Positions 1 to 64,000 of a stretch of DNA of 64,000 nt are shown piece after piece (position 1 is the first letter of the stretch; each line of letters begins with the position of its first letter). The translations under genes were made by a program, and so were the position numbers. The notes beneath the pieces are model-generated. The model ran no database searches, was not told the origin of the DNA, and saw nothing but the letters and a program-made list of their open reading frames with translations. The DNA is from Turritopsis dohrnii (Eukaryota > Cnidaria > Hydrozoa > Anthoathecata > Oceaniidae), in the NCBI GenBank assembly GCA_027922465.2, contig BQMF02000230.1, positions 558,001-622,000 of the forward strand, read 5' to 3'.

Positions 1-905
1 TCAACTTCTACCTATTTTATTTATCATTTGATGACCACTTTTTTAATTGACTAGTCAAATTTAAAATATTGTATGATTCTAAAATTTGTATACTATCAAG
101 CTGACGATAAAAAGGAAACACAGATATTTTTATTATTTCGCATGGCCAAGTAAAAGTTTTTATTATGAAGTTCAGGTACAAACAACATAAAGATTTTCAT
201 ACTGTATAGTTTTAAAAGGAGTATTTTGAAACGTCCACGGAAGAGTGTTCTCTAATGGATTTTTAAACTGACGGTGTTCCTTTTTAAGCTTGATCTCCGG
301 CAAAATTTTTCAAAGTCTCTTAACTTTTATGACGCTCTCGGGAATGTAATTAAATGAATTCGAAGTTATTACTTCTTAAGCACAGACTTTTCTTGACGCG
401 ACAAACTTTTTATTACTGAATTACTTCTTGAAGATTCTTTAGGGAATACAACTTTGATCTAAAATCTTTTTTAAAAAATCTCTAAATTGAAGCAAGACTG
501 AAGTTTTATATGAGACAACAAAGTTTAATTGTTATCGTTGTTAAAAGGTAAAATGTAAAATACCGCAACATCATTCTGCATTATATCACTTGATATACTA
601 AGTATATCACTTCACACCTTTTGATATTCCTAGTATATCATTTGATATACCAAGTATATCATTTGATATTGCTAGTATATCAATTTTTACTATGAATATC
701 AACTGATATTCCTAGTAAAGTTTGATATACTAGGTTTATCAAGTGATATACTCAGTATATCAGTTATTTCGAAATTCCCGGCAGACGAATATGTTATCGT
801 TACGATTAACATTGTCTCGTTTATTAAAATATTTCTTTCTGAAAAGCCTCCAGAAAGTCTTCCAGTCATCTGCAGAAATACTTCTGCCCGGTAGGTCATC
901 TTGTT
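1..905 (-). repeat. Diverged inverted copy of the 1.5-kb repeat seen at 54094-58629
   Basis: Read on the minus strand, this stretch matches the right-hand tandem array. Shared landmarks include the segment around a CTACCGGGCAGAAGTATT core near 870-895, the GGAAGAGTGTTCTCTAATGG segment near 239-258 (minus-strand partner near 54711-54730), and the CATGGCCAAGTAAAAG segment near 140-155. The window begins inside this copy, so its outer limit is unknown. A palindromic minisatellite interrupts it at about 586-770. The short reading frame at 699-899 resembles the start of the matching stretch in the right-hand units, but I see no recognisable protein. The element class is unknown. Confidence 0.75.
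586..770. repeat. Palindromic minisatellite of GATATAC/GTATATC units
   Basis: About ten degenerate units, each built around TTGATATnnnTAGTATATCA, follow one another. Each unit is itself close to self-complementary, so either strand could fold into a chain of small hairpins. It lies inside the 1-905 repeat copy and is absent from the right-hand copies, so it was gained here. Confidence 0.8.
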
Positions 906-965
906 TGTTTTATTTTCTGTAATAAGAATTTCTTTTGTCTATTTATCATTCTGCTTTTCTTTTTG

Positions 966-1090
966 TTGTAAAGGTGGCCACCACCTCTGATTAGTTTTTA
1001 CTATTGTGGTGGTCTCCTGGTCTTTAAATTTGCATGTAATTTTGTTACTTTGTGTTAATGCCAAATAAATTATTACTTACTTACTTACTC
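966..1090 (+). repeat. Probable 3' end of a LINE with a TTAC-repeat tail
   Basis: The stretch ends in an AATAAA-like signal followed by several tandem TTAC units (about 1069-1089). Such short-repeat tails are common at the 3' ends of CR1/L2-type LINEs. No coding part is attached. A similar TTAC run lies at about 4090-4105. The assignment rests on tail structure only. Confidence 0.4.
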
Positions 1091-1092
1091 AA

Positions 1093-2530
1093 AAACGTTT
1101 TATGGGGAAAAGTGCCCTTTTGTGACCCGTCTTCTCGCAACAGTACGGAGCAATAAGCGTGTTTGAAAATGACTGTAGAGTGGTTGTTCTTGCGTTGTGA
1201 TTAGTTTTTCAGTTTACCACGCCTGTGAATCAATGTGGACAAAACACTGCCCCGATATATTGCTATGGGATCGTTTGATTTGATTTTGCGTCCACATTAG
1301 GGCAACTGTGAGAAATTAGAACCCCTAACACTTGCTTGACTTGTCCATGTCAGGATAAAAGGATTGATGTTTGACCTCTACAGCCAACATACGGTGGTAC
1401 CTTAATTACTTTTCATTCGCTTACTTACCATTTTTTTACACAAAACAAGAACTCTTCGTGGTGCCACCGTTCAACTACCTATTAAGACCACCTATGTAGA
1501 TCAAATCGTGAATTTCAGTTGTTAATGACAAAAAACTTTCAACCCTCTTAGATTTTCTTTAATGAGTAATTAAGTTCAAAAAGGGGTCATAACAGAGAGT
1601 GCCAATGTTATTCAACTTCTTGACAAAAAACCGCAACCAAATATTTACATTTATTCCTGGAATTTGCATAGAAATGGCAAAAACTTTTTAAACATTAGGG
1701 CATCAAAAAGTCAAATTTCATATGGCAATATTATATGATTGGCTATGAATTGGTCAATAATGTTTTGATGCTTAAGTCTACATCTATAGAGCTTCTGGCA
1801 TGTTGAAAATCGGCACCATAAGTTTTGTGGAATACAAGCTTTTTAATTTTTAAGATTGGCAGCAATGGGGCATAATTTCGTAGTAAGCAACATTAGGGCA
1901 ACATTTGAATGATGTGAGCAATTTTTGGTCTTGAAGCTTTTAGATAACTATGGGCTAACAACTACTGTTCTAATGGGTCAATGTCCCTCTCCAACTGCTT
2001 CCTGAATTTTGAAGTCATAACCATAGTACCAAATAATTTTTTCACCACCCGAAATTGACAATAGAAAGGAGTGACCTTTTCATTTCAAGAAAAGAAATTC
2101 GCCTTGAGAAAAATAACTTTTCTGCCTTTGGTAATTATAAAAGTGGTGTCCACAAAAAACATATAGCTTTCCTCAATTGGGCTAATTCTACCACACAAAT
2201 TATTATTTAACTGTTCAAATGCAAGTTTAGTTTAACGCAAATTTATAAGCAATATTTGATGGGGAACAGTTTCTTTCTGTTGTGGGCATACCGTCATTCC
2301 TCTTATTATAGTGCGTCCTTTAGTTAGTGCGAGTAGCCTTTTTTTCGAAATTTTCTTAATTTTTTTCCTCTATATTTAAGTGTGACACTGCTTTAATTTT
2401 TGTTTTTCCTCTAATTTAATGCGCCTAAGGTCGGATTTTCGGATTTTAGTGCAAACCAGATAATTTAGGGGACATGGTTTTGCTGTTATTTTTATCTTTA
2501 TCTTCTTTTTAATGATCTATGAAAATAAAA
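1093..2530. other. Non-coding stretch with scattered ACATTAGGGCA motifs
   Basis: I see no credible gene here. The motif ACATTAGGGCA or a close variant occurs near 1290, 1693 and 1890, and again as a cluster at 3908-4085. The rest is AT-rich sequence. Confidence 0.5.
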
Positions 2531-2539
2531 TAGCCTTGT

Positions 2540-2743
2540 TTACAAGCTTATTTCTAAAAAAGGATCTTCATCATCTTCATCGTCCATTTGCTTGTTCGCG
2601 TTTTCCATCCATTTTTCATAGAATGCGCCACTTCGGACTTTGCATTTGTCCGTTGTTATGATTTCGCAGACTTCAAACGATTTTGAAGCCATCTTCTTGT
2701 CATTCGATATGCAATTGAACGCTTTTTCGATCCAATCCACCAT
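2540..2743 (-). pseudogene. C-terminal relic resembling a pogo/Tigger (CENP-B-like) transposase
   Basis: The 67-residue frame reads as a tryptophan-containing segment followed by a KSFEVC element and an acidic tail. Pogo/Tigger and jerky-type transposases end in a similar pattern: a W-x-x-A helix, then K-S-F-x-x-C-G-I, then acidic residues. No DDE core is visible upstream, so only the tail of the protein would remain. It is AT-rich like its surroundings. It might instead be the last exon of the same unknown gene as the acidic frame at 3128-3619, which has the same orientation. Confidence 0.35.
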
Positions 2744-3127
2744 CTTGACAGCTAGGTGCAGAAAGTTTGAAATCTTTTGGGATGGGAGTTGGCATCTTTT
2801 CCAGGGTTTTGGCTACGTATGCGACGACCTAATATTTGCGCAAAATAGCCTTAGGATGGCCAATTAATGCATACATTCATCGGTTGACACTTAGACCTGC
2901 ATTCAGGTCATCCAAAGTTTTTATCGCATTCTTTTTTTGAAAAATGGAGGAGAACGGGCAATAAAAGTCACAGGTGAACGATAATATTCGTATGACTTAG
3001 AGCAAGGAGGATTGTAACTTCCCACCGAATATTGTTTTTTTGACATCGATATAGAAAATACAAAACAAACGTTCCCAAAGCATAAAAAGGCATAACAAAC
3101 AAACAAACTCATTATCATTAGCCCAAA

Positions 3128-3619
3128 TTAAAAAATTAAAAAAAACATTAATGAAAAAGAAGAAGCGTCAACTGACAACTGACCCTGGTTGCTTATCATG
3201 AGCATCTTTTGAACCATCCATTTCTCCAAAAACGACTTTTTTGTGAGATTTCTAAAATTAATGGGACTAGAGTCGGATCCAGAACACAAAATTTGCAAAA
3301 TTACACCCCTTCTATCTTTTGCCGATCTTAATGGCTTAAATCCACCATCTGGCCCAGTTTGCCACTTGACGAAATCATCAAGTATTTTGTCTTCATCTCC
3401 TGACGTCATTATAAACTTATCAAGTATGTCACAATAGTCTACTTCTTCATCTTCATCCTCAGCCTCCTGATGATATTCCTCATCCTCAGCTGTACTTAAA
3501 TAATTTTCATTCTGATCTTTATGAGCATAGTTACTTTTTTGGGCAATGTTTTCTTTCACATTCCAATACTCGCTGACTAACCAATCATCATCACTTTCGT
3601 CTGATAGTTCTACATCCAT
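3128..3619 (-). CDS. Acidic hypothetical protein or first exon, unrecognised
   Basis: The frame is open for 163 codons from an ATG. The first half is strongly acidic, with several Asp/Glu runs. Residues 80-130 form a more ordinary globular-looking segment (VKWQTGPDGGFKPL, then a KKSFLEKW motif near residues 127-134). The last 30 residues turn hydrophobic and are probably not coding. Such acidic leaders occur in host nuclear proteins and in transposon-derived proteins, and I cannot tell which applies. No splice junction can be placed with confidence, and the function is unknown. Confidence 0.35.
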   Translation of the reverse strand: MDVELSDESDDDWLVSEYWNVKENIAQKSNYAHKDQNENYLSTAEDEEYHQEAEDEDEEVDYCDILDKFIMTSGDEDKILDDFVKWQTGPDGGFKPLRSAKDRRGVILQILCSGSDSSPINFRNLTKKSFLEKWMVQKMLMISNQGQLSVDASSFSLMFFLIF

Positions 3620-3907
3620 ATCCTTTAATAGCGATTCTGCACTAAAAATGCCAGTAAATGGTGAAACTCCCCCACATTCCTAAACACACACCACCTTCAC
3701 AAACACAATTGACACAGCTTAAGAAGTACGTAAGAAAATTCACCAGACAAACAGGAACATAGATCTCAACGATAACTAATTTACGAAATAAAAAGAAAAA
3801 ATTTCAACCAAACATTATATAGCACACACCGTGTTGACACGGTCAGGATACCATTATTATTGTGTTTGGTAAACTGGCTAAGCGTAGAAAGATCGAAGGC
3901 GAAACTT

Positions 3908-4085
3908 TCAACATTAGGGCAAGTGCCCTAATGTTGACTACATTAGGGCAAATTGTCAACATAAGGGCATCTATATACACATTAGGGCAATGCCATCCGG
4001 CCTGTAGGGTAAATCAGGGCACATTTTCCACATGTGGGCATAATTTTCAACACAAGGGCCTACATGTTTCCACATTAGGGCAAAA
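3908..4085. repeat. Cluster of ACATTAGGGCA motifs with a 30-bp inverted repeat
   Basis: Roughly eight exact or degenerate copies of ACATTAGGGCA lie at irregular spacing of about 20-30 bp. The first two are head to head and form a near-perfect inverted repeat at 3908-3937, with 14-bp arms and a 2-nt centre. Further copies of the motif lie at 1.2-1.9 kb. The motif contains TTAGGG but is not a telomere array. Confidence 0.7.
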
Positions 4086-4319
4086 CTTCATTACTTACTT
4101 ACTTATATTCCATCCACTGAAAAACCTTGAATGCTAAGGTTCTGTTGTTAAAGGCACAGTGCTTTTTAGCTTTAACGATTATCTTCGTTAGTGTTCTTGG
4201 AATTTTGGTTTCGTATGATACCTTGTCAGGGGAAAAATAGTCGGTAAAAAATTTAGTTGGGGAAACTTTTTGGGGAAAAGGTATTTGTCAGCGCTCTCGC
4301 GGTTGTGTTTATTGTATTG

Positions 4320-4670
4320 TGCTTTAAAAAGATAACTGAATAGAGGAAAAGAGGGGGGCGCTAATTGGAGAGGGGCGCTTATAAAGAAAGTTGAAATGGT
4401 CATGGTACCTGTGAACGAGGCATTGCTTTTTATTATAAAAGAATACAAAGAACTGCATTTTTCATGTCAATGAAATAAGAATTTGTACTTTTTACTTACA
4501 TTCAGACATCACAAAAATATAGTCTTCTGTTTCATTACAGAACTTTCGCTTTTTGTTCAAAGTTCTTATTACCGCCCGGGCGCTTGTTAATTTCTGAGTT
4601 AATATTAAGTCACTCTAATAAGTGCCCAGGCGCTTATTGCAGAGGGGCGCCAATTAGAGAGAATACGGTA
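4320..4670. repeat. Relic of a CTCTAATAAGCGCC-type inverted repeat element
   Basis: GC-rich blocks of the form GAGGGGCGC, CTAATTGGAGAGG and CTCTAATAAGTGCCC recur in both orientations at 4340-4390 and 4575-4665. A related block is at about 16922-17010. This looks like a decayed MITE family. I could not place exact ends. Confidence 0.45.
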
Positions 4671-5642
4671 CGGTACATGATACGGTACTGTTGAATGTTC
4701 AAGGAAGCGTTCGATATTCTTCATCAAATTCTTCACTCCTCACGTTTAACGTTTGGTGGGGGAGTGATGTAGTAATGACATTGATGTTTCACAATTTTTA
4801 TGACTGTAATATTATAACAGTCCCTTTTCATATTCATATTCGTTTTGTTAAAATATTTCCTTTATTTTTTTTTCACTTTCGCTAAGTTCCACTGCTCGTT
4901 TCTCATTTGGTCCATTTTCTTTTCTTTGTAAATATTCCTTTAGATATCTAATATTGTACTACACTCTATTTTATGAGAATATACTTTTATAAAAATATTA
5001 AGGGTTCGAATGGTCCAAAATTGTAAGAATATAGCTCAGCCTCAATTTTAGAAAATATAAAATATAAATAAATAAATAAAACCCTGGAATAGGCTTACGT
5101 TGGTTCTTAAAAACATAAGTTATAACATATAATTCAATTTTATATAATGGTTATGTTATAATGGCAATTGGAATTGCAATTTATAATTTGTTGATTTTCG
5201 TTTATGTGTGTGAAATGAAATGCAAGCTAGTATAAAAAAACTGCTTATGATACCATGACAACAAAGTCATCAACATGATTAAAACTTCATTCTTGAAAAC
5301 AACAAAATTTAAAAATAACTTTCTTTAAAAAATGTTGATTCATTTTTAATTTTGTTTGATTCAAATATGTTAGCACAAAATATTTCTTTATATTACACAT
5401 TCAAAATTAATAGATTTTCTTCCAATGTGTTTTTCAATCTAATATGGCCTCTGCGGGGGAGTGTGCGAATGCATTGAAATAAAAAAAGCTCTGCGATGAA
5501 GAACTTTAACAACAAACTTATAATACTCTGTTATTAACAAGGCTTTGAAATAGCTGAATGTAAGCAAAGCATGTGCAGATTATGTTCGTAGTATGAAGAT
5601 ATGCAAAGATTATCAACTGGAAGTTTGTGAGAATTTGTGACG

Positions 5643-7409
5643 ATGGGGATCGTTAGCGAGTTCAAATGGGTGAATTTCTTTTTACAACATCATAATCCAT
5701 TTGACTTTAAGATGCCAAGAGTAAGTATTCGTTGCTTCTGTATTTATTTATCTTCTGTTGTTTTTTTCTGACAGTGGGTTATATCTAAGCGAGTAATCTT
5801 GTTTTCCCTATGATACGATCCTTTTCATACAGTGGATAAATATTGTAGCTTAAGTTGAAAAGAACAAGTGCTTTGTGTCTCGATGAGCTGGATATGACAT
5901 TTTTTGTTATTGTTGGTCTTGATAAGACAGATTTCCGTCAGATCTGCGTATCTCTAGTGCGAATTGTAACTCACTTTTTACCTATTGTGTTTTTAATGCT
6001 CAAATCGCACTTCACATCATCAAGATCGAAGTAAATTTACAGATATTGTACTACACTGTATTCCAATACAATAACGTGTAATGTTGAAAAAGCCGTGAGA
6101 ATTTCTCTCAACGAATATGTTGTAAGTAGTGTCCTAAAACCAAAGCAACCAACCCGGTTGGCGAATTTATTGAAACGTGCTGCGAAGGAGTGCATTTCTA
6201 TAGAAATATACACTTTAATTCAATAAAAATGCTCTTCATTGTAGTGGTTTTTTGAGGATTTTGTCCACTGGGCACTGACGTTTGCTAGTAAAACAACAAT
6301 AGTTGTATTTGTTACATACAAAACCTTGGGGAACCTGAAATTCGAGTTCATGTTCTTTTTGAAGGTCTTTTATGAGGTTATCTTGTATAAGTCAATTTGC
6401 CAACACTACCCTTGAAGATTTGTGAGAGTGTGAGGTGCTATCAAGTGGGCAAAATCGTCAAAAAGTCACTTGGAAGAAATGTACTCCTTCGCGGTGATTT
6501 ATCATCAATTTTGTCCACTGGCTACATCCAGTGAATTTTGCTCATTTGTTTTTGCTCCAATTTCATTTTTAGTGGATCAGTATCAACCCAATCTTTATGG
6601 TGGTCACACGTGGTATATTTGCAATCTACTGCATTGCGTTGATGGTAATGAGTATTCTGATTGGTGCAGAAGGTACGGACGATAAGAAGTCACCCAAATG
6701 GCTTGTCTTCGCAACCAGTTGGAATTACATGTTTGTCACTTTGTATTTCATTATGGCGTTTGGTCTGAGTTTGAGTCAAGCGATAATGGATTGTCGTGGA
6801 TCAAGGAACAACAAAACAGGCGAATCGATCCCTTTGCAAGAAAATGATGCTGGAGAAAATCGGACGTCCGATCATACTGACGGCAACGGCAATCCGTCAA
6901 CACTAACAAAAGACACGCATGTCAGTTTAAAATTACCTTTCCACTTGAAAATCTTTTGGGTTCTGTTCAACGTGACAATCAATATTTGTACCCTAGTCGT
7001 TATTGCCTATTGGGGTTTGGTTCACGACTACAAAAAGACAATCGAATTTAAATTTGTGACGTATTTATTAATTGATCGACACGGCGTCAATCTTCTTTTG
7101 ATGATCCTTGACTTTACTCTTCATAAAATTCCATATCACTTTCTGCATTTTATCTATCCACTCATTATAACAATTTTGTATATAATCTTCAGCATCGTGC
7201 ATTGGGTATTACAAGATGATTCCATTTACGAGTTTCTAGACTGGAAAAACAAAACACTGAAAGCTGTAGGAGCTGTTATAGGCATTCTGGTATTTATAAT
7301 TGTCTTGCAATTGATCTGGTATTGGATACACCGTGGAAAGGAAGCGCTCGCTAGAAAGACTAGCTCTAAACGATCACCAGACGTTGACCATAATGGTATC
7401 TTAACCTGA
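5643..7409 (+). CDS. Rolling stone-like multipass membrane protein, two exons
   Basis: I model two exons, 5643-5720 (26 codons, ending at a GTAAGT donor) and 6573-7409 (after a pyrimidine-rich TTTTTAG acceptor). They join in phase 0 to give about 304 residues. Exon 1 has the short N-terminal cytosolic segment with an HHNPFDF stretch that rolling stone relatives show as a His-rich HP/HD element. Exon 2 holds six or more hydrophobic segments. It also has family-like features: DRHGVNLLLMILD, then KIPYHFLHFIYPL, then an IYEFLDW element near the last helices. Drosophila rolling stone acts at the plasma membrane in myoblast fusion, but the role of this protein is unknown. A non-conserved hydrophilic loop lies at about residues 85-125. 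The exon 1 assignment is an inference from reading frame, splice sites and family resemblance. Confidence 0.7.
6182..6275 (+). repeat. Small hairpin repeat, copy A (rolling stone intron)
   Basis: The copy starts GCGAAGGAGTGCATTT and runs through AAATGCTCTTCAT to a TTTGTCCACTGGGC end. The two inner blocks are imperfect inverted repeats. Related copies lie at 6420-6530 (inverted), 7455-7550, 7875-7987 and 8571-8640. It looks like a MITE family with a preference for, or local amplification in, this neighbourhood. Confidence 0.65.
6420..6530 (-). repeat. Small hairpin repeat, copy B (inverted)
   Basis: It carries the same blocks as copy A: GGGCAAAATCGTC, AAATGTACTCCTTCGC and TTTTGTCCACTGGC. It sits about 40 bp before the second exon of the rolling stone-like gene. 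Confidence 0.55.
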
Positions 7410-7454
7410 AAAGAACACCTTTCAACTGTCCAGTAGGCAAAATCGTCAGCCAAT

Positions 7455-7550
7455 GCGAAGGAGTGCACTTCTACAGAAATATACACACTATTTCTATAAA
7501 AAAATGCTCTTCATCGCAGTGACTTTTCGACGATTTTGCCCGCTGGGTAG
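7455..7550 (+). repeat. Small hairpin repeat, copy C
   Basis: GCGAAGGAGTGCACTTCTA is followed by AAATGCTCTTCATCGCAGTG and a GATTTTGCCCGCTGGG end. It lies about 45 bp after the stop codon of the rolling stone-like gene, so it may be transcribed in the 3' UTR. Confidence 0.65.
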
Positions 7551-7874
7551 CACTTGAAATCTTTCACGATTTTTTAATTGTCGAATTTAAATTTAAAGCA
7601 ATCATGATGAAAGCCTAATGGAAACAGTATTGGTAAACGGTGGATGAAAGAGGGAACAGAGTTTCTTCAACTTATAATTCTTTTTTTAATCGATTATCTC
7701 CGTAATAAACTCGTACAGCTACCACAATGCAATGCGACTTCTATATGCTTTGCAATTCCCTCCATCATTTGTTTAACAAGAAATAATATAAAGAACTGTG
7801 ATGAATGTGATGGAAGGTTTGTTTTCAAATATCTTTTAAAACATTCTCACCATGTAATCTTTCTGAAAAACACT

Positions 7875-7987
7875 ACGATGGAGTACATTTCTATAGAAAC
7901 GCACACAAATGTACACACCATTTAAATTCCTTACAATTGAAGTGCACTTTGTCACAGTGAATTTTTGAGGAGTTCGTCCCACTGGGC
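7875..7987 (+). repeat. Small hairpin repeat, copy D (diverged)
   Basis: ACGATGGAGTACATTTCTATAG and a CACAGTG...TCGTCCCACTGGGC end match copies A and C, with extra internal sequence. Confidence 0.5.
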
Positions 7988-8570
7988 TTTTCGATACTTT
8001 TGGTTGATGGTTAAAGTCTTTTTTTGCATTGCGGTATTTGTATGATGTGAAAAAACAATACCCTCGATCACTGTAAAGGCTATGCTATCCATCTCAGGAA
8101 TCAATTTTCAGTACAGATACTGAAGACCATTCTAATTCTAAAGATATCAAAGGAAGCCGTCAATTGAGTGAATTAGGAGATATTTTATTTCACGATCATT
8201 TGTATATCAATACTACAGTTGCTTTTGCGCCATTTTTGTTTAATATATTTGACAGAAGATTACGACTACTTCTGAAAATGCCACCGATGTCATTTCGGTC
8301 ACGTGATTTCTTTGTTATTATTACAGTTTTGACAAGTATTTGAATTTCTTCTGTCAATAACGCCTTCATAGTTTATCTAATAAGCACATACGGAACGTTG
8401 TCTTACTCAGTAAAATAGCTTTCGAATGAACTTGAATATTGTGTTTTGTAATTTAATTTCTGGTATTTCGCCTTTCCTGGATTATTGTCTCCTTAATGCG
8501 AAGTACAGCTACCACACTGCAATGAGAAGAAATCATTAAAAATGCCTATGAATTTGTTAAAAAAAGCTCT

Positions 8571-8640
8571 GCAAAGGAGTGCATTTCTATATAAATATAC
8601 ATACAATTTCATTAAAAATGCTCTCCGTCGCAGTGATTTT
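8571..8640 (+). repeat. Small hairpin repeat, copy E (3' part lost)
   Basis: GCAAAGGAGTGCATTTCTAT and AAATGCTCTCCGTCGCAGTG match copies A and C. The GTCCACTGGG end is missing. The rest of 7988-9088 has no gene that I can see. Confidence 0.55.
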
Positions 8641-9088
8641 CAAATTCTCACAGCTATTTAGAACAGTGCTTAAAAGTAATCCAAAAGCAAATAACTACCG
8701 CATTGCATTATGGTAGTTGCATTATATATTACGGCGATAATAACAGTATTGGAATATAGTCATTTATTTATAATGTAGTACTTGCTGGTTCCGAAGTCGG
8801 CACTTGAACATAAATATCACTTTATCACTCTTCGCCCAAGATAACTTTGATAGCAAATGATAACATAAAGTCTTAAAATAATTTTCCAAAGTTATTCAAA
8901 AAGCTATGTTGGGTAAATGAATTACATTTGTTATCAAAATATCTCCAGGAAATGAGCAAGTTATAGATAGTAATTGGAAAGTAAAATATACATGTTTTAG
9001 TTTCATCTTTTCTATACAACACTTTCATACGCAGCAAACAATATTTACAAATAAATTATAAAATACATTGAATTATAACAAAACTTTA

Positions 9089-12000
9089 TTAAATTGCATC
9101 GCCATTTTGAAAAATCAACTCCTTTGTAGCTTCACACTTCCTACGACGTTTTGCGAAGCAGTAAATGTTTATGGTGAATTGAATTAAAATGACTGAAACC
9201 AAAAGACCAAATGCTATGTATAGCAACATCTGTCGATTCCGGCAAAATTGCTCTACCGTCGTTTCTAGAAGTAAAAATGTACTTTCGGACAACTAGTTGA
9301 TATTTGGTTACGTCATCAAGTACATAAGTTGACTGACAAGATCATGACGAATTTTTATGACCAGATAGCCACACCCAAAAGAATTTTTACAGAATGTCAC
9401 CATAAGGTCGTAAAAATCTTTTTCTAGATATTCACTTCAATTCCTTCAATAAAAGAAAAAACTTGTAAAATGGCCAAAAAAAGGGGCAACAATAAAAAAA
9501 AGAAACAAAAAAAACAATAAATCAATATCAAATCAAATAACTGTGACATTTTGGAAGAAAACATAACTGAAGTTACTTTTAATACTACCTACCATCTTTG
9601 CGAGAATTTAAATCTTTTGATTGGTCGTTGTAGAAATTTTTGCAGACTGGAAAACCTTTTGGTGGTTTTGGCGCTTGATCGACTGCTTCGGATAACACCA
9701 TTGCCATCCCGTCCAACGAATGAACTTCAATGTGACAATGCATGAACCATTTACCAGGATTATCGGATCGAATTCGGATTACAGCATATCCTCCAGTTGG
9801 TATGATCAGTGTATCTTTTCTTGGTGGATTCTTCAGATTAAGTCCGGGAATATTACCATAATTCCAACTTTCATTTTTCCATTTAGCTCGGTTACAGAAA
9901 TTCAATGAGCTGTTGCCACAATCCACATCTTGGACTTGTGGAGGAAAGTTCTCTCGTTTCTTTTGTCCCTCTGGATACAACAGCTCACCAGTACTTTTGT
10001 TTTGCTCCAAATATGACATTTTCAAAACATGAAAACTGTGTCCATGTAAGTGTATGGGATGTCCCCATCCAGCTCCTCTACCCATGTTGATCCATACCAT
10101 CTGTATTGTCTTGTTGAATGGCACTTTTAGTTCGTAATGACAATAACACACTTTATCTTCTCCGCAATCGTGCTTATCACAATCGTAGTTCCCAATCTCA
10201 TTGTTTTGTGTCAAAGAATTGACACCAGGGAATTCAAATTTACGTCCGTTCACTGCACCGGGAGTAACACTCGTTCCAGGGAAGGCAAAATTCAGAAAGT
10301 GCTCCTCACTATCCTCTTCATAAGCTGGTACCACATCATTTTCATCTGAATTTTTCATATCAGATATCAGGGAACATTGGATGTATTGATCAGCAGGATA
10401 AAAATAAAATGGGCAATTCAGGACATGGCAAACTGATTCCCTGTTACAAGCAGCTCTCTCTGTGGTGGGTTCTTTTAATGCTGCTCCATCGTAGTGCAGA
10501 ATAGCTTCAATTGTGTGATTGTTTACATCAGCCTACATCAGTAACATTTGGTTAATATATAGACACAAACCTGATGAAGTCGACAAGGGAATACCACAAA
10601 CACTCAATATTTAATCTGGTAGGACTATACTTTAAGTCATAGCTAAATACATACCTCCATACTGATGGCACGAATCCAATAATTGCCGATGGAGTTTGAA
10701 GCTTCCAACAAAAAATCAAATCGTTCACCAGGATTTATGATGAACGACTCAACCACAATCGGCTTGGTATCAAAGCCATCTGATGCAACCACTGTAATCA
10801 TGTGCTCATCAACCGAGATACGTAATGGGAATATCGTACCAGTGGAAATAACACGAAACCTGTAAGTTTCCCCTGGTTGAACTTTATACCACGTCAATGG
10901 TGCTTTTATCAGTTTCCCTATGGAACGTGTTGAATTTAACCTGAACATAGCTATCAATTAAACTGAAGCACAGAATGAATGCATAAGGACCTTGCTATTG
11001 AAACTTGTGTCATTATTTTTACATTGTGTCTTGTTGTTGCTGTTTGGGATAAAATTTCAGAGAGTATTTGCAATCACTACACTGTCTTTTTTAATAAAAA
11101 TTGTTTTTATAAGAATCACGAGGCTCGAATTCGTCAAAATTTAAGAATATTTTAAGAATCACCCACAGGCTCATAATGTGTAATCAAAGTTTTCTTAACT
11201 AACGAGATTCGAATGATTTATTTGATTTAATATGACAAGAGACTAAATAAAGGAATCGAGAATATGAACAGTTAAAAAAAATTTAAGATTTTAAATTTTT
11301 AAGCAATTATTCTTCTGCTCCGATCAATCAAACACTATCCATTTTCAAGGGAAATTTAAGAATCACGTAAGTATATTCAAGGCTTATTTTCAAAGAGTCA
11401 TTTATAATCATAAGGCTTGGGCCTATAACATGTAATTCTTATTAACAAAAATAGCATATGAAATGTTCTCAAGTCGATTCAACAAGTATGTTATGACTTC
11501 ACGCTGTTGTAAATCGTACTGTTGAAAAGTTGCTTATTAAATGGATTAAGTAACTTGACTAGATTTCAAGTTGCATGAAGAATTGCACCGTAATAAATTT
11601 CTTAGTCATTAATTTTTATGTACAACCTACCAGTGTCTTTGTCAATATATCTTCCTTTTCCTTCAATTAAACCACTGACCCATGGTACTCCTGAAAATTT
11701 TCCACCGTCTAGTGTGTGAGTTGGCTTGTATTTATTTCGGCCAATGAAGTTGCCAAAGATCATTTTGATATATACCTGAGTATATGAAAAAAGAAATTCA
11801 TCCGAGAGAGAAGAAAATTAACTGACTGTTTATTATGTTGAGGGAAATTAAGAGGGAATGAATGAATGAAAGAATGAATGACTGTAAAGCGAAGGATCTG
11901 AGCAATCAAGTTTTGGAATACCAGATGTGGTTACCTCTTCAGAACTGTGGTGATGCCAGTCTCCCACAGTCATGATCATATCGATCGGTGGTTTCACATC

Positions 12001-13129
12001 ATCCTTTGGTCTTTCTTTGATGATAAGTGCACCAAAAACGCCATTTGTCCGCTGTGCACCGACATGGCTATGGTACCAGAACGTCCCGTGAGGCTCAGCC
12101 TAATAATTGTATAAAAAAATTATTCAAAAGTATTTGATTCAGCAATATGGAGAAACATTTTTCGATGGCATTTTCCTTATTTTTTCAAAACCCACTTTTT
12201 CATTTTTCACAAAAATATAGTAGCCGAAAGAGCTTGAAAATGGCTTTCCATTGATGTAAAAATTATTTTGAAATTCGATATATTCATTTAAAAAAACAAC
12301 TTTAAAATTTCCATTTCCAACATTACGAAACACACTGTATATTATAGATGTTCAAGATCCCTATAAATTTCTAAGCAATTTGACTATTGGTTAAGGATTT
12401 ATTGCATTCATGTTATTAATTCGGAAAATCTAAAGTGATTACAAACACGTTTTTATAGTAAAAACCAGTCATGTTACCTTAAATTTGTAAGTAAAAGTTT
12501 GTCCAGCAGAGATTGGGCACTGTGTGATATACCCGACACCATCCATGAATGGGGTGCCCCTTTGATGTAATCCATGCCAATGTATGGTAACTGAGTCACT
12601 CAACAGTAAATTCCTCACGTGAACAAGTAGATCTTGTCCTTCATATACAACTATTGGTGGACCTGGTATCGTTTCATTCACAGCTATTACCATTCGGTTG
12701 TAACCGTCGACAGTGACAACTTCTTCTATGGGAATCTAAAATAGCAAAAAGCAAATTATTAACAATCTTATTTTATTAGAATCAATAAAGTGTTTATATG
12801 AGATCTTAATAGCACGAAAGCAGATCTTAAATTCAATGCTGAAAATGAATCCAATAGAATCCAACAAATATAATATGACGTACCTCTGTCGTATAGTTAT
12901 TGGGAAATTCATCATATTTGTATAATTTCCCATCTTCAGCGTAAACCAAGTCTTTATTGTGGATCATAGTGAGTTTTTCTCTAATGGTTAACCAAAATTC
13001 ACAGACGTCTTTGTCAGGAGCACATTCGTTTTGTGTTCCATCTATAAAAGTATTTGCGGTGCATCCCGTTAGAAGAAATAAATAAAGTAACTTTACAACC
13101 ATCGTAAGGTAGTGATGAAGTAGCGACAA
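9089..13129 (-). CDS. Membrane-anchored multicopper oxidase (laccase-like), seven exons
   Basis: I model seven minus-strand exons: 13129-12884, 12735-12478, 12099-11935, 11775-11631, 10950-10655, 10532-9593 and 9264-9089. All have GT donors and AG acceptors, and the phases sum to one 741-residue frame. The protein starts with a hydrophobic signal peptide; a second in-frame ATG at 13102 would also fit. It carries the four copper-ligand segments: HWHG (about residues 134-137), WYHSH (177-181), HPIHLHGH (528-535) and HCHIEVH (636-642), with a Met five residues after the last His, as the type 1 axial position. These are the trinuclear and type 1 sites of laccases and ferroxidases, which oxidise phenols or metals and reduce oxygen to water. 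Many Cys and N-glycosylation sequons suggest secretion. The last exon adds a single transmembrane helix and a short basic tail, so the enzyme would face outside. The substrate cannot be read from the sequence. Confidence 0.9.
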
Positions 13130-13762
13130 ATAAGAGATGTTTTATCTGTTTAGCTACTCTTTCTTAGTGCAGTGTTTTTATAGCTTTTATTGCGACATAA
13201 CACTTGCTGACAATAAAGAATTTATGTAATATTTACAAATCGCTGCTCGCACGTCACGTGATTTTGCTTTCGATTCAGCTCGGGAAAACGAAGTTATTTG
13301 TCATTAACTGGTGAGCAGGGTTGAAAAACTAAGTAAATATTCTCTTTTCTTTCGAAAGAATTTAATCCATTTACGTCCATTTAGAATTTAATCCATCTCC
13401 TAAGCTGAGAATGCCGCGTCTTACGAAAGTATTGTTGTAGGTTGTTAGGTTGAGTAGGGTGTCCGCAAAAGATATGTCAATCAAATCTCTCTTATATGTT
13501 ACAGCACGATTGTTATCTCATGCCATTAGGTCATCATTGTCAAATAAACTTAAAATCTCAAATTTCACTTTGTTTTTAAAATCTTTGTCGAAAGGTTAAT
13601 TGTATATATCGTCTCACATCTCTATTTAAACGTTTTCGATTAGAGATTTCAAAAAAAACATTTCCTGTTATGGAGAAATGGGGCAGCTAATACATTCCTT
13701 TCATTCCGACAACTTTGTAAAATGATTTTAGCGTCCCATTTTATGTTTTGTCGGATCATATT

Positions 13763-13829
13763 AAATTATACAAATATGAGGAATTTCCCAATAACTATAC
13801 GACAGAGGTACGTCATATCATTTTTGTTG
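13763..13829 (+). pseudogene. Inverted fragment of multicopper oxidase exon 1 with its donor site
   Basis: About 65 bp on the plus strand match the end of minus-strand exon 1 of the multicopper oxidase (12860-12925) nearly base for base, through the GTACGT donor and a few intron bases. No further exons follow. It is either a relic of a neighbouring paralogue in head-to-head orientation or a small local inverted duplication. Confidence 0.75.
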
Positions 13830-16420
13830 CTAATGGCCTAATTATGTTTTGTCTTGTGTGGTTTGCCATTATGTTGCCCCTATCTGTAAAGGATTAATTT
13901 TTAGTGTCGAATTTAGGATCTGCTTTGATGATTTGGTATCCCATAGAAACACTACGTTGATTCTAATCAAAAAAATTGTCAAAAATTTGCAATGAAATTT
14001 AGATTGCCATACTTTCTTTTATTATTTTTTTCTTCTGTATAAGTAAAACAAAAACAAAAATATAAACAAGCATACAAGGACCAAGGAAGCAATCCCTATC
14101 CTCGCAAGGCACAAAGTGATATCGCCAAGGATAGGGACCGAAAAAACAAAAAAAAACTAAATAAATAAATAATAAACGTAAATAAATAGAGATCTAAACA
14201 GTGGTCCACTGAAACGATTTGAGTCGATAATAACTAAAAGTTTACCATTTCTATTTGTATCGAGTCTAAGATGGCCAAAAAGAAGAATCCTACACAGGAA
14301 AGCAGGATTAAGCGGAAATAAATATATTTTGAGATTTATTTTTCACAAGAATATTGTACAATGATTTTGATTGCGTACAGTAAGACAGCGTAAGTCCATT
14401 CAAATACCTTAACTGTTAGGGAGACTAGGTCATTCCGAAATTACCACTGATTTGGGTATAAGCGTAACGTTAATAAGGACACACACACAGCGTATTAAAT
14501 TTCCAAATGCCTTAGCAACTATATGCTTATCATAATAATGTTTCTTGAAAACAAAAGGTATTTGATATTTTTCTTTTGTGGACCTTATGTTATCTGTGTG
14601 CAAAAGTTGTTATACAAATATGTGCAAATTAGCTATGACCTATAACCTTGTGACGTAACGACTGTAAGTTCAATATTTTGCTTGCTTAACCCGGAAAATA
14701 TCTTTTCAGACAAACCTACATATGACCTAAGAGTAGACAAAGATTTGTTCATTAGGGCTAGTAAGAGAGCTAAAATTCAAAATTGTGTTTTTAGTTTGAT
14801 TGACTTAGTGTGACGAATGAAGCAATCATTTTCGGTATTTAGAAATTCTTTTCATGTTTCAAATCATAATTTGCAACTCGAAGCATATGAGAATTCTTAA
14901 AATAGGCGCCCATTATAATGACACCAATTTGTCGTTAAAACGTGGAAATGAACTTTGACTAGAGGTTAAACTTCGGTCTAGAAAAGTTTAGGTTTCCGTC
15001 TGCTATGTCTGCATGTGACGGTGAAACATATAGAACATATCTCCAACATGTGAACCTATTGACGAATCTACGTTGGAACCTTGATATGGTAAAGTTTCTC
15101 TAACTAACTTTCACCTATGTGCGTTGCGTTGCCCGAAATCACCTTTCACTGATAAATAGCTTCGCGCATTATTGCTCAGGCATGTAAATAACATTTCTCG
15201 TAAGGACGCAAGGAGAAAATAAAAATGCTAATGAAAGTAACAATTGACATAGTTACTAAGTACTGTGGTGTGATATCGCATTTACAAGGTACTATTGCAC
15301 AGTATCTTACTGGAGATTGACATAAAATTTAGGAAAAAACTAAAGAAATGTATGTTTTACAAACATCAAATGTCTGAAGATATGCCATATAGCTATACAA
15401 AAAAAATCGAATCGTTTGTTAATCAGTCATTGTTGAAAATTATCGCTTGACGAACTTTTCGCTTGGATTTTGATCGATCGCAAAGTGAGTGATATTGTAA
15501 AAACCTGTCAATCAGTGGTTAGGGTTATCTGACATCTTTCTTCATCTCACACACACAAATAATACTGTCGAATTGTTTTTGGCAACAATGGATCTTATTA
15601 CAAACACAGAAAATACCAGACATAACCTAGATGAAATTTCATACTGGTATTTTGATACCACGCGTGCGCAAATAATATGAAATAATATGAAAGTCAAAAC
15701 CGCACGTATCACCATAATCCAGAAACAGGGTTGACATAGACGTTTCAGGGTCATAGAAAATGTAGGAATCCAACGTTATGATATTTTTTTTCAGTCTTAT
15801 GTGAGAATAAAGGTATTTGCACGTTTTGTTTGTTCTTTTTTGAATGATTAACGCGAACTTAAAAAGCTCTGGTGACGATAGTTTTCTTCCGATCATAGTA
15901 TTGTGTTTCAAAAGTTAACTTCCAATGGTTCTTACAGATAACGATCTGTCATAAATGGAATTGCGATATGTTAATGTCAACAATAGGAAGTCCTCATTTG
16001 AACAATGGGAAATGGGTCTGGAACTAGCAGCAGGCTTAAATAACAAATATACAAAGTCAACATATGATCGGATTTCTCGTGGAGATTCTTTAGTAAAAAA
16101 AAGGCGTATTGTTCATTATCTTACACCTTACACGCAATGATTTGCTTTTAAGCAATTGCATTAATCAGCAATTAAGGCTTTAGAAGATTATCTGACTTGA
16201 ATAGCCTGCAGGAGTTTCTTAAATGTTTGGCTAAATTCCTCGTAAACGCCTCGGTATCATGTTTCTCCAATAGTATCCATAGACATGAATAATTATTGAA
16301 AAGGCGATTTCACGACACTATGCGTTTTGTTAGCGTAATTTTCTTTCTCATGTAACGAATGAACTGAAAAGCTTCATGACGCACACACTAGAGAAACTTT
16401 ACCTATAGAATCAACCTCGA
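13830..16420. other. Stretch without a recognisable gene
   Basis: Only short, unconvincing frames occur. The sequence is AT-rich and likely intergenic. Frames at 15542-15911 (minus) and 15955-16140 (plus) show no domain, splice context or codon pattern that would support them. Confidence 0.5.
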
Positions 16421-16424
16421 ACCC

Positions 16425-16483
16425 AGGGTATCTTGCCTTTTCGATATACGGATATAGTGGCGAAGAAAACCCTGGCAAACGCT
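16425..16483 (+). repeat. CCTCGnACCCAGGGT-type short interspersed repeat, copy 1
   Basis: The copy runs from CCTCGAACCCAGGGT through TTGCCTTTTCGATATACG to CCCTGGCAAACGCT. Related copies lie at 24986-25053 and, inverted, at 52299-52364. The ends ACCCAGGGT and ACCCTGG are partly complementary, as in a MITE. Confidence 0.7.
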
Positions 16484-16604
16484 ACTGAATAATTCTATTG
16501 GCTAAAAATATTAAAACGACCGCAGAGTCTAAAAAGTTAATTATTCAAAACAACATTATTTTAGCGATCATTTCAATTTACAAAACACTGGTAAGGTAAC
16601 ATTA

Positions 16605-19300
16605 TCTATTTACAATGAGAAAGGCTAACAACAAAAGAAGATACATTTGCATGCTCTTTTGGCCGACAAAACAACAAAATAGTGATGAATTATGACTGTC
16701 TTTTAGAAGAATATAGTTTCTAAGAACTTTAATTGTGGGCTCACTAACAAAAACTTAAAACCATATTTAGATTGAGGGTGAGCATCTTCAAACATTTCTG
16801 GCGGAGGGGGGAACATGAAGTTTTTTATATGATTTATGAATATCATCAAGAATATAGCTGCAGAAATCACAAAGATCTGTTGAAACATTTGTTGATCACA
16901 GATTGACATTTCCGTCACCGTATTTCCTCTAATAAGCGCCACGGCGTTTATTACAAATTCAAGGTTTTGGATGCGGCGTTTAATAGAGGAAGGCATTCAT
17001 TAGAGGGCGGCGTTTATTACAAAATGAAAAATTGGACAGAAGCAAACTAAAACAATAATGTTTCCTTATCCTTAAAAAGGTTACAAAAGATTGTGTGAAA
17101 ATGTTTTACACAAAAGATTCAAAAAATGTTCAAAATGTGAGTCTAAACAAGGCATTGCAATCCAGAAATGGAATCAAAAACAAAAACAAGCATGTGCACA
17201 TACATACAATGTAATCTAATTTTACTTTCGGTATATGACAATTTGTAGGATTTTCATAAAAAGATACACATTGACTTAAGAATTCTATATCTTAAGCTGT
17301 ATATCGTTTAGCAAAATACATAAAAGGATAAAGGTAAACACTTAGAGCTTAACAACCATACATCGTTTGCTCAAAACTAAACCATCTGCCATTATGGATT
17401 CAAGATCTCATGTAATGATTTAAAACTATATACGTTACATAGCTTGGTTATAAAAATCCTGCAAATTGTCACGTATAGTAACCTTGAAACTAACACAACA
17501 AATTTAACTCAGCATATGTCATATGTTACAAATTCCCTGGTTAAAATCATGACAGGATCAGACAAGAATTCATAATAAAAAGAATTGTTTTTCAATGTAA
17601 TAGGGTAGTGAACATATAAAACAAAAGTTATTTTTAAGTATTTTCATGAATATATATTGACACTTGGCACTTGATAAAGACTAGGTCCCAAAATTTGACA
17701 ATTAGGGCTCAAGCGGGGGAGTAAGGTTTGATAGGGATTTTAGCATCCTCAAGGCATATATTTTAAGGAATAATATGTCCCGCTTTGTGAATCGGTAGCT
17801 TTTGACCTGAATTTGATGGGTTTTTGGATGTGGTCAAATCGAAAATTTCAAATTTGTAAGGGTTTCCAGACAAAATACAAAACAAGTCCCTTCTTAAACA
17901 TGCTCATATCTTTTGATCTACTCATTAAAACTGTTTCAAACTTTGACAGTAAGTAGAGATTATATGAAAATTGAGGAAAATAAAAAAAAAATTGGAAAAT
18001 TTTTTATCAGGGGGTTATTTACATGAAGCAAAAACATAATAAAAAACGTGTTTTTTCTAGTTTTTCACAATGTTATTAATGACAATCATCATTTTCTACC
18101 TGAATGTACCATCAAGTTACTTTATCTAACTACATGTACAATAAAAACAATTTTTAACCCTCTAAAACCTTTTATTTTCTCAAAAATATGCATTTCAGGG
18201 GGTAAAAATTGTTAAAAATTTGGTATTTTGACCACCAAAATCTGTTTATGAGTCTCGAATTTGCTTTTCTAAAGTAGTTTTTCATCTTCGTAGATTCTTT
18301 AAACATTTTCAATTCATTTAACTATGATTGGACTAGTATCTGATCATTTCCGGGGGTAAAAATAGCTTAAAAGGCAGAAAAAATGTTACTTTACACATTT
18401 TGGGTTGTTTTTAAGCATGATATTGCTTTTCAATGAACCTTATATAATTTTCGACGATGTTGTAGAATCTACATATCCAAAACTGACTTCATTTTATTAC
18501 ACTCTTATTATTATGATTTTCAGGGGGTAAAGTTAATAGAAAAAAGACGTTGATTAATGTTTTTCTGGCAGTTTATATGAAAGTTATTGTCTTGTGAAAT
18601 AGTTAGTCCCACATATCCAGTTGGACGGGCTTCTTCATCAATTTACACCAGAATAATGCTGTGAATAAACCTTTCTCCCCCGTTTGAGCCCTAAAATCGA
18701 CCTAGCTCATGGGCTAAGTTGTGAAAATTTTAAAAGTTGTGTTTTTCTGTCTTTATTTGTGACAAACACGTATACTGACTCAATAATACTTAGACACTTA
18801 CAAGAAAAAGTTCAGAGCTTTTGAAATAGGCATACATCTACTGACCAGTGAACTTAGCAAATTTTGATATAAATAACCATTATTTCATGAAAATCTTCTC
18901 GTACTGTTGTTATAATGTATTATCTTCATAGATTGTTTTTACTTGTGTGTGCAATTGGTTATCTGTATTTTCTTTTGTGGAAGATTGAACCTCAATACAC
19001 TCAAGTTTCAATTTTTTGTTCATTTATTACTCTTGTCCACTCTATACATGGTTTCTGGATGTGTCTCCAAAATAAACCGCAGCTCGTTACAAAGGTAAAT
19101 TCCACACAACACCACACGATTTTGCAATCTCCCCTTTATCATTCAAGGTTGTCAAATGTAATAACCTTGATAAGGAATAAAATCTTTATCAAATTAGAAA
19201 CACCGTCTTTCCAGAATGCTGTTGAAGTTTTGGAAACATGTAAGCAGCTATAACGTTTGCAGAAATGAGCTCGAGTGAACTCGACGAATTATATTTGGTC
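16605..19300 (+). repeat. Left arm of a large inverted duplication
   Basis: The arm matches the minus strand of 25150-26850. Shared landmarks include GAGAAAGGCTAACAACA near 16620, the ATGGATTCAAGATCTCATGTAATG segment near 17395, and the hydrophobic frame at 18915-19250, whose partner is the minus frame at 25313-25549. The two hydrophobic frames share runs such as GYLYFLLW and EPQYTQV. This could mean a once-coding exon or simply shared DNA, and I do not recognise a family. This arm is interrupted by the element at 17702-18694. Confidence 0.7.
17702..18694. mobile_element. 993-bp non-autonomous DNA transposon with TIRs
   Basis: The ends are inverted repeats of about 25 bp (TTAGGGCTCAAGCGGGGGAG at the left and its near-complement at the right). 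The matching place in the other duplication arm (around 25700-25740) lacks the block, so it is an insertion. If the terminal TA is the duplicated target, the TIR starts GGGCTCAA and the target site fits the Tc1/mariner superfamily, but this is an inference. There is no coding capacity. Four copies of a (C)GGGGGTAAA-like motif recur inside, at about 18008, 18196, 18350 and 18531. Confidence 0.75.
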
Positions 19301-19433
19301 TCTATGTACGCCATTTTAGTGGAAGTGGACTTTGTCGCAGAGACTGTTTTAACGATCTTAAGAATGAATGGGTAATTTTACTACTATCCATTCATATGAA
19401 ATCCCTTTGATGTCCTCGTGACCATCAAAATGA

Positions 19434-19520
19434 CAGTGAAATCTCTATTAAGCGGACATCTCCATAAAGCGGATACTTTCTTTAGGTTCCAATGGTGTCC
19501 GCTTTACAGAGATTCAACTG
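19434..19520. mobile_element. Short pogo/Tigger-type MITE
   Basis: An 87-bp element starts CAGTGAAATCTCTATTAAGCGGA and ends with TCCGCTTTACAGAGATTCAACTG, an imperfect inverted repeat flanked at the right by TA. CAGT-starting TIRs with TA target sites are typical of the pogo/Tigger group. Confidence 0.6.
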
Positions 19521-19959
19521 TATTAATCGACGTCCTCCGTGAAAACGTATAGATAGATTATTATATTCCAATATTGTATGAATTTTGTATAATATAAAAC
19601 GTACAGCAACGACAAAAACTCTTCTGTTTATTTGATTCAATAATTGAATGAAACAATACCCCAAAGTTTCAAACCTTTTGATAAAAACTTGTGATATCTT
19701 CTAGTGTGGGCTGAATTGTTCTAAACTAGACATCCGTGGGATCAAAGTGTTAGAAGCAATTTTTTGCATTAGTTTCAATATTTGGGGTATAAGGTTTGAA
19801 AAAAAATATGTCTCCAAATTTTTTGACTGCCACATGTATATTTTACAGACCAGATTGGGTTTGACCCAAAAAATTGTAAAATGGCATAAAACTTAGTCAG
19901 AATATATTTCCTATAATACCTTTGAAGTCATGGGAAAAACATCTGAACTATTTCATCAG

Positions 19960-20110
19960 CGTGTAATTTACAGACCAGAGTACTTTTTTCGATTATGGTT
20001 TTTAAAATTAACGAAAATCATTGTTTTGATGAGAAACTTCACAAAATTTTGTGACATACCACGAATTTCAAATTTCATCCAAGTTTACTTAGTAGTTAAA
20101 GCGATTTTTG
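19960..20110 (+). repeat. Short inverted-repeat partner of 23270-23420
   Basis: About 130 bp around a TTTTTTCGATTATGGT core match the minus strand of 23270-23420 with scattered differences. Orientation and order are those expected if the 16.6-19.3 and 25.15-26.85 kb arms once extended inward this far. Confidence 0.65.
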
Positions 20111-20739
20111 ACTGATGGTAACTAATAGTTACCATCCTGTTGGTAGTTCTAGAAGTTAAGTAAATATAAAAAAAATATTTGTTTGCGGAGCAGAACATTT
20201 GCATTTCTGTCTATCTGTCTTTTCAAGAAATGACAAATGCATACTCAAAAGCACTCCTCCACAGGCAACGAAATATTCATTCTTCCACAAAATCTTTTAA
20301 ATCTCTGTCTACTTCAATGTTTTCGCCGTCTTTCTAGAGACACATCTATGTACATACAAAATTATTCCTTTTGCACTTGCATCGAAGAAACGTTTCGCTT
20401 CATAACATAAAGATCTTCTGCCGCATCCTTTCGACATTTGTTAACAACATAATATCGGTTTCCTGCGCATTTATTCGTCATTGGTGGGAAAGAATTGAAA
20501 TCAATGGAAGGTACCACGAAAGATGATCCGTTGGGAATGGCCACCTACCACAACCAAAGAAGTCATGGTTGATCGTCAAGCATAACAAGATCGCGGAAGC
20601 CAAAAGATGGTTTGATGGGTCCAACGTGCAATTAACAACGAAAGGCGAGCGTCATCTAGGAGCAGTTATCGGAAGTAATCGGTTCTAGGCAGATTATTGT
20701 ACGTAAGTAGTACGAAAATGAATAATGTAACGCTTCTAT

Positions 20740-21600
20740 AAGACATAACTTTGATAGCACCTCAAGCAGCCTACTTTTACTTTGTCGTAGGCTACCAACA
20801 CGACTTCACTTACTGCTTGAGAATCATTCCTGGCTTCGAAAATTACGTCGAAGATCTGGAGGAAGTCGTCAAGCACAAGTTGGTTCCAGCAATATTGGAA
20901 GGACATATCGTCAATGATGTGGAACGCCAACTGATTTCTCTACCTCCAAGATCAGGAGGTCTGGGAATCAAGTTAATCAAGGAAACAGCTCAGTTCGAGT
21001 TTGAAAACTCCTGTAAATTGACAAAGAAACTAATCACAATTCTCCAGAAAAAAACCAAGGAAATTTAGAAGAAATAACGATAGCGCAAATTACAGACCAA
21101 CGCAGAATACGTATGGATGAAAAGCTACAGAAAATTCAGGATGAACTCTCCAGTGAGCGGAAACGGCAAGACAAAATAAATCGGGAAAGCGGCAGCAGTA
21201 ATTGGCTTACCACACTACTTCTCCAAAAACATCAGCTATGATTGGTTTCTCCCAAGGTTACCGACGTCTTGTGTCTGTGGATGTTTGCCTCATGCTCTCT
21301 CTTGCAAGAAAGGTGGATTTGTTTCAACAAGACAGAATGAAGTGCGAGACATCACAGCACTGCTCCTAAAAGAAGTATGTGCTGATGTAAGAAAGGAGCC
21401 AATGTTGTTGTCTATAAAACAAAGAGAAGACCGCTGCCCCTGGAAGTGAAGCCCGTTTGGACGTTAGCGCTCTTGGGTTCTGGACACCTGGTCAACAAGT
21501 ATTTTGGGATGTACGGGCCTTTGATCTCAATGCTCAGATATACGGAGGTTAAGAAATCAAGAGATGCCATCAGAAGAACGAAGAGGTAAAAAGAAGAAGC
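20740..21600 (+). pseudogene. Decayed LINE, post-RT region
   Basis: The frame at 20751-21068 contains VERQLISLPPRSGGLGIKL. This is the ER-x-L-(I/L)-(A/S)-LP-R-GGLGI element found downstream of the reverse transcriptase in a widespread group of invertebrate retroelements. Later frames continue with a tryptophan-containing S-W-L-T-like segment near 21195 and Cys/His-bearing remnants to about 21560, but with several frame changes and stops. No RT core is visible upstream. Confidence 0.6.
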
Positions 21601-21689
21601 ACAATGAAAAAGTTCGAGTGAAACGGGGGATTGAATGTAGCAAATTTTATCAGGCTGGCGAAAATGATTGCTGAAAAGGGAGTCATATT

Positions 21690-22150
21690 TTTATTTTTAT
21701 TTATTTCTTTATTTAAAGTTGGTAAAAACAGTAGTTACATAATGTACTAATTGAAACCAACATAAAATCATAAAACTATAAAATCTAAAATCTACAGAGA
21801 AAATCTCAATGGACTTTACATAGTTTGCACTGGCAATAAATTGGTACACGGCGGACCCCAGCCTTGAATTCATTCAAGCCTGTTGCCTTCTTCGTTTCAG
21901 CTGACAGATGGTTCCAGGCTAATGTGGCCCGGAAAAGAAACGAATTTACACCAGCACTTCCTTTAGAAGATGGAATTTCTAATACACTACCAGAGCGCAG
22001 ATTAAACGTTGTTGCTTTTCGGCAGAACGTAACCCACATAAATTCAGGATTAATTTTATGCAAGGATTTAAACACTTCAATCACTAGAAGTTATTTCATA
22101 ACAGGATCGGCTGCCAAGTTTGTACGAGAATTTCTTTCTCGTTGTTAGGT
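21690..22150 (-). pseudogene. 3' end of a CR1/Jockey-like LINE, minus strand
   Basis: The 92-residue frame at 21806-22084 reads NLRSGSVLEIP, then a W-N-x-L-S-(A/x)-E-T-K segment and a terminal C-x-C-x-x-C. This is the usual C-terminal tail of CR1/Jockey-type ORF2 proteins. An A-rich tail on the minus strand lies at about 21690-21720. The upstream reverse transcriptase is missing, so this is a strongly 5'-truncated copy. Confidence 0.6.
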
Positions 22151-22240
22151 CTATGTTGCTATGTCTACATGGTTCACGGTCTCTGCGTGTGCAGGACATT
22201 TCTAATGAGTTTTAAGGCATCAATTGGGATGCTACTTTTA

Positions 22241-22486
22241 GCCCTTTGATTGGTAGATTTCATCAAGTATCTAGCGATATGTGATTTCTTTCTTTGGGGT
22301 CACTTAAAACAAAAGATCTGGACTCAACCGCAACAAAACTTACCACAGAATCTCAGACAACAGCCAAGAGCAATCATTGATGCAAGTAATAACTTAGATC
22401 CCGTAATGATAATGAAAGCGTTTGATGGTACGGTTCATCGTATTAATAGGGAACTTACGAAAGTACGACAGCAACGTGGACGATGA
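22241..22486 (+). pseudogene. C-terminal relic of a mariner/IS630-type transposase
   Basis: The frame holds a CDFFLWGHLK motif, the hallmark around the third catalytic acid in one group of Tc/mariner-like transposases. A helical tail resembling the family C-terminus follows. The catalytic first and second Asp regions are absent, so the fragment cannot be active. Confidence 0.6.
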
Positions 22487-24183
22487 CGTACAAGATATTC
22501 ATCTTCAATGAATCACAAAAAAGCAGAAACTATACACTTGGGTTAAGAAGTTTATTTATAATGCCTTTGGAGTTTGTTTTTTGAACTTTGAGAGACAGAA
22601 TCATGAAGGAACCAAGGAAAATTTATCGGAAGTACTGCTATTCTCATGTCTTCGTTTTCAGTACGACTTCAAAATATTAATTTTCACGTTGTGTGTAGAA
22701 CGTGCAAATCTAATAATGATATTAGTAAAATTAAAAATATTTCCCAATAGTATAGTGTGAAATGACTTCCATTCTAAAGCAAATCTATGGAGTAAATTGA
22801 ATCTTTTGTTTGCCTCACGTCGTCGTCCACGTTGCCGTCGTAGTTTCGTAAGGTCCCTAATAAATGTGTCCTAGAGAACGAAAACGCCTTTCCAAATGAA
22901 TAAAAAATAGTTTTATCGTTAACATTGTGTCTTTTCTCTCAATTCCCATAGCCCTTTCATTAACATTATCAAATTTAGCTAATCAAAGAATCACGCATTT
23001 TGGTCAGCTTTTACAAGGACCACCTCCAGTTTTTTGTCCATAACTTTTTTTCTACTCAGCTAAATTAGACAAATGATACATCAAAATGTAGGTAAAGGAT
23101 TCCTCTATTCAGAAATAAAAAACACTAGCTTTCAAAATTATTCAATCGAAAGATATGTTTTGTGAAACAACGGTACTTTTTTTTTACTCACCCGGTATAT
23201 ACATAAGAATTTGATGATTCTTTAATTTCCTGTAATAAGGTAGTTATTCATAAGCTGGTCAGCAAAATACAAAAATCGCTCAAAAACTACTTAACTAAAC
23301 TTTATGGAATTTGGATGAATGTACTTTCTTGATATGTTACTCAATTTTGTGGAGTTTCCAATCAAAACGATGATTTTTGTCAATTTTACAGACCATAATC
23401 GAAAAAAGGAATCTGCTGTCGCATTTCTGTCGGAATTAGATGGAGAAATGTCAGATGTTATTTGGAACCGTAAGAAGCCACGAAATAGCTTTTCAATCAA
23501 AACCTAATACCCCATTCAAACCAAAATTAAAATTTGTTTTAATCTTGTTTCATTTTTAGGACAGGTGTTAATTGACATAAAAATTCGTTTGAAAAAAACG
23601 TGATTATTTTTACCAGGTTAAAAAAACAAGAGGCCCATGTAGCTATCGTATAGATGTAGCTATATTTTATGATCAGAATCTTTTCGTATTCAAAATTAGA
23701 AATATTGGCATTACACCATTGGTGCCTGAATGAGTTATTCCAATTTACAAGCTTCTATTACATACGTAGTAAGACCAACACTTGAAGTATCTTGAAGTAA
23801 GCATGTTCACTATACATAATTGCAAGTGCTTCAGCACAGACATTCTACAATCAATTCCAGGGTATCAAATGAAATGTTTTAACCAAAAGTCGATGGAAGT
23901 AGCTGGGGTTCATGGTACGCTATGAATCGCTATATTGAAGTGTTACGGCGGCAAAACCATCTTCGGTACAATAATGGGACTTTATTTTGTATGACCACTG
24001 ATGCACTACGTTCAAATTAAGGGTGGGAAGAAGGAGTATTGAAACGAATAATTTATTTATTCATTTGAGAGTATTGCGAGACTGGGATGATAAAGAAACA
24101 CAAATTCTCCGGTAATAAACCAACTATATTTCCAAAGTTTCGCACTAGTTATTTAGTGGAATTCCCATTTATTTTGTGACATA
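22487..24183. other. Mostly gene-free stretch with two duplicated fragments
   Basis: It holds the partner of 19960-20110 (at 23270-23420, inverted). It also holds a plus-strand fragment at about 23408-23465 that matches the 3' coding part of the HNH-like frame below (the SAVAF-SELDG region), in the opposite orientation. I see nothing else convincing. Confidence 0.55.
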
Positions 24184-24552
24184 TTACGGCGCCAAATAAC
24201 ATTTTGGATCTCCACGTCCATCTAATTCCGACACAAATGCGACAGCTGATTTATTATTGACATCCATCCAACCTTCTCCTGTATTATTACAATAATTACA
24301 TGTCGGAAGAATGTAAAGATTTCCGATTGGTCGAATGTATACTTGATCTTCACAGTCGTTGTAAATTTCCCTCCCAACAATCACGTGTGCACCATCAGTT
24401 GCCTTTCTTCCACACCCATAGATGCGGCATTTTTTTGGCCAATATCGCCGAGTCTTCTTAATCCAAAATTTTTTCCAAGAGCCATCTCTCGAACGGCATG
24501 TTCCAGTATCCACTGCGTTTTTCACAACCTCATCTGTTAATATCTTAACCAT
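24184..24552 (-). CDS. Small HNH-like zinc-binding protein
   Basis: An intact single-exon frame encodes 122 residues. Cys42 and Cys47 (C-x4-C), then GAH at 54-56, then ILPTC-x2-C (Cys85, Cys88) followed by Asn-Asn, form the layout of an HNH/treble-clef nuclease fold, in which GAH supplies the catalytic-type His and CxxC pairs bind zinc. Related small proteins with GAHV...PTCxxCN are known, to my recollection, from invertebrates and microbes. I cannot assign a substrate, and the nuclease role is an inference. A basic tryptophan-rich segment (residues 25-40) precedes the domain. A partial copy of the 3' end lies inverted at about 23408-23465. The gene could be transposon-borne or horizontally acquired. 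Confidence 0.5.
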   Translation of the reverse strand: MVKILTDEVVKNAVDTGTCRSRDGSWKKFWIKKTRRYWPKKCRIYGCGRKATDGAHVIVGREIYNDCEDQVYIRPIGNLYILPTCNYCNNTGEGWMDVNNKSAVAFVSELDGRGDPKCYLAP

Positions 24553-24985
24553 GATTTACTCTACGAAAGAAATGCTGGGAAGATAATAAAAAGTTAATCG
24601 TTTTACAAGCTAAAGTCAAATCACTTCATCAAAGGTTTTACATTCTTATGCAACTTTTCGTCTCTTTTTTAATGTTCGACTGAATAAAATGTATTAAACT
24701 AAATGTTTATTTATCGTGAATGGCTTTGCTAAACATGCGTAGTACAAAATACAATATACAATGTTTAAAGGGGAATTCCCAGAATTTAAGTGTCAGTTTT
24801 TCACACCAGCAAAGCTTTCAGAAAAATTCTTTTAAAAATTCCATATTATGAAGTGCTTTATCACAGTATTTAGATAACTTTTTAAGAAAAATAACACAAC
24901 GAGGAGATTTTAAGATTGGTTTCAAACCTTCTAACAAAGCGAAAGAGGCGGACAGTTGTTGAAATAATTTCCTAACCAGTTACAA

Positions 24986-25053
24986 CCTCGTACCCAGGGT
25001 TTCTTGCCTTTTCGATATACGAACAGTGGCAAAGAAGACACTGGCGAACGCTG
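24986..25053 (+). repeat. CCTCGTACCCAGGGT-type repeat, copy 2
   Basis: It matches copy 1 at 16425-16483 over its length, including TTGCCTTTTCGATATACG and the CTGGCGAACGCTGG end. It lies just outside the right arm of the inverted duplication. Confidence 0.7.
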
Positions 25054-25149
25054 GTCACGTGACATGAAAATTACACAAAATCTGTGTAATTTTTATAAAA
25101 GGTGCCCCGAAGAAATTTTGTCTCGTGTATTCAGTTTTTTATATAGTCA

Positions 25150-26850
25150 CATTACAACAATTAGAGACAAAATATAATTCGTCGAGTTCACTAGAGCTTC
25201 TAATTTGTTTCTAATTTGATAAAGATTTTATACCTTATCAAGATTATTACATTCGACAACTGCAAAATTCGTGTGGTGTTGTGTGGATTTTATCTTTGGA
25301 AGGAACTGTGGTTTATTTTGGAGACACATCCCAGCAGAAATCATGTGTAGAGTGGACAAAAGTAAAAAGTGAACAGAAAATTAAAACTTGAGTGTATTGA
25401 GGTTCAATATTCCACAGAAGAAAATATAGATAACCAATAATGGCACACACAGTAAAACAACCTATGAAGATAATACATATTAACAGTGAAAAAAGATTCT
25501 CATGAAATGATGTTTGAGATGTCATCAAATATATGAAGTGATTCAACATTGTTATTTAAATCAAAGTTTGCTATTAGTTCACTGGTCAGTAGATGTATGT
25601 CTAATTCAAAAGCTTTAGAACTTCTTATTGGAAGTGCTTAGATTCAGTATACGTGTTTGTCACAAATAAGGACAGAAAAACACAACTTTCAAAATTTCCA
25701 CAGTTCTTTAACCTATGAATCTTTCTCAAGTGCCATGTTTCAATATATCCTTATTAATATACTTTAAAATAATATTGAAAAACAATTTGTAACATATTAA
25801 ATAACAGCGAAAGTTGTTGTGTTAGTTTCAAAGTTTGTTACTATGTGATCAAAAACAGTATTCTGTATCTTATCAGCCCATTCTTCTCTCTTTGAAGGTA
25901 TATACTTAATACATGACAATTTGCAGGACTTTTATAACCAAGCTGTGTAACGTATATAGTTTTAAATCATTACATGGGATCTTGAATCCATAGTGGCAGA
26001 TGGTTTGGTTTTGAATAAACGCAGTTTGTTGTTAAGCCCTAAGTGTAAAGTTTACCTTTATCCTTTTATGTGTTTTGCTAAATGATGTACAGCTTAAGAT
26101 ATGGAATTCTTAAGTCATTGTATTCCTTGTTATCAAAATTCTACAAATTGTCATATACCGTGAAGTAAAATTAGATTACATTTTCAATCTATGTATGTGC
26201 ATACGCTTGTCTTAGTTTTTAATTACATTTCTGGATGACAAGGCTTTGTTTGGACCCACGTACTGAACGATTTTTTTTGCTTCGAAAACATTGTGATTTG
26301 TATTCATCAACTGAAGCCACTAAATTCTAACATGAGGAATCTGAGTGAATGGAAATTATATAAATTTAATGATTTTATGACATTTAAATAATGGAAATAT
26401 AAGTCAATCTGTGATCAGAAAAATTTTCAACAGATATTTGTCATTTCTGTAGCTGTATTGTTGATATTCATAAGTCATGTCATAAAACATTCATGTTTTC
26501 CCCCAGAAATGCTTGAAGATGCTCATCCTCATATCTCTAAATATGCTCTTAAATTTTAGCACATGTACACATGCCTACAATAATAATAATAATAATAATG
26601 GTATATTTCAATCTCCAAAATTTACATTTGGCTCTTCAGCTGAAAACATTATATAGTATATATGTGCAAAGTCTAGAAAAATATTTATATTTATAAAAAT
26701 ATTATGTATACTATATAAGTTCTTAGAAACTATACTCTAAAAAAGACTGTCAGAATTCATCACTATTCCGTTGTTTTATCGGTAAAAATGTGCATGACAA
26801 TGTATCTTGTTCACTTTTAAGAACTTTGTGTTGTTAGCCTTTCTCATTGT
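25150..26850 (-). repeat. Right arm of the large inverted duplication
   Basis: It matches 16605-19300 in reverse orientation and lacks the 993-bp element found there. Differences are numerous, so the duplication is not recent. An AAT microsatellite at about 26579-26600 is private to this arm. Confidence 0.7.
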
Positions 26851-26859
26851 AAATATATG

Positions 26860-28572
26860 ATGCTACCATGCGAGTGCTTTGTAACTTGAAACAAGAGGCC
26901 TTGAGTCCTAAAGGTCAGCGCTTTCAGCGAAGTTGAAAAACGACGGACTGTGAAGCAAAACCAAAAAAATGTCTGCCCCGGAAAAGTCAAACAGCAATTT
27001 CTGAGTTGTAACTAGGGTGATTAAGGGAACAAAACATTATATGTATCCATGGTTACAGCTCATGAAGTATATTTCTTTTGTTTCAATTTCAACTGCTGTT
27101 TATCAATTAAGCTTCGTTTACACTTCTTATTATATTAATCGCTTAGTGTGCATCCGACTTTTATTTTAGAGAGTGATATATTTATTTAAATTTTACGGTC
27201 AAGTTCTTCTTATGTGCGCGTAAAACCACGTAGAGGTGAGAGACACCTTTTTCACGAGTATTCCAAAAGCACGTGGCATTTGACGTCAGTTTCTTATGAA
27301 CACGGGGAACCATTGCATTGCATCCTCAATCGAACGCGACGTTTTTGGGGAAATATCTCGAGAACCAATAGGGATAACTGACGTTTTAAAGGGTCTGCGA
27401 TTTGGGCCCAAATTTTATTTAATACTGTGGCTATGACGTCATCAAAATCTTTAACTGACAATATCTCTGTAACGGTTGGTCGTAGCGAAGCAATCCCATT
27501 CATTTTTTTTATCAGTTTTTCGAGCTCTACAACATGAGTGCACTTTCCAGTTTGTGTGATTTAATTTTTCCTCACGGGGCTCGCACACAGGAAAGGCGTA
27601 TTTCACACATCTTTTTCGAAGTTAAACTCGGTAAAAAATTTTACCCGGGTTACTAGTAATTTTAATAAACATGAAATGGGGCCAGTGTAGCTCAGGCTAA
27701 AAATAAAATTAAAGCTCTATTTCGAATGTAGTTTATTCATACCGAAAGTTGGTGTAATAACCCTGATACTGATTGGTTCTTGTTACCTTTTCCTTATTGC
27801 TCGGGAGATTTTCGTGGCAGCATATAAAATGCATACAGTAATACAATACGCATCAACAGAAATCATATGGGCATTACAACACTGCAACAACTGCTTTGAT
27901 ACTTTAATCGGTTTTATTTAAGCTTCAAATTCGAGGTTTACAAGTTGCACTTTCCAACTTTACATTCTTACAGGCTTACGTGTTGGATTAATCACTCAGG
28001 TGAACTTTCGTTCACTTTCTACCAATTAAGTGGTCCGCAGATAAGGTTACATGAAGATTTAACGCAAAGCAGTTGCTGATTACTAAAAATAAAAGTATAA
28101 AAAGTTATAATTAATTCCATTTAACAAAATTCAGACCTTATAGAAACTTTAATTACAGCATTATAATTTTAACTCTTATTTTATACCTAAAGGGAAAATA
28201 GTTACTGAATCTCTCAGTTTCGTAGTGCGGATGAGTCAATATTGGTCAATAAAACTTATCATCCCAAAGAAGGCAACATTCAGTTCATAGAAATTCATAT
28301 GTAAATTTTTCTTCTTCTCCAGTTACAAAAGAAATCTGAAATAATTTGTATTGAACTTTGTTTGACTTTCAAATATTTTTCATCACGGCACAAAGTTGTA
28401 GAAAATGACAAGGACTAAATATTTGCTTTTGGTGATTTGTCAATTTTCCTAATTCTGAACACAAATCAACTCCAACTGTCGTAAATTAAAAACACTGCAG
28501 GTCACGTACTGTTAATCAAACTGAAAGAAATTTTTGCAAATGAGAATTGGTGCATCTGCTCATTGACCTTTA
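26860..28572. other. Stretch without a recognisable gene; dispersed repeat fragments
   Basis: Two blocks recur at the far right of the window. The ATGGTTACAGCTCAT block near 27050 matches about 62264. The TTTTATTTTAGAGAGTGATA block near 27163 matches about 52470. I see no credible coding sequence. Confidence 0.5.
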
Positions 28573-28742
28573 TTTATTTATTTATTTATTTAACGAATAT
28601 TTTACAAGGATAGCCATTTCAGAAATATACATAAAAGTACTGACATTAAAATATACTATTCTAGTCAGTAAAAGCTCTACGCACAAACTGGGCAAACCCC
28701 GCCACTAAAAGCGGACAAATCCCAGAAAAGGAAGCACTGCCA

Positions 28743-29897
28743 TTGCCTTATAGATTCCAGACGAATATGATTCCAATACATGAAGAATTGTTGTCGAACC
28801 TGCAAAGACATGATGGAATGCGTGTGGCTCACATCAATATTAACGGTCTACGGAAGAGGTTCGAAGAACTGAAGCTTTTGATATCTTGTGCTGATTTAGA
28901 TATAGCGGCTATTTGCGAGACACATTTATGCAGAACAATAACTGACAATGAAATAATGACATCAAATTATAACCTTTTCAGGAAAGATCGAAATAACGGA
29001 TCTACTCCTTGGGGCGGTGTTGCCATATATTTCAAAGATACCATACATGCTTATGAACATATTTCAGAATATGATATTGAAGCTGTTTGGCTTGACGCTG
29101 CAATAAAAGGCCAAAGACTACTAGTTGGAGCAGTATATCGCCCACTCCAAGATAAGACTTTCATGCATAAATTCAACCTAGCACTGAACAACATATCACA
29201 TAGAACAAACATCGTAATAATGGGAGACTTTAATATAGACCTATCAATTGCATCAACTGACACCCGTAACTACAAATCAGTTCTCTTTACTAACAAAATA
29301 ACGAACATTATAACAGAATTTACACGTATTACCGATAACTCAAAAACTCTCATTGACCATATATTGGTATCAGATAAGTCAAAGATTGTTTTATCTGTTA
29401 CCTATGACCCGTGCTTATCCGACCATAAATTAATCTTTGCAACTATCAGTCTTAAGCGATCTCGTAAACCATCAGTTATCAGAACCATCAGAAACTATAA
29501 AGATGTCGATTGGAAACAGATACAAACTGAGGTTTCCCAAACTCCGTGGTGGGTCACAACAATATTTGACGATATCAATGATACATACTGGGCTTGGCAA
29601 AAACTGTACGAAGAAATCATTTATAACCACATCAAAACTAGAAGAGTCAAAGTCAGAGCTCAAAGCCACCCATGGATGAATAGAGAAATCCGTAAGCTTA
29701 TGAATCAGAGATACAAACTACTACTAGAAGCCCAAAAAACCAATAAAGGATCACATGAATGGACAATCTACAAACGTGTTCGAAACAAATGTACAGCACT
29801 ATTCCGAAAAGCAAAGAGCCAATACTGGAAAGATAAGTTTGATAACTCTAACTCCACAAGAGAATTTTGGCACTTAGTAAAATCCTTCCAAGGTTAA
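28743..29897 (+). mobile_element. LINE fragment: intact APE-type endonuclease frame, no reverse transcriptase
   Basis: The 384-residue frame carries the ordered apurinic endonuclease motifs of CR1/Jockey-type LINEs: HININGLRKR near the start, a CETHL element, a VYRP element, GDFNIDL (catalytic Asp/Asn), a DHILVS element and SDHKLI near residue 224. A helical linker ending in FWHLVKSF follows, as before the RT of these elements. The frame then stops and the next kilobase shows no RT. The upstream 28573-28600 TTTA-repeat run might belong to another element. It is a 3'-truncated or internally deleted LINE, although the EN frame itself has no break. Confidence 0.8.
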
Positions 29898-30344
29898 AAT
29901 GATAACAAGATTCGCAAAAATGCGACTATATATTTCCCCAGAGTTGCGAAACTTTTGCCAATTATTGCGTGTACATTGATAACCATAAGAAAAATATGCA
30001 TCATTAAATAACTACAATGGTATAACTACCATCAATGTCATACTCAGATAAAAATGTTGTCCTTACTAATCAGGGTAGAATTGAATTTAATACCACAAAA
30101 CAACTCATTTAGAACTTCTTAAGAAATGAAGATGTTCATGGTCAAATGATAATGTTTCTCTTATAAATTTTGCTGAGTAATACTTTCCCTTAAACAACTA
30201 AATATCAACAACCGCACCAATGTGTAAGGCAATTTTAGCATAAAACAAGAAGCCGCTTGGCTTGAAGACTTCAGGACATAACACAACGATGCATATTTAG
30301 TCTCAAAAATACAACGTTGCCGAATTGCCAAATTATGTTCAAAT

Positions 30345-30755
30345 CTAATAAAATGACTGGCAAATTCAAAATCAGCAACTTCTAATTGTGCGTTGTCGAA
30401 ATTTTTATGAATATTGTAGAACTTTCTAAGTTTGATCCAAATTTGGCCCGAATTACCCATTTCTGGTCAAATCTGACAAAATGACTGACAAATTCGTAAT
30501 CAGCACCTTTGAAATTTGAAGAACTTTCTAAATTTGGTCCAAATTTGACCTAAATTGGCCAATTTTATTCAAACCTGGCAATATCATTGTCAAATTTGAA
30601 ATCAGCACCTTTCAATTGTGATCCGTGCAAAATTTCATGAAAATTGAAAAACTTTCGAAATTTGGTTCAAATTTGACCTATATTGGCCAATTTTAGTCAA
30701 ACCTGGCAAAAACTAACTATCATTGTCAACTTCGAAATCAGCACCTTTCAAATGT
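30345..30755. repeat. Degenerate tandem repeat abutting the Polinton
   Basis: About three and a half units of 105-130 bp share AATCAGCACCTTTCAA, AAATTTGGTCCAAATTTGACC and ATTGGCCAATTTTA blocks. The Polinton interrupts the last unit. The preceding 29898-30344 has no recognisable gene. Confidence 0.75.
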
Positions 30756-31038
30756 AGAGATAATAAAATGCCGATTGCAGCGCAATCGCTGCGCAAGTGG
30801 TTCCGACTCCCTCCGCAGCGACTCGCGAAAAAAAAATCGGTAAAAGTGACAAAGTGCCCAGGTCATCAATCAAAACCACCCCACCCCTTCTGCGCATGCG
30901 TCGAAAATGAATGCTGACGTCAGCAGTTCTGATAACTCGTCGGTCACGGTTGAATTGCTCCCTAAAATCGAAGGTCCTCCTCGAAATCACTCAAGCGTGA
31001 AATCGAAGATCCTCCTCGAAACTCGTTAAAACCGAAGG

Positions 31039-31148
31039 TGAGTCAGGGAATTCCCTAAAGTGGCACGTCGGGGCTGGCCCTCCTCGTAAGTAGGGAAATC
31101 CCCACTCATAAAAAATTCATCAAATGAGTCAGGGAATTCCCTGACTCA
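31039..31148. promoter_or_regulatory. AP-1/NF-kB-like site cluster upstream of the polymerase gene
   Basis: Three AP-1-type heptamers (TGAGTCA or TGACTCA) lie at 31039-31045, 31125-31131 and 31142-31148. Three sites fitting the kB consensus GGGRNNYYCC lie at 31046-31055, 31093-31102 and 31132-31141. Positions 31124-31149 form a perfect 26-bp palindrome: an AP-1 heptamer, a GGGAATTCCC core and a second AP-1 heptamer. The cluster ends about 45 bp before the TATA-like box. Most of it is repeated in the right TIR. Binding is an inference from motif match only. Confidence 0.65.
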
Positions 31149-31193
31149 TGCGTTAGTTCTGTCCACTCGTAAAAAAATTCCAAGTTGAAAAAG

Positions 31194-31207
31194 TCTATAT
31201 AATAAAG
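31194..31207 (+). promoter_or_regulatory. TATA-like box of the polymerase gene
   Basis: TCTATATAATAAAG ends one base before the ATG-containing codon region. The same string precedes the ankyrin-type gene at the other end and, as CATATAATAAA, the starts at 35981 and 38462. The very short distance to the ATG implies a tiny or absent 5' UTR, or initiation from a site inside the box. Confidence 0.55.
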
Positions 31208-31208
31208 G

Positions 31209-34200
31209 ATGTTGAGTTATTTCAGAAACGCAGTATCTAAATTATACAACGCTGTTTCAGCGCCTGTAACGACAACTCGTGATGCACTCGCAGATCGATT
31301 GCAGAAGATTCGCGAGTCTATTACTTCTTTATATAACAAGACTAAGGAGAGACTAGGGTATGGACAGTCACCACTGATTTCAGCTGTTGAACGCCAAGCC
31401 ATGACAGAAGAGGAGGCGAGTGATGATTTTATACCTATGAAGCATAAGCATGCACTACGTAAAACTTTCCGAAGCTTTCGTATAGGTGGTATAGGAAAAG
31501 CTGATGTTGATGGATACTTCACGCTAGTGAGAGCAAATGTGAAGAAATTGATGGAAGAGCAGGTTGAGGACATGGGGTCTGCTAAAGTACAACTTTCTCT
31601 ATGGATCATGTGGAAGAAGCCTATCAAGAATTTAATTCAACTTGAAGATGATGATATAGAAGAAGATGAGGGAACTGTGGGAACAATGGGAACTGAAGAT
31701 GAATATGTAAGGATAGAAAAAGTTTTTAACAGCTTGATGATGAGAGTGTTCCAAGGTAGTGACATGAAAGAGATATTGGATGAGATGTTTGCATATATCA
31801 AAAGCCAAGTAGAGCATCCTGCATTACCACAAAGCGGCTTCACCATCGATCACATCATGCACCTGGACGTAGACTTTCACAAGCTGCAGCTGCTGAGAGG
31901 ATCTTCATACATCAAACTACCACCGTGGATAGCGTCGAAAAAGGCAATCATCAACCCTAAAAACGATGATGAAGAATGCTTCAAGTGGGCTGTAATAGCA
32001 GCACTACATCATGAAGAGATTGAAAAAGATCCGCAATGCATTTCAAAGCTACAGAAGTATGAGAATAAGTACAACTGGGATGGTTTAGAATTTCCTGTAG
32101 CAATAGACAAGATAGCAAAGTTCGAGAAGAATAATCCTAACATTGGGGTGAACGTACTATATATTGAAGAAAAGTCTACAAAGAGGAGGATCAACACCAC
32201 ACGAGAATCTAATCGTAACATAAGCGCAAAGAAGCAAGTCAATCTGTTGATGGTATGTGATGGAGAGAAAAATCACTATACAGCCATCAAGAATCTATCA
32301 AGGTTGTTGGGTCAAGAAAACACAAATCATCAACATGCACAGCACTTTTGCATCAACTGTCTAAATGGTTTTCACAATGTAGAGTCACGAGACAAGCACT
32401 ATATCTACTGCTCTGGCAATGAACAAGTTAGAGTGGAGATGCCTGGAGAGAAGGAAAAATGGTTGTATTATAACAATGGAGAGATGCAGTTTAGAGTACC
32501 TTTTGCTATCTATGCAGATTTCGAGAGTCTTTTAGTACCTATGAAGGAAGATGGGAGAGAGAAGAACACAAAAACACTATCGAAGCACATACCTTCAGGA
32601 TGGTGTACGTACAGCAAGTTTGCGTATGGAGATGTGCAAGATCCTCTAAAAGTATATAGAGGTGAAGATTGTGTAAAGAAGTTTGTTGATCATCTGGAAG
32701 ATGAAGTTAAGCGGTTGTATGCGACATTTCCAGAGCAGTCGATGATAGAACTGACGGATGTTCAGAAGCGTGATCATTGGGATGCAGAAACTTGTCACAT
32801 ATGTATGCAGCCATTTTCCGATCCTCAAAATCGCAAAGTCAGAGATCACTGTCACTATACAGGTTTATATCGAGGTGCTGCACATAACAATTGCAACCTA
32901 AGATACAAGATCCCACGTCATATCCCTATCATCTTTCACAACTTAAGTGGCTATGATGCACACCTCTTCATTAGAGAACTTGGGGAAAAGTACAACATGA
33001 AAGATATAGGATGCATCGCGGAAAACAGGGAAAAGTATATATCCTTCCATGTCAAAATAGCAATACCACTTGCTGGTGTTTTCAACTCTGACGGTGCACA
33101 AGTGTACAAGATGATCGAGCTGAGATTCATTGACAGCTGTAGATTCATGGCATCAAGTTTGGATAAATTGTCCTCTAATCTTAGTGATGAGCAGTGCAGA
33201 AATCTTCGATGGTTTTACAAGGAAGATAGCATCTTTCAGTTGATGCGCCGCAAAGGTGTATATCCATACGAGTATATGGATAGTTGGGAAAAGTTTGCTG
33301 AGAGAGAGCTACCCCCAAAAGAAGCCTTTTACAGCAAGCTGAACATGTGTGGTATAAGTGACACAGACTACGAACATGCACAACAGGTGTGGAGAACAAA
33401 AGGAGACGTGACAACACTTGGAGATTACCACGATGTGTACTTGGAAACGGACGTTCTACTGCTAGCAGATGTGTTTGAAACGTTTCGGGATACATGCTTG
33501 CATCACTACCAATTGGATCCACTCCATTTCTACACAGCACCCGGTTTGGCGTGGAAAGCAGCCTTGAAGTATAGCCGAATAGAGTTAGAGCTGCTCACAG
33601 ACATAGACATGCTGTTAATGTTCGAGAGAGGTATACGAGGAGGTATAACACAAGCTGTACATCGCTATGTAAAAGCAAACAATAAGTATATGGATGATCA
33701 ATATGATCCGAAGGAGGAATCCTCATATGTAATGTACCTTGACGCAAACAACCTTTACGGTTGGGCTATGGCATCAGACTTGCCAACACATGGATTTAGA
33801 TGGGTAAAAAATGTTGAGAAGTTCACACCTGAAGGTATTGCAAAGTTAGTTAAGAAGAATGAGTATGGCTATCTGCTGGAGGTGGATGTCGAGTATCCAA
33901 AGAGGCTACATGATGCTCATAATAGTTTACCATTTCTACCTGAGAGAATGACGCTTGCAAAGGTGGAAAAACTCGTACCAAATCTCCACAACAAGCATGA
34001 GTATGTCATAGATATAAGAGCGCTACATCAAGCGTTGACTCATGGCTTAGTTCTGAAGAAAGTCCACCGAGTCATCAGGTATCATCAGGTTGCCTGGCTC
34101 AAGCCTTACATAAACTTAAACACAAGACTGAGAAAAGAATCAAAGAACGACTTCGAAAAAGACTTTTTCAAGCTTATGAACAATAGCGTGTTTGGTAAGA

Positions 34201-34940
34201 CGATGGAGAATATACGGAACCATCGCAATATGAAGTTAGTTACGAACGAAAAGAAGTATAAGGGGTACGTCATGAAACCTAACTTTAAAAGTGGGGTTCG
34301 CTTTAGCGCAAACTTGATGGGTGTGGAGATGGGTAAGACAAGTATCAAGATGATGAAGCCTGTATACATAGGTCAGGCTATACTTGATATGAGTAAGATG
34401 TTAATGTATGAATTCCACTATGACTACATGCAGCCGAAATATGGTAGTAAGCTGCAACTCTGCTATATGGACACTGACAGCTTCGTGTACCACATCAAGA
34501 CGGAAGATTTCTATCGAGATATAGCTGAAGATGTAGAAAAGAGATTTGACACGAGTAATTATTCAGAGAAAGACAGATTATACACATTAAAGAATGAGAA
34601 GGTTATTGGTCTGATGAAGGACGAACTTGGTGGTAAGATCATGACGGAGTTTGTGGCTTTACGAGCTAAACTCTATGCATACAAGACGCTAGAAAAGGAA
34701 GACAAGCGATGCAAAGGCATGAAAAAGTGTGTGGTTAAAAAATCCATTACATTCGAAGATTATAAGAAGTGTCTAGAAGATGGAGGAAATCTATATAGAG
34801 AAATGGTAGTGCTTCAAAATAAGAAGCATCAAATGTATACACAAAAAGTGAACAAGATTGCTTTGAACAGAGACGATGATAAACGCATCATACAGACAGA
34901 TTTGATCACAACGCGTGCTCGAGGATTCATAAATTCATAA
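31209..34940 (+). CDS. polB: Protein-primed family B DNA polymerase
   Basis: The intact frame has 1243 residues, the usual size for Polinton PolB. N-terminal residues 1-55 are encoded partly within the TIR and are shared with the ankyrin-type gene. Residues 350-401 hold a zinc-finger-like C-x2-C...H-x3-C group (Cys381, Cys384, His397, Cys401). Exonuclease motifs are DFE at 437-439, HNLSGYDAHL at 577-586 and YLETD near 744-748. A second Cys/His cluster is at 529-562. Polymerase motifs are YLDANNLYGW (Asp845), KLMNNSVFGK at 988-997 and YMDTDS at 1086-1091 with Asp1088 and Asp1090. All catalytic acids are present, so it may be active. It would replicate the element from protein-capped ends. A promoter with TATA and kB/AP-1-like motifs lies upstream. 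Confidence 0.97.
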   Translation: MLSYFRNAVSKLYNAVSAPVTTTRDALADRLQKIRESITSLYNKTKERLGYGQSPLISAVERQAMTEEEASDDFIPMKHKHALRKTFRSFRIGGIGKADVDGYFTLVRANVKKLMEEQVEDMGSAKVQLSLWIMWKKPIKNLIQLEDDDIEEDEGTVGTMGTEDEYVRIEKVFNSLMMRVFQGSDMKEILDEMFAYIKSQVEHPALPQSGFTIDHIMHLDVDFHKLQLLRGSSYIKLPPWIASKKAIINPKNDDEECFKWAVIAALHHEEIEKDPQCISKLQKYENKYNWDGLEFPVAIDKIAKFEKNNPNIGVNVLYIEEKSTKRRINTTRESNRNISAKKQVNLLMVCDGEKNHYTAIKNLSRLLGQENTNHQHAQHFCINCLNGFHNVESRDKHYIYCSGNEQVRVEMPGEKEKWLYYNNGEMQFRVPFAIYADFESLLVPMKEDGREKNTKTLSKHIPSGWCTYSKFAYGDVQDPLKVYRGEDCVKKFVDHLEDEVKRLYATFPEQSMIELTDVQKRDHWDAETCHICMQPFSDPQNRKVRDHCHYTGLYRGAAHNNCNLRYKIPRHIPIIFHNLSGYDAHLFIRELGEKYNMKDIGCIAENREKYISFHVKIAIPLAGVFNSDGAQVYKMIELRFIDSCRFMASSLDKLSSNLSDEQCRNLRWFYKEDSIFQLMRRKGVYPYEYMDSWEKFAERELPPKEAFYSKLNMCGISDTDYEHAQQVWRTKGDVTTLGDYHDVYLETDVLLLADVFETFRDTCLHHYQLDPLHFYTAPGLAWKAALKYSRIELELLTDIDMLLMFERGIRGGITQAVHRYVKANNKYMDDQYDPKEESSYVMYLDANNLYGWAMASDLPTHGFRWVKNVEKFTPEGIAKLVKKNEYGYLLEVDVEYPKRLHDAHNSLPFLPERMTLAKVEKLVPNLHNKHEYVIDIRALHQALTHGLVLKKVHRVIRYHQVAWLKPYINLNTRLRKESKNDFEKDFFKLMNNSVFGKTMENIRNHRNMKLVTNEKKYKGYVMKPNFKSGVRFSANLMGVEMGKTSIKMMKPVYIGQAILDMSKMLMYEFHYDYMQPKYGSKLQLCYMDTDSFVYHIKTEDFYRDIAEDVEKRFDTSNYSEKDRLYTLKNEKVIGLMKDELGGKIMTEFVALRAKLYAYKTLEKEDKRCKGMKKCVVKKSITFEDYKKCLEDGGNLYREMVVLQNKKHQMYTQKVNKIALNRDDDKRIIQTDLITTRARGFINS

Positions 34941-34964
34941 GATTCATGCTGAATAGTGAGTAAT

Positions 34965-34987
34965 TCATGAGAAGTTTTTTCTCATGA
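34965..34987. terminator. Hairpin after the polymerase gene
   Basis: A perfect 9-bp stem (TCATGAGAA with its complement) encloses a 5-nt T-rich loop about 25 bp after the polymerase stop. It may mark transcript 3' end formation. The role is inferred. Confidence 0.4.
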
Positions 34988-35071
34988 TCTCATGACGCAA
35001 ATGAGGTGAAATTGTACGCTTGAGTGATTTTAAGCTATCATAAATAAGCTGAAATCATGTTTTATTAATGT

Positions 35072-35817
35072 GATGTGTAGTGTGGTGGTTACAACGTAAA
35101 ACTTGTAATCTTGAGATCGCTAGTTCGATCCCCACTCGGTCTCTCATGTCCTGGTTGAAAAACTTGCATGAGTGCGCACTTCCCCGCAGTTGCGTTGGAT
35201 ATATCGCGGTTTGGGTAGACTTCGGTCTGGGTGATTAATCACTGTCAGGTTTCACTGGTCCACAGAGACATTCAGGTTACCGTCAAATCGATCGAAATTC
35301 AACATAAACGTCAGGGCTTGAAGGTGTTAGCATGAACCTAAACTACTATCACATGTGGGTTCTCTAAAATAGAGTTTTCTAAAATTATCCGAATTTTTCC
35401 GAGAGACACCACAAGCAAACATTGAAGTGTAAATGAATGGTATAAAACTTAAGAGCGGAATAATTTGAAATTGTGGTGAACAGGCGACAGAGTCTGCCGG
35501 AAAGGGAAGGTCTAGTGGAGCGGCTAGATTGGAACTGGATGGTGCCGTCCGCTCCCGGTATTCACCACAAAATGTGCCAAAAGTTGTCGGGAAAAACTGT
35601 GACTAAATGTAATACACTCGAGCAGAACATGAACGGCCATTACGTGCGTAGTAGTCGGAGCTCGTAAGTAGTCACACACAAATAGTCTAAGATCTAGGGG
35701 TAGAGCTCAGAGCTGGTGGATTTGAGAAGCCAGGGTGGAGTGCCGGTTAGATCGAAGACAATGAATTAAAAACCCTCTAGGGTATCGCAACAACAACATC
35801 ATCATCAACAACAAAAA
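35072..35817 (+). mobile_element. SINE-like insertion with a tRNA-type head
   Basis: The head has an A-box-like GTGTGGTGGTTAC stretch (about 35079-35092) and a B-box GTTCGATCCC (35123-35132) at tRNA-like spacing. It does not fold into a convincing complete tRNA. The block continues non-coding for about 700 bp and ends in a CAA/CATC simple-repeat tail at 35788-35817. It sits in the largest gap of an otherwise compact element, which suggests a later insertion. No clear target duplication was found. It might instead be a native non-coding part of the Polinton. Confidence 0.4.
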
Positions 35818-35980
35818 CCCTAGGGGGTTCTCCTAAGGGAGTTTTGTTTTCGTTTCATGTAGCTCATCACCGCCACATGAAAGAAAAATGCATGAAGTAA
35901 TACTACTCATCTGTTTCTGCATTCAGACAGGACTTTGGATGTTTGTTTTCTGGAAGTGTCGTCATATAATAAATCTAGTC

Positions 35981-36544
35981 ATGAATATCGATGGATCTCT
36001 AGACGTAGTTGGTACTCCAGCAGAAGCGCAGAAAAGAGCAGAGCTTATACGTGCTGTACAAAGTGGTCAACATCTTGGCGGTAAAAAACCTTGGACAGTT
36101 GAAAGAGTGAATAAGTTGCAAGACAAGACCATCGAAAAGCTATACAAAACATACACGGAGGGGAACGAGTTCCAACAAGAAACGCCTGATTTCAACGCTC
36201 TGATATCTAATTTGGTAGGTGTGAGAGATGTTTCAAAGATGATGAAGGAGATCAACGGAAATCCACTCATCACTAATTCCATCACGAGTTATATGGCGGC
36301 ATCTATACCTGGCGTTTCACCTATGGATGTGATAGGGTCTACTATCTACTCAAATTGTAAAACTTTTCTCGGTCCTTTGGCGCTGTTTGCGATCATTTTT
36401 AGCAATCTTGATTGGATTAAGTACGCAAAAATCGCTGAAGATCGTCAAATAAATGAGCGAAGACGAGAAGAAGATAGTAAAATTGAAGGACCCTGGGAGA
36501 GTCGCGAGCGGGAAGAAGCTAGCAGAGTGGAACCGAAAGAATAA
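35981..36544 (+). CDS. Polinton hypothetical protein with one central hydrophobic segment
   Basis: The chosen start follows a CATATAATAAA box, like the starts of the polymerase and the 38462 gene, and gives 187 residues. An upstream in-frame ATG at 35888 would add 31 residues including a hydrophobic, signal-anchor-like stretch. The N-terminal half is helical with an EAQKRAELIRAVQSG stretch. A hydrophobic segment (about residues 128-146, GPLALFAIIF) precedes a charged Arg/Glu-rich tail. The last 92 bp overlap the next gene in another frame. I do not recognise the family. A structural or membrane-associated virion role is a guess from position. Confidence 0.6.
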   Translation: MNIDGSLDVVGTPAEAQKRAELIRAVQSGQHLGGKKPWTVERVNKLQDKTIEKLYKTYTEGNEFQQETPDFNALISNLVGVRDVSKMMKEINGNPLITNSITSYMAASIPGVSPMDVIGSTIYSNCKTFLGPLALFAIIFSNLDWIKYAKIAEDRQINERRREEDSKIEGPWESREREEASRVEPKE

Positions 36545-36794
36545 AAAGAACTTAGAAGTACTTACGCAAGTACCTACACAAGTACCTAGTCAAGTACCTA
36601 CGCAAGTACCTACACAAGTACCTAGTCAAGTACCTACTAAGACGTATATGATTGGAGGAGCTGGTGGTGCAATAGCTGTTTTAGCTGTGGGGTTGTTAGT
36701 CTGCTACTTCTACACACGATCTTCTACTAAGCCTTCCGCTGACACTGGCTCAAAGGTGCAAGCACAAAAACAAGATCATTTTTGCTTAATATAA
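36453..36794 (+). CDS. Polinton single-pass membrane protein with QVPT/QVPS repeats
   Basis: The start lies in an ATAAATG context inside the end of the previous gene. The 113 residues comprise a basic leader with PGRVASGKKLAEWNRKNKK (residues 14-32), then about six tandem QVPT/QVPS-type tetrapeptides (38-62), encoded by a 12-bp minisatellite. One transmembrane helix (about 66-87) and a short polar tail follow. The basic PGR-GK-LAEWN segment looks like a small nucleic-acid- or protein-binding module. The function is unknown. Repeat number is likely to vary between copies of the element. Confidence 0.6.
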   Translation: MSEDEKKIVKLKDPGRVASGKKLAEWNRKNKKNLEVLTQVPTQVPSQVPTQVPTQVPSQVPTKTYMIGGAGGAIAVLAVGLLVCYFYTRSSTKPSADTGSKVQAQKQDHFCLI

Positions 36795-37016
36795 ATGGAG
36801 AAAGAATTCATGGATAGCATGTGGCAGGCGGCACGTTTACTAGGCTACACCAGCTTGTACGCGTACGCTGGAAAGAAATTCTTCAGTGTAGGAGCTCCAT
36901 CCGCAAAGCTAGATTTAGCTGATGTGGGAAAGCTTGGACTATACCTTGAGATGGCAATTTTGTCAGATGATTACGCACTCAAGCAAGGGTGGTACAAGGA
37001 TAAAATTTCGGTTTAG
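36795..37016 (+). CDS. Small Polinton hypothetical protein (73 aa)
   Basis: The frame starts at a TATAAATG immediately after the previous stop and ends 4 bp before the next start, so it is part of a tight same-strand run. It is mildly hydrophobic with an aromatic LGYTSLYAYAGKKFF stretch and no clear transmembrane helix. I do not recognise a family. Packing between two genes with the same start signal is the main support. Confidence 0.55.
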   Translation: MEKEFMDSMWQAARLLGYTSLYAYAGKKFFSVGAPSAKLDLADVGKLGLYLEMAILSDDYALKQGWYKDKISV

Positions 37017-37020
37017 ATAA

Positions 37021-37431
37021 ATGGTTAGCATCTTAATAGGAGGGGCAGTAAGTGCAGCACTATTCACGTTTGGCAACTATGCAGAGAGGGCTCTCTCTGG
37101 TGATGAGGAAGCAGCAGCAGATCGAGAAGAACGTGCTATGGCAGCCGAAAAAACGAGACAAGCACAAATGGAATGGGATCGAGAGCGCGCGACACGCCTT
37201 GACTTTATCAACAACAGACTTCGACAAGAAAATAACGCCTCTGCGTACATCTCTGATCTTGATCGAGGTATGCACGAGTACTACGAGGCAACACAACAGC
37301 GTCTCCCACCTTTACCCCCTAGGCCTGAATTAACGGATTTTTATAACCCTTCTGAAGCTCAAAAGACTGGTGAATTGGTAGCGATCGCTGGAACTCTAGG
37401 TATTGTTGGATTTCTGCTCTACCGTATGTAA
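37021..37431 (+). CDS. Polinton hypothetical protein with a hydrophobic segment at each end
   Basis: The 136-residue frame starts at ATAAATG 4 bp after the previous gene. A Gly/Ala-rich hydrophobic segment (residues 3-17) is followed by a long charged helix rich in Glu/Arg (24-75), a Pro-rich linker LPPLPPRP (near 95-102) and a second hydrophobic segment at the C-terminus (about 117-134). This suggests a membrane or virion-associated protein. Function is not assignable. Confidence 0.6.
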   Translation: MVSILIGGAVSAALFTFGNYAERALSGDEEAAADREERAMAAEKTRQAQMEWDRERATRLDFINNRLRQENNASAYISDLDRGMHEYYEATQQRLPPLPPRPELTDFYNPSEAQKTGELVAIAGTLGIVGFLLYRM

Positions 37432-37434
37432 TAA

Positions 37435-38415
37435 ATGACTGAAACGTTGCGTGACATCTACTACAAACCAGAGAATCTGTGGAAAGGGAAGAAAGCCATT
37501 AAAGAGCTTCAGAAGGCTGCTGGATTTACTAGGAAACAAGTGTTGAAGTGGCTAACTCATCAAGCGTTATATCAGATACATCTACCAAGGCCTAAGCACA
37601 TCGACTATCCTCACTTTTACGTGACCAAGGTGAACAAGATCCACCAGGCCGATCTTTTGTATCTTCCTCATGACAAAGTCTATCAGAATACGTACAAGTA
37701 CGCTTTGAATGTGATCGATATTGCTTCAGGGTATAAAGCGAGTAGACCTCTGAGAACGAAGAAGGCGAGCGACGTTGCAGAGATGTTTGTTGACATTTAC
37801 AAAAAGGGTCCACTAAAGTGGCCTGAGAAGCTCTATGTAGATAACGGATCAGAGTTCAAGTCGGAAACAGCCAAGGTCTTCCAGAAGCACGATGTCGAGG
37901 TGGTGAGAACTACAACAAAGCATAACCACAGAAAGCAGGCCTTTGTGGAAAACTTTAACAAACTCCTCGCGGAGAAACTTTTCCCTATACAAGATGCGCA
38001 GGAGTTGGAAGATCCACAGAAAAACAGTACCACTTGGGTAAAACACTACCAGAAAAGTGTGAGTCAACTGAACAACAATGTTCTTGCCAGAACCGGCATG
38101 AAACCCTCAAAGGCGATTAAACTGGAGGAAGTTCCGTTAAAAGTTGGGTTTTACCCGAAGGAAGAAACTTTACCTGAAGCGGGATTATACCGCTATTTGC
38201 TAGCGCCGGGTGAGGAACATGACGGTATAAAACGACGCGCAACAGACAACAACTGGAGTCGGGAAACGTATCGGGTCGATAAGATACTGCAATACCAAGG
38301 TCAACGTGTTTTGTACTACCTAGAAGATGGGCCGGAGAGATCTTTTGTACGTGAAGAACTTATGCTTATTCCTGAGGATACGGAAGTACCTCCAGAATAC
38401 GTCAAAAAGTGGTAG
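37435..38415 (+). CDS. int: Retroviral-type DDE integrase of the Polinton
   Basis: The 326-residue frame starts in an ATAAATG context. It carries catalytic Asp73 (HQADLLYLP), Asp136 (YVDNGSEF) and Glu172 (AFVENFNK). The spacing Asp136-Glu172 is exactly DD35E, as in retroviral and Polinton integrases. The C-terminal 60 residues form a small beta-rich domain (YRVDKIL, then VLYYLEDG and FVREELM) like the chromo/SH3-type tail of these enzymes. A canonical HHCC zinc module is not obvious at the N-terminus. The enzyme would integrate the linear element into host DNA with a short target duplication. All catalytic residues are present and the frame is unbroken. Confidence 0.95.
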   Translation: MTETLRDIYYKPENLWKGKKAIKELQKAAGFTRKQVLKWLTHQALYQIHLPRPKHIDYPHFYVTKVNKIHQADLLYLPHDKVYQNTYKYALNVIDIASGYKASRPLRTKKASDVAEMFVDIYKKGPLKWPEKLYVDNGSEFKSETAKVFQKHDVEVVRTTTKHNHRKQAFVENFNKLLAEKLFPIQDAQELEDPQKNSTTWVKHYQKSVSQLNNNVLARTGMKPSKAIKLEEVPLKVGFYPKEETLPEAGLYRYLLAPGEEHDGIKRRATDNNWSRETYRVDKILQYQGQRVLYYLEDGPERSFVREELMLIPEDTEVPPEYVKKW

Positions 38416-38461
38416 TCTCATAAATATTTCAAAGTTGGAGTTTTTGTTGCATATAATAAAG

Positions 38462-39052
38462 ATGTTGCGTTTTGGACAAATCGAAGTTTCACGGAATGAC
38501 TTTAACTCTAGTGCAGAACTTACCGACATTTACACTATCGACATGTCAAAGATCACTATAGCAGAACCTATCGTAGCAAACAAGAACGACCTGAGGTACT
38601 ACATCGGGTATGAGAAGGAAGCGAGCTAAAATCGTTCCTCTCTTAATCAAGACCCCAAAGAATTGTCACTCTTCAGGTGTATCGAAGGTATAACGAGACA
38701 TCCTGCCTGGAAGATGGGATTCAACGTGTCCGATGATAAAGCTTGGTGTGATGCCTACAACGCGATTGCTGATCGTGTGCAAGAGCTTATCTTCAATACC
38801 TTGACAGGTACTGTGATAAGTACTACAGGCTGGATCAACCCAAAGCTCATCTCCTGGGATGGTGACATCAAAACAAAGTTTAATGATGATTCACCACCAT
38901 TTAACCAATCCTGCAAGGCCACTGGTGTGTTGAAGATCGGAAGTGTGTACACACAGACCCATCACAACCACTACCTCCAAGTCCATTTGAAAGAGTGCAA
39001 GTACCATGAAACAGATATGCGTGAGAGCCTTCTCAGTGATGACGATGAGTAG
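38462..39052 (+). pseudogene. Conserved Polinton gene of unknown function, frame broken
   Basis: It starts after a CATATAATAAAG box like that of the polymerase. The first 55 codons run to a TAA at 38627-38629. Protein-like sequence with the character of this family (a hydrophobic VPLLIKTPKN stretch) continues in another frame over about 38620-38690, and the original frame resumes to 39052. Two compensating small indels would explain this. The C-terminus is acidic (LLSDDDE), a trait of some single-stranded-DNA-binding proteins, but that is only a suggestion. Related proteins are, to my recollection, common in cnidarian Polintons. Two separate small genes are the alternative. Confidence 0.55.
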
Positions 39053-39086
39053 AGACTTCAAAGTTAATGTTGTAACTTTGAAGAAA

Positions 39087-39401
39087 ATGGCAACACTGAA
39101 ACAACTAAGGCTGAAAGCGAAAGAAGAAGGTCTTCGAGGCTATTCTACGATGAACAAAAATGAACTTAATGAACTCTTGAGTGGTGAAATAAGGTACAAG
39201 CGGAACCAGCGCTCTATAGGAGTGCAGACAGAGTTCCCCGAGTGTCACGAATGTGCACTGAATAGACTTTTTTGTAATCTCTCGAAAAAAGCGTTTGTCA
39301 AAAGACAAATTTATACATCTCCAGCAGGTGAGGAGACTGATGTTGAAACCGGAGAGATCGTAGGCTATGAGGTTGACTGTACCAGGCATTACTTCAAGTA
39401 A
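39087..39401 (+). CDS. SAP/Rho-N-like small protein with a Cys-rich centre
   Basis: I chose the start at 39087, just before the domain, giving 104 residues. Residues 3-31 (LKQLRLKAKEEGLRGYSTMNKNEL) match the helix-extended-helix pattern of SAP or Rho-N domains, which bind DNA or RNA. A C-x2-C and a further Cys follow (CHECALNRLFC, about residues 50-60), possibly binding metal. It is the last gene of the left plus-strand run and overlaps the innexin gene tail to tail by 8 bp. A role in DNA binding or packaging is inferred. Confidence 0.65.
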   Translation: MATLKQLRLKAKEEGLRGYSTMNKNELNELLSGEIRYKRNQRSIGVQTEFPECHECALNRLFCNLSKKAFVKRQIYTSPAGEETDVETGEIVGYEVDCTRHYFK

Positions 39402-40452
39402 ATGTCTCCCACTTGACGTCCATACGTGTGCAAGTTGGAAGTTGTTCATCAGGGAAATTTGTCATCATCTGGTTGATTTCATAAAATTTTTGGATATCTT
39501 TTTCTCGAACAGCCTCATAAAGTTCCAATTGATACATAGTGAAGCCTTTCCTATTGGAACGATGGTAGTTTTGGTACATTCGCCCTAGTGTTATTAGTAC
39601 ACCAATGCAAGAAACTATAGTTCCTAACACTGCAACCAACCACACTATAATGAAGCAGTAGCCATATATGACATGTGAAGATATCTCACATGATAAAGTT
39701 AGTGTATTGGTGTATATAACCGTGAGACTACCCTTATTTGCCTCAATCGTGCACATACCCATAGTAGGAAAGAGTACATTATTACCTTTCTTCGTTATAT
39801 CTGGCACTCCTATGAGTTGTCTGCATGCCTGGAGAATCGACAGGTTCATGATGATGTACAAAATTTCCACTATAAATTGGCAAAAAATGTACACATTCTT
39901 CGTACAAGTCACAGTATCACAAAAGTACACATTATAAATCGCTGCTGCAGAGGAAGATTCTACACAGCTCTTAAATTTTTCCAATCGCTCAAAGTTCCAC
40001 TTGAACAGCATATATGGCAACTGTAATGCCATTGAACATGCTAGAATGAAGAATGGAATCCATTGGTAAGATGTGATAATAGTCTTTTTCATGGGCACAC
40101 ATGATCCTCGCGACTTACATAGCACATGACTGCCATCTCGCTGCTGGAGAATTCCAGTCATATCGAGAGTATCAGGAATTCCGTACTCGTGAGATAGTTC
40201 ATATTTTGTGAGCTCCTCATATATATATAGACCCTTCATCCAGCAAGCACTTTGTATGAATTTGTTCCCTACATCCCAACCTAACATATTGCAATTCATG
40301 CCATCTTTGTACCAACACCATGCCGTTATGAGAGTTGTCAACATGATTATCTTTGAACCCAGCAGCCTGTTAAATCTGGATGTAACTGAATCATTTCTCT
40401 TCTTAGTAAAATCTATAGCGAGAACTTGCTTGAGCGGATCTATAATATTCAT
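39394..40452 (-). CDS. Innexin (gap-junction channel protein) carried by the Polinton
   Basis: An uninterrupted 352-residue frame starts at ATG 40452 behind a GATAAA stretch (an ATG at 40473 would add 7 residues). It has the full innexin layout. A short N-terminus with DPLKQVL is followed by TM1 (about 34-48), a first extracellular loop with Cys54 and Cys70 in a CWMKGLY context, and the family signature SYQWIPF (128-134) opening TM2 (to 150). A cytoplasmic loop, TM3 (about 187-210), a second extracellular loop with Cys234 and Cys255, TM4 (about 260-290) and a short cytosolic tail complete it. Innexins form gap junctions and plasma-membrane channels in invertebrates. There are no introns. Position between the SAP-like and TFIIS-like genes, well inside both TIRs, argues that it travels with the element. 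Confidence 0.9.
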   Translation of the reverse strand: MNIIDPLKQVLAIDFTKKRNDSVTSRFNRLLGSKIIMLTTLITAWCWYKDGMNCNMLGWDVGNKFIQSACWMKGLYIYEELTKYELSHEYGIPDTLDMTGILQQRDGSHVLCKSRGSCVPMKKTIITSYQWIPFFILACSMALQLPYMLFKWNFERLEKFKSCVESSSAAAIYNVYFCDTVTCTKNVYIFCQFIVEILYIIMNLSILQACRQLIGVPDITKKGNNVLFPTMGMCTIEANKGSLTVIYTNTLTLSCEISSHVIYGYCFIIVWLVAVLGTIVSCIGVLITLGRMYQNYHRSNRKGFTMYQLELYEAVREKDIQKFYEINQMMTNFPDEQLPTCTRMDVKWETFT

Positions 40453-40565
40453 TTTATCTCTTTTCAAATGCATGACACTAAAACCACTTTACTCTGCCCG
40501 ATGTTGATACGCGGGAATTGTTCGAGAGTATGTTCGATATCGACATGTAACGTTTTGTAGCTACT

Positions 40566-40646
40566 ATGAAGTGTGAACAACTCACTAGAGCAGAACTTGA
40601 AAAGGGTGTCCAACGGTTGGACCCCCTTGGGAGGTCGAGTAAATAA
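40566..40646 (+). CDS. Possible 26-residue ORF abutting the TFIIS-like gene
   Basis: An ATG-to-TAA frame ends exactly where the next ATG begins, within a GTAAATAAATG context. The peptide is charged and has no known motif. It may be a leader ORF or chance. Confidence 0.25.
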   Translation: MKCEQLTRAELEKGVQRLDPLGRSSK

Positions 40647-40877
40647 ATGGAAGACTTTTCAAATCCAATATTTGACTCTGCCAAGGATAGACTCCTTAAA
40701 ATATTCAACGAAATGTCAAAGCCTAGAGCGACTGCTCCAGAACAAACATTGTATACTTGCCATCGCTGTGCGAGCAGGAACATTCTTTCAATACCAAAAC
40801 AAGTCAGGTCATGTGACGAGGGAACGTCAGTGTTCAATGAGTGTAACAACTGCCATAGCAAGTGGAGGGATGGATAA
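40647..40877 (+). CDS. TFIIS-like zinc-ribbon protein
   Basis: The 76-residue frame begins in an ATAAATG context. Cys38-x2-Cys41, RSCDE (54-58) and Cys66-x2-Cys69 followed by Trp73 reproduce the C-terminal zinc ribbon of transcription factor TFIIS. There the R-S-x-D-E acidic loop enters the RNA polymerase II active site and stimulates transcript cleavage. The N-terminal domains of cellular TFIIS are missing, as in short viral and Rpb9-like forms. The Asp-Glu pair is kept, so RNA polymerase rescue is plausible. It would help the element's transcription by host RNA polymerase II or act in another complex; both are inferences. It converges on the gene at 40939. Confidence 0.8.
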   Translation: MEDFSNPIFDSAKDRLLKIFNEMSKPRATAPEQTLYTCHRCASRNILSIPKQVRSCDEGTSVFNECNNCHSKWRDG

Positions 40878-40938
40878 TACAAATGTCGTTTTGTAGCTTT
40901 ACCAAGCTATAAAACATAAGGAGGGGGTGCCTCATACA

Positions 40939-41592
40939 TCACATAGCAGGTGCACTCGGGGTATCTGAACTGCTCACGAGCTTTTTTGCGATTTCTTCGC
41001 GACCTTCTTTCCTTCCACGTTCCAAAAGCTCTTGCTTCTGATGTTCGTAAAGCTGTTTGATCACCTTCCTTGATCGTTTTCGCAGCTCTTGCTTCTGATG
41101 TTCGTAATGCTGTTTCTCCTCCATAATTCGAGTAAACTCAGGATGATCGATGGTACCGTCTTCGTAGACTTTTGATATTAGCACACGCAGACTGTCTAGA
41201 ACGGTCTGCGCAGCGAATGCGATATCATGGTTTTTCTGTCTTTCTACATCGACAATAGAGGCACATTTTTGAATACCGCTCATTATTAGACCCACCACGA
41301 GAGCTGTCACACACAGCGCGATGCTCATCGAAGTATCCATTTCTGATACCAAGCATGCAATCTCACCACCAGAGAGTACAACATTCACCGCGATCAGAAA
41401 GTAACATGCATATTTCGCAACTGCTGAGTAGTGTGAAAATTTGCGCTCTAAAGATGTTCGACTTTCTAATTCCCGAGATAGGTATGCTTCCGTCTCCTTC
41501 ACCGCTTGAATTCTATAGTTTTTTGCGTATCCATTCTCTGGGTCTGGTAAAACAGGATATAGCTTCTCCGTAGTCACGTCGTACATTGCCAT
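40939..41592 (-). CDS. Polinton two-helix membrane protein with C-terminal coiled coil
   Basis: I chose the ATG at 41592, which lies 4 bp after the stop of the upstream minor capsid gene, rather than 41637. The 217 residues contain a Pro-rich N-terminus (YPVLPDPENG), two adjacent transmembrane helices (about 59-80 and 89-108) and a long charged coiled coil. The coiled coil includes two copies of a YEHQKQEL-(R/L)-x-R-(S/G)-RK unit. It is co-oriented with the minor capsid gene, so it may be made late. The role could be a virion membrane component or scaffold; no family is recognised. Confidence 0.65.
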   Translation of the reverse strand: MAMYDVTTEKLYPVLPDPENGYAKNYRIQAVKETEAYLSRELESRTSLERKFSHYSAVAKYACYFLIAVNVVLSGGEIACLVSEMDTSMSIALCVTALVVGLIMSGIQKCASIVDVERQKNHDIAFAAQTVLDSLRVLISKVYEDGTIDHPEFTRIMEEKQHYEHQKQELRKRSRKVIKQLYEHQKQELLERGRKEGREEIAKKLVSSSDTPSAPAM

Positions 41593-41596
41593 CTGT

Positions 41597-42262
41597 TTAT
41601 TTGAAGACGACGAGCATATTGATAGCTTGTAAATCAACTTTCCTGCCTTGATCGTCCGTGACGTAAAAATTCAACGTTCGCGTTGAGGACCTCAATTTGT
41701 TGGTGAACATAGGACGTTCATAGTGATACGACATGATGTCGCCATACTCGTATTCTGGCTTCTGAAGTCTAAAAATGTGTACGATTTTCGTAATTGCACC
41801 GTTTAACAGAATATAGCTGTTTTCGAATTCCTCACAGTACAGCCGTATAGACTTGAACGTACAGAAGTTTGGCACCGATCTATATTCACCTTGAGTATAC
41901 TTCTTATCTAACCCTAAAAGTTCCCCTAAGTTTTCACTTATTGAGACGTAATACCCTTTTTGTACTGATAAGTGAAGCTTACCATCCTCTCTTGGATCGA
42001 GATTTGCGCATCCAAGTGATCTTGCATTTATTCTTGAACGAATACTCTTTGACGTATATAATCCAGGTGGAAAGTCTATATGCAGGGGGAACCTTGAATC
42101 GACGGGGCCTTTTTTTGATACTTGATCAATGGTAAATCTAGCGTGTTGAACTAGGTTGAGCCACCCCACGTATAACACTGCTTCTTTTATCGCAATCTCC
42201 GTGCCTTCTTTTAACTCTGTTGGTAACTTGGTTTCTCCAAGATGGGTGACATTTACATACAT
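41597..42262 (-). CDS. Minor capsid (penton-type) protein
   Basis: The 221-residue frame matches in size and pattern the single jelly-roll minor capsid protein of Polintons, which forms the vertices of the predicted icosahedral shell. Features include an N-terminal MYVNVTHLGE beta strand, alternating hydrophobic strands, PLHIDFPPGLYTS, and a terminal TLNFYVTDDQGRKVDLQAINMLVVF strand pair as seen in penton-like proteins. It is transcribed away from the 42277 gene across a 14-bp shared promoter region that resembles the one at the major capsid gene. The frame is intact. Confidence 0.8.
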   Translation of the reverse strand: MYVNVTHLGETKLPTELKEGTEIAIKEAVLYVGWLNLVQHARFTIDQVSKKGPVDSRFPLHIDFPPGLYTSKSIRSRINARSLGCANLDPREDGKLHLSVQKGYYVSISENLGELLGLDKKYTQGEYRSVPNFCTFKSIRLYCEEFENSYILLNGAITKIVHIFRLQKPEYEYGDIMSYHYERPMFTNKLRSSTRTLNFYVTDDQGRKVDLQAINMLVVFK

Positions 42263-42276
42263 TTATTATAAGAGAA
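42263..42276. promoter_or_regulatory. 14-bp divergent intergenic promoter
   Basis: The whole gap between two head-to-head start codons reads TTATTATAAGAGAA on the plus strand. On the minus strand it is TTCTCTTATAATAA, matching the gap at 44617-44632 (TTCTCTTATAACAAAC) at 13 of 14 positions. A TATA-like element usable in both directions is embedded. Initiation must be nearly leaderless at least for one gene, or must start inside the neighbour. Confidence 0.65.
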
Positions 42277-43359
42277 ATGAACTACGACAAGGTGCGGTAT
42301 ATACCAAAATTCGGGCAACCCAGTACACTCTTAGCTGCTAAGGAACTCTGGGAGCAAAGGATCGTTGTGGATCAACAAGGGAGCTTTTTCATCGCTAAGT
42401 TTCGCGATATTTTCTCATTTCCGTTTGTACCCATGAAAAATGACATATGGCTCGATATCGACATGTACCCAGGACAGTTATCTTTTGCTACCTGGTTAGC
42501 TACGACTGGTTGCGGCATATCAACGCAACATCTACACCATAAGAACCCTATGATTGCGAGCATCTACCGCTTTCACGTCTATTTTCAGATACGTCTGATC
42601 TTGAAGCAACTTGAAATTCCTCTACCAAGTGAACTAAGCTTCAACCCGCGAGATAACAAATACAATTCAAGTGCGTTCAAGACGCTCTCTGCAGAGTTTG
42701 ACATACCAGCTGACAAGTTCTTCTGGCGATACCCTGCTCGCATGCGGAGAATTGGCAAGAGTTGGGAATTCTACGTTCAAAATGATGTCGATGCTGGGTT
42801 AAGTAGAGCTGGTATACAACGCTTGTCGCAGAGTACGCGGATGTACGCACGAATGCTTTTAGAAAGTCAGGTGAGTGCACGTTCCGTTATAGCGGGTGAC
42901 ACTGGACGTGCCTTGGATGCTCAAAAGATCTTCATGACCGCAGTAGAGCAAGCGATCCGGAAAGACACCTCTTTAGCGGAAGAGATTGGTAAGTTCCAGA
43001 AAGCCTTAAGTTACGCTAGATCGGAACCTGATTTTGGCGTTGCCCTCGGTACATACCTAATACCCAGCGATTTAAAGCTTGGGAATCTCGACAACATCTC
43101 TGATTTTTCGACAAAGCTTACCGTTGCGACTCACATCGGTAAACTACCACCACCACCTAAACAACACTCTTTGGGAGCATTTCAGGGTCGCAGAATGGCT
43201 TCCTCCGATCCTCCAACATCTTCCGTTAAGCGAGCTCAAACATCTCCCGTTAAGCAAGTTCCAACGTCTTCCGCGGCTAAGCAGCATGAAGAAGAAAAGC
43301 AAGCTCTCATGTGGGTAGGTGTCGGTTTAATTGCGGTTCTTTTGTATTTCAAACCATAG
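42277..43359 (+). CDS. Polinton hypothetical protein with C-terminal membrane anchor
   Basis: The 360-residue frame starts immediately after AAGAGAA. Residues 1-150 look globular, with several aromatic and His-containing segments (a QHLHHKNPM stretch near 89-97). Residues 150-260 are helical. A Ser/Pro/Gln-rich linker (about 285-335) with three SSVKRAQTSPVKQ-like repeats leads to one C-terminal transmembrane helix (about 344-358). The last 33 bp overlap the convergent gene at 43327. I recall similar proteins in cnidarian Polintons without a known role. No protease triad is visible. Confidence 0.65.
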   Translation: MNYDKVRYIPKFGQPSTLLAAKELWEQRIVVDQQGSFFIAKFRDIFSFPFVPMKNDIWLDIDMYPGQLSFATWLATTGCGISTQHLHHKNPMIASIYRFHVYFQIRLILKQLEIPLPSELSFNPRDNKYNSSAFKTLSAEFDIPADKFFWRYPARMRRIGKSWEFYVQNDVDAGLSRAGIQRLSQSTRMYARMLLESQVSARSVIAGDTGRALDAQKIFMTAVEQAIRKDTSLAEEIGKFQKALSYARSEPDFGVALGTYLIPSDLKLGNLDNISDFSTKLTVATHIGKLPPPPKQHSLGAFQGRRMASSDPPTSSVKRAQTSPVKQVPTSSAAKQHEEEKQALMWVGVGLIAVLLYFKP

Positions 43360-44616
43360 CCAGTTGCCTATCAGACCAACCCCCAAAACTACGACTAGCC
43401 ATGCATTGCTCGCTAGAGTTATGACACCTTTCTTCAGAAAGTTTAAGAGCCAGCTTACAACACTTCCAATGATCCCTGGCAATGCAGCTCCAAGTTTACT
43501 TGCAAGTTTTCCAAGAAGGCGTCCAAGTGCTTCGAGCTGCTTCTTCACCCATTGCTGTACACCAGCTCTTCCAGAAGCAGCAGGAGGAGGACTTCCTCGA
43601 GTAGGAGCACCACCACCTGTGAGAGAGGTTGCTATCGTTGATATTACCAGCGAAAACGCTGTTAAGATTGAAACGATTGTGATCCCTTGCTCTCGAAAGA
43701 GGATACGAAGTTTCTCCCCTAGTGTTCTATCCTTCTCGAGTACTTTGAACACCGTCTCTTTGATGCGCGACCATTGGCTAGACAACTCCTTTCGGTTACC
43801 ACTCAGCACCTCTAGTCGATCTGCACGCTCCGCTTTCAAATTGGAGAGTCGTCGCTTAATCTCTTCTTGTATTTCAGGATTGCTTGTTTCACCTAGTTTA
43901 CGTTCTTCTTTTGCTATTTGATTATCGAGTTCGCCTAATTTTGCTAAGTTGTTCTCCAACTCCCCACGTATTCGTTTTAGTGCATCGTCTAAGCCTCTAA
44001 GTTCACGCAAATTAAATTCAATCCCATGCTCGCTTAAGAACTCCTCTACCTCTAATGTTTTTGGGGTGCCTTGCTCGAGCATTTCACCCAATACCTCTCT
44101 CGCATTTGAGATTTTGTCGAGGACTTGACTGTCATCCAAGCTATCCATTTCAATATTTTCTAGTTGTTTCGCCAGTTTACGTCTTCCCTTATGCATCCAC
44201 TCTGGTGTACTATCAACACCTAACTGGGTTTTTATAGCAGCCTCACCACCTAGGGTTTTCAAAATACCTTCTTTAACGTAAAATCCTCCCTTTTTTTTCG
44301 TTAATTGGTGCCATTCATCATTTTTATAAAATTCAACTTTTACAACACCTGGTGTTTTCGTTGAAGTTACTCGAAACCGATCCAAAGCCAAATTGGGATC
44401 TCCTTCTATACCGAGATAGTTGTATAAATCTTCTATTGTCTGTCTTTTAATTTCTATTCCCTGCTGAATTGATGCGCTTGGTATTTCAGAAGAATCGCCT
44501 GTATTAGATATAAGCGGTGTAGTGTCAGATATAAGCGGTGTAGTGTCAGATGTAAACGATGTATCTTCTACATCGTCAAAGTTACCGTAAGGTGTTTCAA
44601 ATGAGTTAAAGGCCAT
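43327..44616 (-). CDS. Large Polinton protein with coiled coil and amphipathic, membrane-active-looking C-terminus
   Basis: The ATG at 44616 is preferred because it leaves the 16-bp shared promoter intact; an ATG at 44634 would overlap the capsid start. The 429 residues begin with a Ser/Thr/Asp-rich segment containing two TTPLIS repeats. A globular part (about 50-140) and a long Glu/Lys/Leu coiled coil (about 200-300) follow. Next come a transmembrane helix (312-333), a Gly/Pro linker, a Lys/Leu/Ala amphipathic helix region (356-395) and a final hydrophobic helix (398-422). Adintovirus and Polinton genomes often encode proteins with such membrane-active tails, thought to breach endosomes. That role is inferred here. 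The gene is divergent from the major capsid gene and so is probably a virion protein. Confidence 0.65.
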   Translation of the reverse strand: MAFNSFETPYGNFDDVEDTSFTSDTTPLISDTTPLISNTGDSSEIPSASIQQGIEIKRQTIEDLYNYLGIEGDPNLALDRFRVTSTKTPGVVKVEFYKNDEWHQLTKKKGGFYVKEGILKTLGGEAAIKTQLGVDSTPEWMHKGRRKLAKQLENIEMDSLDDSQVLDKISNAREVLGEMLEQGTPKTLEVEEFLSEHGIEFNLRELRGLDDALKRIRGELENNLAKLGELDNQIAKEERKLGETSNPEIQEEIKRRLSNLKAERADRLEVLSGNRKELSSQWSRIKETVFKVLEKDRTLGEKLRILFREQGITIVSILTAFSLVISTIATSLTGGGAPTRGSPPPAASGRAGVQQWVKKQLEALGRLLGKLASKLGAALPGIIGSVVSWLLNFLKKGVITLASNAWLVVVLGVGLIGNWLWFEIQKNRN

Positions 44617-44632
44617 TTCTCTTATAACAAAC
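44617..44632. promoter_or_regulatory. 16-bp divergent promoter of the major capsid gene
   Basis: The gap between two head-to-head ATGs reads TTCTCTTATAACAAAC. The first 14 bases match the minor-capsid gap (42263-42276, minus strand) with one difference. Both capsid genes use the same orientation of the motif, and both partner genes use the opposite one. Confidence 0.65.
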
Positions 44633-45889
44633 ATGTATGGTATTGCAAACCCTCATAAGGAATATATGACTCGCTTTGCCTTCAACGCACCGCGTCAGCA
44701 TGTCAAGATCTCGAATACACCAAGTACCATTGACCAGGCTCTATTTCTAGATGTGAGGCTGCCGAATCTTGGTGCTAATGATGTCATTCTACCAGAATCG
44801 CTCAAGCTCACGTTTGATATCAAACTCAACTCCACCGATACAGGACGCTACATCGTCAACAACTTGGGAAAGGCTTTGATCGAACAGTTGACTATCAGTT
44901 ACGAAGGAAACATCATCCAAGACATTCAAAATGCGGATGTGATGGAAATTTACAAGGACAGATGGCTACCTGAGGAAATGCAAGTGGAACGTATCCAACA
45001 GGGAATAGATCCGGAGGGTGATGTGAACAAGCTCAGAGTCACACCGGGTGCAACGAGTACTTCAACGAGTAAGTCCTCCCTGGCAGCTGTCCATAGTAAC
45101 CGTTTTGCCATTCCTCTATGGGAATTTTTTGAACTCGTCAAGCATCTCCCCTATGTACAGCTTTGCGATCGCTTAAGCTTCAAAATTAAATTCGCAGAGT
45201 ATGGAAAGGTCATCAGAGATGCAGGATCAGGATCAGGTGCTTCGAAGAAAGATCCTGACGGCACCTACACTATCTCCAACATTGCTCTAGAATTCGACAA
45301 GGTAGAAGACTCTGACTTCAAACTAAAAGTCTACAATGAACTTGCCAATAGGCGACTACCCTACACCCGTGTTTTACGGCATAGAATAATCCCTTTGGAC
45401 AAGAAAGATACCGCCTGGAATATACAGGTAAACGTGCCCAGCGAGAGTTTAAAGGCTCTTGTTCTATTCTTTCTTGATCCAGACAAACGAAAAGCATACG
45501 CTATGGATAACACCCATTACTACAACCCGAAAATCAGCAAGGTAGACATTACCATCGAAGGAGAGCCTAATCAACTCTATACACAGGGCTTACTTCCAGA
45601 AGAAATGTATGCCCCGGCACGGAAGTATTTCACTTCCAATGAACTGCTGCCGGCCATTAGTCCTTCTAAATTCTTTGATTCTAATTACTGTCTTTTTATC
45701 GACTTTCGAAGTGTTGCTGACAATACTCTACATGGTGCGGGGAGGCGCCTCAAAAACACTTCAGATGGTGTCACACTGCAGATCACCAAAAAAGCTGATG
45801 GTGCGGGAGCCATCCAATGTTACCTCTTTGTGCTACAAGATGGACAGGTTAACTTCATGAATGAGCGCTTCCACAGTGTAGGCTACTAA
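44633..45889 (+). CDS. Major capsid protein (double jelly-roll)
   Basis: The 418-residue frame has the pattern of Polinton major capsid proteins, which form pseudo-hexameric trimers like those of adenoviruses and PRD1-like viruses. It starts near MYGIANP and then shows alternating beta strands with LPESLKLTFDIKL and GKALIEQLTISYEGN, a charged helix (EIYKDRWLPEEM) and the second jelly-roll half. A strand pair near the end (LFIDFRSV, then CYLFVLQDGQVNF) closes the fold. The frame is complete, so a capsid could be made. It is co-oriented with the packaging ATPase, 5 bp downstream, as in other Polintons. Confidence 0.9.
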   Translation: MYGIANPHKEYMTRFAFNAPRQHVKISNTPSTIDQALFLDVRLPNLGANDVILPESLKLTFDIKLNSTDTGRYIVNNLGKALIEQLTISYEGNIIQDIQNADVMEIYKDRWLPEEMQVERIQQGIDPEGDVNKLRVTPGATSTSTSKSSLAAVHSNRFAIPLWEFFELVKHLPYVQLCDRLSFKIKFAEYGKVIRDAGSGSGASKKDPDGTYTISNIALEFDKVEDSDFKLKVYNELANRRLPYTRVLRHRIIPLDKKDTAWNIQVNVPSESLKALVLFFLDPDKRKAYAMDNTHYYNPKISKVDITIEGEPNQLYTQGLLPEEMYAPARKYFTSNELLPAISPSKFFDSNYCLFIDFRSVADNTLHGAGRRLKNTSDGVTLQITKKADGAGAIQCYLFVLQDGQVNFMNERFHSVGY

Positions 45890-45894
45890 AATAA

Positions 45895-46500
45895 ATGAAC
45901 CTTATTAAAGATCCTTGTACCACCATTTTTTCAGGACCGACAGGCTGTGGCAAGACGGAACTGGCTCTACGCTTACTACAGAACCACTTCAAGCACCACT
46001 TTGACTACATCGTCATTCTCTGTCCTTCCCTCCGATGGAATACAACCTATAAAGACTGTACGATTCTCTGGGAAGATGATGATGTTTTTCTGATCGAACC
46101 TACACCACAACAGGACTTACTATATTGGATTGAGATATTCACCAAGCAATTGGCAGGGCAGGAAACCTTATTCATCATCGATGATTCCATAGCTGATGAG
46201 AAACTCGATAAGAAGAGGACTCCACTTCTCAATCTAAGTACCACAGGACGTCATCAAAAACATAGTCTATGGCTTCTCACCCAAGTCTACACAGCTCTTC
46301 CAAAAACTATCAGACGGCAAGCAAAGATGCTATTCGTTTGGTATCCTAAAGAGAAGAGTGATGTTAAGCTTATCGATGATGAAACCAATGTCATCAAAAA
46401 CGACTGGAGTGACATCTTGCAAGAATTGGATGCTTCAGAACACGCATATCTTTACATACGATGTAGGTTCCCAAGGAGTTACAAGGTTGTTCTTCAATAA
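45895..46500 (+). CDS. FtsK/HerA (A32)-type genome-packaging ATPase
   Basis: The 201-residue frame begins at ATAAATG 5 bp after the capsid stop. Walker A GPTGCGKT is at residues 14-21 and Walker B LFIIDD with Asp96/Asp97 at 92-97. A conserved TTGRHQKHS segment and an LLTQVY element (near 128-133) follow, as in A32-like packaging ATPases. The enzyme would pump the element's DNA into the capsid. All catalytic motifs are intact. It ends in a hairpin shared with the convergent ankyrin-type gene. Confidence 0.93.
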   Translation: MNLIKDPCTTIFSGPTGCGKTELALRLLQNHFKHHFDYIVILCPSLRWNTTYKDCTILWEDDDVFLIEPTPQQDLLYWIEIFTKQLAGQETLFIIDDSIADEKLDKKRTPLLNLSTTGRHQKHSLWLLTQVYTALPKTIRRQAKMLFVWYPKEKSDVKLIDDETNVIKNDWSDILQELDASEHAYLYIRCRFPRSYKVVLQ

Positions 46501-46518
46501 GTATACAAACTTATTGAA
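46493..46518. terminator. Bidirectional terminator-like hairpin
   Basis: A perfect 10-bp stem (TTCAATAAGT and complement) with a 6-nt loop spans the stop codons of the convergent ATPase and ankyrin-type genes. It contains AATAA in both directions. A transcript-end role is inferred from position and symmetry. Confidence 0.55.
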
Positions 46519-47218
46519 AATAGCCAGTTAGAAATTTCTTATCTTCCTCATCATAGTACCAATCCCACACCCTATCCGGATGCATGGTAACTTCCACCAA
46601 CTCGTAATAGAGATCTTTTCCAAATCGACGCTTGTGATGATAGCGAAAAAGCTCCTCGTGAATAGCGTCATAATTTCCGAATCGACGCTTGTGATGATAG
46701 CGAAAGAGCTCCTCATGAATATCATCATAACCTAACCAACGTCGACAGAGTGCTACAATCATAAAGTGACTATTGAAAGCTGCTGCTAGCATTGCCCGGT
46801 TAAAATCTGTCGCACCCCACTCCTTACAGAGTTTAATGATCTCGATGTGAGCAAAGAAAGCTGCTACTTCCATTATCTCATCAAAATCCGTCGCGCCCCA
46901 CTCCTTACAGAGTTTAACAATTTCGATGTGACCCTCGACAGCTGCATTTTCCATTGCCTGGTCAAAATCCGTCGCACCCCACTCCTTAAGCAGTCGAACT
47001 ATCTCGATGTGACCATTTTCAGCTGCCTCTCCCATTGCCTCATTAAAATTGGTTGCACCATATTCCTTTAACAGCTTGACCTCCTCGATGTCACCATTGT
47101 AAGCTGCTAGCATCAATGCATCCTCAAAATCACTCACATTATGTGACTGTCCATACCCTAGTCTCTCCTTAGTCTTGTTATATAAAGAAGTAACAACGTT
47201 TCTGAAATAACTCAACAT
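46511..47218 (-). CDS. Ankyrin-type repeat protein with 27-residue units
   Basis: The 235-residue frame starts within the right TIR and shares its first 24 or so residues with the polymerase, apart from a 29-residue gap. Residues 31-165 hold five units of about 27 residues with consensus FxxAMxxAAxxGHIEIVxLCKEWGATD, shorter than the usual 33-residue ankyrin repeat. Similar compact repeats are, to my recollection, common in giant DNA viruses. A 19-residue direct duplication (IHEELFRYHHKRRFG twice) follows, then an acidic aromatic tail. Ankyrin-type proteins of large DNA viruses often bind host regulators, so a host-interaction role is plausible but unproven. The promoter is the TIR copy of the polymerase promoter. 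Confidence 0.8.
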   Translation of the reverse strand: MLSYFRNVVTSLYNKTKERLGYGQSHNVSDFEDALMLAAYNGDIEEVKLLKEYGATNFNEAMGEAAENGHIEIVRLLKEWGATDFDQAMENAAVEGHIEIVKLCKEWGATDFDEIMEVAAFFAHIEIIKLCKEWGATDFNRAMLAAAFNSHFMIVALCRRWLGYDDIHEELFRYHHKRRFGNYDAIHEELFRYHHKRRFGKDLYYELVEVTMHPDRVWDWYYDEEDKKFLTGYFQ

Positions 47219-48008
47219 CCTTTATTATATAGACTTTTTCAACTTGGAAATTTTTTACGAGTGGACAGAACTAACGCATGAGTCAGGGAATTCCCTGACT
47301 CATTTGATGAATTTTTTATGAGTGGGGATTTCCCTACTTTCGAGGAGGGCCAGCCCCGACGTGCCACTTTAGGAATTCCCTGACTCACCTTCGGTTTTAA
47401 CGATAGTGCTGACGTCAACACTTTTCGACGGTTTTCGACGATAGTGCTGATGTCAACAGTTTTCGACGGTTTTCGACGATAGTGCTGATGTCAACAGTTT
47501 TCGACGGTTTTCGACGATAGTGCTGATGTCAACAGTTTTCGACGGTTTTCAACGATAGTCTTGATGTCAGCAGTTTTCGACGCATGCGCAGAAGGGGTGG
47601 CACCAGTTTTCAACGGTTTTCGATGATAGTGTTGATGTCAACAGTTTTCGACGCATGCGCAGGGTTTCGTGTGTGCGCGTGTGTGTGTGCGTGTGCGTTG
47701 CGTTTGAATCGGCATTATACTATCTCTAGGAGGACCTTCGATTTTAGGCAGCAATTCAACCGTGACCGACGAGTCGATGAAACTGCTGACGTCAGCATTC
47801 ATTTGGGGGTGGTTTTGATTGATGACTTCGATGATGTGCTGACGTCAACACTTTTCGACGATAGTGCTGACGTCAACATTTTTCGACGCATGCGCAGAAG
47901 GGGTGGGCACTTTGTCATTTTTCCGATTTTTTTTTTTCGCGAGTCGCTGCGGAGGGAGTGGGAAGCACTTGGACACCGTTGTCCTACAATCCGCAATTAT
48001 CTATCTCT
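47143..48008 (-). repeat. Right terminal inverted repeat of the Polinton
   Basis: It is the reverse-complement partner of 30756-31371, extended to 866 bp by tandem repeats at 47401-47660. The AP-1/kB-type palindrome is kept at 47278-47303, and a GGGGATTTCCC site at 47324-47334. A third kB-like site (47371-47380) has one changed base. Outermost bases read TATCTCT, the complement of the left AGAGATA. Confidence 0.9.
47401..47660. repeat. CRE-like minisatellite in the right TIR
   Basis: Units of roughly 38-42 bp, CGATAGTGCTGA(C/T)GTCAACA with TTTTCGACGG, recur five or six times. Each holds TGACGTCA or the one-base variant TGATGTCA. Exact TGACGTCA octamers are at 47410-47417 in the array and at 47787-47794, 47840-47847 and 47868-47875 beyond it. 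The left TIR has a single exact octamer and no array. CREB/ATF binding is inferred from motif only. Confidence 0.75.
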
Positions 48009-50931
48009 AGAGGACTTTTACACAACTTAGCAGAATTTGTCGCTGTTTTACAAAAGCATCAACACATAGATATATTGACAGTATCCGAAACACACATATC
48101 AATAAACGATGATGAAAGATTATTCCAGATACCGAGGTACCATTTTATATCAAAACCACGTCTAAATGGCACAGGCGGAGGAGTTGGAATTTACATCTCG
48201 CAAAATATTACGTGGAAAAGAAGAGAAGACCTAGAGCCTGAATCATTGGATGTGATTTGTGTTGAAGTTATTCAGAAAAATGCCAAAAACTTTTTGATAT
48301 GTACAGCATACAGACCCCCTGAATCATCAAACTATCTACTACTAAACTTCAATGATATGTGGGGGCAATTTCTAATAAATGCAACACAAACTTTCAAAGA
48401 AATAATTATCCTTGGAGATTTAAACATTAATTACTTAGACAAAAACGCGTGTAAAGAATTAAAACCGATTATTCTTTTACAAGGCTTCCATCAAATGATT
48501 GAATCTGCTACGAGAATAACTAATGAATCTGCCACTTTGATTGATGTTATTTTGTCAACGAACATAAATACAATTGCATCAACAATAACGGCTCCCTTGA
48601 GTCTTGGTGACCATGATCTCATCGGATGCGTACGAAAAATCAATAACAGTAAAGTTAAACCAAGAACAATTAAGTGCCGCAATTATTCTCGTTACAACCA
48701 TGAACAATTAAAACAAGAACTTTTGCAAATCCCAATGGAACTTTTATACAAAATGAACGACGTGAACAGAGCGTGGGAATTCTTATGAGGCATTTTGAAT
48801 CATTGTTTCGATAAGCACGCACCAACAATCACGAAGAGAGTGAAGGGTTCCCTTTGTCCATGGCTAAATGTTGACATCAAAGCAGCAATGAATTATCGAG
48901 ATAAAACTTTGCGAAAATTCCGTAAAACCAAAGACGAAACTGACTGGAATGAATACAAACGTTGGCAAAATATGTGTACTGTGAAGATCAGACAGGCAAA
49001 AAGCAACTACCATCAAGCGCTTTTGACTGAAAATTGTCACAACCCTCGAAAGTTTTGGCGAGCCATCAAATCTATTTTCCCTGGACGAAAAACTTCTAAC
49101 AGTGTCCTAGCTGCAAGTCACTCAAACAAAGCAAATTCATTCTGTGAATTCTTTACAACTGTTGCAAAATCGTTAAAAGAAAAAACTTTCCCTTTACGTC
49201 AGTTCATTTGGAAGAAACCTATCAAGATTCAACCGAAAACGCTGTCTTCTTTCGCTTTCACTTACATTTGTTGAAAGAGAACTACGAAACCTGAAGCGAA
49301 ACAAATCAACAGGCATTGACAATTTACCACCAAATATGATTAAAGATGCAGCTAGTGTCATTGCAAAACCTCTTGCGTACGTTATCAACCTCTCCTTGAG
49401 ATCTGGCCAGGTACCAAACGACTGGAAGATAGCTCTTGTATTACCTTTGCATAAAAGGGGATGTACTAATGATTATAACAACTTTCGACCGATATCCATC
49501 CTTCCAGTGTTATCGAAAATCCTGGAAAAATCTGTCCATCATCAGTTTTTAAACAATAACTTGTTATCTCCATTTCAATTTGGTTATCGTAGCAAAAAAT
49601 CGACCGACTTAGCAACAGCTTTTTTAACTGACTCGATCAGAAGAGCAGGAGATAAAGGTTTACTTACCGAAGCTGTGTTTTTAGATCTCGCTAAAGCCTT
49701 CGACACTCTTTCACATGATAGACTTCTCGAAAAATTGAAATCTTGCGGTGTGCGTGGGTTAGCTTTGAATTGGTTTGCTGACTATCTGTTCAATCGTTCT
49801 CAAGTCGTCAAAATTGGTCAGGAGCTGTCTAACCCCTGTTCAATAGTATGTGGAGTACCGCAGGGCTCAATTCTAGGCCCTATACTATTTTTGATATACT
49901 TTAATGACTTTGAGAACCGTCTCACTCACACGAGGGTTGTACAATTTGCAGATGATACAGTAGTCTATGTGTCATCAAAAAGTATCGATGATATCGAAAG
50001 TAAGCTCAACAAAGACATGTACGCAGTCCAAACATATCTCGAGAGAAACGAATTGATCATCAATTTGAAGATAGGAAAAACCGAATGTGTATTGTTTGGT
50101 ACTGCTAAACGAATTTCTACTGTTTCCACAGATAAACGAACATTGAAGGTGTACTGCAACGAAACATTGATAAACTGTTCCTCATCTTACAAATACTTGG
50201 GTACATTGCTGGACCAGAATCTTGGACTAAGTGAAGATTTCGATCAGAAATACAAAAAAGCGTCATCTAAACTTTGTATTTTGCGAAAATTGATACAGTA
50301 CTTAACTCCAGATGCTGCGAAGTTATTGTATTCAAGTGTCATTCTCTCAGGACTCAGATTCAATGGAATTGTTCACTTAAACTTGAATTCAACACAGCAG
50401 ACAAAATTGAAGTCACTTGAACGACGAGCTGATTATATATTACACACAAAAACTGTGCCAATTAAAAATGAACTTGACAAGCAAGCTGTGCTAGTAGTAC
50501 GCAAATGCTTAGATAAGAACATTTGCACTATGTTCCAAGACTACTTTTCTATAAACCAGCACAGAATCAACACTAGAAATCAAAATGTTCTAGTCAAAGT
50601 ACCACAAGTGAAACTAGAATTTGCTAAAAATTCTTTTTATTTCATGGGGGCCAAGATTTACAACAGCTTACCACTGGATATTAGGACATGCACAAACTTT
50701 AAGAACAAGGTACAACAGTTCTTCATCTATTTACTGAAGATTATGTGTTTACTTTTAATTTTATGCTTGTTTCATTTTATTTGTAACTATATTGTTTTGT
50801 TTTTTATTTATTCTATGATCTTGTATATTCAATTGTAACCATATAATAAAGGACACATATTGATAGCAGATTTTATCTGAAATGTAAATATCCTTTTAAA
50901 ATATTCAAATACAATACAATACAATACAAGA
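48009..50931 (+). mobile_element. 5'-truncated CR1/Jockey-like LINE
   Basis: Coding begins abruptly in the endonuclease domain at the Polinton end: SETHI, then AYRPPESS, GDLNINYLD and GDHDLIG. One stop at 48786-48788 and a frame change near 49255 break the frame. The reverse transcriptase then runs open from about 49336 to 50838, with FRPISILP, FGYRSKKST, VFLDLAKAFDTL, GVPQGSILGP and the catalytic FADD near 49950, and a C-terminal tail. A tandem AATAC tail ends the copy at about 50910-50931. ORF1 and the EN N-terminus are missing. It cannot move by itself. Confidence 0.9.
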
Positions 50932-51193
50932 AACATGAGACTGAGATCTGAGAAAAATTAAGAAACATGGTTAGGCTGAACTCTTGATGAACATATTTTC
51001 AACAGCAGCGAGAATATTTAACATCAACGAATAAATCAAAAATGTTTCCCTCAAATTTTTCCATGTTTTCCACTTCCATGTCATCTTCTTGTTTGGTCAA
51101 TCTCTATGTCAATAAACTCATGAGTGTCTCTTATATAAAAAAATATATGTATATGTTTATATAATAAAACAAGACAACAAATCTTTTAAATAA

Positions 51194-51291
51194 AGCAAAA
51201 GCTTTTCAATATATTATCATCCACAGTGCTAAAAGTAAAATGTTTTAAATGAACATTTTACTGGAGATGATAATATCGAAAAGCTTTTGCT
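51194..51291. other. 98-nt hairpin
   Basis: The outer arms AGCAAAAGCTTTTC pair perfectly, followed by ATTATCATC pairing after a small bulge. An internal loop comes next, then a final AGTAAAATGTT pairing around a 7-nt loop. About 35 base pairs form in total. Size and shape suit a microRNA precursor or a tiny palindromic MITE. No second copy was noticed in the window. Confidence 0.5.
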
Positions 51292-52298
51292 ATTATTTTA
51301 TGATATATTTGCAAACTGGCATACATAATTTAAATATGTTTATAATTAAAAATTTTGTTACATGTAATTTATGTAATATATATTGTTGTGTGTTATATAA
51401 AAGGTGGTATTAAATTAATAGGATGTATCGAAAACGTTTAAGTAAAAACTTGTGTGTGATTAAGTGAGGATTAGATATTGTCACGTACTGTTGCAGAAAA
51501 ATATGACATTTTTCAAATTATTTTTAGTGAAAATGTTTGTCAGTTGCAGTCATATTTTTGTAATACAAAACATACATGTCATACTTCAAAATTTCAAAAC
51601 ATCTTGTTGTGTTTACATTCACATAATAATAATACTTATATATCATACTATCTTCACAGTCTAGATGTTCTTTTAGGAAAAAACCTTTTGTGTTTATTCA
51701 GTAAAAACTTATCAAAATTCATAACAAAGATACTTTCTTTTCAGCCATTTATGAATATCTAGGATACAGATTCTGAAACAACCACACCTATATTACAAAA
51801 ATACATGTACACTCAAAATCACAAAAATAATAAAAATATATACTGGTTTATTCAATCAGATTTATCTGAGATTTTCACAATTTTGTGCTTTGTGAAATAT
51901 GTACAACAGTTTGTTATTATTGAATTTTGTAAGTTTAACAGATAAGACGAGTTGAAAGAAATAATAATTATCAACGACTTTCAAAAACAATAATTCGTGT
52001 TTGAAATACAAACATTTGTAGCTTACTGTTTGCCAGCAGCTGGCCAAGTAACAAAAATTACCTTGTGAACGTTGGTAACTAAGTGTTTGCATAATTATTA
52101 TTTATGTTACTAAGATAAATCAGTAATCCGTAGATTAGAGAGCGTTGGAGATGTCATAAAATGGCAAATCATTGCTCCTAAAAACACTTGCAATTTCTTC
52201 GCACCACTTTCGACCATGTTTTCGACATAGCTAAAAATTTCCGATTTCCCGAATGTTCTTTGCTTATACTTCGACCAATCAGATTGCAATTTTAATCG

Positions 52299-52364
52299 GC
52301 GTTCGCCAGGGTCTTCTTCGCCGCCGTCCGTATATCGAAAAGGCAAGAAACCCTGGGTACGAGG
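52299..52364 (-). repeat. CCTCGTACCCAGGGT-type repeat, copy 3 (inverted)
   Basis: The minus strand reads CCTCGTACCCAGGGT, then TTGCCTTTTCGATATACGG and CCCTGGCGAACGC, as in copies 1 and 2. Confidence 0.7.
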
Positions 52365-54093
52365 TTGAATGTATAGCTTGCTGTGTGTACAAATTGGAAT
52401 GCTTGAGCGCGGGGGCATTTTTAGCTAAAGCTACATGCTAGTTATAATAATTGCAAAACGTGCATCCCACTTTTATTTTAGAGAGTGATACCATTTCTTT
52501 TTTTAACGGTCTTCTTATTTCGAGAGACACTTTTTACGATTATTATATGGGGAAACCCCAGTGATGATTGTTTCATTGGCTAATAAAGGAAAACTTATAA
52601 AATGCGCTGTTTTGATGTGCAGGCAAATTCCAAAAAATTCGATCGTTTTAATAACGATTTCTCATTATCTATCTCGTGTTTATATATAAAAAAAGAAATC
52701 CCGGAACAAAGAATATCCGGTCCCTCTTATTTTGTCAAACCAGGATCACGCTTGAAGAGGGACTTTTCATCATATTAACACACTGTCCCGGGACGTTTTA
52801 AAAAAATGTTAACGCTGATTTCCGTCTTTTCCCGGCACAGCCCCCGCTAATTATTTCTCATGTAAAGACGGGGTGAAGTCATGTCGTTTTTCGTCCCGTC
52901 CCAGCAAACTTCCTGTCCTGCTTCCCATAAAAACAGCCCTTTAGAAGAGATCACGCGTATTTAATTGCATGAGACGTAACGCCTTCGAAAAAGATCAATT
53001 GCTTAAACAAAAGATGTTTATTTAAAAAATATTGAATGGAGAACACAAAAAGAAAAAAAATTTTGTTGGAAAAATCGTTTCTAAATTTAAATTTTTCTCT
53101 CCAGAAATTCAATCTATGATAAAAATTACATAAGAAAGCTAAAAATCTTGTTTTGGTATTTTTTGACCAAATAGGTTAGAAACTATAATTAATTAGTGTG
53201 AACAGGATATACATGTATTCGGTTAGATTTTTTTACTTGACTTAGAAAACTCACAAAACCTTTGAAATAATAATTATTATTGTTATAATAGTCCATTGTG
53301 CTTCTAACTGTACATTGATATTACATCTGCTTAGCTCTTAACTGTACGTATACGAGTCTTTACTTTTTTCTTGGCATGTTTCATTCGTAAGTTGTTTCTG
53401 ATTTTACTGCATCGCCAAATAATGTAGAACTGATCAAACAAAAAACTTCTTTTTAAGTTATTTTGACTTTTGTTGATTTAAGTTTGTTTATGATTGTTTA
53501 AATCACAAAGTAAGAAGATGTTATTGGCTTTCAGTGAACAACTTCATGTTTCATAATTCATATAATAATTTCTTATCCTAACAAAGAGGAAATAAACTTT
53601 CCAAATGAAGTTACTTTTAGAGGTTGCTTTTAGCTTGTGTAACATGACAACAAGCGAGTTTTTACGTTTAGATTTATGAAACTATATCATGGCTTTTATC
53701 AAGTTGTTTTTTGTTGCTGCTCAAGTGCATTTACGTAAGATTTTATTTACTCGAATTTATCATTTTCAGATTATATTTACATCAAGCACACACGCAAGCA
53801 AAGAGCTCTTAACTGTAGGTCTAATAAGCTCTTTTCCATATCTGTTCCGGTTCGGTAAAATACGCAATTCATATTTCCTAAAAACATGCAAACGTTTATT
53901 ATGAACAATTTCAAATTTCTAGCGGGAAAAAGCAACACTTTAGCTGAATTAAAGTCTTGTTTATGTTTGCTTTAGCAAAAAAAGTAAAGCAGTTTTGAGT
54001 ATCACTGTCTGAAGGAAAAAACATGAAATCGTTGGAGGACTTGGGAGCGCAGCGTGTTCGTGAGTTAAGAAGAATAGACAATAATATATTTTA

Positions 54094-57000
54094 ACAAGAT
54101 GCCCTACCGGGCAGAAGTATTCCTGCGGATGACTGAAAGACTTTCTGGAGCCTTTTCAGAAAGAAATGAGTGTTAGTTCACGCTTTAAAACCATATGCAT
54201 AATGCGGAATGATGTTTGCAGTATTTTACATTTTACCTTTTAGCTACGATAACTATTAAACTTTGTTGTTTCATATAAAACTTCAGTCTTGCATCAATTT
54301 AGAGATTTTTTTAAAAAGATTTCTATTCGAAGTTGTACTCCCTAAAGCATTTTCAAGAAGCAATTAAGTAATTAAAAGATTATCGTGTTAAGAATAATCT
54401 GTGCTTTAAAAGGTGAATGTGAAAGAAGTAATATTTGTTATTTCATATAAACTGCACTGTTTTGCATCATTTAGAGATTTTTTCAAAAAGTTTTTTATTC
54501 ATAGTTATATTCCCTAAAGCATCTTCAAAAAGTAATTAAGTAACGAAAACTTTGTCACATTAAGTTTTGAATGGAAAATCTGTGGCGTAAATAGTAATAA
54601 CTTTGAATTCATTTAATTACATTCCCGAGAGCATCATAAAAGTTGAGAGACTTTGAAAAATTTTGCCGGAGATCAAGCTTAAAAAGGAACACCGTTAGTT
54701 TAAAAATCCATTAGAGAACACTCTTCCGTGGACGTTTCAAAATACTACTTTTAAAACTATACAGTATGAAAATCTTTATGTTGTTTGTACCTGAACTTCA
54801 TAATAAAAACTTTTACTTGGCCATGCGAAATAATAAAAATATCTGTGTTTCCTCTTTATCGTCAGCTTGATAGTATACAAATTTTAGAATCATACAATAT
54901 TTTAAATTCGACTAGTCAATTAAAAAAGTGGTCATCTATTGATTAATAAAATGGGTATAAGCTGATGAGGAAGATAAGCTGCGCTTCAAGATTCCAGAGC
55001 TTTATAAAAACAGGGTAGCTTATCTAGGAACATGAATTAAAAAATTGTATTACATTTAGAAAGACTAATAGAAACCTTACGCATTAAATCGATATAAACA
55101 TACCCTATTGGTAGTCGTTCATATCTGTTTTGAAGCATCAAGAACTGCTTATTTATCAAGAATGTCTACTAAGAATATTAGTTTCACGTAGATTATCAGT
55201 TTGGATCATAAATGTTCTTGATTCTTTTAAGTTTTACAGCCGTACTACAAACTCTTCTATATCCATATATTCAACAAAGAAACTTTCACAGATCTACGCA
55301 TGCTTCTTCGCTTCCATTTTTAAAACAACTACGGAAAACGTAAGAACGTTGCATAAGACTCACATGAAACAACATTTCTACCTTGGCATCTGCGATTTAG
55401 TCATATGTTAATTATTCCTTTCACTAGAGCTTATATTTTACACTTTTAGAGTCTTTTCAAGCAAAGTACTTGTATACAATGAATATAGTGTGAGTTAAGA
55501 CTGTTAAATCATAAAAAGAATGCAAGTTGGGAACATTAATGATTTGAGTGGCTATTTCCCATCGACAAAAATTGGTCTAGGTTTGGACAGTGAAAAAAAA
55601 ACAAAACAAAACAAGATGCCCTACCGGGCAGAAGTATTCCTGCTGATGACTGTAAGACTTTCTGGAGCCTTTTCAGAAAGAAATGAGTGTTAGTTCACGC
55701 TTTAAAACCATATGCATAATGCGGAATGATGTTTGCAGTATTTTACGTTTTACGTTTTAGCTACGATAACTATTAAACTTTGTTGTTTCATATAAAACTT
55801 CAGTCTTGCATCAATTTAGAGATTTTTTTAAAAAAGATTTCCATTCGAAGTTGTACTCCCTAAAGCATCTTCAAGAAGCAATTAACTAATTAAAAGATTA
55901 TCGTGTTAAGAATAATCTGTGCTTTAAAAGGTGAATGTGAAAGAAGTAATATTTGTTATTTCATATAAACTGCACTGTTTTGCATCATTTAGAGATTTTT
56001 TCAAAAAGTTTTTTATTCATAGTTATATTCCCTAAAGCATCTTTAAAAAGTAATTAAGTAATGAAAACTTTGTCACATTAAGTTTTGAAGGGAAAATCTG
56101 TGGCGTAAGTAGTAATAACTTCGAATTCATTTAATTACATTCCCGAGAGCATCATAAACGTTAAGAGACTTTGAAAAATTTTGCCGGAGATCAAGCTTAA
56201 AATGGAACACCGTCAGTTTAAAAATCCATTAGAGAACACTCTTCCGTGGACGTTTCAAAATACTCCTTTTAAAACTATACAGTATGAAAATCTTTATGTT
56301 GTTTGTACCTGAACTTCATAATAAAAAGTTTTACTTGGCCTTGCGAAATAATAAAAATATCTGTGTTTCCTTTTTATCGTCAGCTTGATAGTATACAAAT
56401 TTTAGAATCATACAATATTTTAAATTCGACTAGTCAATTAAAAAAGTGGTCATCTATTGATTAATAAAATGGGTATAAGCTGATGAGGAAGATAAGCTGC
56501 GCTTCAAGATTCCAGAGCTTTATAAAAACAGGGTAGCTTATCTAGGAACATGAATTAAAAAATTGTATTACATTTAGAAAGACTAATAGAAACCTTACGC
56601 ATTAAATCGATATAAACATACCCTATTGGTAGTCGTTCATATCTGTTTTGAAGCATCAAGAACTGCTTATTTATCAAGAATGTCTACTAAGAATATTAGT
56701 TTCACGTAGATTATCAGTTTGGATCATAAATGTTCTTGATTCTTTTAAGTTTTACAGCCGTACTACAAACTCTTCTATATCCATATATTCAACAAAGAAA
56801 CTTTCACAGATCTACGCATGCTTCTTCGCTTCCATTTTTAAAACAACTACGGAAAACGTAAGAACGTTGCATAAGACTCACATGAAACAACATTTCTACC
56901 TTGGCATCTGCGATTTAGTCATATGTTAATTATTCCTTTCACTAGAGCTTATATTTTACACTTTTAGAGTCTTTTCAAGCAAAGTACTTGTATACAATGA

Positions 57001-58629
57001 ATATAGTGTGAGTTAAGACTGTTAAATCATAAAAAGAATGCAAGTTGGGAACATTAATGATTTGAGTGGCTATTTCCCATCGACAAAAATTGGTCTAGGT
57101 TTGGACAGTGAAAAAAAAACAAAACAAAACAAGATGCCCTACCGGGCAGAAGTATTCCTGCTGATGACTGTAAGACTTTCTGGAGCCTTTTCAGAAAGAA
57201 ATGAGTGTTAGTTCACGCTTTAAAACCATATGCATAATGCGGAATGATGTTTGCAGTATTTTACGTTTTACGTTTTAGCTACGATAACTATTAAACTTTG
57301 TTGTTTCATATAAAACTTCAGTCTTGCATCAATTTAGAGATTTTTTTAAAAAAGATTTCCATTCGAAGTTGTACTCCCTAAAGCATCTTCAAGAAGCAAT
57401 TAACTAATTAAAAGATTATCGTGTTAAGAATAATCTGTGCTTTAAAAGGTGAATGTGAAAGAAGTAATATTTGTTATTTCATATAAACTGCACTGTTTTG
57501 CATCATTTAGAGATTTTTTCAAAAAGTTTTTTATTCATAGTTATATTCCCTAAAGCATCTTTAAAAAGTAATTAAGTAATGAAAACTTTGTCACATTAAG
57601 TTTTGAAGGGAAAATCTGTGGCGTAAGTAGTAATAACTTCGAATTCATTTAATTACATTCCCGAGAGCATCATAAACGTTAAGAGACTTTGAAAAATTTT
57701 GCCGGAGATCAAGCTTAAAATGGAACACCGTCAGTTTAAAAATCCATTAGAGAACACTCTTCCGTGGACGTTTCAAAATACTCCTTTTAAAACTATACAG
57801 TATGAAAATCTTTATGTTGTTTGTACCTGAACTTCATAATAAAAAGTTTTACTTGGCCTTGCGAAATAATAAAAATATCTGTGTTTCCTTTTTATCGTCA
57901 GCTTGATAGTATACAAATTTTAGAATCATACAATATTTTAAATTCGACTAGTCAATTAAAAAAGTGGTCATCTATTGATTAATAAAATGGGTATAAGCTG
58001 ATGAGGAAGATAAGCTGTGCTTCAAGATTCCAGAGCTTTATAAAAACAGGGTAGCTTATCTAGGAATATGAATTAAAAAATTGTATTACATTTAGAAAGA
58101 TTAATAGAAACCTTACGCATTAAATCGATATAAACATACCCTATTGGTAGTCGTTCATATCTGTTTTGAAGCATCAAAAACTGCTTATTTATCAAGAATG
58201 ACTACTAAGAATATTAGTTTCACGTAGATTATCACCTTGGATCATAACTGTTCTTGATTCTTTTAAGTTTTACAGCCGTACTACAACCTCTTCTATATCC
58301 ATATATTCAACAAAGAAACTTTCACAGATCTACGCATGCTTCTTCGCTTCCATTTTTAAAACAACTACGGAAAACGTTAGAACGTTGCATAAGACTCACA
58401 TGAAACAACATTTCTACCTGGCATCTGCGATTTAGCCATATGTTAATTATTCCTTTCACTAGAGCTTATATTTTACACTTTTAGAGTCTTTTCAAGCAAA
58501 GTACTTGTATACAATGAATATAGTGTGAGTTTACACTGTTAAATCATGAAAAGAATGTAAGTTGGGAACATTAATGATTTGAGTGGCTATTTCCCATCGA
58601 CAAAAATTGGTCTAGGTTTGGACAGTGAA
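54094..58629 (+). repeat. Three-unit tandem array, period 1518 bp
   Basis: Units begin near 54094, 55612 and 57130, each just before the CCCTACCGGGCAGAAG landmark. The middle unit matches unit 3 in its first half and unit 1 in its second half. The switch falls between 56373 and 56499. A 93-codon frame is identical at 55130 and 56648 and absent as such from unit 3, so it is probably not a gene. A diverged inverted copy forms 1-905. The element class is unknown. Confidence 0.9.
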
Positions 58630-58742
58630 AAAAAAAAAAAAAAAAAAAAAAAACACGAACGGTTTCAAAGTATTCCTTGCTTACGCAGGAGTACAAAAAA
58701 CACGAACGGTTTCAAAGTATTCCTTGCTTACGCAGGAATACA
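58629..58742 (+). repeat. A-run and two 44-bp direct repeats after the array
   Basis: A run of about 24 A is followed by two nearly identical copies of a unit with ACACGAACGGTTTCAAAGTA and CTTGCTTACGCAGGA. Confidence 0.8.
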
Positions 58743-59160
58743 ATAAACAAAACAAATCCTTAAATAGGTATCTAATTACAAGGGCAGCCCTGAAGAAAAT
58801 GAAAATATACTTAGTATAGAAAATAAAATAAAATAGTACATTTCAGTAAATTACAGTAAAATTAAAAGCATAAACAGTATACTCTCAATAAGAGAAAATG
58901 TCAGGTACAAAGGCAGACCTTATTCTACATGTTTATGCTAAATTCTATCGTATTGCAAGTGCTAACACTACAAATCAAACACCTTCCAGTTCTGAAAAAG
59001 ACATAAACATCTACAGAGAGAGTGCTTTACCATTCTCTGCAGCACTGACCTAAGAATAACACCACCATTTTCGTTCATTCAGTTATACAATTATCTACTC
59101 ATCAGCACTGTAAAATACAAACACATTTTACTGCAAAGTACACAATATAAAAGGTTCAAA

Positions 59161-59620
59161 TCCTTCCAGTTTTTTCACGAAGGCTTCATTAAAAAAAACA
59201 GAACAGCATCTAATAATAAATATTTTTTTCTTGATGCTCGTGTGAAAGCTTCAATGAAAAACAAGTTGTACAAAGTAATAGTCAAATTGTGTTGTGCGTC
59301 TGGTGACGTTGTTGCTGCTGCATGTACATGTCCAGCAGGCACTGGACTTTTAACATTGTCAACGTAACAGTGGTGAATTGTTTGCAATGGAAAATTATAA
59401 CCACAAAGGCTTGAGGGAGATGACATCTGCTTATTGTACTTCAAGATTATCATTTTGGAATGTATTTGGCATGTAAGACTGCTCCAATAGATGTGTTGTA
59501 AGCCAAGATCAAATTTGATATCAAATCACCCAAACTTTTGAAGCCAAAAATGAACTTGTATGACCCATGTGCTATATGGAGGACCGACAAGTTGACATTA
59601 CCAGCCCCTGAATCAACTTA
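59161..59620 (+). pseudogene. Relic of a SWIM zinc-finger protein
   Basis: One frame (about 59165-59365) reads FFLDARVKASMKNKLYKV and then CTCPAG, the first half of a SWIM C-x-C-x(n)-H motif as found in YqaJ/SWIM-type proteins of invertebrates. After a stop or frame change, ENYNHKGLREMTSA and a YDP-bearing segment continue the family pattern to about 59600. The zinc-binding second half is damaged. Related multi-copy genes are often transposon-associated. Confidence 0.5.
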
Positions 59621-60419
59621 AAATGGATATTTCTAGGTGTTTAGGCCAGAAATCCATTTCATTGAGTTGAACAAGACATACAAATGGAAGTTTTAACAGA
59701 CAAAAATGTCGTTACAGCTGAACCTGCACATAACTCATCACCAGGAGTATCACACATGTCCCTTCAATACAATATCAAAGTGAAATTTAAAGATGATGGA
59801 TCACTTATGTTTCGTCCCTTTCTATTTCTATATCAGGAATACACAACATAAGCAAGGGGTCAAAGTGCATCTGACCGCTGATATCAACTATGAAAATTCA
59901 AAATAGCAGCATCAAACTTCTATATCGCATGTAGAATTATCTTCAAAGTTGAAAGCCAAGTATTACATCCAAAAAAGGATCCACACTCTAATCCACGGAA
60001 ATATGTTTTCTTTTTTGCTACATCCTTACTACTACTTGTCTCTATCATTCCTTTTTCATCCATGATTTAAATATTTTTGACATTAAAATGCCACAATTAA
60101 GTAAATATCAGTAGAGTATGAGTTAACATAACGCTATGAAAAAAAGTTCATAATAAACCTCGTTTTCACGATTTTAAGAATTAGGAATTGTGTATTTTAC
60201 CAAACCAGAATAGATATGTTAAAGAGCTTATTGGCAGTTGCTTGTTCAACAATCTCCACTAAATTAAAATGTGTACATTTTATTGGAAATAAGTTTTACA
60301 TCAGATTTTATTAGGTTTGTGTTGTACGTTCGGCAAAAGCTGCCAAAAACATAAAACTTCGATTTTTTACGTATGATTTATCATCAATTTCCTATTTCTT
60401 GTTTTTTGTGCATGGTTTA

Positions 60420-60768
60420 GGGGCTATTCATATGGAGCTAGCTCACCTAACGAAGATCTCACTGTCATTAAGAAATATTTATAAAAATAAATTGTAATCA
60501 TATGATAAGCGGGCTAGCTCACTTAAGTCAGATCTCGTTTCATTTGACCGGAATCTCACCTAGGTGAGAAGAAATTTGTTCATATGAACACACCAGCCTG
60601 CTTTGTTGAGATAGATTTAAGACAAGTACGCATGCTTTAAAATTCGAATTATTGTTTACGTGATTTAAACAACAATTTCCAGCCCGGTGAAGTGGGATGA
60701 GAAAAGCCATATGAACGCTGGATGAATTATGAATTTCATCCCATTCAAATGGAGATGTGAACAGCCCC
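60420..60768. mobile_element. 349-bp MITE with GGGGCT ends
   Basis: The left end GGGGCTATTCATATGGAG and the complement of the right end (GGGGCTGTTCACATCTCC) form imperfect TIRs. Both sides are flanked by TTTA (60416-60419 and 60769-60772), a likely target duplication. It contains no coding sequence. A hAT- or Harbinger-derived origin is possible, but the duplication length does not settle it. Confidence 0.65.
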
Positions 60769-60848
60769 TTTAGTTTCAATACTTTCGATCAAAGTTTTTA
60801 TCAACACTTTTATGTTATATAATACTCGTTAATTCGTTTTGTTTTTAG

Positions 60849-61217
60849 TATCATGCGGTACTCTCGAATTACTTAGTGACAAGGTGTCTGGTGTAGTTGA
60901 AGGAAATTTACACATAAAATGGTGGTTATCATTTAAAAACAATGAAAAAAAGGGCGAAAGTGATTTTCGAGTTTGTCTTGATACCACTTATAAAAGCTGC
61001 ATTTTAAGTGGGAATGGATATTTCGTTTCCTGCTCAAGAAACACTGTATTTGGAGATCGCATAGAAGGAAATTACGATAATGATATCATTACCCTAACCA
61101 TCAATAATCTGAACGAAACTGATAATGGCATGAACCTTTACGTGCGTGCTGTATTCCGAATATCAGCTGTGATGGTCACAAACGTTCAGAAAGAAGAGCT
61201 TACGATTCAAGTTACAG
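60849..61217 (+). CDS. Single exon encoding an Ig-like domain
   Basis: The 369-bp exon lies between a TTTTTAG acceptor and a GTAAGA donor. Both introns would be phase 1, the classic arrangement of shuffled extracellular Ig exons. The encoded 123 residues start near SCGTLEL and include a tryptophan-containing strand (HIKWWLSF) and a Cys-containing strand (FRVCL). The pattern ITLTINNLNETDNGMNLYVRAVF follows, matching the E-F-G region of Ig V/I-set domains (L-x-I-x-N-L-x-x-x-D-x-G-x-Y). The last residues lead into the next domain. No neighbouring exon is identifiable within the window. The parent protein is unknown, probably a cell-surface receptor or adhesion protein. Confidence 0.6.
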
Positions 61218-61608
61218 GTAAGAATATATCAAATGATATTTTGATTCAGTGAATGATTATTTAGAAACTAGCAATCAAGATTTGATTTCACTGGAGAAAT
61301 ACATCTTTCTATAAAGACTGTGTTAGTGAAAGTTAATCGTAAACTTGAATAGAATTCCTTTGATTTTTGTTGACACTCCAGCACACATCAACAAAGAAAA
61401 GGCAGCGCCTTGTGATGTTATGCAAATGAATAGCATACAGGAGTTTCAAAAAAATGAAATGAAAAATTAACGGCGTTTACTTCAATGAAATTTTGTCAAC
61501 TGCCAATAATATTTATGTGACTATTGAGCCCATTTTTTAGCTTTTTCAAGAAACAGCTACGTAACAATTTTTTATCGCTTTCACTTTAATGAAGGATTAA
61601 AAAATTTA

Positions 61609-64000
<2,392 letters not shown>

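Follow-up and report, generated by a model that had tools for sequence, protein, structure and literature searches.

A very divergent innexin-family gene carried by a Polinton in the hydrozoan Turritopsis dohrnii

Virus-borne innexins and the closest described elements

Innexins, from which invertebrates make the channels that connect their cells, are already known in ichnoviruses and in a nimavirus. The vinnexins of ichnoviruses, for example those of Campoletis sonorensis ichnovirus, are described as intronless genes that form multigene families on polydnavirus circles and are strongly similar to insect innexins (PMC7016691). They are reported to form gap junctions in oocytes, to depolarise cells and to disturb encapsulation by haemocytes (PMC8402728). 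The endogenous nimavirus Nimav-1_LVa of Penaeus vannamei, a virus of 280 kb, is described as carrying an innexin, g155, with four exons, which its authors matched to pfam00876 and proposed to have been recruited from the host (PMC7016691). Here we describe an innexin-family frame inside a Polinton, located in a window of 64,000 nucleotides (the whole stretch of DNA that was analysed) from the hydrozoan Turritopsis dohrnii. Like the vinnexins, it is an intronless innexin gene in a virus-like DNA element of an invertebrate; unlike them, it is a single and far more divergent gene, the vinnexins being compared here by their description and not by their sequence. With g155 it shares the setting of an integrated invertebrate DNA virus, but it is intronless and, in contrast to g155, is missed by Pfam when the full-length protein is scanned.

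An earlier note on this DNA, made from the letters alone, had named polydnavirus innexins as a precedent and knew of no description of an innexin in a Polinton. Both statements hold. The ichnovirus vinnexins are such a precedent (PMC8402728), and nimavirus g155 is a second one, which was missing from that note. Full-text searches of the open-licence literature found no paper that combines innexin with Polinton or with adintovirus, and none that combines innexin, virus, horizontal gene transfer and dsDNA virus. Broader literature searches had no Polinton innexin among the matches listed, as judged by title and term counts, and the word innexin is absent from the main texts of PMC11071296 and PMC11071308, on the wider virus group. 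A report that these searches did not reach may exist. As to the elements themselves, Adintoviridae are defined in PMC11071296 by a PolB with an OTU-like N-terminal domain and by a hexon that is recognisable by BLASTp against reference sequences.

The Polinton and its genes

The element that carries the gene is a Polinton of about 17.3 kb, and its features are collected in Table 1 together with the segments of the predicted innexin-family protein. The family B polymerase, the rve integrase, the A32-type ATPase and the terminal inverted repeats (TIRs) liken it to Polinton/Maverick elements and adintoviruses, whereas it departs from them in that a protease was not recognised and a target-site duplication was not found in this copy. 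Specifically, an adenovirus-type protease had no Pfam match among the element frames scanned. A 6-bp target-site duplication is a feature of Polinton/Maverick elements; none is present at the ends of the element as placed, and these ends may be misplaced or eroded.

Table 1. Features of the Polinton (positions in the window) and segments of the predicted innexin-family protein (residues)
Feature	Coordinates	Strand	Remarks
Left TIR	30755..31371	+	Outer end placed by alignment
Family B (Polinton-type) DNA polymerase (PolB), 1243 aa	31209..34940	+	PF03175, E 4.3e-17, in-frame fragment
Retroviral-type (rve) integrase, 326 aa	37435..38415	+	PF00665, E 3e-7, 31.1 bits (cutoff 32.6)
SAP/Rho_N-like gene	39006..39401	+	Rho_N, E 3.2e-4, 21.0 bits, below cutoff (24.9); phrog_2724, 3.2e-6
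Innexin-family gene, 352 aa + stop	39394..40452	-	Intronless, intact frame; PF00876 match for residues 20-300
TFIIS-type zinc-ribbon gene	40647..40877	+	PF01096, E 2.4e-10
Candidate minor capsid (penton-like) protein (mCP), 221 aa	41597..42262	-	No Pfam match
Candidate major capsid protein (MCP), 418 aa	44633..45889	+	Precedes ATPase; weak Capsid_N, E 0.071, below cutoff
A32-type packaging ATPase, 201 aa	45895..46500	+	PF04665 (Pox_A32), E 9.5e-10, above cutoff
Ankyrin-repeat protein, 235 aa	46511..47218	-	PF12796, E 8.5e-20; start inside right TIR
Right TIR	47143..48009	-	Enlarged by 38-bp tandem repeats
N-terminus	residues 1-31		
TM1	residues 32-48		Placement by alignment only
Loop 1	residues 49-125		
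TM2	residues 126-150		
Intracellular loop	residues 151-184		34 aa, short as placed
TM3	residues 185-211		
Loop 2	residues 212-258		
TM4	residues 259-292		
Tail	residues 293-352		60 aa, short as placed

In their best stretch the two TIRs are identical in 205 of 208 columns, so the insertion looks fairly young. The right TIR contains about seven copies of the 38-bp tandem repeat (47392-47653), which the left TIR lacks. Since the genes for PolB and for the ankyrin-repeat protein both start inside the TIRs (31209-31371 and 47143-47218, respectively), their products have the first residues MLSYFRN in common. Residues 525-564 of PolB form a segment similar to recombination endonuclease VII (PF02945, E 8.7e-6; phrog_423, E 1.9e-5), and the stretch of roughly 950 bp that separates PolB from the following gene (34941-35887) is without a long frame on the plus strand. 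The integrase also matches transposase PHROGs, from 4.3e-7. Judging by its sequence, the TFIIS zinc-ribbon gene suggests that the element touches transcription elongation. The candidate MCP found no match among PDB sequences, and the frame at 41597..42262 is called a candidate minor, penton-like capsid protein from a general resemblance only. The G+C content is about 0.38-0.46 per kb in most of the element interior (31-48 kb) and about 0.25-0.40 in most of the window.

Pieces of non-LTR retrotransposons lie near both ends of the element, at 28743-29897 and 47958-50838 (endonuclease, E 2.4e-12; reverse transcriptase, E 7.8e-33), and the frame that begins at 47958, within the right TIR, extends into the right-hand piece. 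Farther out, the left flank has a match to rolling stone at 6597-7409 (E 1.7e-14) and multicopper oxidase exons at 9585-10957 (E 6.2e-30 and 5.1e-22). Together with the retrotransposon pieces, such host-type genes are a sign of an animal genome. On the other side of the element, a unit of 1518 bp is present in three tandem copies at 54093-58662, and inverted relatives of parts of it are found at the left margin of the window (1-916).

The innexin-family frame and its protein

The frame is read from 40452 down to 39394, the plus strand in the same register being full of stops, and an alternative in-frame ATG at 40473 would give a protein of 359 aa. As the earlier note had claimed, the 352 residues are encoded by a single open frame without introns, and SYQWIPF is found at residues 128-134. 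The stop-free stretch around the frame comprises 364 codons (39397-40488), whereas 200 order-1 simulations of the interior of the element produced none longer than 227; the frame is therefore not a product of chance, and we rejected that explanation. When scored with the codon frequencies of the element, it reaches 0.044, against values from -0.023 to -0.053 for the five remaining frames of this DNA; the known element genes score higher (for example MCP 0.105, ATPase 0.114). Codon usage is without power to tell the element from a retrotransposon here, as that of the innexin-family frame is equally near to the element (r 0.55) and to the flanking retrotransposons (r 0.54). The intronless open frame is confirmed.

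Residues 20-300 of the predicted protein match PF00876, the Pfam innexin family, over positions 13-281 of the 333 in the profile, with an E value of 4.4e-9 and 36.4 bits (the curated cutoff is 25 bits). The profile was matched by five of the six in-frame fragments that we chose, ordered correctly along it; besides residues 20-300 these were 20-170 (E 5.2e-8), 1-160 (2.4e-7), 100-170 (0.0027) and 220-295 (0.0041), and residues 180-300 were left unmatched. None of five controls, namely residues 20-300 reversed and four block-shuffled versions of them, gave an innexin match in Pfam, and INX-6, the positive control for the library, matched the innexin family at 8.9e-81. A profile HMM made from two innexins placed the frame first among 528 frames and reversed decoys, at E 3.5e-4, and the runner-up was a decoy at 0.028. 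With hhalign the protein obtained E 2.4e-4 and a probability of 43%, whereas a host multi-helix protein and another frame of the element had E values of 0.46 and 0.59, respectively. Local alignment scores of 60 with INX-6 and 59 with Inx2 (taking the Inx2 reference sequence to be correct) exceed those of all 500 shuffles, the best of which reached 56 and 54, and the global score with Inx2 likewise exceeds all 500.

Other searches came out negative. The full-length protein has no innexin match in Pfam, even at E<=10, nor in NCBIfam, PHROGs or PDB sequences, and phmmer against PDB sequences found no innexin either with the whole protein or with residues 20-300. With INX-6 alone as the query, phmmer does not have the frame among the nine matches listed and tblastn recovers it only at E 1.4, while the global score with INX-6, 30, lies under the best of 500 shuffles (32). 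Several of these results would favor an unrelated membrane protein with four helices, in which YQW had arisen by chance. Set against them are the clean controls of the PF00876 match, the separate N- and C-terminal fragments that find their proper places on the profile, and the scores above all shuffles, local for both innexins and global for Inx2, and we consider an unrelated protein extremely improbable. Moreover, the element polymerase shows the same pattern, with no polymerase match at full length and 4.3e-17 for a fragment, so the full-length miss in Pfam looks like the work of a speed filter in HMMER. On sequence grounds, the gene is best classified as a very divergent member of the innexin family. 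Its identity to INX-6 and Inx2 is about 23-24% over the alignment. A phmmer search with INX-6 finds pannexins of vertebrates (best E 1.7e-6), while one with our protein misses INX-6; by this measure, INX-6 is closer to the pannexins than to our protein.

The borders of the protein segments were placed from the alignment and from hydropathy, with a Kyte-Doolittle mean above 1.4 over 19 residues as the threshold for a helix. TM2, TM3 and TM4 exceed this threshold and TM1 does not; thus, of the four hydrophobic helices announced in the earlier note, three are borne out by hydropathy and the first is placed by the alignment. The same note counted two cysteines in each extracellular loop, which is correct for loop 2 (234 and 255) but not for loop 1, which has four (54, 70, 112 and 118); one pair per loop aligns with those of innexins. 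When the protein is aligned with INX-6 and Inx2, all three sequences agree at C54, C70, C234, C255, Y129-Q130-W131, P146 and F228-P229, and D50 and W271 are also kept, among others. The YQW signature is a mark of the innexin family and is present in both reference innexins. P146 is the proline of TM2, and a proline in this helix is described as a feature of the family (PMC5412853). With cellular innexins and pannexins, then, the protein has in common the profile match, the loop cysteines, YQW and the TM2 proline, and what sets it apart from cellular innexins is its low identity to INX-6 and Inx2, the four cysteines of loop 1 and the short intracellular loop and tail.

Neither extracellular loop, as placed, contains an N-glycosylation sequon (N-X-S/T). 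Glycosylation would thus not block docking, and docking would be possible. According to a survey of innexins, proteins with more than two cysteines in loop 1 occur in cnidarians, ctenophores, lancelets and tunicates, and all chordate innexins have a site for glycosylation in their loops (PMC8769644). Lacking N-X-S/T in its loops, the protein does not look chordate, and from the four cysteines of loop 1 together with the sequon-free loops we would guess at a cnidarian-like donor. Two AlphaFold runs without an alignment gave mean pLDDT values of 43.2 and 44.0, which makes the models unusable; Foldseek with the first of them had no match at E<=0.001, and INX-6, which took ranks 4 and 5 at E about 3, was not counted.

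Origin and possible role of the gene

The frame lies between the TIRs, with the polymerase and the integrase on one side and the ATPase on the other, and we accordingly rejected the idea that it belongs to host flank. In this the earlier note was right: the gene sits in the middle of the element, between a convergent element gene and a TFIIS-like gene, and is cargo. The frame and the SAP/Rho_N-like gene share 8 bp at their 3′ ends, where the innexin stop (39394-39396) falls in the last codons of its neighbor (stop at 39399-39401), and there is no sign of a poly-A scar at this tail-to-tail junction. Toward the other side, the frame and the TFIIS gene are divergent, with start codons 194 bp apart. 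In view of the 8-bp overlap, the missing poly-A tail and the extreme divergence, we judged a recent retrocopy of a host gene unlikely. That the frame is open and has kept the key residues of the family at such divergence implies that selection has acted through most of the history of the gene, be it in the element or, before capture, in a fast-evolving paralogue of the host.

The gene could also be a chance host cDNA which the lineage, or only this copy, carries along without benefit to the element. The innexin-bearing element is known here from a single copy and, given the similarity of its TIRs, is young enough for an intact frame alone to prove little; a divergent host paralogue that was captured recently would fit these observations as well. 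Speaking against a passive passenger are a frame that has stayed open and kept its key residues despite extreme divergence, the tail-to-tail overlap, the 194 bp to the next start codon and the missing poly-A scar, and we hold passive capture to be unlikely. As for further copies, no innexin relative was found in a viral contig collection by profile scans, including those with the two-innexin and three-sequence alignments, nor in one scan of a genome contig collection, and phage records had no match to the protein. The viral collection yielded no relative of the polymerase, capsid, mCP or integrase of the element either, so the innexin miss there says nothing about animal Polintons. It did yield one weak relative of the ATPase, two frames of which (E 0.65 and 0.89) are among the best eleven of the two-innexin profile scan, where none stands out.

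The reading that we favor, and consider reasonably probable, is that a Polinton captured an animal innexin long ago and has kept it as an accessory gene which alters the coupling or the hemichannels of host cells; its functional part is drawn from analogy with the vinnexins. The Polinton would have taken up the innexin in the form of a spliced mRNA or cDNA. The protein would fold as a four-helix innexin subunit and oligomerise, alone or mixed with host innexins, and once in the membrane of a cell with an active element it would change hemichannel or gap-junction activity. As a result, the coupling of such a cell, be it electrical, metabolic or by alarm signals, may change, as with the vinnexins of ichnoviruses.

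The earlier note had also proposed that the element itself could spread through coupled cells. Innexin channels are described as passing ions and small metabolites (PMC5412853), so capsids or genomes should be unable to pass, and we do not regard this part of the proposal as a serious option. What may be taken seriously, by the same analogy, is the spreading or blocking of small signals between cells. In its boldest form, which we put forward tentatively and hold to be fairly unlikely, a lineage of Polintons would have its own gap-junction subunit, which docks with the host innexins of adjacent cells and determines which of the small messengers, be it calcium, ATP, cyclic dinucleotides or other alarm signals, can leave the infected cell. 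If that were true, an integrated virus-like element would control signalling at the level of the tissue.

The protein may, on the other hand, form no useful channel of its own and act as a dominant-negative partner, mixing into the oligomers of host innexins and closing or mistargeting them, so that the infected cell is cut off from its neighbors. Three observations would suit such a partner: heteromeric and heterotypic channels are described as common among innexins (PMC5412853), the intracellular loop and the tail are short, with 34 and 60 aa as placed, and several residues of loop 2 that INX-6 and Inx2 have in common are changed. The retained docking cysteines and the sequon-free loops are instead those of a docking-competent channel, and we find a dominant-negative role doubtful. 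Still less probable, in our opinion, is a hemichannel that serves as a viroporin, which would make the producing cell leaky to ions or ATP late in the cycle and aid particle release, without acting between cells. Vinnexins are reported to depolarise the cells that express them (PMC8402728), and with a packaging ATPase and candidate capsid genes in the element particles are plausible; the loop cysteines, though, with their part in docking and in the structure of the loops, would not need to be conserved in a general viroporin.

If the favored reading is true, innexins would have been captured by three or more kinds of DNA virus, namely ichnoviruses, a nimavirus and a Polinton, and cell coupling would be a recurring target of the viruses of invertebrates. 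Since a full-length Pfam scan misses so divergent a gene, others may be hidden in Polintons that are already published. Polintons, which are often seen as transposons with capsid genes, would gain a gene for direct interaction with the host.
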